Shown: positions 1 to 64,000 of the stretch, in pieces
Position numbering within the stretch: the stretch's first letter is position 1
Layout: each line of letters opens with the position of its first letter
DNA from: Chondrosia reniformis
Lineage: Eukaryota > Porifera > Demospongiae > Chondrillida > Chondrillidae
Length of the DNA: 64,000 nt
Assembly: GCA_947172415.1 (NCBI GenBank)
Contig: OX359198.1
Location: 6,107,401 to 6,171,400, forward strand
Reading direction: 5' to 3'
Program-made: the position numbers and the translations under genes
The notes under the pieces: model-generated
What the model was told of the DNA's origin: nothing
Database searches by the model: none
Seen by the model: only the letters and a program-made list of their open reading frames with translations

Positions 1-28
1 TACCACCTCAAGGATAACAGTAAATAGG

Positions 29-228
29 TTGCCAAGCAACAGTAGAAGAGGTTGCTAAATAACAGTAGAAGACATTGCCAAGCAACAGTAGAAGAGGTTG
101 CTAAATAACAGCAGAAGACATTGCCAAGCAACAGTAGAAGAGGTTGCTAAATAACAGTAGAAGACATTGGCAAGCAACAGTAGAAGAGGTTGCTAAATAA
201 CAGTAGAAGACATTGCCAAGCAACAGTA
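29..228. repeat. 23-bp/46-bp tandem array with X-box-like units
   Basis: About nine 23-bp monomers are arranged as a 46-bp dimer. One monomer carries GTTGCCAAGCAAC and the other the diverged GTTGCTAAATAAC. Both are followed by AGTAGAAGA. The first half-dimer reads as an RFX-type inverted repeat with a 1-nt spacer (GTTGCC-A-AGCAAC). The array may continue to the left of position 1 in degenerate form. No gene is seen next to it, so any regulatory role is speculative. Confidence 0.85.
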
Positions 229-3200
229 TGTTCTTACAATTAAGGAAAAAACACAGCCCACTTCCTAGTCAGGGAAATTAAAGCAACAATCAAGCAAGTT
301 CTCAATTGAGTGACAAGAAATCACAGGTCAACAAGGTTTGATCAAATTTAACACATTACTGCACTTCTAAAAGGAAGAAATGATTTACGTTAACTGTTAC
401 AGTATACAGAACCTTTAATGCTTAAATATTAAAACCAAAAAATCAACAAAACGCTTGTACTCTTGTTCCTAACAAAGCATTATCACTGGAGTGGCATCTT
501 GGCAGGTTTGTCTCTGTGTCAGCTGAGGTGTTGATAGAGCCACTTTGGTGCATGCCCATGCACTGTGAATACACAACTCCCCCACACTCACACTCTTGTA
601 TGCAAACAACTACCCCCTTGGCACTAAGTGCTCAGAGGTGTGAAACAAGGGTTCTTTAGCTTAGTTAACAGTGACCAATCTAATCCGTACTGGTCATGGA
701 CTCTGATAAATAAGAAGGACGTGTCAAAGGGCATCTGATCTACGTATATAAACATGTACGTATCAACAGTCCTTACTGGCTCATCCATTTCCCAGTCATA
801 CAAAGAAGGGGTGTGGCAGGAGGTGTGGCAGGAGGTGTGGCAGGAGTTGTGGTGGAGATTGCTAAGATAAGAAATGGGTTGGAGCAAGAATAGTGAAAAA
901 TAAAAGATTCAGAAACTTCATGTTCCAATAGCGTATGCATTCAGAAAATGAAATATTCAAAAAGAAAGTAAAGAATTTCTTTACAACACTGGCATTTGAA
1001 CTTCAAACACTTCTCATTACTTGAAAGAAAAAGGAATACTGTAAATGTCGGAAGCTTGAATTTAACTGTGATTCATTTACCACTGTTTTATAGAATCTCC
1101 AGGAGTTCTGAAATGCACAGTTCACTCCAACTGATAACCCATAAATATTGACTGTATTTCAACCATATACAAGCAGTACTCTAAATAGTTAGTCACACTA
1201 GAGAGGTGCAAATGCCATTGTACAAGCAAGACCTTAGGGTTTTATTACAGTAATTAAGTCACAGACTATTAAAGAACTGCAGAAACAGCACACAATCCAC
1301 ATTATGGATCCTTTAATATCATTAATACCATGTTAGCACCTCTCTTTATGGCTGCAACTCAAATCAAGTTACAGATGATTTAGCTGGCAACAATTAAGAA
1401 GAAATGAGGTAAGTAGAATTCAATCCATAATGCAATCTTACAAATGTGGGACTTGAATGTTCAGAAATGACTAAGGATCCCTTAAAAGAACATTGTTGCA
1501 ATGTGAGTGCATTCCATGTTTAAAAGGCAGCCACCAATTACAACTTAATAACTTAATTATCGTGAAAGAAGTGTACATGTCCAGAGATAAATGTTGCTAT
1601 GCTGACAGCATATTTATGAAAATACAGCCCATCACTGGAACAGAATCTGTTTCTATTTATATCTAGAAATAGTTAAAATAATGAATTCCAAAAGGATCAC
1701 AAGCTACCGATTATCAGATGGGCGGTGCTTCTTGTCTTCTATTTACACAAGCAAGCAAAGGAGCTGTATTCAAAACACACTTCATTTAAGTATTAGTGTC
1801 TCGTCTTTCTCCACCCCTTGATAAGATAGCAGTCTTACAATCCAGACCTCTCCTGCTGCCATTTTATCTGATTGCTTCCTGGACCCTTGATAAGATAGCA
1901 AACTTATAAAATTTCCAGCCTGAAGGTAAAAAGTTATTCAAAAGGTCTCAAGAGGAGTCACAGTTAAATAGCAAGATATTGGTGATTTAAGAACTATTTA
2001 ACAATTAACTTTTAGGACTTTTGGAAGGAAATCACTATAACCATAATATCCAGTGTTCAATGATAACCATGTTATTGCTCAAAACACTCCCCCCTTCCCT
2101 CATCTGATACTGGCTAGCTAATCAGCGGTTCTATCTGTTATATTCTCTACCCAGCTAATCATTGATGACCGTCAAAGTCATTCATTTTGTGTGTAAATGC
2201 ATAGGCATCATTCCACTGGCACTGTAGTCTGTTTACAGGAATACCAAATAAACCATATTGTAACTGGACACTTCAGATAAGAAATATTTCAATGATGGGA
2301 ACAAATTTAGATAACATTTGCTGTTAAGATATACCCCTTTACCAGTCCAATTTAGGTGTACATACTAGACCTACCTATGGAAACCCACATAGCAACACCT
2401 CTGAATACACACAATCAATAGGACAGAGTGACTAACAAGGAGCCTTCAGTTTGACCTACATGTTTGGTAAAGGGAAATTGATACACCAATTGCTGTTTTG
2501 AAAACAACATATTGCTATTAAAGACTTGTTTTAATAGTGAATAACTCGGCTAAGTGGCTTAAAAATTAGGAATAACATTTCAGTGTAACCATCTTTCCAT
2601 TAGAAAAGTCACATATTGCATCTAAACAAACTTGTCATCACATCAGAAGACGGAAATTAAAACTGCTCCAAAATCCTTCCTAGTAGGATGCCAAAGTCAA
2701 CGTTCACATGTAATCAGAGACATTAAAGTTGGAAGTGTCCAAACATTGTGTATTAAGGATGGCCCTTACAGTAACATGAAGTTTCTGTGCTCTTACGTAT
2801 ATACTTAATTTAGCTGACACAGAAAAAACATTCTACAGTAAACACACTTGGAATGATACACACATAGATATCAAAGACTATAGTTGTGAGTTTGCAGAAA
2901 GGTTTATAATGACTTCACTTTCATTTTTAGTCATGGGGATAACTTCAGAGAAAGTCATACAATAATATTGAGAACTAAAAGTGCTTAGTAAGATGCAGTT
3001 GTGCATAGTGCAGCAGTGAAGGAAGTCTTACAAGGGCCTCACCAATCCCACCCAGTCAGTCCAGAAATATGATAAGATCCTCCCATTTTAGGTAAAAGGT
3101 AGAGAGGCAGCAGTTTTACATTTCTAAACAGCAGTAAAAAGTGGTCCAGTCTGATCGCTTCCTAGGCCCCTGAAAACTAACAGACATAAGTTAAAGAAAT

Positions 3201-3965
3201 GCTATTGTATGCCTTTCTGTATATAAAAGGTTTATAATATTGTTTCCTATAATTGTCTTCAGGATCACCATCCCTATCGTTTGAACAAATACTGCAAATG
3301 TTATGACACTGTTATCTGTATTAATTTGAGGAACCTTCACACAAATTTTAAAAATTGAAAATAACTGGGACCAAAACAATTGTTTTTATCGAGAACACTC
3401 TAGCAAGGCACATGTACAGCATATTAAGAAACTTGTGTACTTGACTCAATATTAGGTTCATACACTATTATTATAACACTTTATTTATATGTAACACATT
3501 CGATTTGCAAATGGTACTGTATAAGAAACTTAAAATAACTTTGTCTTCTTTTACTTCTACCGTTTGCTATAATTTTGACTATAAGGGCCCAGAAATGTGA
3601 AGATTACTATAGGAGGTACAGGTCAACCAAAGCAGCCAAGTAATTTGAGTGGGGATGGCAGCCCCATGAGTTTATTTTACTTCACATTTGTGGACACAAA
3701 CTAAATTAGGCGGGGCTTAACTTATTGTAAGATTAGTAAAACAGAGTCAATCAATATAACACACACTAACACATGACAGCATTACAGATGTCCATATAAG
3801 GAAATACACTAGTACAATGGTATATTCAGCTAAGAAGTGACAACAAGGTACTGTAAACTCATGTATGTGGAGGTGTGTCCCACATGCCACTCCCCTCCCT
3901 TTGTCCTATTGTGCTTGTACACAAACAATGCATAAGTGTTGACGTATCACCAATCATGTATTACT
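229..3965. other. No gene identified
   Basis: AT-rich sequence with only short ORFs, none of which has recognisable domains, splice consistency or an amino-acid composition like real coding sequence. The minus-strand ORF at 624-887 owes its length to a short GTGTGGCAGGA triplication. Two similar GATAAGATAGCA motifs occur near 1822 and 1890. It could be intron or a long untranslated region of a gene off the left edge; nothing here decides this. Confidence 0.5.
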
Positions 3966-3972
3966 GTTATTA

Positions 3973-4085
3973 TAGTTACCAGATCAACCATGGTTACCAG
4001 ATCAACCATGGTTACCAGATCAACCATGGTTAACAGATCAACCATGGTTACCAGATCAACCATGGTTACCAGATCAACCATGGTT
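3973..4085. repeat. 18-bp tandem repeat (CCATGGTTACCAGATCAA)
   Basis: About six near-identical 18-bp units containing the palindrome AACCATGGTT. One unit has AACAG instead of ACCAG. Being a multiple of three it stays open and encodes a TRSTMV repeat, which explains the short ORF across it. The CCATGGTTACC core recurs singly near 5056 and 5094, in diverged form near 4966. Confidence 0.85.
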
Positions 4086-4142
4086 TTTAATATAATATAT
4101 AATACGGATTCATATGCAACTATCAAAAAAATTTATACGTAA

Positions 4143-5770
4143 TTGCAAAAGGTGGTATCCGGTGGTATTTCCTCAGAAAATCTCAAAAGAGGAAATGATT
4201 ATAAATATTTTCTAGTTGCAAATTATTTCATAATTAGATGCTTTACATACTCTGGTAAGTCACACCATATATGGGCACATGTAAGTTAATGTGTACTACG
4301 TAGGTGCCTTATATAGTGTTAATAGCATACGTACATCTAAACACATCAGAACATTGCGCAATCTACTAACTGAGGGAATAAAGGTAAAGTCATTAAACAC
4401 TCTGAATGACACTGGCAATTTTGTGGCTTCAATTTCTATGCTTGTTTACTGCATCAAATTATATTAGCATTAACCATAATAACCTTATATGTATGCATAC
4501 AAAGCAATAAAAACAAATAACCCACTATACAGGCTAAATAGCCTATACTGTTAGTTAATTGGCTTGCCTTTCATGTTAAACATCAAAGGAAGTTCAAAGG
4601 CTTCTCATTGGAACCAAAAGATTCAGTTGGTAACTATTGAACATCACAAATTGAATTAAATTACAAAATTTTAAAATTAGTTAATTGGCAGTCTGCACTG
4701 GTAAGGCTTCACAAATGACGGTATGTATACAACTACCAAGTGACTATTGACATGTCTTTGCCACCTCTGGGAGACATATATACTGGATAAACTTAGTTTT
4801 TCAACAACTGCCAATGTGCACTGGTAAACCACATTTACTGTATAGAATTACAGTTCATTTACCTGTGAAGTAAAACGGTTTAAAGTTGAAGCTGGCTCTT
4901 AAATAACTTCAATGCATTCAATATTAATTGCCTTTCCAACATGAGGTATATCCCAGATTAGTCATCCATGATTACCATAGTTACCATTGTTAAATTTATT
5001 ACCCTCTAAAATAAGTCATTTGTGGTAACAGTGGTTACATTCAGTGTCTCTAAAAATTAGTCATCCATGGTTACCTTGGATACATAAAGTGTTTCCATGG
5101 TTACCATCTTGTCTTGCAAGTATAAAGCTGAGATTGGATCTAATTTCCATTACATTAAAGGAAGAACAAGCTGTCACATTAAGTATTTAATATGAATGAG
5201 GTGTTCTCTTGTTTGAATATACATACGTAGGCCCTTCCATTGAAGACAATTGTTATCTAAACTATCATCTGTGACCCATTTCAAAGGCAAGCCAAGTTTT
5301 ACATGGTAAACAATCCAAGGTGCTTGTGTGAATATTTCTTTTAAGATCTGTTCCATTAAACATGGTTGACAAAACTGTAGTATTCAATAAGTATCGAGTT
5401 TCCTCACTCCTCCACCTCCTGGTGCATGCACCTTCCTGTGTACATTTGAATGATATCCTGGTGCCGTCAAGATCAAACTATATACAACTAACCCAATTAC
5501 ACTTCAGAGCACCACTACGACCAAAATGGTATCTGTCAGAATTATTCATAATAATTTAATAACATGTCCAATCTACCATAACATGGTTAAGAACAATGAG
5601 CAGGGAGGGAGATGGTGAAACAATCAACTTGCCCGTTCCTGCCAACATACGTACGTACTTAATGTGTGAGCTTCAATCATACTAACACAACACAGATACA
5701 GTGTGCACCTACTGTAGCTGGAGATGCCACTTCCAGATCCATGGGCTCAAACATTAGATAAGCCCCTTAC
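4143..5770. other. No gene identified
   Basis: Non-coding-looking AT-rich DNA. ORFs at 5174-5356 (minus) and 5362-5559 (plus) are short and abut each other without shared frame, and I recognise no domain in either. Scattered CCATGGTTACC-like motifs at about 4966-5108 are the only structure noted. Confidence 0.45.
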
Positions 5771-5910
5771 ACAATCACTCCCTCACAATAAAACCTTACA
5801 ATACAACAACAGCTCAGCATAAATACTAGGGCAATTTAGAAGTTTCCCTGGAGCGTATGTATGCTGAGCTGTTGTTGTGCCGTAGGGTATTATTGTGAGG
5901 GAGTGATTGT
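5771..5910. mobile_element. Fold-back (MITE-like) element
   Basis: Inverted repeat of about 52 bp per arm. ACAATCACTCCCTCACAATA at 5771 is mirrored by its complement ending at 5910, and the inner arm AACAACAGCTCAGCATA is mirrored by TATGCTGAGCTGTTGTT. A spacer of about 36 bp separates the arms. The mid-arm has several mismatches, so the copy is not brand new. No transposase is encoded. It is a non-autonomous hairpin element by structure; its superfamily cannot be named. Confidence 0.75.
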
Positions 5911-6409
5911 ACAAATCTAAACGTGCATGTACTTTAATATGGTGAGAGGTAGTGTATTGTTTCACAGTTTCTGGGCATGAATTGGCAGTTGCAATAACAA
6001 TAATGAGCAGTATAAACTAATGCAATTACAGAATTATGAGTTTGCCCAGTGACAGCCTTGACACACTCCCAGCAGGTGGGAGAAAGCTCTTTAAGTAATC
6101 TATTGCCATCCCAGACACCATTTCATACAATAGCAGGGAGCCACTACATCCCAGGTGTGGCACTGCACATATGGTCAAGTCAGGCATCCTTGCCTGTAGT
6201 CACTGTAAACTTAATATCTTTCCTTTAACAAAGGTACCATATGCTCTTGAACAGCCTTCAATTAATCACTCAAGTAGAAAAAGTGACAAATATCAACCCT
6301 GCAACTTGAAGGATTAGGTAATACTACCCACAAGCGAAATATTAAATTGTAAAATTAACATGTTGATCCCTTACATCATACTGTGTACATATGTGTCACA
6401 AAGAAAACA
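5911..6409. other. No gene identified
   Basis: Spacer between the fold-back element and the 28-bp satellite. No ORF or RNA gene that I can support. Confidence 0.45.
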
Positions 6410-7836
6410 AGACACTACTACATACAGTCATTAGAATAGGAACTACTACATACAGACATTAGAATAGGAACTACTACATACAGTCATTAGAATAGGGACT
6501 ACTACATACATACATTAGAATAGAGACTACTACATACAGACATTAGAATAGGGACTACTACATACAGACATTAGAATAGAGACTACTACATACAGTCATT
6601 AGAATAGGGACTATTACATACAGACATTAGAATAGGTACTACTACATACAGACATTAGAATAGGGACTACTACATACAGACATTAGAATAGGGACTACTA
6701 CATACAGACATTAGAATAGAGACTACTACATACAGACATTAGAATAGGGACTACTACATACAGACATTAGAATAGGGACTACTACATACAGACATTAGAA
6801 TAGAGACTACTACATACAGTCATTAGAATAGGGACTACTACATACAGACATTAGAATAGAGACTACTACATACAGTCATTAGAATAGGGACTATTACATA
6901 CATACATTAGAATAGGGACTATTACATACATACATTAGAATAGGGACTACTACATACAGACATTAGAATAGGGACTACTACATACAGACATTAGAATAGA
7001 GACTACTACATACAGACATTAGAATAGGGACTACTACATACAGACATTAGAATAGGGACTACTACATACAGACATTAGAATAGAGACTACTACATACAGA
7101 CATTAGAATAGGGACTATTACATACAGACATTAGAATAGGTACTACTACATACAGACATTAGAATAGGGACTACTACATACAGACATTAGAATAGGGACT
7201 ACTACATACAGACATTAGAATAGAGACTACTACATACAGACATTAGAATAGGGACTACTACATACAGACATTAGAATAGGGACTACTACATACAGACATT
7301 AGAATAGGTACTACTACATACAGACATTAGAATAGGGACTACTACATACAGACATTAGAATAGGGACTACTACATACATACATTAGAATAGGGACTACTA
7401 CATACAGACATTAGAATAGAGACTACTACATACAGACATTAGAATAGGGACTACTACATACAGAGATTAGAATAGGGACTACTACATACAGACATTAGAA
7501 TAGGGACTACTACATACAGACATTAGAATAGAGACTACTACATACAGACATTAGAATAGGGACTACTACATACAGACATTAGAATAGGGACTACTACATA
7601 CATACATTAGAATAGGGACTACTACATACAGACATTAGAATAGGGACTACTACATACAGACATTAGAATAGAGACTACTACATACAGACATTAGAATAGG
7701 GACTACTACATACAGACATTAGAATAGGGACTACTACATACAGTCATTAGAATAGGGACTATTACATACAGACATTAGAATAGGGACTACTACATACATA
7801 CATACATTAGAATAGGGACTACTACATAAAGACAGC
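6410..7836. repeat. 28-bp satellite, about 50 units
   Basis: Consensus unit ACTACTACATACAGACATTA plus GAATAGGG (28 bp), repeated about 50 times. Variation sits at a few fixed sites: GGG/GAG/GGT/GGA before ACT, CAGA/CAGT/CATA before CATT, and ACTAC/ATTAC. A run of GGG, GGG, GAG units recurs, giving an imperfect 84-bp trimer. The concentration of variants at fixed sites suggests local homogenisation. Stop codons (TAG) prevent coding. Confidence 0.95.
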
Positions 7837-8964
7837 CATCCAGATAGCTGCACTATATACGGGTATTATGTCAATCTATACACAAATGGTGAGCCAACAA
7901 TAACAGCCGTTACCACTGAGACAAAAGTAGAGACCGCCTAACCACAACCCTCAAGGTGAAATCAGCAACCAGAGGTTCCCATCGCCTCCCCTTCTTAAAA
8001 CCCGCGCTATACATCCGTCTTGTTAGGCAATGCGTCCCAAGAAAGAGGTGCAAAATAACTAAAAGGCTTCCCGTTTGGCCCTAGAGGTGTACCGTAAACT
8101 TACTCTTTTTAGACTTTCCTGTTTTACCAGACCTAGCACAAAAGAAAGCCATTCTTACACTCTACGAAAGGTCTTCTGATCTAAGATAAAGTGAAAAATA
8201 AGCTAGATTAGATATCTGTCGCTTTGAGTGGACGCGAGAATGCTAATCAAATCTAGGGTTTTCTACTATCCCTAAGCTTCCATACACAAATCCGACATTT
8301 AATAAGGGAAGTACTTCTAACATTGGTAGGGACTGTATTTATAACAGATACGTTCTAGATTTAGTTCTCAAAATCAAAGATATTTCGTACTAGACCATCC
8401 CTCGTGCCTTATGAGCGACTTACCTGTACTGACGCTGTTTGTTGTGTATTAGTATTGTTCTGAGCACATACGTTGAGCAGGCGGGCACTGACATACAATA
8501 CGATAAGACAACGTGCCGTGAGCACCTTTTTAAATGAAGCACAGCCATTTAAAGCCGCTAATCGTATTCATTAGCTGCAAATACATAATGGACTTGGACC
8601 GTCGACCTCTCTTTGCGGATTACGTATAAAGAGGCACTTTTTAACATTGAAGCTTCTTAATTTTATGCATACATTATCAGAGACACACTTTAGAAGAGAT
8701 TGATACAGTGTATGCGATAACAGATGAGAGCTATAGCCCATTAAGAGAACAATTTATTACCTTCATTTTTCAACACCAGTTACTAATTTCTACACTTTGT
8801 CTGGAGAGAGTAGACTTTATCACAGCCACAGCAGTAATTTAAAGTATAGGGCTTGACTTATTAGGAATCATGTGACTAGTTGCCATAGAGACATGAGAAC
8901 TATCATATGGATGATACATAAGTGAAAAAAAAACAGAAACGTAAAATGTTTTATTATCAATTAA
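7837..8964. other. Spacer; possible minus-strand first-exon splice donor
   Basis: No protein-coding gene is supported. Near 8420, read on the minus strand, CAG followed by GTAAGTCGC forms a consensus 5' splice donor downstream of a GC-richer stretch (about 8430-8640). This could be an untranslated first exon of a minus-strand gene running left through the repeat-rich 1-8400 region. I found no convincing downstream coding exon, so this is a weak suggestion. Confidence 0.25.
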
Positions 8965-10599
8965 TCACTGTTGCAGTTTGGTTCTTTTAGGGGGCTTGAG
9001 ATAGGGGCATTCTTCAGTAGTGCTTTCTTCTTGAAGCGTCCCAAGTGATGTGTCCATATCGAGCTCTTCCCTAGAGTTGCCATCAATAGGGTTATCCTCT
9101 TTTTCCGTCTCCTGAAAGTCTTCTTGTGATGGTAACACTGCTCGGATAAACATAGGCTCCTTTGGCATTTCAGGTTCAATAACTACATACGCACAGATCA
9201 AACAAGCAATATCTTCTCCAATGCATTGCGGTATCCTACCAATAAGACTACTAATCAATAAGAATTTTGAATTGCTTACCAGTGTAATTACCACTAGAGT
9301 CTTCGGTACCCAAAATCGGTCTAGATGGTCTGGTTTTTGCAAGTAGTCTGCTCAGAGACTGGCGACTTTCTTTCATTTGTAAAGCCATCCTTTCCCTTAA
9401 TTCTTGATAGTCACTGGTGGGCTTAGGAAAGCACTACGTACACATATAAAACAATAATTGATTTCATCCCAACTAAATGACTGAATTACCAACATGCACA
9501 CTCAGTATATGTATTTAAATGGAAATATTAATGTATGTATTATTTATAATAGCAAATACAGTACGTACAAATAAATAATCTAACCTACATGCTATGCCTA
9601 CTCTGTAATAAATTAAAAAGCCTATAGGGAACTAAACCTGGTGAGAGCTTTGGGATGAGGATACAGGAGTCTTCTCTTTCTTCTTTTGCTCCACTGGGCT
9701 AGACAACTGTTTCTGGGAACTCCACCCTTTTATCAGTGACCCTCCCTTTTTCTTGATCTTTTGTGAATCCTTGGCTCTATGTATACTTACAAACTAGTGG
9801 CATGTTAAATTCCTATAATTCTAAAATATCTGCCTACATTCGTACGTATGTTCCCTACTTGTGTGCTTTATACTAAATAGTACTTCACAATTAGTTGGTT
9901 GGTGAGAGAGATGTAAGTGAAATACCTGACTTAAAGGTTTCTCAGGTAAGCAGACAATCAACAAATTACAGATAAATGTCCTTTTATCTAATAAGTCATT
10001 TTTAAAGAAAACTGCAGTTAGCTAAAAGATGAAATATTTACTGTATCACATACATACATACATATTCACATATCTAAATGGTTACAGTAAGTTGCCTAGT
10101 GGGTGTATCAGTTAACTGAGGTGATTAGGTTAATATTATTAATATAACCTAAACTACCTGAATACAATGGTCAGATGATGTAATGAACTTGACCTATGAA
10201 ATCCAGACACAAGGTGGCAGTAGCTGGCATGTAAGAGCAGACACAGAGTGTACCAGGAAAGAGAGAATATCCATTTGTGTACACTCAAATTAAGTTTCCT
10301 GATAGAGTCACTAACTTTAAAGGTACATCTGAATCAATCAACACCAAAATTCAAAGCTACCAATTCCAGTATTAAAAATTCTTAACTTAATTGAGTTATC
10401 TTTAAATTTATCTTCTCTTTATCTTTTGAATATCTAACAGTATACCTTATGTTGACGTATAATTACAAAGCATGTTCACACCAAGTTTACTTAAGGGATA
10501 TACGTTGGAAGGTATAGCATACATAACTGCTATTTATTAGATTTTTGTGACATTTAATACTTTCACAATTACCAGACTGCCCTCAGAATACAAGACTCT

Positions 10600-10637
<38 letters not shown>

Positions 10638-12982
10638 CAGAATGAAATCCGGTAAATTATGATAAAACTAGCAAACTAGGAGATGAAAGTTCCAAATGTG
10701 TAGTGTCCACTACAGCTCTTACACCTTGTACTTAGTAGTTGCTAGCCAAGATGAGGTTGGAAAGTGGATATAACTTCCCAAGTGGCTGCATACAAAGGTG
10801 TTTGTAGGCAGTGGTAAGGGAGAAACCTATTAGTGAAAGCAATGCATTTGAGCTGAAATGTTCAAACAAAGACTTCCTGGTGCCCAAACTAATGTGGCAG
10901 GATATAAATACAGGATGAAACACATCTGTCACTCATTTCAATCCTGTTAAATCAAAGGCATTCATTAAGTAGATAAATAATTTGGAAACTTAAAGTACTA
11001 ATTGAATAATTATATAAATCATTGTGACGGGTACAAATCCATACTGGACTCACAAAAGATCAGGAAGAAGACAAAAATTCCCAGGGTCACTGATGACGGG
11101 TGGAATTCCCAGAAACAGCTGTCTGGCCCAGTGGAGAAGAAGAAAAGTAGAAGGAGAAACCTCAACCAAAGCTCTCATTAGGTTTACGTACATAGTTCCT
11201 TATAGGCCTTCTACTCTAAAGTACGTACGTACATAGCATATTGAAAAATGGTGTGTTAGATATTCATGCAAAGAATAGTGCTTCAATAAAACTTCAATGT
11301 ATTGGGATTATATTTCTTGTATGCAGTCACTCACGGGTGTTCTCTGAAAGGTGTGGGGGTCAGGGAGAGCTGGAAGGTGGTCCGGTACATTGGGAGGTCT
11401 GGAGGCCTTGGCGCTGGTCTGAAAACCTTTAGGAGTTGCCTGTGCCTGAGTGTTCACCTCTGAAACAAGATCACATCACAGATTGGTCAATATGGAGACG
11501 CGAACAGAATTACATAATTAGACCATTATAAGCATAAAATCACAATGTCAAATCAATTGGTTAGTACATTACTTCATTTTATATGTATATGTACGTATCT
11601 CCTATAGAAGAATACAGCTGAATAGAGTTATATATGAACTATCCAGAACACCACTTTCCTACACCGTAGAGACCACAAACTGACACATTCACCATACAGG
11701 AAGGTACTGGATAAGGATACAATGCTTGCTGTCTTTAGGAATCCACCATTTAACAGTACCTCTTACACTTGTAGAAACTCTTAGCTCTCTCTATGGTTAA
11801 TTATAACGCTGTCATCCAGTACAGTTGCCAAGTGTTAGACTCCATGTTAAGTACATATATAATTTACAATTTAGACACTTATGTACAATTTGTCCTACGA
11901 GTTTGACCTTATAGAGACACATATACACTGCTCCCAGGTACATAGTCTAAAGTATAAGTAAAACCATGCAGGTTCAGCAGATGATGTTAGGAGAATGAAA
12001 TGTTGTCTAACTTTAAAGTGGTACAATTTTCAATAATGTACAGTCTAAAGTCTTACAAGATATGTAATTTGTCCAATACACCCACCTACGTAATTGTGGA
12101 AGCCTACAAACTAAGAAGGCTTGTGTCTTTAGTGTAGTAAATCTTATATACGTATATCAGGGCTGCATAGAGGGCCCCTCCCCTCCCCCCCCAAGATTGG
12201 TTTTGCCCCCCCCCCTCCCCCCAGACATTTTGGGAAGTTAATATAAACTGTTTCAACACCCTCGTACCATTGCCCCCTAAAATTTTCATTTTACCCCCCT
12301 CTCCCGGCCCCATGTTCTGCATGCAGCCCTCCCTGTAAATTGAATAGCTTAGAATTAGTATTGTGTAAAATATACTTGCATAACAGTATACTTAGAGTAA
12401 TAGTCCTCTCACAGTTCCATAAAGACCAGATATTCTTGTACGTACGTACGTTTAGGTAAATGTCTTCTTTCTTGTCTCTTTGCATATTGCTCAATGCCAG
12501 CCAAACTGAGCCCTACATCAGAGAGTGCTACCTCCACGTCAGTCAGTGTGGGATGGTATCGACCAGCCAACTCTGCATATAGATGTGCATTGTGTCCGAT
12601 CTCACTGATACCTACGTACAAACAAGCCAGCAAGGGATAATACGGTACGTAATTCTATTAAAGGGCAGTACTATTTAATAGGAACCAGGGTCTCCTCATT
12701 GGGGCTCGAAAAGATGCTCACATACTTTTTTCATATTTATGTTTACGTTATAGATACTCAGAGAGCTACCATTCAAATTGAGACGATGTCTCATTATCTA
12801 GAAATTAAAACAAGAATTAGTGACGTTTTTGTTTCCTTACAACTTTGAATCAACTCCGTTAGAGTCTCTAATGCGTTCTTTTCTATAGCTTGAAATCCCT
12901 TTTCCAAAGCTAGAGCTGAAACTGTTGACTTTAAAGCTTTCCTTCGTGAAAGTTCATTGTCGGCCATTTTATGCGAAGGCAT
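8965..12982 (-). CDS. TAF8: TFIID subunit 8 (TAF8), 5 exons
   Basis: TAF8 is a TFIID subunit whose histone fold pairs with TAF10 in RNA polymerase II pre-initiation. Exons (minus order): 12982-12841, 12611-12450, 11459-11335, 9421-9280, 9182-8965. All splice phases agree, giving 262 aa (human about 310). Residues ~10-100 form the histone fold: ALETLTELIQSC joins CISEIG across exon 1/2, then PTLTD and YAKR. Exon 3 carries the TAF8 C-domain signature LPALPDPHTF. Exon 4 (SDYQELRERMA) matches the vertebrate SDYQ-LREK segment. The C-terminus CPYLKPPKRTK resembles the basic NPYLRPVKKPK tail of family members. The start could also be the second in-frame ATG at 12967 (MADNEL). Intron 3 contains two copies of a dispersed repeat and intron 2 a G-run tract. 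It is divergent from CFAP65. Identification is by remembered family similarity, supported by exon phase. Confidence 0.93.
9575..9780 (-). repeat. Dispersed ~200-bp repeat, copy 1
   Basis: Minus-oriented copy inside TAF8 intron 3. It shares blocks CCTGGTGAGAGCTTTGGGAT, GAGGATACAGGAGTC, CAGACAACTGTTTCTGGGAA and TTCTTGATCTTTTG with copies near 11035, 18825, 34690 and 38035. It has no coding capacity and is most like a short non-autonomous element. Confidence 0.8.
10601..10633. repeat. (AAT)n microsatellite
   Basis: About eleven uninterrupted AAT triplets followed by an A-run, inside TAF8 intron 3. Confidence 0.9.
11035..11235 (+). repeat. Dispersed ~200-bp repeat, copy 2
   Basis: Plus-oriented copy in the same TAF8 intron as copy 1, so the two form an inverted pair about 1.3 kb apart. 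Shared core: TTCCCAGGGTCACTGATGAC, GGGTGGAATTCCCAGAAACA, CTGTCTGGCCCAGTGGAGAA. The ORF across it (11024-11236) is a by-product. Confidence 0.8.
12171..12312 (-). other. G-run tract (quadruplex potential) in TAF8 intron 2
   Basis: The plus strand has several runs of 4-10 C. Because TAF8 is transcribed from the minus strand, its pre-mRNA would carry at least four G-runs (of 4 to 10) within about 60 nt, meeting the usual G-quadruplex pattern. Similar C-rich stretches near 19377 and 22533 in CFAP65 introns suggest remnants of the same repeat type. Confidence 0.6.
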
Positions 12983-13038
12983 CGTGTTGCGTAAGACATT
13001 GGGGTATGGTTACCTTGACAACTGTCCTATCTAACAAA
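12983..13038. promoter_or_regulatory. Bidirectional TAF8/CFAP65 promoter with RFX X-box
   Basis: Only 56 bp separate the TAF8 and CFAP65 start codons. Positions 13009-13022 read GTTACC-TT-GACAAC, which satisfies every position of the 14-bp X-box consensus RYYNYY-WW-RRNRAC bound by RFX factors, 16 bp upstream of the CFAP65 ATG. The ATG itself lies in AAAATGGCGG, a YY1-like core common at housekeeping starts. RFX control of ciliary genes is established in animals; its use here is inference. Confidence 0.75.
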
Positions 13039-16000
13039 ATGGCGGTTGTCCATCCAGCGTCGAAGACCACAAAGCTAGGGATTGAGGTGCCAACCGGTTT
13101 AACGTGGAAAGGATGGGAACCGGGAAAAGAATACACAAAGTCTCTAACTCTGAAAAATATACAATTTAAAACTCAGAAACTCAAATTCAAGTACGTTATT
13201 CTGACTCTATGTGGAAAGATCTATAGAGCTCGAATCGATTGATCATTATTATTTCGCGGTCCGTGTACTCTCTGATTGCTATCTAGACTGCCTTCGCATT
13301 CCTTTTCAACGGAATATCCTCAAGCCATAATACTAAGCGCGGGAACTAGCTATACTCTTCCAATCACTTTCAGACCTTTGGAAAAGGTAGTCACCGCAAT
13401 GCATGCATATAGCGTTTATGATTGTATAAACTGATTATTCGTTGTTTATTTTATAGAAAGAGTATTCCGATGCTATAGAATTTCATATTTCTGTGAGTCC
13501 CATGTTTGAGGTATCTTGTATACGTATATAAGATTACTTCAAATTTTCTAATGCAAAGGGCCAGAATTTCAGTGTTCCATTTAGCGCCCACCTGCCGACA
13601 CCAGCCTTGTTGCTTCCAGACTCACTCACCTTTGGCATGTGTGGTGTGGAGGATGTCATCAGCATGACCTTTGACCTCACCAACACTGGGTAAGGTACCA
13701 GTACATCAAGCTATGATTAATTATTGAGTTCACTTAGTGCAAATCCTATTTGCCCCATCAAAGTAAGTGCACCTATGCATGTATATAATGCCTACCTACG
13801 TGTGTGTGTGTGTATACATACTCTGTTACTGGATACTTTATACGTATATCAGGGATACATCTACTGATTTCATATGGGAAGTTCCAGAGCCATTTGATGT
13901 TCAACCATTGTCTGGCACACTGCTACGGAAGGAGGCATGCAGACTGAAAGCTTTCTTTGTACCAAAGGTAGACTCAAGTAGCATATGGTGTCACATGTGA
14001 ATGTATGTACGTACATACAGTAGCAATAGTACTGTACATATATACGTACGTACTTTCGTATATGCATTCCTACTTTGGAGTTCTTTAGTATCACAAGGTT
14101 AGGGACATACATATGTGTTGGGAATGTTGACTGTTTTCCATGTTAGAGTGCTCATGCTTTTGATGCTGAGGTCATATGCTATTTTGGACAAAACAGGAAA
14201 TACAGCAAAAGAATGAAGCTGGAAGGAGTTGGTGGGTTTAATTGTTAATGAATAACTGTTGTATCACACGACTGTCACATGATCTCCATATGACAGGTAA
14301 ATATCCACACTTGGTAGCTGAACTGCCTTCCTCAAAAAAGGACACGATATTGCAATCTAAATCTGTTGGTCTATTCAGTGGATCAGAGATAGTAATAAAG
14401 TTTAATGATGTACCAGTTGGTGCAACAGTAGAGAAATGCTTTGACATTAAGAATGTTGCCCCAGTAAGTCAGTAGCCCCTTCACTGTTGCCATAGGAACA
14501 ACCTTATTTGTGTATTTGTAGGTTATTGGTCATTACAGTATTGTAAAGGAGTCCGGTGGAGAGTTGTGTGATCCAGTGTTCAGCTGCTCCACCTTGGAGG
14601 GATCAGTAGAGCCTCACTCAGCCCACAGAATTAAAGTATGTTACTCACTACACACCTACGTATGTATATCATGCAATGAAACCTTATTAACTTGATAAAA
14701 TCCTATTTGTAATCATTCTAAGTTGTATACATACGTATGCATACGTAGGTTTGTCCTACATTGTTTAGATAAAGGAGGTTCACACTGTACAGTGAATTAT
14801 GCCACAACCATGCATATGAAATATGATATTCCTTTATCTGAAAGGAGTGTAGTACATTGTTGTGCAATTGTGCAGGTGTCCTATATGCCCAATACTGTGA
14901 ATGTGGTCTCTGTGGTGTACTACACACTGACCACTCAGGGAGGAGTTAGCAAAACAACCATCAAATGCATGGGAAGGTGTAAAGGTCAGATTGACAATCT
15001 ATACAATCAATTGGTATCAGTCACTTGTAAGTCTCCTCACTATGTGAATGTATGTATGAGGTAGGTACACTGTAACTGTCTCCATACCGTGCATATGTAC
15101 CGTATTTATTTTATATATACGTATATACAATACATGTACGTACGTGTGCTAATCTTCATACATATGAATATTCATACGTACGTACGTAGGTCCAAAGTTA
15201 ACAATTTCTGAAGACTGCCTCAATTTTGGTAACATTGCATGTGGCACGGTAGCTACATCAGTATTGCATATACGGAATGAATCAGATGTTCCAGCAGTTT
15301 ATCAAGTAAGGGCACTGTTTTGTGTGTCTATAACCCTTGACCCTTGACCTGGATGAGGTGGCTGTCCACTTTGGGGAGGTCACTACAGATGCAGTGTAAC
15401 TTCTCTACAACAGCCACTCAGTTCATCTAGTTGTTTACCATTAGATCTGGTTCCACTGTACACTCATGCACACTTTAAATACGTATGTATGTATGTAGTG
15501 ATGTGTGTTACTTATGTACGTCTCTCCAGCTGATGATGGATCAGAGTAGTGTCTTCTCTCCCGATGTCCTCTGTGGTCGGGTGGGTGGGGGAATGGTCCA
15601 GAGTATCCCTGTCACCTTCACACCTCCTCGTCCCATCGCCTACCACAGAAGGGTCTGCCTTCTCATCCAACATCACCAACCTCTCTTTGTAGATCTGCTA
15701 GGGACTGCCTTCACTGAGACAGTAAGACCAGGTACGTGTGTCTCATATACCTCACACTACACATACGTTTCATACACCTCACACTACACATACGTCTCAT
15801 ACACCTCACACTACACATACGTCTCATACACCTCACACTATACGTACATACGTCTCATACACCTCACACTATACATACGTCTCATACACCTCACACTATA
15901 CATACGTCTCATACACCTCACACTACACATACGTCTCATACACCTCACACTACACATACGTCTCATACACCTCACACTATACATACGTCTCATACACCTC

Positions 16001-19000
16001 ACACTATACGTACATACGTCTCATACACCTCACACTATACATACGTCTCATACACCTCACACTACACATACGTCTCATACACCTCACACTATACATACGT
16101 CTCATACACCTCACACTACACATACGTCTCATACACCTCACACTATACATACGTCTCATACACCTCACACTACACATACGTCTCATACACCTCACACTAC
16201 ACATACGTCTCATACACCTCACACTACACATACGTCTCATACACCTCACACTACACATACGTCTCATACACCTCACACTATACATACGTCTCATACACCT
16301 CACACTATACATACGTCTCATACACCTCACACTATACATACATACGTACTAGGGGATAATTTTAGTTGCGTTCATTATGGAAGATAAGTTTATTGGAGCT
16401 ATCGGCAACAAAATTGAGCTAGATTGAACGTTTCAACCCGTAGGTCTTCATTATTGCTGATGAAGACCTACGGGTCAAAACGTTCAATCTAGCTCAATTT
16501 TGTTGCCAATAGCTCCAATAAACTTACATATGTACGTACATATAATCTTGTGTGACACATCAGTCCTGAGACTCCCTAACATATGAACATGTGATAAGGG
16601 AGTTGTTGTGATCATTATGGTTGATTATTAATCTGAGCATCAGCAATACTTATTGAACAGGTTTGTTCAATAAGTATTGCTGATACTCATAACAATAAAT
16701 AAGGAGCTGTCAGACTTATTTGCTATTGAGTGTTGCCCACTTGTATGCATATTATAAATATGTGCCTTTGTATGCCTCTCTATATTTGTAGCTGTGTTAT
16801 TGCCAAAGCATTTGAAGTATTTTCACAAAATGTTAAAGTCGGGACTGTCACGATTCTCACCCGAGGTTAATTATGAACATATCTATATGTAGAATGCACA
16901 CTATACAATCAATTGGTATCAGTCACTTGTAAGTCTCCTCACTATGTGAATGTATGTAAGTTACTTCCCTCTTGTACATGTTTAGCAAATTCAGCAGTTT
17001 ATCCAAGATGGCAAAATAAGTGTCAATGGGAGCAGTATGACACTGAGTGACGACTTCACCCTGCCCAGTGATGTAGCAGAGGTCGTATCACAGATACGAG
17101 TACCAGACTCAACTTATCAAATGGTAGCTAATGACAACATTAGAATTGATGCAGTAAGTCAAGTCAAGCTAAGCATACCTATTTTAACCAACTGTGTGTG
17201 TATGTTTTCAAGTGTACATACGTACGTACTTCCATAGGGTGCTCTACCACACGTGAGTGCTGATGTACAATACTTGCAGTTTGGATACTGCTTGGAAAGG
17301 ACCACCTCAGAAGCTAAAGTACGTACCTACCTCATAAATACAGTTAAGTGTGTGTAATTGAGTCTACCCTCCCTATTCCTGTTAGGTTGTCAATATCACC
17401 AACCACACACAAGGCAAAGTGATGTGCATCTGGCCCCACAGTAAGGACACCACTATAGGCTCTGTAAGACAAGTCCTTCTGACCACTTATATGTAGTCCT
17501 CACTAGTAATGTCACTTGGCTTAATTAACCTATAGAGAAATACATTGAGCATGCATTCAGTATTTAAGACTTATCAATGATATACTGTACGTATGTACAT
17601 ACATAGGTTCTATAGGCTCCATATGTATATAGATTTTCCTAATACGTACGTAGATCTAGGAAAACAATTTATTTCTTTGCCTCCTATTGATATCAATCAT
17701 GTCTTTAGGAAATAGTGTTTTAGATTGTTAGTCTGCTTGTGTGTGAACTGACTGTTTGGTGTGCAGGCGCTGGTAATGTGTTCCAGGTGATACCAGAGGA
17801 GAGGGAGATCCAAGCTGGCAGAACTGTCTCCTTCACAATAGCATTCCGACCAGTGAGCACACTGCATCCAATATCGTGCATGCAGCTTACTCTTGTTGTT
17901 ATGGTTACCTTTGATGTCCATCTCCAGCATAAGCCCAGTCAGTTCTACTCCAATGAGTTGGAGTGTTTTGTGTTTTATAAAAGTCTGCGAGATTACCGTC
18001 AGATTGATGACTATGCCATCACGCCTCCGTGGTGTGTGACTGTGAAGGGGTTTGGACACACCTTCCCTCCCGGCACAGAGACCTTCCTCCCAAAGGTGGC
18101 TGTAGAAAACAGAAACATTGTGAGTGTACAGATTCACATTAGTTTAGGATATAGGTACATATCTTATACATATACTTAGAGCTGTGTATGTATACGTACA
18201 TAATTTAATTACTGTATGTACAGTTACGTACGTATGTACATACACATATGTAATTGCCCTGTTTCCCAGTACATATTACATGTTTTTATGTAAGTACGTA
18301 TGTACATATACATATACTTACGTACGTATGCAATGTACAGGTAATGCCTGCCAGTGAACCTGGCAGTCCAGTGTATGCCACTACTGTGATCAAGAACACT
18401 GGAGACTCACCAATATTTTATGAGTTCCAATCAGATCCCAAAGGGTGGGCATACTAGAGTAGACATGGTACCAACCACTGTCTGTTCCTACGTATACCCA
18501 GCGTGGTCTGTGTTATTGTAGCATCTTCTCTGTGAGACCGGAGCGAGGGCTGTTAAGTGACAGCTATCATGTGGTGATGGTCCGAATGCTGCCCAAAGAG
18601 GCAAGAACATACAAGCATGTCATGAAAATAGTGCTCAACCAATCTGCCAAACATGACCAGGTCAGTCAAGACATCAAAGAAATAAATACATACATACTTC
18701 TTGTTGCATATGAAATCTTATTGTCGAAAGGTTTATAGTACGTACCTACCTACGTATGTGTTTACATGTGTATATACGTAGTAAGGGTTATTAGTTGTAT
18801 TCATAATGAGTATGTACACATTTGGACAAAGATTCCCAGGGTCACTGATGAAGGGTGGCATTCCCAGAAACAGCTACATATCTGCCCCAGTGAAGAAGAA
18901 GAGAGGGAGAAGGAGAAAACTCTGTATCCTCATCCAAAGCTCTCACTCACTATATGAATAATCTAACACACCATGTTTTTAACATGCTACATCTAGTTTA

Positions 19001-22000
19001 GAGTTGATATTACTGAACTGTAGGATGTCTTACTGTCCGGATCAGGAGAGCACCCTCTTGTGTCACTGGAGCATAAAGTAAGAGTAAACACATAAAGGTG
19101 GCATCGCATGCCTTACATGCACAGCCAATTTACAACTTGCACGTATATATCAGTGTCTTTAAATACCTCCTACATATTTAGCAAGGGTAGTTAGTAATGT
19201 GAAGTGAATATGAATTAGTTGGCATTTGAACTATGATAAATGACTATACATTTTCCATAGAAGAGTTTCTTTTAGGAAATATCACATAGAGGGGAGGAAA
19301 AATACAATATAGAGGGGGCAATCCAGTTATTTGCTATTAAAATTGGTGATTTGATTTTCTTTAAGTGGAGCAAATACCCCCCCACCCCTAATATGACTGT
19401 TTATATTAAGTGCTATCCACCATTATGTCATACTGTAGGGTCAGCTGTACTTTAGACCGACCTGTGTGGGTGCCTCCTCCAGTATCCCATACAAGATACA
19501 GAACTTGTGCCGGCTGCCGCTGCACTACCAGTGGAGAGTGACCAGTGGCAGCAGAGAGTGCCACGTTTTAGTCTCTCCCACATCAGGCACCATTCAACCA
19601 CACGAGGTCCAACACCATCTGTGGGAATTCTCACCTCTGGAGAGTGTCAGTTATTGCCTAACAGCAACCCTCAGCGTACAGGCATCAAGTAAACACAAGA
19701 GGTAACAGATAATTGTGGTCATTGTTGAATTCCTTGTATTGTTTGAGAATACTACGTACGTGCATTGTGTACATTTTTGTATGTGTATATCTGTGTATGT
19801 AAGTACGTACGTACTAAGATACGTATATGTACATATGTAAACTATTCAAATTACCTGTATGTGTGTGTATACGTATGCCAATTTGTAGTCATTCTATGTA
19901 CTTCTATAAGTAAAAGTGATTGCTTGACCTACGTACGTAAATGTGTATATATGTATATATGTATATGTATGTACGTAGATCCAAAAAGTGCAAGCTTCCC
20001 TTAGAGCTGCACGGTGAGGGATGTGTTGGGAAGATAACTTGTGACTCTGTCTGTGTTGACTTTGGTACTGTTGTAATCGGCACCTCCTCCTCACGGAAGC
20101 TGGTGCTGACCAACCCCAGCCTCTGCAACCTTCAGTACCAGTTGTTCACTGAACAGACCCTCAAAGAGGAAGGAAGGGTCACCGCCATCAAGATGGACAC
20201 TTCTCATGGTATGTACGTATATATGTATGTACATATATGTGTGTGTGTGTGCATGTACGGAAGTGTAAATATAACATCCATTATGGCAATAAAATCAATC
20301 AATTCCCAAGCTGGTGTACACTGTATTTCAAGAACTATACTTATTTCTCTATCTATACATATGTATTTGTGTGCTAAGAGGAGTTATACTGATTCATTAC
20401 ACTCCATTAACATACTTACGTACGGTATGTAGGTGTCCAGCTTAGTCACTCAGAAGGTGTTCTTCCTGCCGGTGGACAGTGTACCATAACTGTCACAGTG
20501 AAGCCGTGGGAGAATGCTCTCACTGTAACCAACATTAGATACAAAATTATACTCACCAATAAGAAAGGTACATTATGCGCTTGTCAAGCACCACTTTTAC
20601 ATACATGAAAGATCTAGTGTGTTAGTGCTATAGGTTTTGCTTGCTACATGTGTAGTACAGTACTTAAGTACGTACGTACGTACATTCATACACATATACG
20701 TACGTACGTATGGTCATTCTCCACTCTCCAGACTGCTCCGCTCAAGTTGAAGACATTTTATGTCTCCTGAAGGTGAATGGTGTCTACCCTACACTGGTGG
20801 TAACAGACCTGAAGGGAACAGGTAGTGCTGGTAGATGGAGCAAGGCCAGATTGTGGGAGATGCTATCAATCGATCGGTAGGGCCTACTGTTGGTATGGAG
20901 TACAGTGTATGTATGTATGTATGTAGCATTCCTCATTTCTACAGTATAAGTAATGTATGTGCGTACCTAGAGTGCTTACATTGGTATGTACGTATGTATG
21001 AATAATCTACCAACATCTTTTTCCTAAAGACAATTACCATTGATATATGGCTAAGGAAAATACTTAGAACGTACGTATGTGTCTGTTTAGCTCTGTGCTA
21101 TTCTAACATGTATGTACGTATGATATATATAATTAATATCAATATACATACGTACGTATGTGTGTATACAGTTTGGTAGGTGCATTGAAAGATGAGCCCT
21201 CTGTAGAAGAGCTGCGTTATGCTATAGCCACCAGACACAGGTCAGTTCTATAATGGTCTATGTGTAAAGGCTCTCTCTTATTTGTTGATCTCAAATGTGT
21301 ATCACACACAGTACAAGGCGACGTGTTCCAGTGAGAACAAGAGCTTTAGTTGATTTTGATTTTGGGATCTCCCCAGTTGGTTCACCTCCATCAATTATAC
21401 ACCTCATGTTGAAGAATGACGGAGATTCAAGAACTGAATGGTATCCACATACCAATGTACCTACTTATGTACCAATGTATCTACCTACGTACCTACATTA
21501 GGGCTTTCCAGTTTCCAGAAGATATGTACCTTGAGCCAGAATATTGGGCTGACACAGGAGAGCTTGATGAAATAGAACAACACGAAGTAAATACCTATAC
21601 GTATATACGTACGTGTATATGTACGTATGTATACAATACTCACCTACAGAATTGTCAATCTATATATTCTATGTCATATGTACATATGTACGTACGTACG
21701 TGTATATGGTCTAGGCTCTGCATACACTGAAATAGAATATTCTATGCATATATGTACGTATGTCTACAGTAAGTATATACAATATCTATACAAGCCCGTA
21801 AATACATATATTGTTCATATCTAATAAAGTAAAGACAGTGTTGATCTCTCACTAATGATAGCTCCACCTGACCAGTCAGAAGCTCTTTCAAGTGTCCCCC
21901 AAGAGAGGACACATGGAGCCTGGCCAGCAACAGAAGGTGGTACTCACTGCTAGTCACGATCAGGTTATAAAGGGCCAGTTGCCAGTTCTTCTGAAGATCA

Positions 22001-25000
22001 ACAAAGGCAGGGAAGTACTGGTGAGTACATTCTGTCATTATGGTCTGTCATGATGGATTTGCTGTTTGGTTATTACGTATCTCCTCCCTTGCAGCTCAAT
22101 TTCCGTAGCACCACTATAGAGGGAGGCACCTCACTCATCCGACTGCCACAGGAGTACAGCTTTGCTCCCATTGCTATAGGCTGCACTGCCCCTCCAAGAC
22201 AGAGCTTTAAGGTGTACAACGGAGGAGATGACACAGTCTCCTATGAGATTGACACCTCACCACTGGAGACTATGAAGGAGGAGAACTACATGATGGATGT
22301 AGTGCAGTGTCTGCAGCCAAAAGGAGAGATACCTCCACACCAGTCCATTGCAATAGAGTTTGTATTCTCACCACTGGAAGCCAAGAGATATGTAGTATGT
22401 TTGTATTAACAGGCAGCTATATGTAGGTGCATATTTACTTATGTTTTATATACGTACGTACATACGTAATATCAGGGTTTCAGTTAGAAAGAAGTTCAAG
22501 GGGGGACCAGCTTCCAAGTGGTGGTAAATGCCCCCCCAGCCCCCTAAATGAACCCTTGCATATATACGTACGTATGTACAGTTACTGGGTATGTGTGTTT
22601 AGTGGTGTGCACAGTCGTATGTGAGATGTACGTAATGTAAATCATTGGTTACTTCTGCTCACATTGTGAAGGTTGATCTATTTGTGAACTTGAGTAATGG
22701 CAACTCTGCTCAAGTGACCTTTGTGGGAGATGGAGTTCAGTCTCCCGGCCTTGGTGGGCAACAGGAAGATGGTGGCAACCAAGGAGAGGAGACAAACAAG
22801 CCTTCATCTGCCCTCACAGACTATCTGTTTCCAGTGGAACAGAAGAAGCTGCATGTTCCAGCACACAGACAGATACACTTCCAAGAAGAGGTAGGTATAT
22901 GTTGGCATACACAGTTTTAATAACGCTCCATTTGTATGCATGTGTACGTATGTCATATACGTATATACTGCATATATTCTATGAAATGTTTATACATACG
23001 TAGTTAGATTTTACCGTACAAACAGAATGTCATTCTGTTATGTTTGTAGTTGGGCACTCTGTCAGTGGAACAGTTGAGGTTTGGACACTTGTCTCTGTTC
23101 ACCTTTCATCACAAGCTTGTTCAAGTTACCAACACCTCGGCTCACACTGTCTCCTTCATCTGGGAGCTACCAGAAGCAGCCAAAGAAGTGAGTCCAATAG
23201 CAGTATACAGCACAGCCTACGTACGTATATACGTATATTATGAATTAGTTGCCTTTGAATCAAACTTTCAGATTCTTTTGTGGTCATATTAGTTTGTAAA
23301 TCTGTATATACGAATGTACATTACAATATATATGTAGACCCTTTGATTTACTGTTTACAAAAGCCCTACTGTGTTAATGGTATTTCCTTACGTAGGTGTT
23401 GAAACTTTATCCTCCGTCTGGCTATCTACAGCCTGGGGAGACCTGTCTCTCCAAGGTGACCTTTTATTCGCAGTGCTCTCCTTCCTTTCATGATTTTGAT
23501 CTGCAATGTAAAATGATGAATGAGAGCAAGTTTGCTGCTTACCAAGACGCCCTGGCCAAGTGGGAGGACACTCAGGAGGAGAAGCAGCACCTCTTTACAG
23601 TCACCAGCAGAGATCTCATTGACCAATCAGTGCGTTTGTACAATCCAATATGTGCTATCGGGGTGTGGACTGTCTGCACATGTTTGATGCTGTCTTCTGC
23701 CTCTCTGCTTAGGAGCTGCGACCGCAGACAACTCCCAAAGTGAAGTCTGTGAAGATCCAGTCCACATTCACCTCAGACTCTGACATTAGGAAGTATCAGG
23801 TACACATCACTAGCCTTTATACATACGTACGTACATCAGGGCCACTGTATATTAAGAATCTCATAATTGTATACCACTGCTATGTGTTACTCTAATGTCT
23901 GTCTGTTTCCTTTGTGTTCAATCACAGACTCTTCCACCAATCAGATCTCAAACAGCTGAACCACAGACCAAAGAGTTTTATGAGGACTGGAAGAAGAAGT
24001 AAGTTATTTAGACTTCATATTTACCTAATATACCAGAATTTTATTAGTTTATGATTATGTACATACATACATGTACATGCTTGTAGATTGTGTATTTAGT
24101 GGTATTCATATATGAATACTTAGGAAATACTCTAATCTAAGTTACTAGTATGTACTATATTATCTTCAATGCTTTAGAGATCTGTCCATAAAGAGTAGAG
24201 CAAGGCCAAGATTAAAAAGGCAAAAAGATGAAAAAGTACTTTGTGTTAACTAATTACAGCCATTGGTCACACACAACTGCATGTCTGTACTATTCCTATA
24301 CGTAGTGTCCAGAAACACCTTGTCCCTTTGTCCTGCATCTCGGGATAACTGCACGGACACACAGCCCTCCAGACTATGTCAAGCACATAAGGGACATGAG
24401 TGCTGTACACATTGACAGGTGAGCATGCACTGTAGCCAAAAGGTACAACCCTCAGATTGGTATTCATCAATAAAGCTACTTCATCCACTCTTGCCATAAC
24501 ATCTAGGTATGTCTTGTCTCAAGGAAGCACTGCTGTTGTAACTGAAGACTTGGTCACTGATGAAGAGAAGGAAGTTGTGAATGAAGTAATGACACAACTC
24601 ATCATGTGAGTATACCTTCATACGTACGTACGTACTTCATGAAAATTGAATAAGATTTAGTATTATCCGTCTCTCATTTCTTCCAGGGACTGTCTAGTGG
24701 ACTCCACCTTCACACAAAGTCTCCAACGTCTTGCTAAAGAGTCAGTTCCCTTCTTTGCTCAGTTCACTTCAGACCTGCCTCGCCAGGGAGGCCAGGATGC
24801 TGCAAGGCACTCTTATGCCGCAGGACTGACTGAAGGCACCAACCAGACAATTGAGATCCTCCCACCACAGTCAGCAGGTGATACTAGTGAAATGATGGGA
24901 GGAAGGGTCCCACAGTCTAACATACTCGGGAGGACTTTGTCTAATGAAGTCTCCATTAACGACTCATTTCATGAAAATATGCCTCCTCAGGTGAGTGAAG

Positions 25001-25650
25001 TTGTGACTTGTCAACATGATACAATGAATGTGTAGACAGTCTCCTGAAGGGCAGTACTACGTACGTATGTATCAGAGAGTACGGTAGTACTCTATAAGTA
25101 GGGATGGCCTGAAAAAAACATGGTGGCCATATTCAATGTATTTTTGTTCTAAATATGGATTCACGCTATACCTTTGTGTGATTGGTTTTGTATACGAAGC
25201 ATTTGGAACTTTATCCTTTATCAAACAATAATTATGCATAAGTACTCTTCATATCTCATGAATTGGTTCACTTGTCTCTTTCATGATCCTAAGATAATTA
25301 GAGAAATATCTCAACCAGACCAGCTGCCACTGGAATTGTTTGAAGATGTAGAAAGAGAAGAGAAGATTAAAAGGTTATATTGTACATAATAATGGATAAC
25401 TCTACATTACGTATGTTGCATGGCTTTGTGTATATATACAATGAGTCAGATGAATGTCTCATTCACACTCTTTCTCCTCTGTAGTCTTCCAGAGTTCCAC
25501 CATCTTGTTGATACTGTACTTGAAAACACTGTATTTAACATTGTGGGTGAAGTGTCCAGTGGAGACCTTAATCTTTTCAAGCCAATCAAATCTGTTGTTA
25601 AAGACACTCATTACAAACATGCATCATCTATTGAACCACCAACCCTTTAG
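13039..25650 (+). CDS. CFAP65: Cilia- and flagella-associated protein 65, 40 exons
   Basis: CFAP65 (CCDC108) is a large axonemal protein with ASH/MSP-type beta-sandwich repeats needed for motile cilia. I could follow 40 exons with every phase in register, giving 1781 aa (human about 1925). First exons: 13039-13190, 13287-13386, 13457-13492, 13559-13689, 13853-13967; the last is 25485-25650. Diagnostic stretches: N-terminal WKGWEPGKEYTK and LPITFRPLEK; FVDLLGTAF then RP-AVLLPKHLKYF (15660-16830); ELECFVFYKSLRDYR and PPWCVTVKGFGHTF (17950-18060); LYFRPTCVGASS (19450); TGSAGRWSKARLWEMLSID (20815); LPVLLKINKGREVL and FSPLEAKRY (about 22000-22390); FVLHLGITARTHS (24330). Uncertain joints: the donor after exon 12 (GAG|GTTAAT) and the acceptor of exon 16 (17787 chosen because only it keeps phase). 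Exon 11's intron holds a 27-bp satellite and two hairpins. Many introns begin GTACGT or end ACGTAG. Confidence 0.92.
14999..15054 (+). repeat. ~55-bp duplicated segment, copy 1
   Basis: CAATCAATTGGTATCAGTCA followed by CTTGTAAGTCTCCTC and ACTATGTGAATGTATGTA, just downstream of CFAP65 exon 9. It is repeated almost exactly at 16903-16957, about 1.9 kb downstream in another intron. Both copies contain a potential GTAAGT donor. Confidence 0.85.
15739..16352 (+). repeat. 27-bp satellite in CFAP65 intron 11
   Basis: About 22 units of TACGTCTCATACACCTCACA plus CTACACA (27 bp). Two units carry a 4-bp TACG insertion. As the unit is nine codons long and free of stops on all three plus frames (YVSYTSHYT, TSHTPHTIH, IRLIHLTLY types) and one minus frame, it creates long ORFs in four frames. 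It begins right after the exon 11 donor (CCAG|GTACGT at 15731/15732), and exon 12 resumes at 16792 in phase, so I treat it as intronic. Confidence 0.93.
16385..16526. mobile_element. Near-perfect 142-bp fold-back element
   Basis: Arms of about 66 bp with only about three mismatches around an 8-bp loop (TATTGCTG). The left arm starts TAAGTTTATTGGAGCTATCG and the right arm ends with its complement, CCAATAGCTCCAATAAACTTA. The high arm identity suggests recent origin. It sits in CFAP65 intron 11, immediately after the 27-bp satellite. It is a MITE-like element without coding capacity; family unknown. Confidence 0.85.
16635..16688. repeat. 54-bp hairpin
   Basis: GAGCATCAGCAATACTTATT-GAACA is followed after a 2-4 nt loop by its complement TGTTC-AATAAGTATTGCTGATACTC. 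It is one base off perfect in the outer arm and lies about 110 bp after the larger fold-back element in the same intron. Confidence 0.85.
16903..16957 (+). repeat. ~55-bp duplicated segment, copy 2
   Basis: Near-exact copy of 14999-15054, lying between CFAP65 exons 12 and 13. The two copies bracket exons 10-12, the 27-bp satellite and both hairpins. Confidence 0.85.
18825..18985 (+). repeat. Dispersed ~200-bp repeat, copy 3
   Basis: Plus-oriented copy in a CFAP65 intron (after exon 19). It carries the shared core ATTCCCAGGGTCACTGATGA and the block TGTATCCTCATCCAAAGCTC. It is more diverged than the others and lacks part of the 3' segment. Confidence 0.75.
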
Positions 25651-26087
25651 GCTCTTGTATATACTTGCTTTTGTTTGACAATAGAACACTTACAATACTT
25701 CTTTGTATGTCTTCTCAAAATGTAACTTATATGTTATATATACATCTTTGAAATGAGGTTGCAATTATATAAGGCTTGTCTTCTTTATAAAAAGAGTATC
25801 TTTAAATGCCAATGGAAGGCTATCAGTTACCCAGGTATGCAATGTTATATATAATTACCATCATACAATTATTTTAAATATATTTAATAACTATGTGAAG
25901 ATGTGATGCTAAGTGTGTTTAGCTTTCTTCCATGGATTGTATGGTTTTAAATTCTTTCACTGAAACCTGTAGCTGGCAACACTTTAGACATGGATGTGTA
26001 TATACTAATATCCATTTGAGCCAAGGTTAAAGGCCACACCCCCTGACTCAGAGAAGCAACCAAGCTTTCAACCTACTTTTGGCTTCA

Positions 26088-26236
26088 GTGTCAGTCACAA
26101 TAGGGTGTCCATGTTTATAATAGTATCCAGTAGGACTGTTTGGATTGCACTCATAAACTTAGGAAGATTAGGAATGGTCTCTGATTCTTCATAACTTGTG
26201 TAAAGCAGCTGTTAGCTAGTGCACAAATCAGAAATA
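26088..26236 (-). pseudogene. Relic of fibrinogen-related gene (5' end)
   Basis: Read on the minus strand it retains the start region (MKNQR-like), the YECNPNS segment and the GYYY/HGHPIVT segment of the intact gene at 29928-30836, plus part of its 5' leader. Internal deletions remove most of the signal peptide and the CDT...CKQ region and shift the frame. It is the most decayed of three copies. Confidence 0.7.
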
Positions 26237-26583
26237 TAGTATTGCAACATTACGTATATAATAAGCATATGCATTCAACTATATGTATATATATTTGTCA
26301 CTCCAGACTTTGAGCAAATTAAAATATGTTACATACAGGTACAGAATTATTCTTGCATTTGATATTTACTATATCACAGCTGTATTGTGTGGTTAGTGAC
26401 GGCTTCAAGTATTTATTGCAATTAGCGGTTTATGTGAGGATGTCATAAATTTGTGTAACTGTAAGCTCCATGATATAAGAATTGTGAAAGTTATTATGGC
26501 TAGATGGGCGAGGTGAATTATCATGACTTTCATAGCTTTTGCCAATTATAAGATAATCCACTGTCTATTCAAATATAGCAGTT

Positions 26584-27069
26584 TTATAAACTTAAATAAT
26601 TCCAGGCCAGTGAAAAAAAGGCACCAGGACTTCCAAATTGATACCCTTTAGCCATGCCACAGATGTGATTATATTCTATTCCGAAAGTGGAGAAATGAGT
26701 AAAGGAACAACCAGCTTCTTGCAATTGTTCTTGCTTTACACAGAGTCTCTTCCACCCATCAGCTCTGATTTCTTGCCAACCTCTAGGACAACGTGATCCA
26801 CCTCTAATATAAGCCACTCTGGTCCATCCTCCTTTGATTCCACGGCGGCTGACATTCATTTCACAATGTACCTGTCAGGTCACAATAGAATGTCCATGTT
26901 TAGTTTGCATATAATAGTATCCAGTAAGACTGTTCGGATTGCACTCGTAAACCTGTTTACAGGACTTGGCAGGATTACCAGAAGTGGTCCCTATATTAGT
27001 GTCACATGCTTCAGTGACACTCCAGACGAGCGGGAGAGCCAAGAATAGGAATAGTCTCTGATTCTTCAT
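26584..27069 (-). pseudogene. Truncated fibrinogen-related copy with nonsense change
   Basis: Strong copy of the first half of the 29928-30836 gene, about 95% identical by eye from 27106 (leader) to 26616. The reading frame is interrupted after ...HGHSIVT, where the CGA (Arg) of the intact gene is TGA. After GSPxAF the similarity ends and unrelated sequence follows, so the C-terminal half (WTYAAS, DPLWDG, PWFC) is missing. The leader is kept but the TATA-containing stretch upstream is not. A short N-terminal peptide of about 64 aa could still be made but I infer a pseudogene. Confidence 0.88.
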
Positions 27070-27879
27070 AACTTGATTATTCTAAAGCAGCTGTTAGTGC
27101 ACAGATCAGAAAGAGCATTGGATTATACCAGTTATGCACTTAAAGTATAATATAATATAATTTATTAGAAGCACCACAGAAACCATAATATATGTACTGT
27201 GTTGAATTGTTTTTACTGCAGCTGTAATTGCCAAACACTGCATATATTTTCTATATGACTTGGCACATAAACTATAATATGTATATATATATACATTCAT
27301 ATATGTACAGAATGTAGTATACAATATGCATTAATATTGCAAGTTAGTAATAACGCTTTGTATAATTAATTGTGTCTACATCAAATAGAATGTCATCTTA
27401 ATTGATTCTTTGTGTACTCCTAAAACTTTGTACTTATAGAAGTCAATTATGCAGTGCTAGACATAATTTACAATTTAGCAATTGAAATACATAGTTATCC
27501 TATTGCAACCAAATACAAAATACAATGGAAATGTCACCTAATCGATCCAAATTACGTATGTAACAGATTTACAGTTTTTCTATCTTGTTGGTATAGGGCC
27601 TGCTATTCTTCAGGTTATAGTATATATATTACTGCGCGTGCATTGCTTCAAATTATATATAAGTGGAATATTTCATGCTGAATACGCGAATATATAATAC
27701 AGTGGATCTTTGAGTGAGATTTCAAAGAGTTATATACCTGCATGTTTATATAATTAATCTTTATAATGGATATATTATCATTTTTATATTTTTGTAAAAG
27801 GGTGCATGGCACAAATAGGATGAATACAGCAATAACTGTCAATAAAATTGTTATAAATTATCTGGCAATATGTCTTACT

Positions 27880-28870
27880 GAAGTATGTAAAAGGATGCCC
27901 AAGCCTATTGTCCACTTGTTATTGCATTGGTATAAGACTCAGAAATTGCGGTCCAATGGTCAGGCAAAACCTCTGACTACTTCGAGGTCTCCAACGGGGT
28001 TCGCCAAGGTGGTGTCCTTAGCCCAATATTGGTTACAATCTACCATGATGGCTTGCTAGAATCACTTCGTGTTAGTGGTCATGGCTGTTATTGGGAGGAT
28101 TACTTCTCTGGGGCTTTATGCTATGCAGATGACCTAACCATTCTTGCTCCATCCCTGGATGCTCTAAGAAAGATGCTTTCCCTCTTCGAAGAATATGCTC
28201 AGTCTCATCGGATTCAATTTAATCCCAGCAAGACTCAACTTATTTGCTTTATATAGACGTACTGCAGTTTCTGATCGCACCTGCTAAACTGGATATCAAT
28301 TTTCAGTTAAAGTCAATGACATTCATTTGCCAGGTTAACTCTCTGTTCTATTTCAATTTAAAGGGTGTGATCCAGCGACAAAGATGAAACTATGTATTCA
28401 AAGCTTATTGCCTTTCTCTGTATGACTGCTCACTGTGGAGGCTTGATGCCCCTGACCTCAAATCTCCCTTATAACTGCCATACATCTATTGCTCACTCTG
28501 TTGGATTAACTGTCAGTATCTACAACATCATTTATTTCAGATTTAAGAGACTATATACTTTCAACTGCTTTTTTTCAGCCATCTAGGCTTATTCGTTCTG
28601 TATTTCATGACAGCTCTCAAGCATGCAATTCAAGCTTTGTAGGGTATAACTGTATGTATGGTAACTCTCATTGTGAATCTTAATCCACTGATCATGTTGC
28701 TGTGGGCTATCTAATTAGAGAGATCCGAGATACTCACTTTGTCATTCCTCATTTTACTCAATGCGAACTAGTATCTTCATCATCCACCATGTAACCCTAA
28801 CACTATAATCATTTTACATTTGTCTTTGTTCTTTTGCACCTCCACTGGCGTGTTTTTCAACAATAATAAT
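27880..28870 (+). pseudogene. Dead non-LTR retrotransposon reverse transcriptase fragment
   Basis: Shows the RT palm motifs in order: NGVRQGGVLSPIL (~27998), YADDLTILAPS (~28120) and FNPSKTQLICF (~28220). These correspond to RT fingers/palm blocks with the YADD active-site box. An upstream block (KPIVHLLLHWYKTQ..LRS) is in another frame, so there is at least one frameshift before RQGG, and a stop follows soon after LICF. Downstream remnants, such as a second CDPATKMKL-like stretch, run to about 28860, where an (AAT)n tail-like run occurs. The type is jockey/CR1-like by motif, without certainty. It is non-functional. Confidence 0.85.
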
Positions 28871-28871
28871 A

Positions 28872-28984
28872 AGGTACAGCATTAATGTTTGTATTAATTA
28901 TTAATAAAGCCTATATTTGACATTTATAGGCATCCTATCCCATTATTGCATTCCACTGGAGGTGCACGATCAATTGTCATATAT
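28872..28984. repeat. ~113-bp duplicated segment, copy 1
   Basis: AGGTACAGCATTAATGTTTG through CACTGGAGGTGCACGATC and CAATTGTCATAT. It is repeated nearly exactly at 29603-29716, with a G/A change and a short indel. It is non-coding. Confidence 0.9.
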
Positions 28985-29513
28985 ATAATTTAAATAAACT
29001 AGTAGTGAAAGTTACTGGCAAATATTAAAATTACAATCAAGTACTACAGTTACAAATTTATGAGGTCCAAGTGACTATATAATATTAAAATTACAATCAG
29101 GTACTAGCTACACATGCAGAGATCCAAGTGACCCATAGTATATTTTAAACAGTACAAGACTTTAGTCACACTGTTGCAGGCTTTGAAATTCTCAACTACT
29201 GCATAGAGAGAAGTAGTTGATACAGATCACCCAATTGCAAGGTAGAACACATGACCTACCAATTACCTTTTCACACCTTAGTATAGACTGAAGATGATGC
29301 ATCTGCATGCCATATATCAACAAAGGTTCCAGTCTTAAAGGGGTCTCAGCAAATAACCACAGCAGATTTGATTTGCCTTGTGAGGGAGCTAAGAATACCG
29401 ACGGTTGGTTACATCCATTCGCCTAATCAACAGGGTTAGAGACCATTTTGTAACTTGTACACAAGGACATAAAAGGCCAAGGCCTTTATATACGCATGTC
29501 ATAAGATGTCCTT

Positions 29514-29595
29514 TCTGTTGTTAAAGACACTCATTACAAACATGCATCATCTATTGAACCACCAACCTTTTAGGCTCTTGTATATACTTGCTTTT
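29514..29595 (+). repeat. Displaced copy of the last CFAP65 exon end
   Basis: 82 bp matching 25591-25672 with one difference (CCCTTTAG versus CCTTTTAG). It covers the final codons (SVVKDTHYKHASSIEPP) and the start of the 3' flank. It is not part of an open frame here, so it is a duplicated scrap, not an exon. Confidence 0.9.
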
Positions 29596-29602
29596 AATAT
29601 AC

Positions 29603-29716
29603 AGGTGCAGCATTAATGTTTGTATTAATTATTATAATAAAGCCTATATTTGACATTTATAGGCATCCTATCCCATTATTGCATTCCACTGGAGGTGCAC
29701 GGTCAATTGTCATATG
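29603..29716. repeat. ~113-bp duplicated segment, copy 2
   Basis: Second copy of 28872-28984, directly following the displaced CFAP65 scrap. Together they show local copy-paste rearrangement upstream of the intact fibrinogen-related gene. Confidence 0.9.
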
Positions 29717-29882
29717 TATGTACAATTTATCGTGCATGCACCTTTTAGCAAAGGATGTTGCTAATTAATATTGAGAAACAAGGGAATTATTAACGGTTTT
29801 TACCTTTAACCTTTTACTACGAATATTGAGAAACGTTAGTCCTTAGGTTATAAGCTTATGTGTTAATTTGTCATTTCACATC

Positions 29883-29906
29883 CACACACACACACACACA
29901 CACACT
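29883..29906. repeat. (CA)n microsatellite
   Basis: About ten CA dinucleotides in the 3' flank of the fibrinogen-related gene. Confidence 0.85.
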
Positions 29907-29927
29907 AGAGCATATAATGTCACAGTT

Positions 29928-30836
29928 TCATTGAATGTAGATTTCCAAATCTTCAATTCCCATATTTTCAGTATCAGTTCCTTCATTAGTACACAGTCTA
30001 CCTTCAATATCATCCTTTACGTTAACTGTGAGTGTCCTGCAGAACCAAGGCATTCCACTGGAGGAGCAACAGCTACTGTCTGACCTACAGCCAAATCCAT
30101 CCCAGAGAGGGTCTCTCAGGTACCATTTAGGGTTACTCACCACTGGGGTGTTAGTATTGCTTCCACTCTCGCAGTAATAATGATCACTTACAAAATCTGG
30201 TTTGTAACCCTCTGTGCTAGAGCCACATGGACAGTTTGCTTTGTAGGTTGAGTCACCCTCTGCAAAACTAGCTGCATATGTCCAAACATGCTTACGAGGA
30301 GATCCATGTGTAATGCTCAATCCATCAACATAAACTTTATTGTTGATACTTGGATGAGGATTTATATTATTGATACTTGGTCCAAAGGCATCAGGACTTC
30401 CAAATTGATACCCTTTAGCCATGCCACAGATGTGATTATATTCTATTCCAAAAGTGGAGAAATGAGTAGAGGAACAACCAGCTTCTCGCAATTGTTCTTG
30501 CTTTACACAGAGTCTCTTCCACCCATCAGCTCTGATTTCTTGCCAATCTCTAGGGCAAGGTGATCCACCTCTTATATTAGCCACTCTGGTCCATCCTCCT
30601 TTGATTCCACAGCGGTTGACATTCATTTCACAATGTACCTGTCGGGTCACAATAGAATGTCCGTGTTTAGTTTGCATATAATAGTATCCAGTAAGACTGT
30701 TTGGATTGCACTCGTAAACCTGTTTACAGGACTTGGCAGGATTACCAGAAGTGGTCCCTATATCAGTGTCACATGCTTCAGTGACACTCCAGACGAGCAG
30801 GAGAGCCAAGATTAGGAATAGTCTCTGATTCTTCAT
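29928..30836 (-). CDS. Secreted fibrinogen-related, Cys-rich protein (single exon)
   Basis: A 302-aa intronless protein. Residues 1-22 are a signal peptide (MKNQR, then a Leu-rich core ending VTEAC). The rest shows a fibrinogen-like architecture seen in large sponge and cnidarian families: CKQVYECNPNSLTGYYY, GGWTRVANI, the HVWTYAASF block, CPCGSS, YYCESGS, DPLWDGFGC, a CC pair, PWFCRTL, then DDIEGRLC and a DLEIYIQ terminus. The many cysteines imply disulphides. It is probably an extracellular lectin-like or defence/recognition protein; the function is inference from the fold type. A TATAAA at 30889-30894 (minus sense) lies about 53 nt upstream of the ATG, so the untranslated leader is short. 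Two broken relatives lie 3-4 kb away on the same strand. Confidence 0.85.
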   Translation of the reverse strand: MKNQRLFLILALLLVWSVTEACDTDIGTTSGNPAKSCKQVYECNPNSLTGYYYMQTKHGHSIVTRQVHCEMNVNRCGIKGGWTRVANIRGGSPCPRDWQEIRADGWKRLCVKQEQLREAGCSSTHFSTFGIEYNHICGMAKGYQFGSPDAFGPSINNINPHPSINNKVYVDGLSITHGSPRKHVWTYAASFAEGDSTYKANCPCGSSTEGYKPDFVSDHYYCESGSNTNTPVVSNPKWYLRDPLWDGFGCRSDSSCCSSSGMPWFCRTLTVNVKDDIEGRLCTNEGTDTENMGIEDLEIYIQ

Positions 30837-30888
30837 AACTTGATTATTCTAAAGTAGCTGTTAGTGCACAGATCAGAAAAGTACTCAA

Positions 30889-30894
30889 TTTATA
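30889..30894 (-). promoter_or_regulatory. TATA box of fibrinogen-related gene
   Basis: TATAAA in CTCTATAAATTGAG, about 53 nt upstream of the ATG. The homology shared with the pseudogene at 26584-27069 stops just short of this element, so the broken copy lost the promoter. Confidence 0.5.
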
Positions 30895-30899
30895 GAGTT

Positions 30900-31434
30900 T
30901 GGTGCAAGAAAATTTGTATTGTTTACATCTATATGCACATAAAATATAATTCCTGTCTAAGGTTATGCAAACAATGTAAAGGTCAAATGACAATAAAAGT
31001 GGCAAACTTGCAGTAAGCAGGATGTTTACATACTAACTATTAGATTTTAGTAAAAGGTTTTTCCAAGAATACTTTGAAGTTAAGTTGAGTCAGTCAAATG
31101 AATTGGTAAAGTGCAGCTGATTTAGCATTTATAAATTTGATTTTACTATATGTACATGTTGAATGGCTATAATCAAAGAGCATGATAGCGTAGTCTCTCA
31201 GTAGGAATGTTGTCCAGGTAATTCTTGAAGGATTAAGAAAATGATATAAATAGCTATACTGGCTATACCATTTATGGTTACATTTAACATAGTATATCCT
31301 ATATTCTAGTACACTACTAAATCTTTCCATATTTGCATCTAAGAACGGGAGGCACTAAGTTTCAAGTGTCAACAACCACTTCTATGAATTAATTGTATAG
31401 TATTAGCATTAGTATTATTGATACATTTTTTGCA
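30900..31434. other. Spacer
   Basis: AT-rich sequence between the fibrinogen-related promoter and the COA1 stop. The minus ORF at 31094-31330 has no recognisable features. No gene is supported. Confidence 0.5.
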
Positions 31435-32389
31435 TTAAAGATTTCTGGTTCTTTTGTCAATATTTTCAGTTAGTTGGTCACTTTCAAAGAGAACAAATGA
31501 AGTATTATCCTTGAGCTCTAGTTTCACAAGCTGAAGGATCCAACTGCCATCTTCAAACTTGGCCTTTGAGCAGACATGACCCGAAGCCTTCTTTCCAGAA
31601 ACGGGAATCAGAATCTACTAAACAAAATAGTGTACAGCGTGAGAGAAACAAACTAAAAAGTTAAATAAATAAATAAATAAATATAATAACACTTATTTAC
31701 AATGACATGCACAATTAAAATATGTGTGCACTAGGATGACTGGGCTCGTGAGTCACTCTAAAGTAAAAGGGTTTATTAACAGTTCCAAATAAATAATATT
31801 ACATAAATATAGACTAGTAGCTACATATATAATATTTTATTCTAAACTAGCCTAATGAGACTATTACTACTTATAAGACTCATTCTTATGGCCCAACAGA
31901 CTAAGCCAGTGGACAGTTTGTTAAAGCACTGATGGTATAGCTTACGTACGTACATACATTTGCACTTGAAGGAGTGATAACATTGCTGGAGTTTCTCAGA
32001 TCAATGGACTTGAAGCGAAGGGGAACTCCCAACATGTGTACTGCTGTGTCATTAGCTTTCAGGAGCTTCACTGCTTCCTTGTAGTATAGACCAGATGCTA
32101 GTCTCTCTATATGGAGAGAAAGTCCGAGTTTTAATGAAATACATCCTTTGTGTATATTATTAATGCAGGAAGGGATAGAATGTGTTCTGTGACCAAAGTT
32201 TGTGCAGTACTAGTAGTACTAGACCTCTATAATGTGAGACTAGAGACCTACACGCTGAGATGTTTGTGTTCATGTCAATATGACCATAAACAGACCTTGT
32301 ATTTTATAGTACATAAAGTAACCGGCAGATACCGTGAACGCAGCTCCATATAAGGCGACTTTCGTCAGTACATCAGGAGATCTAGACAT
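31435..32389 (-). CDS. COA1: Cytochrome c oxidase assembly factor 1 homolog, 3 exons
   Basis: COA1 acts in the mitochondrial inner membrane in early complex IV (and I) assembly. Exons 32389-32296, 32106-31958 and 31614-31435 join in phase to a 140-aa protein (human 146). Residues ~7-27 (TKVALYGAAFTVSAGYF) are the single membrane segment. Then YKIQERLASGLYYKEAVKLL, LGVPLRFKSIDL, ILIPVSGKKASGHV and LQLVKLELKDN align with the human LYYKLAVEQL, LGPPLNIHYLKLI, KIPVSGSKSEG and LELKDG pattern recalled for the family. No separate cleavable presequence is obvious. The exon 3 acceptor was set at ...TAGTAG|ATT because the earlier AG would place a stop in frame. Divergent from NSF with 103 bp between the ATGs. 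Confidence 0.9.
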
Positions 32390-32492
32390 GTCAACTTACA
32401 ATACTTTCAAAAGGCCGCCATTTTTCACGGCGTTGGTCACATGACCAATCCCTTGTTTTGCGGAGTCATTCTAGATTGCACAATACTTTAAA
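32390..32492. promoter_or_regulatory. Bidirectional COA1/NSF promoter
   Basis: The 103-bp divergent promoter contains TTGGTCACATGACCAA at 32433-32448, a near-palindrome with an E-box core (CACATG) flanked by CCAAT/ATTGG-like ends. It also has GCCGCCATTTT (YY1-like, minus sense AAAATGGCGGC) at 32414-32424. On the COA1 side, that ATGGCGGCC starts a four-codon upstream ORF ending in TGA before the COA1 ATG. The motifs are seen; factor binding is inferred. Confidence 0.5.
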
Positions 32493-35400
32493 ATGGATCG
32501 CGCAGCGCAGTGGACGATTCAAAAGAGTCCTTCCGACAAGGACACTCTGACTAACTGTGCCATCGTGTACCCAGGAATGTTTGGAGGGATAAAGTGAGTG
32601 ATCGCCTTTTCAACATTGAAAGCTTCGACAACTGTGTAACCCGTCTCGCTATCACTTTCATTTACGATCAGATATTCCTGCCTGTACATGTCACTGTAGG
32701 CGTATTAGTCTTGAAGTAGTCAAAGACGGGAAAACTCGAAAGACTTACTTTTCAGTGCGAAGTAGCACTGCAATAGGCAACAATAAGTATATAGGACTCG
32801 GAAAGAAGCAAAGAGAATGGGCGGGAGCTGAAATAGGAACACCAGTGAAAGGTGAAGAGCAATTAAAGTTGTGTATTGGCGGTAGAGTTAGAATTATATC
32901 TTTTTACTTTTTCTCTAAGGAGAAAGAATACATTGGTAAATATACGTAATTATCATAGTGTATTGTCTGTCTAGTTAGAGAATATACTTTTTCCTTGATT
33001 CATGCACTAGTTGAGCCATATACTGGAGAAGGACCATTGTTGGGCAGTTTAACCATTGAAGTGACCTTTCTAGAAGAGAAGCTGAAGTAAGCATTTGAAA
33101 TCTATTTTTGTGTCTTTGTTATCATAATACTGGTGTTATAGTTTGTTTACTATCAATCTGTTTGTTTATCCAAAGGAAAGCTCCCACTCCTTATGACACT
33201 GATAAGATGTCTCAAGATTTCAAAACTAAAACTTTCAAAGACCAGATATTTGCCAAGGATCAAGGGTTTTTCCTTTCAACAGAGAATAAGCCAATTCTGC
33301 TTGCAAAAGTCTCCAACATTGAAGGTATTCACTTAGTGACACATGTAATGGTTTAGATATGAAAAGTGAATGTATAGCTTTTTACTTTCTGAATAGAATT
33401 GCTAATAACATATGACACAGTTATAATTTGAGTTTCAAGATGAGTAATTGATACAGTTCGTTTTCTTTACCTGTATATGGATTTTACGGTTCTTTGACTT
33501 GTTTTTTTAAAGATGTAAACAAACAATATATGTGTAGTTATGTATTTTTCCTTACAGTTTTTGATCCAGCTGTACTTAGTGGAAAGAAGTCTGCTTCACC
33601 CACCACATCCAACACCTTTGGCATCATCTCTGGGAAAACAGAAGTATTCTTTGAGAGGAGTAAAGTAAGATGTGACGAACTAACTCAATACATGACATGC
33701 CTTACCAATTCCTCTGTTATTGAATTGCTGTATTAAGAGTGTATGCCTATGTATATACCTTATTCTCTATATTTTCATCTACCTTCCATCCCTCACCGGC
33801 CACTCCCATCTTGCTCCTCCCCTCCTCTCACTCCCCTGTGGTTCCCTCTAGGACGCTCCCAACATGCTGCAGCTAACAGGCCACCACGTTGGTGCCAGTG
33901 GGAAGGCCTCCCTCATCAGCCCCGACTGGGACTTCAGCAGTATGGGGATCGGAGGCCTCCACCAGGAGTTCACTGACATCTTCAGGAGGGCATTTGCTAC
34001 AAGGGTGTTTCCTCCACATATAGTGAAGCAGATGGGTGAGGAAGATGTAGTAGAGCTGCATACCTCACTAGTCTTCCAACTGCTCTCATAAGTGTTGTTG
34101 GTGTCTGGTGTGCTAGACCCTATTTCTGGCCATATTTGTTGTGTGGGCGAGAAATAGGGTCTAGCAGAAAATATAAATGCCACACATCACCTCAACCAAT
34201 CAGGTTGCAGCTACAGAATTTACACCAGTAGTTGAGCACTTAATAGTAGGTGCTTATGTCTTAGAGAGAATGTTTTGACAAAATATCTATAATCATGGTG
34301 TAAATTCTCAGGAAAGTATAAATGGATGTTCTAGAATGTTGGTATTGTTATCTGTTAGTAATTCCAGTTACAGGATCTAGTGGACCTTTATCAGCTGAAT
34401 AGAATAGATAAGCTGAAGAATTATAATCTTAAATTGTTGACATAGCAAGGAGTGTGTGCCATATAATTAACCACATGGCCCATCCCATCACATTAATTGA
34501 TTAATGTAGCAGGTTATTGGATGTACACAGTACAGCAGGAATAGAACATTATTGCATGTGTACATACGTATGTACGTACAGTATGTGTACTATTGTATAT
34601 CAATAACGATAGCCCTTATCATTTCACATAGCAACAAGTACCCCTTATAGTTTTATATATTACATATATGTACGTATGTACACTGTATAATAATACACCA
34701 TTTTCCCACATGCTATGCCTATTCTGTAATAAATTAAAAAGCCTATAGGAACTAAACCTGGTGAGAGCTTTGGGATGAGGATACAGGAGTCTTCTCTTTC
34801 TTCTTTTGCTCCACTGGGCCAGACAGCTGTTTCTGGGAATTCCACCCTTCAGTGGCCCTGGGAATCTTTTCCTTTTTCTTGATCTTTTGCGAATCCTGGG
34901 TATGTATGTATGTAATATGTTTATACTATATATTGTAAGATACATGACAATACAGATGCTCTCAAGTAACAAGTGTGTAGGAGGTAGCGGTGAGGTGACT
35001 GTGACACTGATACCCCCTCTTCTTGCAGGCACCAAACACGTGAGAGGGATCCTTCTTCATGGTCCTCCCGGCACTGGAAAGACACTGATGGCCAGGCAGA
35101 TTGGTACAATGCTGAATGCCAGGGAACCAATCATTGTCAATGGACCAGAAATCCTCAACAAATACGTTGGGCAGTCTGAAGAGAATATAAGGTTATCTTA
35201 CTCAAGCAAATAATATTGGTGTTACATTCATAGCATATTTACTAGCCTCTGAAGTAACCTAATTTTAATTGATGAAATGTATTAAGGCTATTAATTGTAC
35301 ATCCATACATATGTTTGTATGTTCATGTGTTATTTGAGTTCAGTTATATTAGCATGTGATATGTTTGCCTTTGAGATTTGCTGTAATTGCTTTTGATTTA

Positions 35401-38400
35401 CTTTGTTCTGTAAATTGTTTGTAGAAATTTGTTCCAGGCAGCTGAGGAGGAGCAGAAGACAATGGGAGAGAACAGTTCCTTGCACATTATCATTTTTGAT
35501 GAGATTGATGCTATATGCAAGCAGAGAGGGACAATGGTAAGAATAAAAGTGGGAGTGGTCAGTGGGAGGAGCTAGTGGGAGTGGTCAATGGGAAGAGCTA
35601 GTGGGAGTGGTCAATGGGAAGAGCTAGTGGGAGTGGTCAATGGGAGGAGCTAGTGGGAGTGGTCAATGGGAAGAGCTAGTGGGAGTGGTCAATGGGAGGG
35701 GCTAGTGGGAGTGGTCAATGGGAGGGGCTAGTGGGAGTGGTTACACTGTCAATGTACTATTGTTAGTATCTATGTACTAAGCAAACATATCTTATTGGTT
35801 TGCAAGAATATGTCATTCCTATTCCTCAGACCAGTGGCACTGCTGTCCACGACACTGTGGTAAATCAGCTGCTGGCCAAGGTAGATGGAATTAACCAACT
35901 CAATAACATACTCCTCATAGGTGAGGTGAATGTGTTACCATATGACTGTAGGTAATGTTTGTACGTATGTCACTGTAGACCTAGTGCAGTAACCATTGAA
36001 ATACTATATACAGCCAATAGAGTACCACATACGTATGTGCATATTCTAACTATTAATGCCTCACAGTGTGTATATATTTGGATTCCTTTATGTGTGACTG
36101 ACCAGGAATGACCAACCGGCTAGACCTGATTGATGAGGCACTTCTGAGACCTGGTCGACTTGAGATACAGATGGAGATTGGTCTGCCAAATGAGAAGGGA
36201 AGACTGGAAATACTAGACATCCACACTGCTGTCATGAGGAAGAACAACAGACTATCAAAAGATGTCAGTTTGGAGACCATGGCCAAAAGAACAAAAAACT
36301 TCAGTGGAGCTGAACTAGAAGGTCTTGTTAGAGCAGCGCAAGCAACAGCCATGAACAAGCTGATCAAGGTTTATGATGCACCATTACCAATAACAGCATG
36401 TGTCTGAGAGAAGTACGTATGTAATAATGTAAACTTTTTAGATTGGGCAAATATGCATGTACAAGCTTTATATTTACTGTATTGTATATTCCTGCTTGAT
36501 AGCTGTTTCATTATTATTCATTGTTGTATAAGTAGCTAATTGGTGACTAAATTTTGACCTCCTTCCCTCATAGGCGGATAGTGTGGAAGTCAATACAAAA
36601 GATGCAGAAAATGTTATTGTCACAAACGAGGAATTTGAGCATGCATTGACATATGACATTAAGCCAGTAAGATCGAGTGAATACACACCAACGCCTTACT
36701 ATGTTGACACACTCTTTGATTGGGATGGAAAGAGGTTGTATGGTATAAAACATTTGTAATTTCCCCGCAGATGGTAGAAACTCACAATTTGATTCCCATC
36801 TGTCAAGGGTTAATTTATCAAATATGACTATGAGTGTTAGTGTCAGCTGATCTCATGTGAAACTTTGTGCTCCAAGGAGTGGTTGACTGCTAATTGTATT
36901 CTGTTGTATAGACCTTTGGTATCAGCGAGGAGCAGTTAGGGGTATATGTCAAGAATGGTATCATTGAGTGGGACGAGAGAATTGCTGAAATAATTGATGA
37001 TGGACAGAGAGCCGCCCTCCAGACAATGCATGGCGAAAGGACTCAGTTGGTTTCCCTCCTCCTTCACGGTATTCCCGGGGCTGGCAAGACGGCTCTTGCA
37101 GCGGAGATAGCTCAGCAGTCGGGTATCCCTTTCATCAAAGTGTGCAGTCCAGTCAACATGATTGGATACAGTGAAAGTGCCAAGTGTAGCACTATCAATA
37201 AGGTGTGTAAATATGTAAAGTTGTGTGTTCATATCAAGTGGGTGTGGCAGCTATCAGTTCTGTACATGATAGCAGTTCCTTAGTTTGTTATTATGACTCT
37301 TGTTCAGTATGACCTATTGGTAGGTAGTAATATAGTCCTCTTTTCTTCTGTATACATGCCTGCATATCAATAGTTGTGGTTGTCATGTTATCTGTATGTA
37401 GATGTTTAATGATGCCTACAAGTCTGAGATGAGCTGTATTATTGTGGATGACATTGAACGACTCCTCGGTGAGGATTTTTGAAGATGACTTTTCCTAATT
37501 GCTTGTAACATCATCTGTTTATGTACTCTTACAAATTGAACTCTTTTTTGTTGCTATAGACTATGTCAAGATTGGCCCCAAATTCTCCAATGGTGTTCTG
37601 CAGACACTTTTAGTCTTATTACGTAATCCTCCAACTAAAGACCACCGTCTTCTGGTCATTGGAACCACAAGTGCCAAGAGTCAGCTAGCAGAATTTGGTC
37701 TACTGGAATCTTTTCAGACTGTGATTGAAGTGCCCCCTATTACAACTAAGCAGCAAGCCCTCAAAGTGGCCCAAGAAATTGTTAGTCAATCTGTTCCCCA
37801 ATTTAGATAAAATACATTATGTGACTCTCTACTTCTAAAGGGCCTGGTAACTGAAGCAAATGATGTCCAACTTTTGGAAAAGAAACTGTTTCCCAAGTAA
37901 ATACATATGCGGGCACATTTGTTTCTACTTTGTACGTATATACATATAGTTGAGCTCCAACTGAGTACGTATTATGAATATACATTGGGTCCTAGAAAAT
38001 ATTTAGTCTGATTCATGCTACGTGTTATATAAACCAGATTACCAGGGTCACTGATGACGGGTGGAATTCCCAGAAACAGCAGTCTATCGTAGTAGAGAAG
38101 TAGAAGGAGAAGATTCTTGTATCCTCATCCAAAGCTCTCACTAGGTTTAGTTCCCTATAGGCCTTAAAGTAGATGTAGCATGTTGAATTGATTATTCATA
38201 CATGTATAGTATACATAATGTTAGCTAGTTGTCATATTTGTTACTGGTATTTGGCTATATTGAATGCGTTCTTTCTCTTCTCTAGGTGTAAAGTTGGAAT
38301 TAAAAAGTTTATAGGATTGGCTGATTTTGCTAAACAAGCTGGAACTAGGGAAGCTGTTATTGAAACATTTGCTCTCACAATGGCCGCCTCCACGGAGCAA

Positions 38401-38412
38401 GACTTAGCGTAA
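32493..38412 (+). CDS. NSF: N-ethylmaleimide-sensitive factor (vesicle-fusing ATPase), 16 exons
   Basis: NSF is the hexameric AAA+ ATPase that disassembles SNARE complexes with SNAP adaptors. Sixteen exons, all in phase, give 750 aa (human 744): 32493-32593, 32700-32851, 33011-33086, 33176-33324, 33558-33664, 33852-34035, 35029-35191, 35425-35536, 35830-35920, 36106-36368, 36574-36666, 36912-37202, 37402-37468, 37560-37780, 37841-37896, 38286-38412. N-domain: LTNCAIVY and PYDTDKM. D1: Walker A GPPGTGKT (35070), Walker [16 protein letters not shown], then [17 protein letters not shown] and [16 protein letters not shown]2: Walker A GIPGAGKT (37075) and the NSF-type Walker B variant [13 protein letters not shown]. 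All the usual D1 catalytic residues look intact. The donor after exon 14 (GTTAGT) is the weakest joint. Introns hold a 26-bp minisatellite and two dispersed repeats. Confidence 0.96.
34036..35028 (+). other. NSF intron 6 (about 1 kb)
   Basis: The largest NSF intron. It contains a short inverted repeat around 34116-34160 (CTAGACCCTATTTCT... mirrored by AGAAATAGGGTCTAG), TACGTACGTA runs near 34563, and dispersed-repeat copy 4. No embedded gene is seen. Confidence 0.6.
34690..34905 (-). repeat. Dispersed ~200-bp repeat, copy 4
   Basis: Minus-oriented, best preserved with copy 1 over about 200 bp: CTATGCCTATTCTGTAATAA, AAGCCTATAGGAACTAAACC, CTGTTTCTGGGAATTCCACC, TTTCTTGATCTTTTGCGAAT. Located in NSF intron 6. 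Confidence 0.8.
35551..35739 (+). repeat. 26-bp minisatellite in NSF intron 8
   Basis: About seven units of GGGAGTGGTCAATGGGAAGA followed by GCTAGT (26 bp), with A/G variation in the AAGAG/GGAGG/GGGGG segment. It is G-rich on the sense strand and lies 15 bp after the exon 8 donor. Confidence 0.9.
38035..38180 (+). repeat. Dispersed ~200-bp repeat, copy 5
   Basis: Plus-oriented copy in the last NSF intron: TTACCAGGGTCACTGATGAC, GGGTGGAATTCCCAGAAACA, TTGTATCCTCATCCAAAGCT, TAGTTCCCTATAGGCCTTAA. Confidence 0.8.
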
Positions 38413-38521
38413 AGTTCCGACAGGTGCTCAAGGGCCACCAATCGGCCGCAGTTTGCTATCTCGGTGTACATAACATTACTTTTACTAATGACTTAATCTA
38501 GTGCAATGAGTGATTTAATTA

Positions 38522-38532
38522 GGGAAATTCCC
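38522..38532 (+). promoter_or_regulatory. kB-like motif in front of MITD1
   Basis: GGGAAATTCCC, an exact NF-kB type site, lies 14 bp upstream of the MITD1 ATG in the 134-bp NSF-MITD1 gap. Sponges have NF-kB. At this distance from the ATG it may be transcribed, so function is uncertain. Confidence 0.35.
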
Positions 38533-38546
38533 AATTTGTATACAAA

Positions 38547-40146
38547 ATGGCTTCCATGCCCGATACAGCGAAAGATCTTTTGACGCGAGCTGTGCAATTA
38601 GATTCGGCACAGCGCTACTCCGAAGCTCTCATATGCTACGAGGAGGCAATACAGATTCTCATTAAAGTCATACCACGTAGGATTGAACGGATTATCCATT
38701 AAACTTACGTGTGATTTTATCGAAGGCTGTTTTTCCATAGTATTGTCTATTTTCTGTATGATGTGTAGATTGTAAGAGCGATTTAGCTAAGAAAGAATTA
38801 AGAACTAAAGTTGAAGGATATCTCGAAAGAGCTGAAAAGATAAAACCTCTTTTAAAACAGCAAAGAGAAGGTAGCCATACTACTTATCTAAACACTACTT
38901 CTTAGAAACAGTAGGTCACCTTAGTTAATCATTTGAGAAATTAGGATTCCTAGTGATATTAAGCGAGCTAAACCTTGAGGCTTCAAGTTGTATGTTAATG
39001 TTTTATTATGATTCATTTTTGTATCTTATATATATATACAGGCTCCTTGGAACGAGTTCAGTGTATACAGATTAAGGAGGGTAGTAAGGGAAATAGTTAT
39101 CAATCTGTGTTTGACAAGTATCTGGATGGTAATGTCACCGAGGTGGAAGTGTTGGATCCCTACATCAGGGTCAAACATCAGGTAAAGTAGGCAAACAGCG
39201 TACAGTTGGATAACCACTTTAGCAGCTGTTGCATATTATTTTTAAATTAAAGATTTAACAGAGTGTTCTTTGTTCCCTCGTTGTGTTTAGTAACGGATGG
39301 ACCTACTTTATTTATCCTTCCAAACAATTTGTTTACTTCCTTGTTGTGTTTAGTAACAGATGGACCTACTTTATTTATCCTTCCAAACAATTTGTTTATA
39401 TACGTACATGTACTTTCTTTCATATTCTACTTTCATGTTTAATGATAGGTACACAATTTTGTGAGATTCTGTGAATTACTAGTCAAATCTTGTAAAAGGT
39501 TACAAAAAGTTCACTTAACAACTGGAGAATCTGATGTCAGTGTGTATGGTATTACTACATATCTAATACTTTTGTGGTCCTATATCTGAATGCTTTAAGT
39601 GTTGGTGGTGGAGTCAGTAGAAGAAGACCTTTCAATATTATAGGCTTCTCAAATGTCGTCTCTAAATATGCTTCAAAAGAGTTTATCTAAAGACTGTAAT
39701 GTTGAGTTGACAATTGAGTATTCCGGTACACTTCATGATAGAGAAATCAGGTCAGTAGCACAGAACAGACGTCATGAGGTTGTCACATGCTGTAAATGTA
39801 TGAGTAAACATGTACACAAATTACTCACTGTGTTATACATATGTAGATGGTAGAAGTTTAAATTGCTACTTTCAATTGTTGTATTAATTGGTTTTCTGTC
39901 TCTGTTGATTGGCAGGATTAACAATGGCTGGATTATTAAGATTGGTAGAGGCCTTGACTACTTCAAGAAACCAGAGGTATGCCCGGCTGCTTGTATGATT
40001 TCATGTACGTATGCCTTGGGTTACACTTTACCTTTGCTCTATCTGTATAGAATCCATTTTCAATTGGATTTAGTGATCTTGATCTTCGTGCTTGTCTTGA
40101 AACTAGCATTGAAATATTTCACAGATTAAACACAGTTAAAACATAA
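38547..40146 (+). CDS. MITD1: MIT domain-containing protein 1, 7 exons
   Basis: MITD1 binds ESCRT-III at the midbody and helps cytokinetic abscission. Exons 38547-38676, 38769-38870, 39042-39181, 39449-39541, 39644-39750, 39916-39976 and 40051-40146 are in phase and give 242 aa (human 249). Residues ~5-80 are the MIT three-helix domain ([33 protein letters not shown]). Residues ~95-242 are the phospholipase D-like C-terminal domain: [54 protein letters not shown] and the [18 protein letters not shown] end. It starts 134 bp after the NSF stop on the same strand and converges on the giant repeat gene. Exon 4 ends at AGT|GTGTAT, since a donor seven bases later would break phase. Confidence 0.95.
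39273..39398 (+). repeat. 63-bp tandem duplication in MITD1 intron 3
   Basis: Two near-identical 63-bp copies (TTGTGTTTAGTAAC, TGGACCTACTTTATTTATCC, CAAACAATTTG). Differences are limited to an A/G and a small indel. Confidence 0.9.
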
Positions 40147-40699
40147 ATATTTTGATTATAGTATATACATGTATATATTTTATCATTGTACAATTTTTTA
40201 TATATATACAGTGAATATTGTAATATCATTCTTAAGTAGTTACAGTAGAAATCTTATCAATTCAAAGAGAGATTGATTATATATTATTATTATTATTATT
40301 ATTAAAGTGCACACGTGCAAAACAAAAAAAACAGCACTAGGGTATATACAGACCCAATAAGGCACTGTCAAATATACATAAATATATACAATAATATTGT
40401 GTTAGCCAACCTACGTATATAGCATTATGTATGGTCATGTATTCCAATTGGTGATATGATGACTTTATATATTCCACCATAATGAGATTGGTATACTAAT
40501 CCTTCATGTTATTAGTCATGCAATCCGACAAAATGAAATGATTATTTATTAATAATGTTAATCAGCTATAATTACAATAAAGACTACTGTTTAATGTGAA
40601 TGTTTAGTTTAGTTTTACAACTATCTTATTAATGTGTGTGCTATATATTAAGTATATATAAGTGTATATCAATAAGTAGAAATGTAGGGAATAGTAAAG
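40147..40699. other. Convergent 3' flank of MITD1 and giant gene
   Basis: AT-rich, with no gene. AATAAA on the plus strand at 40576-40581 could serve MITD1. AATAAA on the minus strand at 40545-40550 could serve the giant gene. If both are used, the two 3' untranslated regions overlap by a few tens of bases. An ATT microsatellite lies at about 40281-40303. Confidence 0.5.
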
Positions 40700-43600
40700 T
40701 TAGTTTCCGGTGAGAGTGTAGTTGGTTGTAGCGTTGATTCTTTCTGCATCTTGGAAAATTAATTTCTCAACATCCAAGGTTGTTGTGTTGACTGTTTCAG
40801 TAAATTTCAAAGTTAGCTGTCCAGTGTTCAGGTCAAGATCAAAGCTCTGAAGTTCTGGCTTGGTGCTATCAGGGATGTAAGCTGACACAGGGATAGCTGA
40901 GTCCTGCTCAACAGGTATTAGTGGGTTAGTTGAGGTGTCTTGAGCTGCACTGCTGCTAAAATACAGGAATGCAGTAGAATTGTCAATGGCCAGAAGTGGT
41001 CTTCGCTTTATTTCATTTAAGTCATCAACAGTCAAAGTAATGTTTACAGATGTTTCTGAAATTTGAGTAACAATGGCAGATTTCAGTGTGTAGAATGCAG
41101 TTGTGGTACTTTGATTACCGCCATTCTGAAGTGTTATTTGATCTGGCATCACATCGGCAGCATAAATGGTTTCAGTAAAGGTCAAGATCAGAGAACCTTC
41201 ATTCATGTCTAAATCAAAACCTACAACCTCCGGTAGTGTGGCATCAACTTGGATCTCATAAACTGGTTCCGCTAGTGTGGAATTCAATGGATTTCCATTG
41301 TTATCCAAGACTGTGCCAGATTCAATACTGATAAATGTAGAATTTAAATCGTCAGCTAGTCCACTATCAAATAATTTGATGGTATTCAGATCATCTTCAG
41401 TTAGGTTGATATACAGTACAGACCTCTCAATTTGATCTACATCACCACCAGTTAGGGGAATGACACTTGAGGCATTGACTGGATCACTCAGCAAAGTGAT
41501 GCCAGTAATTTCTAGTGAGGAGCTGTTGACTGCTTCAGTAAAGTTTAGTATCAACTGTCCACTGTTGAGGTCTAAAGAGAATGATCTGAGTGCTGGGGAT
41601 GTGACATCAGAAAGATATAGACTAGCAGGCAATGGATTAATTGGTTCTCTTGGAATAACAGGATTGGCATTTGTGTCTGTCACTGCAGTTGGATCAAAAG
41701 TCAGGTAAGTTGAAATCAGATCCACTCCTAGGGAAAGTATGAGCTTAATATCATTAAGGTCATCTTCAGTGAGCTGAATTACCATCACTGGGTCATCTGG
41801 TGTTGTGACAGAACCACCAGTTAGCATTAAAGTTATGGTTGTGTTTAATAGAGTTGATGTTTGTTGAAGAGCAAACGATGTAAAGTTTACAGAAGAGACT
41901 AACACAGTTTCAGAGAATGTCAAGATTAGCTGACCTCTATCCAAGTCAAATGTAAAGTTGTTCAAGACTGGATTTCTTATATCTGGAACAAGAACAGATG
42001 CATTAATGCCATCTGATGCTTCAATTGGTACCACTCTGTTACCAGCTACGTCAGCAAGGAGATATTGAGAAAACTCAACAAATGTGTTTGAAGTGTTAGT
42101 AGCAAGGTCTAGTCTCTTCTTCAACTCATTCAGATCATACCGACTCAATCTTACAATAATCTCTGGATCATAGGTCATGTCAGCTGTGCTATCAGAGCTT
42201 AGCATATACGATGTTGACTCATTTTCTGGTAAGCTAAATAGAGATAGGGCTGTAACATTCACTGACATGCCATTGACTGTCTCAGTGAATGAGAGGAGAA
42301 GTAATTCCTGTTGATAGTCCAATATAAATGATCTGAGGAGAGGGCGTGTCCTATCCAGTAGGAGGGTGTTGACTGGAATGATGTCGCTGCTAAGAACTGG
42401 AGTGCCACTCTGATCACTTACTGTTGCATTGGAGATGTACAACCATGTGGTTGTGTTGTCTAACCCAATCAGATGAGCTTTAATTTCATTCAAATCAGAC
42501 TCAGTAAGTTGAATTCTGATAACGGTGTCATCAATCATTGACAATAGAGTACCATTGGTAAGCACATATGTGGAATTATCATTGATAGGCATTCGTTCTG
42601 AGAGCAATCCAACTCCAGTAACATCAACTGTGCGATAGTCTACAGTTTCTGAAAACTCTAGAGTCAAGATTCCAATATTCATGTCAAGGTCAAAGCTAAC
42701 AAGTGAAGGCCTAGTCGTGTCCTCAAAGAATCTGTTCACAGGCTCATGCCTGATGGGGTTCAGTGGCTGGCCATTCATGTCAGCAATGAAGGAACCTTCA
42801 AGGGAGATGAAGCTGTCAGATTCATTAGTGAAGAGACTAGCATTCTGCTTAATGATATTGAGATCATTTTCAAGGATATGAAGTCTGATTTGTGCCCCGT
42901 TTGTGCTGTTACTGAACACATTACTGAGTTGGAAAGTAACCGTACCATTTGGACCATTGGTGAGTGTCAGGCTGGTGAATTGCAGTGTTGAAACATCAAC
43001 CACTTCATCAAAATCAAGTGTTATGATACCTCTATTCAAGTCAAAGGACCAAAACTCCAAGCTTGGGGATACAAGATCCTCCACAAATCCACCAGCTGCC
43101 ACAGTCTGAGGTTCATTTCCATTGGGTACTGCAGCAGTATCCACAAAGGCATCAGATGTCAAAGTAATGTAGGTGTTGTCAAGGGAGGTGGCCAATTCTG
43201 GATTGACCTTCAAGCGATTCAAGTCCCTTCTACCAAGAGAAACTACCACAAGGACAGTGCACTGGTCCATTTGCACTGATAATGTGCAATTAGGTTGACT
43301 TACGTTGGAAGAGCTTGTAAGGGATACTGCATTGGAGGTGTCATTGGAGACTGAATGGATGGCGATCCTCTCCAAAATAACATCTTCTGGTAGGTAAGAA
43401 ACTGTCTCATTAAATATCAAAATGAGTTCATTAGAAGTTAAATCCAATGTGAAGTTCAACAATTCTGGTGAGTTGCTGTCTGGTATAAAGGTACTGGCAA
43501 TAAGAGCCATTTCTGGTGGTATCACAGTCAGATTGCGATCAGTCAAATCTTGAACACCAAACCACTCAGCAGTAATGAAAGTGTTGCTCATTAGAGTAGC

Positions 43601-46600
43601 CAGGTCTCTCACTGCCTTGATGGTGTTAAGGTTATCATCAGTCAGCTGAAGGGTGATGTATGGAGTATCATCCATGTTCAGTACATCACCTTGCTCAATG
43701 GGAACCATGAATGCTGTTGCTGACTGCTCTGAGAGAAGAGTGAACGCAGTTGAATCAAAAGTGGCAGAGTTGATGGCCTCAGTGAAGGTAAACACCAAAG
43801 TGCCTATGTTCATATCTAGTGAGAAAGCCTCAAGTTCAGGTGACGTGTCATCACCAATGACTTCAGTGGCTTGGACTGTGGTTCCGTTGTTATCTGCATT
43901 GGGATGGCTGAAAAGGTCTTCAACTGCACCTTCTCTGAATATCAGGTATGTGTTGCTGATAGATGTTGCAAGATTTCTCAAGGCTTTTAGGGAGTTGGTA
44001 TCCTGCCAAGACAGAGTGAACCTGAAACTTCTCTGAAGACGTGAAGGATCATACGAGCCATTGCTTAGGGCAAGCATCTCTGTGGAATTGTCAATATGTG
44101 GAGCATTGTGGAACTCTATCAGGGTCACATTAAGAGTCGAAAGGTCAACATTTTCACTAAACAATGCATCCAAGTATGCCTCGGTTCCGTTGATTGAGAA
44201 ATTGAATGCTTCTAGAACAGGTCTGGAGACATCGGGAATGTATTCACTGGGTTGATAAGCAATGTCAGCTCTGACTTGCATGGTGTTTAGATTGCCAGCC
44301 ATGTCTGAAAATACTTCAGCAGAATGGGTGAGATAGGTTGAATTTTCATCTCTAAAGTAACCATTAACATAGGATTCAACTCTAATTTCATCAAATCTGT
44401 CTTCAGTCAGTTCAATGGTTAAGATGTACCAATCCTCTGCCGGATTAACACTAGCAGAACCTCCTATGTCAAATTCAACACATTCACTATTAACTGGCAC
44501 TTGGCATAGCTCAAAGTCAGTAGAACTTAGTTGGATGGAGGAGTGGGCAACTGCTTCTGAGAAGGTTATAATGAGCACACCCCTGTTCATGTCAAATGTG
44601 AAGGCAGTAATGGTTGGTGGGGTGCCGTCAGGAGTGAAACCACCTGATTCTACAGGCTGTGCAACAATCTAAAGGAATAAACAATACACATAATCACAAA
44701 ACCTCAAAATGTTACAAAGACAGAGATGGTAAAATTAAATCCAAACTTTAGTTATGTATATTAACTTACTTCAGATGATGGATTGAAGTTCATGTCCAAA
44801 AGGGCTCCACTCTGCAACACAATGAATGTGTTATTTTCTCTGGTAGCAAGGTTGACACGGGTCTGTATCTCCACCACATCAAGGAATGCCAATTCTATGG
44901 AGACTACTCTACCGTCTTCAGGTGTCACTGTTCCATTTGTTAAAGTAAAGATGTCACTCTCCGTCAAACCACTGCTGTTGTCACTTGCTTGTAGAGTGAT
45001 GTTTGAAAGAACAACAGACGATGAACGCACTGGCTCATCAAAGGTTAAGGTTAGGAGATACATACTGTTCAAATCTAAGGTGTATGATAGTAATTGAGGA
45101 TCGGTTTCATCAGACTCAAAGATGGTCACTGGAAGTCCTTCATTCAGAGAAACATTCAGGAGTTCTAGTTCCAGTCCACTAAAGTCATTGACACCGGAGG
45201 AATTCCATCTGAGGAAGGTGTTGTTCTGATCCATTGCCAATCCTTCCATAAGCTTGATTGCATCTAGGTCCTCAGATGATAGAGTTAGATTCACTTCAGT
45301 AGCAAATCTAGAAGACACAGAATCATCTTCTACAGTAAATCTGTATTGAAGGTCAGGATCAGTAGCACTGCTTTGCAGCCAAAACTCAGTAATGTCTACC
45401 ATTCTCACAGCTTCAGAGAAGCTCAATGTTAGTAGACCTTCATCCATATCTAAATTGAATCCAGTCACCTCAGGAGGCGTTGTATCTGCTATGTAGATCA
45501 GATCTGTGGTGTCACTGATGGATGGAACAAGCTGGTTACCATTGGTATCTGTCAGGGTTTCATTACTAACAGAAATGAATGAGGTGTCCATTGAAACAAA
45601 CAGAAAGTCATCCTGCTTGATCAGATTCACATCATCTTCTGTGAGATTGAGTTGAATGGTAGTAAACCCAAGGGATATGAAATTCCCTCCAGAAGGTGAA
45701 AAGCCACTTAGAGAGTTGGGATCGTTCAAGAATACAAGTGTTGTTGGCTCAAAGGTGGAGTTGTCAATAGTTTCAGAGAATTGTAGTGTAACCAGCCCTT
45801 CATTCATATCAATGGTAACATTCCTCAACTGAGGGGACGTTCCATCGGGGACATAGGTTGAAGCTTGAAGTGGTACATCCATGGCTTCAACTGGGTTTCC
45901 AGACATGTCAAGTATGGCATCGTCTTCCAGGAAAAGGTATGTGGTTACATTGCTAACAGCCAACTGGAGGTCAGCCTTTATGGCATTTAGATCTTCATCT
46001 CCCAAGGTGAGGTTAAAGACTCTTGCATCACTACTAAAGGTCTGGCTGCTGACTGTAAGCATATAGTTGGATAGGGAAGAGTTGGAGTCAGAGAATAGTG
46101 TGAATTGAGTAATATTTAGGGAGCTAGTGTTGACTGCCTCACTGAATGTGAGCTGAATCATTCCAAGATTCAAATCAAACACGAAAGAAATCAGTTCTGG
46201 TGCCATAATATCAGGTGTGAAAGAATCTGCCATGATAGTCGTATTCTGGATACCAACACTACTCATGTCTAGGACAGCATTCGTCAAAAGAGAAATAAAT
46301 GTCGTATTGCTGTCCAAAGCCAGGGCAGTCCTGATCCTAATGCTATCTAAGTCATCTTGACTGACAGTGAGAAACACAGTAGTGCTGAAGTTCTCAGATG
46401 ATGAACTGGTTGATAGTATTACTTCCTGCCCATCCAAGTTGGTTACTATGGTGAGGACCACATCAAATGATGATGCATTGACTGTTTCATCAAATGTAAG
46501 GCTGATTGTTCCACTGTTCAGATCAAAATCAAAGATTTGTAAAATGGGTGGACTTGTATCACTCGTATAGTTTCTGGCTTGCAGGGCCATTACGGATGGA

Positions 46601-49600
46601 ACAGATTCAACTCTGTTGGAAAAAGTATCATTAACAGTAAACTCTGTTATAGACAGGTAAGTGTCATTGAGAGAGGTAGCAAGCTGGTAAAGTCTCTTTA
46701 TTTCATTGAGGTCTTCTCTAGACAATGATAGAAGGAGGATGGTATCATCTATCAAGGCGACAGTACCGTTGCTGAGCTGATAAAGGCTTGTGGAACCATT
46801 TTCAGAGTTTTGGAAGGTCAGTTGAGTTGGGTCAAGTGTGACAGCATCCATCACTTCATCAAAATACAGTGTAAGAAGTGCATCATTCAGGTTAAACTCA
46901 AAGAGCAGCAGATTAGGACGTGTCACATCCGGATACAATTGTGTAGCCATTAGACCATTTGAGGTATTGATGCTTCTGATGTTGTTACCATTCATGTCAC
47001 GGACCAGGAGCTCTGAGAACACTATGAAAGTAGTCTCAGTCTCTGTGGCAAGTGTCCTCCTTCTGTTGATAGCATTAATGTCCTCTTGGTCTAAGAAGAT
47101 CTTCACTTGTGTTGAATTTTCGGTAGTACTGTTGGTGGAGGATACCAACTGATAGGATTCTCCATTGTTGGAGCTATTCTGCAGAATAATTTCAGTGATC
47201 ACAAGTGATTCAGCATTCACAGTTTCATCAAAGGTTAGACAAAGTTGACCTGAATTCATGTCTAGTGTATAGGCAAGCAGTATGGGGGATGTTTCATCAG
47301 GGATTACTGTAGTAGCCTGTTCAGCAACATCTTCTCCAATGCCAACTACTGGATTAGGTTGTCCAAGATCGTAGATGGTACCACCTTCCATTGCTAAGAA
47401 TGTATCCAGTTGGTCAGTCCCCAGTTGTAAGTCTCTTTTCAGTTCATTCAGGTCATCAGTGTCCAATTTGATGGTGACGGAGAGGGCATCATGAGATCGA
47501 GATGCATTTCCTCCTCTCAGAGGAAGGAAGGACTCTGCCTCGGAGATGTTGCTGGCAGATTGTAAAGACAGCAGGGTTAGGTTGAGGGTTGCAAGATTCA
47601 CTGTATCAGTGAATGTCAGGATCAGCTCTCCCTCATCTAGGTCCAGGGTAAAGTTGGCAAGCTCCGGAGGTACATCATCAGGGATAAATTCAGCTACTTG
47701 GATAGCCTTTCCATCAGTAATTGGTACCACATCAACCAGACCAGTATCATCAACCAGATCAGCCCTCATTGTCAAATAGGTGTTGTTTCTGGTCTCAGCT
47801 AGACCAGCTGTTTCTTTCAATCTCAAGAGATCAAAATGATCGAGCTGGAGAGTGATGAGATAACCATTGTTGCTACCAGTGACGCTGAACCTAGATGGTG
47901 TGAACCTTAGACCTTGCCTGCTCTGCTCACTGTGTTGGAGAGTGAGTGCAGTAGCGTTGAATGACGAGGACAAGACCACATCATTGAAGGTGAAGTTCAT
48001 CACACCCAGATGAAGGTCAAGTGTAAAGTTGATCAGCGATGGTCTGGTAAGGTCAGGGATGTATGTGGTCACCTGAGAGAACAGAACAGGTTCAACTGGA
48101 CGGCCTGCAGTATCTGTAAATGCTTCACTGGAGAATGAGAGATATGTGTTTGATCTTTCAGTAGCAATCGTAGTGTCCTGTTTGATTTCAACTAAATCAT
48201 CAAATGTGAGGTTCAGTTTCACTTCCAAGCTGCCAACATTTGAAGTGGGAACCAAGTAGTCACAGCCTGTTAGACTGATCAGTGTAGCATTAGGAATGTT
48301 GCTACTGTGAATATCAATCTCACTACAGTTGATGCTGTCTATCTGAATAGGCTCATCAAAGATCAAAATCAGCATGTCTGCATCTAGATCCAATGTGTAG
48401 GCCTGTAATAGAGGTGATGTGGTGTCACCAAAGTATGCATACACTGGCAAGGCATTCTCAGTGGAGATCTCTATTACTGGGTTGGGAGCTGGCCTGAAGG
48501 TAGTATCTGTGATGGTGGTATTGAGGATTGATATAAACGTGTCATTTTCATTCTTGGCAAAACTGCTTGCTTTAAGGGCATCAACATCAACCTTATCTAA
48601 CATTACAATGATAACATGGCCATTGCTACTAGTCGTATAACTGTCACTACTTAGAGTGTACATCAATTCAGTGACATTTGTACTAGCTTCTCCTTGAATG
48701 GTTATTCCAGTTGGATCAAAAGATGTGATGCTCACAGATTCATTGAATGTTAGTACTAGACTACTGTTATCCATGTAGATGGTAAAGTTTACCAAGGCTG
48801 GAGGTGTGTTGTCTTCTCCATAGGATTCAACTTGGTATCCAAATGGCATTTCACTGCTGGCTGTAATGGGTATGCTAACCATATCTGTCACGAGGTCAGA
48901 AGTGAAACTGATGTAGCAGTCACCATGGTAAGTACAGAGTCTGTCTGAAGCTGCCAGTGACAAGCGGTCTCTATCAACCAATATGAACGAGATTTCAGTA
49001 CCATCTTCATCGGTTGTGAAGCCTCCGCGTAATGGCAGACTGTAGAGAGGATTATTATAGGTTTCCTGAATTGTGATTGCTGTAAAGTTGAGGGAGCTGG
49101 CATTGATGGTTTCAGAGAATGACAAAGCCAGAAGACCCTCTTGCACATCAATGAAGCTAAAGGACACCAGAGTAGGTGGCATTTCGTCTCTCATGAACCT
49201 GTCTACTTGTGTTGCATTTCCGTCAAACACACCAGCAATGTCCTGTCCCACCATATCCTGTACAGCACCATCGTCATACCGGAGATAACAGACTGATTCG
49301 TTGTAGCAGAATTGCAACCTTTTGATTTCATTTAGGTCATTTGGGTTCAGAAGTATAGTGATATTAGGTGAGTTGACAGTTTGTGGACTACTGTATTGGA
49401 TAGTGTAGTTTGTCATCATGTATTCTCTACCATCTTGGAGAACAAACTGATCCAAATTGATTGTTGAAACGTTTACAGTTTCGTTGAAATGGAGGATAAA
49501 GGTACCAGTGTTCATGTCCAAATCCCAAGACAGGAGGATAGGTCTATCAGCATCTGCCACAAACATGCTCACAGGAAGAGCTAATGAGATCGGAATGGCC

Positions 49601-52600
49601 ATAACTTGATTTCCACTGGTGTCTTCAACTGCAGTGCTAGTGATAGATAGGTAGGTTGTTTCATTGGAAGTGACCAATCTAATCAATTGCTTGATGGCAT
49701 TCTTATCGTCATTGGTTACTTGCAGGGTCAATGTGGTGTTGTCATCTGTTAGAACAGTGCCACTAGTGAGAGTATAGACTTGCAGATTAGGGTCAGATGG
49801 ATCACTGACAAATGTCACCGACTGTGGATCAAATGAGCTGGCATCAATAGTTTCAGAGAAATAGAGAACCAATAGCCTACTTCTACAGTTGAAGTCAAAA
49901 GACCACAGACTTGGTCGGTTACGGTCTCTCCTGTATCTGGTAGCGGGTACAATAGCCTCCAAGGCATCATTACCAGCCAAATCTTCAATGATATTAGCCT
50001 GGACAGCAATATAGGTATCATTGATGCTAGTGGCAAGCATTAGAAGCCTCTTCAGTTCATTCAACTCATCTTGATCAATCATCACTCCCACTTCTCTGCT
50101 GTTGGGTGTCTCAGATATATTACTGTTTGGAATGGCTAACATTTGGTCTGGCAACATCTCATCATTCTGTAATAGCAACAGGGAAATGTTGAAGGTGGAC
50201 ACAATGATGGGTTCACTGAATGTCAGAATGATTCGGCCTTGATTCATGTTAAGTGTAAACTCTGCAAGTTCTGGTGGTATGAGGTCAGCTGTGTTGCTAT
50301 CAGCAACAAGAGCTGGGAAGGTAATTTCCTCAATTTGATTGGGTGTGAAGGCCATATCACTCACAAAGGAGGTTGTGAGGGAGATAAAGGTAGTGTTGGC
50401 ATAGAAACCAAGGGGTTGTCTTTCAAGTAGTCTAATTTGCTCCAAATCAAAGTCTGTGACAGTGATAGTGATTTCAGTGGAATCTAGTGTGGTTATATTG
50501 CCACCAGTTAAGGTATAACCGTTGGAGGCATTTGGAGACACTCTTAGTTCTAACATTTCTGGATCAACCGTGCTAGCACGAACTGTTTCACTGAATGTGA
50601 GTATTATCTGGAGTGGTGGCAGGTAATTATCCATGTGAATTCTGAAAGATTCTAGTACTGGATCTGTGCTATCAGTAGTGAATGTGGTGACGTTAGTGGG
50701 TGAACTGGCCTCAATTTCTACAACAGGGTTTGAAGAGGTATCATTGATAGTAATTGCTGTCATTTCCAAGAAGGTAGTGGATTCATTGACAGCAAGGAAT
50801 TCCAATTGCTTGATACGATTGAGGTCACTTTCTCCTATCTGAACAATTATTGTTGGGCCATCAGGAGAGAGGGTGGAACTGACATTTGTTAGTTGATGGG
50901 AAGAGCTGGGACTGGTAAGTGTGATTCCAGTTACCTCAAGTGTGTCTGAGAGAACAGTCTCACTGAATCTCAATGTTAACACTCCACTGTCCATATCAAG
51001 GTCAAACTGCCTAAGTCTGGGACTGATGGTATCCTCAGTGAAGTTAGCAACTTGAAGAGCCTCAGATCGATCCCTTTCTACAACAATGTTGTAGTTAGTG
51101 TCGCTGATAGTCATATTTGTGATAGAGATGAAGGTGTTTTCCCTGCCTGTGGCCAGTGATGTCAGATTTTTGATCATGTTTATGTCATCAAAGACTATTT
51201 GGAACTGTATGATTGGTGAGTGATCATTAGTCAATAGTATGCCATCTCTGAGAGTAAATATCTCAGACAGCTCCATATCCAATGAACTCTGGAAACTGAT
51301 TTCAGAAAACTGAATGCTGGAATAATTGACCGTTTCAGAGAAGAACAGTGTTAAAGTATCATTTCCAATATCTAGATTGAAATTTTCCAATTCAGGTCTA
51401 GTTTCATCAGCTGTAAAGTTATCAGCAGGCTGGTTAACAACCGGTTCAATTGGATTACCAAAATTGAGATCTCTTACAGCTCCACGATTGACTATCAGGT
51501 AAGTTGTATCTCTTGATACAGCGAGGTCAGTAATCTGTTTTAGACTGTTAGAGTCATCTAGTGTGATATTGATGGCAATTACAAGGCTGTTGGTATTAGA
51601 GACATCACCACCAGTCAGCTGTACTCTTGCTGGTCCTATAGTGAATAAAAAATATAAATAACTAATACTGAAATTAAAAATATCATTTTATACTCACCAA
51701 TAGAAGTACTTGCAAATGCAAAATATGTTGGCAAGACAGATGTAGCATTCACGACTTCTTGGAATGTTAGGAATAGAGTTGGACCATCCATGTCAAGATG
51801 GAAAGACACAATCACTGGTGGTTCAGTGTCACTGCTTAAAGCAGCAACCATTTCAGCATTATCTGCAGGAATTGGTATAATGTTATTCATAGCCATATCT
51901 AAGACAAACTCAACTGTATGATAAAGGTAAGTGTTCATTTCTTGAGTTCCAAGTGACGTCATGCTCTTCAGTAGGTTAACATCATCCACAGTTAGACTGA
52001 AAGTGATTATGCGACCTGTGAAATTAGGATTTGGTGTTCCTCCAGACAGAGTTATCTGTTCTAGATTTCCACTTCCAATTGCACTCTGCATATTCTGGAG
52101 TGTGACCTGAGTAATATTCAGTGATGTAACATCAACTGCCTCGCTGAAGGTGAAGACAATTGTGAAAGAATCAAGATTCAGGACAAATGACTCAAGATAA
52201 GGATCTGTGGAATCTGCTATGTAACTGACTGCTTGTCTGGCATTTCTGCGTACTATAGAAGTTACCGGATTGCCAGATACATCCTGGATGGCATCAGCTT
52301 GCAGTGCAAGGTAGGTATTGTTAATGTCAGTGGCCAATCTAGGAAGCATCTTGATTTCATTTAAATCATCTTGTCGCAGATAGAGTGTCAGTCTGTCACC
52401 TCTGGAACTGTTGGTGAAAACACTAGCAGTTGTAAGAGAGTAGGCACTTTCAGTGTCATCACCAATTTGGTCTCCTTGGAGCCTGATAAATCTTACATCC
52501 AGAGTAGTTGGATCAATTACGTCATCATATAGCATCTCTATGACTCCAGTGTTCATATCCAGGGTATAGTTAAGAAGATTTGGACTGGTAGTGTCAGGTG

Positions 52601-55600
52601 TGAACCTGATGGCCATAAGATTAGATCTCTCCAGGACATCATTACCTGCTTGGTCTTTGATGGCTCCCTCAGTCAGGTTAACAAAAGACGTGGCTGTGCT
52701 AACAGCGAGATCTAAGTTCAATTTTAGGCTTCTGATGTCCTCCCTGTTGAGTGTTATTCTAATTTCCCGTTTATCAGTGGTTGGGTCTGACTCATAAACT
52801 GCTGAGCCACCTGTCAGTGTAAGGCTATCAGCTGATCCATCATGGATGGTGATCAGGGAATAGTTAATGGAATTGATGTTCATTGGCTCGTTGAAGGACA
52901 ACACCAGTGATCCACTGTCCAAGTCCATTTCTGAGAAAATAACAAGATCTGGCTGGATAGAGTCTGCAGTGAAATTTCTAACTTGCAATGCATTGTTAAC
53001 ATCTCTTGCCATAGCATTATTGCCATCTCGATCTTGGATGAGATCAGATGTGAAGGAAATGAAGGTATCATTCACAGATGTAGCCAGGCCGTCAAGAGCC
53101 TTGATGATTACTTCATCTTCAGGATCAGGGATGAAACTCAGGATGGGTGAATACAAGTTAGATCTGTCAGCTTGCCTGTTGGACAGCTTGAAGGTTACAC
53201 TAGCATTTGCAGTGTCAGAATGGAAAGAAATTTGTCGGGCATCAAATGTCGGGTAGTCAATTGTCTCATCAAAGACCAAAGTGATATTGTTGGTAGTCAA
53301 ATCAACATCAAAATACAACAGAATTGGGGGAGAACTGTCCTGTATAAATTCCAGAGGAATTTCATTTGGATTAGCAGTTGAACTACCAGTTACTGGTCTA
53401 ATGGTTGACCCAAAGGTGTCTCTCGCAAAATCTGCACCAAGTCTTATGAAACAATCAGTTATTCCATTGGTACACAGCCCTACAGTCGACTTAATTCTGT
53501 TCAGATCTTCAGTTAATATTCTTATAGTCACATTAGTGCTATCTTCTGATAGCACCTCACCTCCTGTAAGCTGCACTGACTGAGTACTACTGCCTGTTGC
53601 AGGGAAGTCATCCAATCTCAATTCAGTCAAATTGACCGATGAGGCTGTAATGGTTTCTTCAAAAATAAGTGTAAGTCTTCCATCATCAAGGTCCAGAAGT
53701 TGGAAGAAGTCTAGACCAGTAGGGTTGAGATCAGGGACGTATGGGTCAGCAGTGCGTGGCATAGCAGATGTGATAGGGTTAACAGAATTACCACTTGTGT
53801 CATTAACAAGTGCACTGGAGAAAGTCAAGAGACAGTCTGATTCTTCAGTACACAGATTTCTTAGTCTTGCAATCTCGTTCTTGTCTGTCACACTTAGAGT
53901 GAATGTAACTGTAGGGGTATTGAAGCTGGTTATATCATCACCTTGGGTCAGGGTGAAATTGGTTGAGTTAATAAAGTTTGCTTGGGAAATGAAGGTAATT
54001 TCCCTCAAATCTAGAGTGGTGATGTCAATACTTTCACTGAAATACAGTACAACTCTTCCATCAGTAAAATTGACCGAGAACCTCAGGAGTTGTGGACTAA
54101 TGGTATCAGGTATGACTTCAAAAGCTCTGAGAGCTTCATTCCTTGTGTGAGGCACCAGCAAGTTGTAATTCTTATCTTGAACAGTATTTCTTGTTGCTGT
54201 CAGGAAGGTGTCATTTCTTGTGGTAGCAAGAGTTATAATGGCTTTGATGGCGTTGATGTCATCCCAACTGAGATCAATTAATATCACTGAAAACTCAGTT
54301 CTTGTGAAGTTACTGCTTGCTGATATGGCAAATGAAGTGGTATCATCATCAGTGGCATTCTGCAGTGCTATCTCTGTAACATTAAAGGTATTAATGTCTA
54401 CTGTTTCAGAGAAATAGAGTGTAAGGGTGGCATTTTCTAAATTGAGGACAAATTGATCAAGCGTTGGGTTGGTTACATCAGGAATAACTTCAGTGACTGG
54501 TAGAGCATCAGATGTAGTCCTCTCAATGATGTAATTCCTTCCCATGTCAGCTAGAGCTAGATGGCTAAATGAAAGGAAGGTATCATTCACATTAGTAGCA
54601 AGATCTATGCGATCTTTCAGTGCATTTAGATCGGCCAGTCCAATTGTGACATTCAGCACAATTCCATCAGCACTGGTTGTCATACTAGCTTGTGTCAGGT
54701 TCAGAGGGAGTGACAGAGAGGTAAGATTGGCCATACTTTGGAACTGTAGTAGTTGAGACATCAGAGAGGAAGCATTCATGGTCTCACTGAATAACATTAT
54801 CATGAATCCTCCATCAATGGAAATGTTAAACTCCAGTAATTCAGGTCTAGTCAGATCATAGAAGAACCTATCCACCTTTCTTGGACTGTTAAATTCCAGA
54901 TTTGGGTTACCACTGGTATCTCTGAGTGTGTCAAATGTAAGATAAATGTACGAAGTTTGATTGTTAGAAGCAACCAGTATGTTTTTCTTAATTTCATTGA
55001 TGTCATCATCATGGATAAGGACCTCAATTTCCAGATCATTGACTTGGGTTATATTACTGAAAGACGAGAGGTTATAGGTGTTATTCTCATTCAACATTGT
55101 TCCACCAACCAACTGAATCTGTTCAACTATCACAGTGGAAGCATCAATGACATCATTAAATGTAATCAATAGATAGTGTCTGTTCATGTTCAAAATAAAG
55201 CTGACATATCCCGGAGGTGTGGTATCAAGGATGACATTAATGGCCTGTGTTGCATTATCTGAGAGTATTGCTGCAACGGCTCTACCGACATAGTCTTTTG
55301 TTGTATCGTTAGTCAGAGAGATGAAGGTAGAACTAATGTTATATGCAAGTCCTATTGGTCTCTTGATGTTGTGGAGATCCTGCAAAGAAGGTGTCAGATT
55401 ATATACAGGCATGAAGTCCTCGTAGGCAGGATATATCTCTCCATCGTACTGTAGAGTGTGAGTGAGGCTGCTGTTGCTGTTGGGACCACTTTGGATGGTG
55501 ATTTCAGTGGATTTAAAGATTGGTTGCAGTTCGATAACTTCAGTAAAAGTGAGCGTAAAGACTCCTTCATTGCGATCAAAAGTGAAGTCTACCAATTCTG

Positions 55601-58600
55601 GAGAGCTTGTGTCTCCAGTATAGTTGGAAGCTTGTAGTGCAGCTCTTTCTGAAATGGGAACAAGCAGATTTCCAGCAGTGTCAGAAGTGCTGGGGATGGC
55701 TGACAGTAAGAATGTAGTGTGCATATCAATGGCCAGTTGGCGAGAGAGTTTGATGGAGTTGAGATCATTTGGAGAGAGGTAGATTGTTACAAAAGGAGAG
55801 TCTTCATCAGATACTGTACTATCAGTTAGTTGGTATACCATTGTAATAGATGACCTTGATCTTCTGTTCTGGAGGGCAAAGGTTTCAGCTGAAACACTTG
55901 AAGAGTTGATGGTCTCAGAGAAAGTAAGCAAAATCAAGCCACTTTCTATATCTATTGCATAAGACATCAACATTGGTGGTGTTGAATCTGGAGTATAGAT
56001 GGACACCATTTCAGCATACCCTTCAGGTGTACCGTTCAGTAAATGATCTCGCAAGTCTTCGGCAACACCATCAGGTATCTCCAAGAAAGTTGTTAGGTTG
56101 GAGATGGCAAGCTGAAGATCTGCCTTGAGAGCATTCATGTCATCAAAACTGAGTTGGATTGTAATTATGTCTCCGGCTAAGGATTGGGTGAGGTCACCTT
56201 CAGTCAAGGTAAAGTTATTGGGAGCACTTGCTGTATCAGGTGTTGAGTAGAGAGTCAGGTTAGAAATTTGAAGAGATGAAAGTCTGATGGCTTCAGTGAA
56301 GTACAAAGTCAGGGTTGCCATGTCCATGTTCAGGTCAAAGGCCGAGAAGGAAGGTGGCGTAGTATCATCAACAAATTGAGATACAGGGATAGCCTTGCTA
56401 TCTGTGATGGCAAGGACATCAACGACCCTAGAATCATCAATTCCATCAGCTCTCATTCTTAAGTAGGTGTCATTGGCTGTGTTTGCGAGACCATCAGTTG
56501 ACTTGAGTCTAAAGAGATCAACCGGACTGATATTCACAACAATTACATGTCCATCAGCACTGTTTGTGAAAGAGGAATCGCTAAACTGGAATTCAACTGA
56601 AGCTTCAGATGCATCCTGAATGTAGAAGGCAGTTGAATCTAATGTTCCTGAGAGTGCTACATCATTAAAGGATAGTGTCAGTTCTCCAATGTCAATATCC
56701 AGATCAAATGAGGAGAGCTCAAGTGGTGTCACATCTTCAACAATCCTTCCATTGCAAAGAGGCTCTTGAGCTTCCACTAGATTGTTGGTTGTGTCAGCTG
56801 CAATGCCACCAGTAGCACCTAAGCAGGTCATCTCCTCAGTCTGTCCGATAACGGAGGTAGTCTTCAATTCAGTGATGTCGGGATTGGTGATGCTGATGCT
56901 GACAATGTCAGATCCAAGGAACCTGTTTTCTGGTGAAATAGCTACCACTCCTCCATCAAGATTAATATTCTCGGAGATATTTCCAATAGTTGTAAAGAAT
57001 ATAGCACTAGCGTCAAAAGATGACAGTAGTACTACCTCGGAGAATGTCAGTGTAAGGATGTCACTGTTAAGATCAAGAGTATAGCCAGTGATATTTGGAG
57101 AGAGGGTGTCATTGAAATATTCGGAGACAAGAAGTGCCATCTCAGAAGAGATTGCATGTACAGCATTTGGCTGGAAGGCAACATCTCTGAATGCATTTGG
57201 TTCTAAACTGATAAATGAATCAGTGACTGTCTTGAAATAAGGCATACTTTGTATGTTAAAGAGGTCATTTTGATTGAGTGTAAAGGAGATCACTTCAGAA
57301 ACATCTTCACTGGGTGTGCCACCAGTCAATCTGTACCTATCACTTGTATTATACTGACCCTGAAGGTATACAGCAGTTAGATCTATAGACCTTACATCAA
57401 TTGCTTCAGTGAAAGTTAGGACAAAGGTCCCCGTGTTAGCATCAAAAGTGAAACTCAACAGTTGTGGTGGGTTGTAATCAGGAGCAAACTCTAGGGCAAT
57501 CAGTCCTGGAGCATCCCCCGGAAGTTGAGGAATGACTGGGTTGCCTGCCATGTCCATAATGAGGCCTGCAGTGTAAGTTATGTAACAGGATCCCTGTCCA
57601 TCACAGAGTTCTTCAAGAATCTGAATCTGTATCAAATCTCTTGTAGATAGCTGTATTTCTAGAACTGTGCCATCAGAGGTCAAAGGTTGGCTGTCATTCA
57701 GGGTGTAGTTAGCTAGTGGATCAACATCATACAAAGACTGCAAAGTCAGTGCTTGAACATTGAGTGATGATACATTGACTGTTTCATTGAAAATGAGGGT
57801 CAAAGTGGCACTGCTTAAATTAAAGTTGGCTAATTCTAAAACATCAGGTGGATAACAATCAGGTATATAGTCTAGAGCTGGCTGGCTCTCATTCTGTAAG
57901 ACTGCATCGTTACTTAATCTGGACATATCCTGCACAGCATCTACTCCAAGACTTAGCCGACAGGTTGTCGAGGAGGTACAGAGTCCATATGCCATTAGTC
58001 TAGATATTTCATTGAAGTCAACAGCAGAGAGACTAACAACTATAGTAGCCTGGTTGGGATCGGAAGATGAACTTGAGGACAGTCTGTGGTTAACAGACGG
58101 ATCCATGTTGGAACCGTACAGTGTTAGTTCTGATACATTCAGTGTAGACACATTAACTGTTTCAGCAAAAGACAAGATGACTATCTGATCACACAAGTCA
58201 ATTGAAAATCCATCAAGACGGGGAGGAATCGTATCATTTCCAACTGAGGTAGCCATTAAGGCCATTGATGGAGGAATAGTGAATACCGCATTTCCACTTA
58301 AATCTTGGATGGTAAAATGAGCAATGGCAAGGTAGCTGTCAGAAGTATCAGTAAAAAGTTCTGAGTGTGACTTTAGATAGTTCAGATCTGGAGTGGATAA
58401 TGTCCACTCCACCAGTGGTCCAAGGTCAGCAGTAGTAGAACCTCCACTCAGTGTCAGTGAATATTCAGGCTTTCTTTCTGCATTCTGTAGAGTGATGCCT
58501 GTGATGTCAATAGTATCCTTGTCCACTGATTCATCAAATGTAAGCGACAGCACTCCTGTGGTCAAAACAAAGGAGAAGGAGACAAGAGTAGGTCTTTGCC

Positions 58601-61600
58601 TATCTCTAATATAGTTGGAAATTTGTGCTGTCAGTTGGTTTGAAGGATTCCTGGCTGTATCCTGAACTGTGCCAGCCCGCAGTTGTATGAAAGTATCATT
58701 GATGGAAGTTGCAAGATCTATGTTAGCAGTTACAATGTTAAAGTCATCAGGTGTCAGATACACTATGACCTCATCCATAGTGTCACCATAGGTAACGTTA
58801 TTATTACCTCTGAGGGTGTGGCTAATAAAGGTAACCAAGGCATTTTGAAGAGTGATATATGTTGGTCTTACTGACTCCAGAATGAGGTCTTCAGACCATT
58901 TCAACCTTATAAGGCCTGTATTCATGTCAAGGGTGGAGTACACTAATTCTGGAGCTGCAAGGTCTGCTGCAAAAGTTGATACTTGGATTCCAGAGAGGAG
59001 GGGTCTTAATCTGTTACCACTTGAATCATTTACAGATCCTTCACTCACAGTTAGGTAGGAATCATTCTCAGATTGAAGGAACATAGCACCATCTCTTATA
59101 TATTCAAAATCATTATCATTTACCTCAATCTGCAGCAAATTGTGATAGAGAAGCATGGGAGTATCACCAGTCAGTGTCCTGCGCGATGTACCTGATTTAT
59201 CTGATTGTAGGGTAAAACCAGTTACATCAACAGACATCAGGTTGATAGTCTCACTAAATTGTACTGTAAGCAGCATTGGTCTTGTATTGCCCTCAGACAT
59301 TGATAAATTAAAGGCCACTACATATGGAGATGTTGTATCAGGAGTAAAACTGAGAACTGCTTTTGAAAACGTGATGTTTAAGTCTTCAACATCATTGCCA
59401 TTCATGTCATCAATCAGTAACTCAGTATTGCTAATGAAGGTAGTGTCCTCAGCATCAGCAAGACCAGGTGTTCCTTTTAGAATATCTAAGTCAAATGTAG
59501 TCAAGTCTACTACAATTACTGGACCATCTCCTGACTGAGTGCTTCCTCCCGTTAAGGTGTAGTTTATTATTCCAAGCTGTCCATCAGAGAAAGTTATCTG
59601 GCTAGCATCCAAAGTGTCATTATCTACAGATTCACTGAAATACAAAGTCAGTGTGCCATTGTTGAGATCAAAATCACTGTCAACCAACTCAGGACGGATG
59701 TCATCAGAAATGAAGGATGTTGCTTGGACTGGATCAGTAAAGTTGACTTCAGTAATGTAGTTGTTACTCAAGTCAGCAATAGTGAAATTTTGAATGGATA
59801 TCCAACTGTTGTCAGTAGAAGTCATAAGACCCGTCAAGACCTTGATTGTATTAAGGTCATCCAGGGCAAATGATATTGTGGTAATGTTTCTGATAGTGGA
59901 TACTATGTCTCCATTGGTAAGCTGATAGAATAGGGTACCATTTGGTCCATTTAATATGGTAATTCCAGTAAAGTTCAGGCTTGCAGAGTTAACAGTTTCT
60001 GAAAATGTTAATGACAGTGTGTCGTCATGGAGATCAACAGAAAAGGTCAATAATGTTGGTTGTGTGGTATCAGGGTACACATTGGTGGCTGGATAAGCAT
60101 CTAAATTGCTGATTTCAGCAATGACGTTAGAAGCAGAATCTGCAACAGCTCCTTCTTGGAAAATGAGCCAAGTGTTACTTTCAGTTGTTCCTAGATCTGT
60201 CATTTGCTTCAATGTATCCAGGTCAAATTCTGTCAGCATCAATCTCACTACTGCATCATGCATGCTCACCATTGTGTCATTAACAGTTGCTCTTCCACCG
60301 GTCAGGGTGTGGTTGGCATATGGAGCCATTGGTTGACTAATCACCGTGAAGTAGCTTGGGTTCAGTGAGGAAATGTTAACTGATTCTGAAAAGTAGAAAA
60401 TGATTTCACCTTCATTCAAGTCAAGCTCAAATCTCTGCAATGTTGGACTGGTAATGTCAACAGAATGACTAACAGCTGGTCTAGCGTCATTACTGTTAAT
60501 TGGCACGATATAGTTATCGCTCATATCAGCAACAGTGAAATTCTCCACTGCAATAAAGGTATTGCTAACACTTGTACCCAGGTCCAACCTCTCCTTGATA
60601 CTGTTGAGATCGTTAACAGTTAGGTTTAGCATGAGGGAGGCTGATGGTTGGGAGCTGACTAGAGTGCCGCCAGTTAAGGTGTGAGATTGAGTATAGCTTG
60701 ACATCCTGTTCACAAGGGTTATACCTGTTGGGTTTAGAGATGAGGAGTTGACAGTTTCTGAGAATAACATTGACAAAATGCCATCGTTGCCAGAAATATC
60801 TAACACAAATTCTCTCAACTCAGGGTTAGTTTCATCATAAATAAATCTAGCTACTTGCGGACCAACTACAGATGTACCAGACGGTCCTTGTCCCTCGGGA
60901 TCAAGTACAGCTAATTGCGTAACAGTGAGATAGGTGTCATTCATATTTGTGGCAAGGGTTGGAATGGCTTTGATATCATTAAGGTCTGGCAATGGTATGT
61001 AGTAATCAAGTGAGAAGCCGACAGAGGTATTTGAGGACCCCCTTGTAAAGGTAAAGGTCTCCGCATCATTAATGTTGGAAGCATTTTGAAGTGTCACTTG
61101 AGATGGCATGAATGATGTTGGGATGATTACATCATTGAATGTCAACTGCAGCAGGCCAATATTCATGTCAAGGTTAAAGCTAAGCAATAACGGAGCAAGA
61201 CGATCTGGTATGTAGAGCCTGACATTGATACCATTTCCAGTGGAGATTACTGGATTTCCACTGGTGTCATCAATAGCTGTATCGTCTACAAACAGGTAGG
61301 TAGAACTCTGGTCTACGGCCAATTCAAGATCTATCTTCAATGCCGCTACATCCTGGTTGGAGAGTTGAATGACCAACTCAAGAGTAGTATCACCATAGAC
61401 TGCGTTGCCGCCAGTCAATGTGTAATTAGTTCCTCCACTCATCTCAATCTGTACTCTAAACAGTCCTGGAGTGTATGATGGAAGATATACTGGTTCATTG
61501 AACACTATAGTGATGGTGTTGTCAGCTAAGGAGAGCTCTTTAAACTCAACAACAGTGGGTCTTGTTTGATCCATAACATACTCTGAGGCATTCAGTGCAG

Positions 61601-64000
61601 ACATGTTAGCATCTCTAGCTGCAACTTGGACATCAAACACATCCATTATAAGATCTCTTGATATTGACAACCAGGTGGTGCTGAGAGATGTGGCTATGTC
61701 AAGGGAAGATTTCAGAACTATCTGATCCTGGGGACCAATCTGAATTTCTATCTCATTGCTTATTTCAGTTGTGAGGGAAGTAGAGTCTCCAATTAAACTG
61801 ACATTAAATGTTCCTTCTTCATCAGACAGGAATGTCAGAGCAGATGTTATGGCAGATGGATTGACAACTTCACTAAATGTTAGGACAAGAATGTTTGAAT
61901 CCAAATTAATTCTAAATGCAGTAAGTTCAGGTGGTGTAGTGTCTAGAATGACAGTACTGAACTCTGTATCTCTATAGGGGCCATCCATTACCGGGACAAG
62001 GGGATTACCCGCTGCATCAGTTATAAATCCTCCACCTAGCCTTATCCAGCAATCAGCTCTACCTCGACAAAGGGAATTCACATCGTATTCTGTCTTTAGG
62101 GTATTTAAATCATCTTCACTTAATTGTAAAACGAGTCGTGGTCCATTTGTAGAGTTTGGATAGCCGCCAGTGAGTGGAACAATGGTGGATCTCAAGATGA
62201 CATCTTCATGCCAGTTTGTTAGATTGCCTGCTGTTGGGGATAGATTACTGACATCAACAGTTTCAGAAAAAAGCATAACAAGCTGCCCACTATTGAAATT
62301 AAGTATTTCAAATTCCACCAATGAAGGCATTGTTGAATCCACAGTGTAATTGTCAACCTGTAAGAGAATATTCGGTGGCACATTAAATCCATTTCCAACT
62401 GTATCAGACACTAGGCTATCTGTGAAGTTGATGTAACAGGAGCTAAAATCTCTACAAATAGGCAAAGCGTTAAGCTGATTGGTGTCTTCTTGAGATAGAG
62501 CAATTCTCCACACTTCAGTGTTAATCATTGGTAGAATAGCATTTTGAATGGTAAACTGCACTGAAGGATCACTGGGATCAAACAGAACGATCTGACTCAG
62601 GTTAAAGGTGGCCATATTCACTGGCTCTGAGAACAGAAGTGTCAGTACATTGGTGTTCAGATCCAGGTAGGTCATTCTAAGTTCAACATCAGTTGTATCA
62701 GCTGTGTAATTGTCAACAATTGGTGCTTCTTCAGGTAGAATTGGGAAGCTAGGATTTTCTACATTATCCTGGACCAAATCCTCAGCAATGGAAAGGTAAG
62801 TTGTTGTATTACTGACAGCTAACTCCTGGTTTGCCTTGATACTATTCAGGTCATATTCTGTGAGCTCTAAAATGACTACTGAGAAATCAGAAATTCTGAA
62901 ATTCTGGTAGTCACTAAGTGTGACGCTGTTATTTGTGCTGTTTGGTGTACTGATGATTGTTATTTTAGTAGGATCAAAGGAAGCTTCATCAACTGTTTCA
63001 GAGAAGCTTAGAGTCAAAACTCCATTGTCGAGGTCAAGATCAAAATTTTCAAGCCTTGGTCCACTTCTGTCATTCTCAAAGAATGAAGCAGGAATGGGCA
63101 CATTTATCTCTGGAGCAGGATTGCGATACACATCTCTTACAGTGTCATATTCATATCTGATAAAGGTGGATGATCCATTAGTAGCCAAGTTTACATCGGC
63201 CTTGAGTGCATTTAAATCTCTCAGATGGAGGTCAAGCACAACCAGTGACCTTGGCGAGAGGTCAGCAGGAAGAGTGGTATATTCAAGAGCGAATCTGGAT
63301 GCAAAGATGTCTATACTGGCTACTATCTCTATCAGATTGATCTTAAGAGTGGAAGTGTTGACTGCCTCATTAAACTGCAAAGCGAGCTGTGCAGAATCAA
63401 GGCTAAGGTTGAATGATTCCAACATTGGTCCACTCTGATCTCTGATGAGTACTCCAGGGAATGGCTGGCTAGATGCATTGACTGGATTGGAGCTGACGTC
63501 AAAAACTGCAGCTTCAGCAAGCTGAATGAAGGTGTCCAGTTGTGACGTGGCAACACCCATCTCAATATCTATAGCTTCCTTATCATCAATGGTGATGTTA
63601 ATGGTAATGATATAGTCTGTTTCACTAGCAACAACAGATGAAGACAATGAAACTGAAGCATTTCCTGATGTGTCTGTCAAAGAAATGAGGCTAGGTGATA
63701 TGAATGAGACATTGATAACTTCATCAAATGTAAGATGGAGCTGAGGAGCATCCAAATCTAACTGAAAGTTTTCAAGGAGTGGGGCTGTTGTATCAGAAAT
63801 GATTCTGGAAGCTGGTTGAGCACCAGTGGATGGTATAGCAATCAACTTGTTGTTAGAAGTATCGCTAGCAAAATCCTCACTGGCACTAAAGTATGTATTG
63901 CTGTGGTGTACTCCTAGATTGGAGCATCTCTGAATGGCAAACAAATCTGCTGATACTAAGGGAAGAGTGGCAAGATTCAGGTCATAGATTGGAGTACCTC
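40700..64000 (-). CDS. Giant modular surface/matrix-type repeat protein (3' part, incomplete at 5' end)
   Basis: One gene, 5' end beyond the window. Exons: >64000-51698, 51635-44770, 44668-40700, with 62-bp and 101-bp GT-AG introns; all phases agree, giving 7,711 residues here. It is built of about 62 modules of ~122 aa plus a partial first one: 33 starting in exon 1, 18 in exon 2, 11 in exon 3. Module pattern: PxLxxFxLDLNxG, then LxLTFSETVNxSSL, a YTLTGG turn, LTxDDLNxIK, LATxxNTFI, and DxSGNPV leading to the next module. The FSE strand and DxxGN end resemble bacterial Ig-like (Big_5/SwmB-type) domains. The LDxNxG loop could bind calcium and the NxS/T after FSETV is a recurrent glycosylation site; both are inference. 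There are few cysteines, and no membrane segment is visible in this part. The last module stops half-way at YTLTGN. It is not a Calx-beta repeat. Function unknown. Confidence 0.9.
44669..44769 (-). other. Intron 2 of giant gene (101 bp, phase 0)
   Basis: Donor GAA|GTAAGT, acceptor CCTTTAG|ATT. It joins NPSSE to IVAQPVESGG, at the linker between modules 52 and 53. The flanking exons are open in the same register only with this intron removed. Confidence 0.92.
45480..62710 (-). repeat. Higher-order repeat: two tandem 23-module blocks
   Basis: Counting modules from the 5' edge, M5-M27 (about 62710-54110) correspond in order to M28-M50 (about 54110-45480). Clear pairs include M7/M30 (IKxxLDxATS then ARDxN), M8/M31 (LTGGxAVY and LKxxLxLAV), M11/M34 (LKQxTDL...GAVxD), M14/M37 (both have an extended first hairpin before FSET and an xxIR segment), M15/M38 (RDRxRPxL), and M21/M44 (MRADxxDD then VDVxxITDxKAI). 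The pairs hold at offset 23, so a block of about 8.6 kb was duplicated. Identity is modest, so the event is old. Confidence 0.78.
51636..51697 (-). other. Intron 1 (within window) of giant gene (62 bp, phase 1)
   Basis: Donor ATTG|GTGAGT, acceptor CACTATAG|GAC. It splits module 34 just before its LTGGD turn (...FASTSIG-PARVQLTGGD). Very short, as in compact sponge genes. Confidence 0.93.

Follow-up and report, generated by a model that had tools for sequence, protein, structure and literature searches.

Gene organization

The window, a stretch of 64,000 nucleotides from the sponge Chondrosia reniformis, covers all of exons 8 and 9 and, of exon 7, the 3' part of a giant minus-strand gene, here called gene A. 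Exons 6 to 1 and a second gene, gene B, lie to the right of exon 7 in a numbering carried on past the window. The features within the window are as follows.

40700..44668, minus strand: exon 9 (last exon) of gene A, open frame of 1,322 codons plus stop TAA, acceptor CTTTAG
44669..44769, minus strand: intron 8 of gene A, 101 bp, GTAAGT...CTTTAG
44770..51635, minus strand: exon 8 of gene A, 6,866 bp, assigned from the open frame and GT-AG introns
46561..47298, minus strand: two-module stretch used for structure prediction (pLDDT 97.3, pTM 0.88)
51636..51697, minus strand: intron 7 of gene A, 62 bp, GTGAGT...CTATAG
51698..64000, minus strand: in-window part of exon 7 of gene A, open frame

The three long minus-strand open frames (40700-44668, 44761-51687 and 51636-63998, the last still open where the window ends) splice into a single reading frame whose 7,712 codons include the stop, with 62 modules starting in the window. 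The module cut by intron 8 is continuous after splicing (profile positions 1-117), and that split by intron 7 is full length (1-120). A sequence-only reading of the window had proposed one gene with three huge exons in one register, at least 7,711 codons and about 62 modules, and the GT-AG introns and spliced frame bear this out; the gene is indeed giant, but its size was put too low, the full gene being about 5.4 times what was visible there. The putative signal peptide, the 23-module super-repeat, the giant divergent twin and the third copy described below were also outside that view.

Exon 7 totals 22,016 bp and extends to 73713 in the carried-on numbering, and 102.8 kb of gene A lie past the right edge of the window. 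The full model, its splice sites, start codons and signal peptides all picked by eye, comprises nine exons encoding 41,432 residues (calculated mass 4,495 kDa) and 335 ordered modules, the 3' end falling mid-module and leaving half a module at the C-terminus. Apart from gene A's own tail, the minus strand from 20001 to 40700 gave no further matches to the module profile. The introns are of the GT-AG type and six of them interrupt modules; the frame is kept across all splice junctions and no exon contains a stop. Exon 2 is stop-free over 66,689 bases, whereas the longest frame in any of the six frames of 20 mononucleotide shuffles was at most 207 codons, so the open frames do not arise by chance. 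At 66.7 kb, this exon is about three times the length of the 21.7 kb exon of MUC16, the longest known human coding exon.

Module structure and super-repeat

A single module profile accounts for 99.2% of the spliced gene A protein, and the modules are strongly diverged, with even the closest pairs no more than about 49% identical. Structure prediction, a check proposed in the sequence-only reading and run on the two-module stretch, was confident, and places the DDLNxIK segment, which that reading did not recognize, in an α-helix (H71-79) within a β-sandwich. Similarity of the predicted structure to the SbsC-type S-layer Ig fold spans most of one module; SbsC (PDB codes 4uic, 4uj6 and 2ra1; domain at ~258-358) is the closest fold among the structural matches listed, with a sequence identity of 11-13%. 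Solved structures of SbsC comprise about six domains, compared with the 335 modules of gene A, and SbsC has no counterpart to the animal host or the super-repeat.

The module also shares its start strand and D-x-x-G-N-P end with Big_5 (PF13205; SbsA-type), relative to which the DDLNxIK helix is an addition. A genome-wide scan for Big_5 gave no match at E ≤ 1e-3 (seven candidates scored), and the family threshold was not reached by the gene A modules searched, 17 of 107 of which scored at E ≤ 1 (best 6.8e-4). A single hhalign comparison of the module with Big_5, built on seven of the ten Big_5 places found in genome G001, gave a probability of 92.5 over 96 columns (E = 4.9e-7), against 0.08 for the reversed control and at most 0.36 for 20 column shuffles. 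By profile comparison, then, the module is remotely related to Big_5; together with the SbsC-like fold, this agrees with the bacterial Ig-like look noted in the sequence-only reading.

The modules of gene A are organized in a super-repeat of 23 modules, itself an older 12+11 duplication, whose register is unbroken across exon boundaries. In almost all units, disulfide-type cysteine pairs occur at positions 0, 1, 12 and 13. The super-repeat is uneven: in eight of the 23 classes another class outscores the own class on average, the best match of a module belongs to its own class in only 121 of 334 cases (14.5 expected by chance), and identity averages 31.1% within classes versus 29.0% for other pairs. 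Gene B is a divergent giant twin with a module period of 18/36; a module block common to both genes returns about every 18 modules in gene B. Gene C is a third copy, and the two giants besides gene A are each ~16,000 residues long.

Domain assignment and relatives

Pfam was searched with exon 9, 107 of the 335 modules, 773 N-terminal residues of exon 2 and 4,100 residues of exon 7 of gene A. Exon 9 gave DUF960 (9.6e-4) and Sad1_UNC (0.0034), both under the Pfam cut-off, and had no NCBIfam match. In the exon 7 part, Glyco_hydro_5_C reached 22.9 (cut-off 22), over 44 residues and with no stretch passing alone, and EstA_Ig_like (PF18435; PDB code 3doh), which is a single domain on the esterase EstA, unlike the gene A array, reached 22.0 bits (cut-off 26.7); we read both scores as a common β-sandwich and not as enzyme kinship. 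RabGGT_insert and CopC were under the cut-off for the start of gene B (2,075 residues). In NCBIfam, 107 of the 335 gene A modules matched 36 families (best 8.3e-4), with one module per family among the 25 listed, and these matches were judged to be chance. The best PDB sequence match to the module profile was not significant (8gsy, E = 0.018). No naming family was accepted in the parts scanned in the Pfam and NCBIfam searches, another check that had been proposed, and the module family is not recognized by Pfam at its own thresholds. A sequence pattern, GAYYTNAAYNNNATHAAR, was dropped as unspecific (278 matches versus 149 in a backward control).

The sponge aggregation factor (MAFp3/p4) is defined by Calx-β domains. 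No Calx-β match was found in the gene A parts scanned, in line with the sequence-only reading that the module is not the Calx-β repeat of that factor; nor were lectin or other binding domains, or collagen-binding, transmembrane or other anchoring domains, recognized there.

Searches with a single module confirmed no relative in genome contigs (56 stretches) or viral contigs (12 stretches). A three-module alignment found none in viral contigs (101 stretches) and one locus in genome contigs (109 stretches), which was rejected as chance because the match is short and stops flank it in its frame. In the phylum of that locus's genome, five of 392 genomes match the module profile at E ≤ 1e-3 (two of 149 and two of 199 in overlapping draws). 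Only one of the five, G005 (from the phylum of a Planctomycetota genome), is both full length and strong (E = 5.9e-15): its module is 34% identical to module 61 of gene B over 120 residues (E = 7.7e-11) and has an equivalent of the DDLNxIK helix segment, but it lies in a 1,654-codon frame with one full and one partial module rather than in an array. The match in G215 is weaker (2.4e-8), and those in G009, G316 and G370 (3.9e-4 to 9.4e-4) may reflect general Big-type similarity. The bacterial matches support no claim on the direction or date of a transfer.

Surface features and comparison with titin

The N-terminus of gene A carries a putative signal peptide, called by eye and hydrophobic by 19-residue windows; the other hydrophobic windows listed sit within modules. 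That of gene B was also called by eye, with no 19-residue window passing the 1.6 hydrophobicity threshold. Sequon enrichment in gene A is moderate, and NP[ST], which is not glycosylatable, occurs 40 times.

Titin acts inside muscle cells and has a mass of 3,200-3,800 kDa in skeletal muscle (PMC12198301); its 11-domain super-repeat unit measures ~43 nm (PMC10665226). Both titin and the gene A product are giant β-sandwich chains with a higher-order super-repeat, and the predicted gene A protein, which has a signal-peptide-like start unlike intracellular titin, is the larger. The parts of gene A scanned do not place it in the titin/connectin family: titin combines Ig and FnIII domains with a C-terminal kinase, whereas these parts gave no such Pfam match and the C-terminus of gene A is a half module. 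The likeness is one of architecture, with periods of 23 in gene A and 18/36 in gene B and fixed cysteine pairs.

Functional interpretation

That the array is an artefact of assembly, a bacterial contaminant or a gene in decay might be suggested by the bacterial-type module and by the gene end within a module, but is very improbable. The 284 kb contain no N; exact direct repeats in the coding sequence are at most 23 nt long, which makes misjoined repeats unlikely; and the assembly consensus quality is given as 69.8 (PMC12181767). The GT-AG introns, the position of the array in a 7.66 Mb chromosome, near genes of animal type by eye, and the stop-free exons also argue against these readings. It is unlikely, though less so, that the exons do not form one message and instead yield several shorter secreted proteins, block-dropping splice forms or a chain cleaved after synthesis. 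A single message would be extreme (126 kb primary transcript, 124 kb coding sequence) and cleavage could occur at three furin-type RXKR/RXRR matches (residues 155, 17343 and 38388), but the frame kept at all junctions, the six introns inside modules and the continuous 23-module register over exon boundaries point away from separate messages.

An adhesion or matrix role, as the sequence-only reading had suggested, is plausible. A purely adhesive or recognition function in place of a mechanical one carries some weight, although we consider it the less probable option: the product would be a cell-coat or aggregation molecule joining cells, or holding or excluding bacteria, its divergent modules supplying many specificities in the manner of the aggregation factor but with other modules. 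The high module divergence, the RGD motifs (five in gene A, two in gene B), the richness of the sponge in symbionts (PMC12181767) and the Ig-like arrays of bacterial surface giants such as BAP (PMC4647330) are in keeping with this. Against it, no binding domain was recognized in the parts scanned, and the super-repeat with its fixed cysteine pairs suggests a periodic partner more than diversified binding sites.

We favour, with a probability of roughly 0.6, the reading that the product of gene A is a single secreted chain of ~41,400 residues, an independently evolved extracellular analogue of titin in the mesohyl or cell coat. A single mRNA across all exons would yield a chain of ~4.5 MDa before glycosylation, with the putative signal peptide followed by ~335 tandem SbsC/Big_5-like β-sandwich modules, each with the characteristic DDLNxIK helix, and otherwise nothing recognizable. 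The modules would not be interchangeable, being placed in the 23-module super-repeat. Given the confident two-module prediction and the short linkers, the chain may form a stiff or semi-stiff rod, ~1.3 µm long if each module rises ~4 nm as in titin, from which both length and mechanics are extrapolated. It would probably be acidic and N-glycosylated, may bind Ca2+ through conserved Asp residues, and could run as a long scaffold through the collagenous mesohyl or cell coat, the super-repeats offering a binding site every 11-12 modules. Built from a bacterial-type module, it might thus act as a ruler, tether or spring. More speculatively, and on balance doubtfully, this secreted sponge 'titin' could be the largest predicted animal protein, a rod of more than 1 µm in which 12+11 units of a module of bacterial descent space sites ~45 nm apart and tune the stiffness of a changeable collagen matrix.

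An animal without muscle is predicted to encode this chain and two further giants. If confirmed, giant super-repeat rods arose independently outside the sarcomere, an Ig module of bacterial type was taken up as a component of the animal extracellular space, and gene A is a molecular candidate for the stiffening of the Chondrosia mesohyl. For annotation, genes of this kind are easily fragmented or missed by short-read methods.

Genomic context and extent of gene A

The window corresponds to positions 6107401–6171400 of contig C10 (7,657,449 bases) in the C. reniformis assembly G000 (117,379,552 bases in 15 contigs). According to the available text of the genome note (PMC12181767), the genome comprises 117.37 Mb in 14 chromosomes plus a mitochondrial genome, with chromosome 10 measuring 7.66 Mb. 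Sequence was read across the window and 220 kb upstream of the visible part of gene A, the minus-strand giant gene of bacterial-type Ig-like modules that ends in the window; no N is present in the joined 284 kb. Coordinates above 64000 continue the window numbering (C10 position = 6107400 + coordinate).

The three exons described in the sequence-only reading are long open frames, with borders at 51698/51635 and 44770/44668, and its count of 7,711 codons and about 62 modules agrees with the 7,712 gene A codons and 62 module starts found in the window. Beyond the window the frame continues through stop-to-stop frames of 7,368, 1,505, 6,389, 280 and 22,295 codons. A spliced model assembled by eye has nine exons with the frame kept throughout and encodes 41,432 residues (CDS 124,299 bp, genomic span 126,115 bp). 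Its eight introns are all GT-AG and 62–420 bp long.

Exons of gene A (spliced model assembled by eye)
166745-166814, minus, exon 1, putative signal peptide MGVKLKLLLLIQMVFLNVVSHAQ
99636-166324, minus, exon 2, 66,689 bp
98490-99311, minus, exon 3
79201-98366, minus, exon 4
78683-78904, minus, exon 5
74064-78542, minus, exon 6
51698-73713, minus, exon 7
44770-51635, minus, exon 8
40700-44668, minus, exon 9

The splice junctions are supported by the module profile, since the modules interrupted by six of the introns become full length or nearly so once spliced. When exon 2 was shuffled 20 times, the longest frames reached at most 207 codons. Exact direct repeats in the CDS reach no more than 23 nt, making collapse or expansion of repeats during assembly unlikely. 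Introns 2, 4, 6 and 7 (intron 7 at window 51636–51697) fall at a near-identical module position, residues 42–51; a favoured site of insertion, or ancient exon borders, may account for this. The gene ends in mid-module (window 40700–40760, class 12 of the 23-module super-repeat), ahead of the cysteine pair of that module, and its missing half was not found downstream. The product has a calculated mass of 4,495 kDa, a pI of 4.05 and 180 cysteines, with 12.7% D+E versus 4.1% K+R.

The module

A module profile of 124 positions, built from the gene A and gene B proteins themselves (gene B being the divergent giant neighbour), gave 338 matches in gene A, which cover 99.2% of the protein and of which 333 span at least 100 positions; the corresponding values for gene B are 130, 98.9% and 124. 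In gapless order, gene A contains 335 modules, the last incomplete, and gene B contains 126, preceded by a half module. An alignment of 107 modules shows 19–38% identity to the first one, with conservation of 90% or more at D1, P5, F23 and D101. Structure prediction of a single module, proposed in the earlier reading as a check, gave an AlphaFold model with pLDDT 96.4 and pTM 0.88, in which the constant DDLNxIK segment forms the sole helix of at least four residues (71–79). The model of two modules (pLDDT 97.3, pTM 0.88) suggests, from its high pTM, that neighbouring modules hold a defined relative orientation.

Super-repeat organization

Similarity between gene A modules peaks at offsets of 23, 46, 69, 92, 115, 138, 161, 184, 207, 230 and 253. 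The period scores are 11.49 for 23 and 10.48 for 46, the next being 1.17 for 57, against a maximum of 1.0 in 200 shuffles of module order with six periods each. All 27 windows along the gene share the same best register, a second, weaker peak at 11–12 being frequent. The best other classes for 0, 1, 3 and 4 are 12, 13, 15 and 16, respectively, so that the unit reads as 12+11 and looks, from these sequence pairings, like an old duplication. CxxxxxC-type cysteine pairs (4–7 intervening residues) occur in 13/15, 14/15, 14/14 and 14/14 modules of classes 0, 1, 12 and 13, or 55/58 versus 8/276 elsewhere, these classes having been chosen after inspection. The best match lies in the same class for 121 of 334 modules (14.5 by chance), eight of the 23 classes are outscored by another class, and mean identity is 31.1% within versus 29.0% between classes.

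Gene B shows a period of 18/36 (scores 5.66 and 6.2; null maximum 3.65). Gene A classes 13–16 reappear in it, whole or in part, from modules 25, 43, 61, 79 and 97, and five of its nine cysteine pairs sit in these blocks.

Genes B and C

Gene B lies on the opposite strand, with its start 961 bp from that of gene A and its own signal-peptide-like sequence, MRLWYWLLLMLFTSKWTAVLAQ. Its product has 15,993 residues, including a probable tiny last exon.

Exons of gene B
167776-215724, strand opposite to gene A, single main exon
215936-215967, strand opposite to gene A, probable tiny last exon

Gene C, a third giant copy 1.2 Mb away (about C10:7,521,800–7,566,800, minus strand), is one frame of 15,845 codons. 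Five stretches of it (22,654 bases, ends excluded) are open throughout and contain 55 modules, 41 closest to gene B and 14 to gene A. In a genome search with two module queries, the best 150 of 574 and best 150 of 427 candidates all fell in genes A, B and C, scored matches of the second query reaching down to E 4e-3.

Bacterial relatives

A search of one bacterial phylum (judged Planctomycetota) with the module profile gave hits in five of 392 genomes at E<=1e-3, the best being 5.9e-15. The best match, in genome G005, is a complete module that includes the helix segment and lies next to a partial one in a 1,654-codon frame; it shares 34% identity over 120 residues with a gene B module (E 7.7e-11). 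A Pfam scan of 1,119 residues of this frame recognised nothing. Judged by these matches, the full module, helix included, exists in bacteria too, though rarely in the one phylum searched, and its transfer into sponges can reasonably be proposed.

Size and possible function

In the literature searched, no paper was found that links sponges with SbsA Ig-like domains, or with S-layer and SbsC together, and a wider search for such a giant sponge protein gave none among the matches listed. The words 'titin' and 'intron' are absent from the main text of the genome note (PMC12181767), as is 'porifera' from the available part of the main text of a huge-protein survey (PMC11573180), which describes some Omnitrophota proteins as larger than eukaryotic ones. 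The gene A product would be larger than known animal proteins, titin being the only comparison made. Algal PKZILLA-1, with ~45,000 residues, is larger. PKZILLA is mentioned in the available part of PMC12300183.

Sequons exceed the reversed motif in both genes (931 versus 679 in gene A, 439 versus 294 in gene B), and together with the signal-peptide-like starts this points to a location outside the cell. Ca2+ binding is plausible in view of the strong negative charge and of the aspartates conserved at each end of the module; some S-layer proteins bind Ca2+.

In titin, an 11-domain unit measures ~43 nm, or 3.9 nm per domain (PMC10665226, available part). Assuming this rise for the slightly larger modules here, the gene A product would be ~1.3 µm long, with ~90 nm per super-repeat and ~45 nm per half unit. 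By analogy with titin and the thick filament, such a periodic chain might have a periodic partner. The collagenous mesohyl of Chondrosia, described in the available part of PMC5867623 as stiffening upon manipulation, would be the obvious place for it, as a conjecture.

Neighbouring features

Other features were noted around the giant genes, several by eye.

6414-7834, minisatellite, 28 bp units, 50.6 copies, 95% matches
27936-28253, plus, short reverse-transcriptase-like fragment (by eye)
29931-30848, minus, secreted-looking 306-codon frame with a weak fibrillar collagen C-terminal domain match (5.5e-4, below cut-off)
about 34800-37800, plus, NSF-like AAA-ATPase open frames (by eye), convergent with gene A
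216710-217538 (plus), 226924-228476 (minus) and 231304-233062 (minus), three similar SRCR-plus-transmembrane genes (by eye) adjoining gene B, one inverted relative to the other two
267912-283280, kelch-like and other open frames forming a block present in three tandem copies (by eye), the first two near-identical
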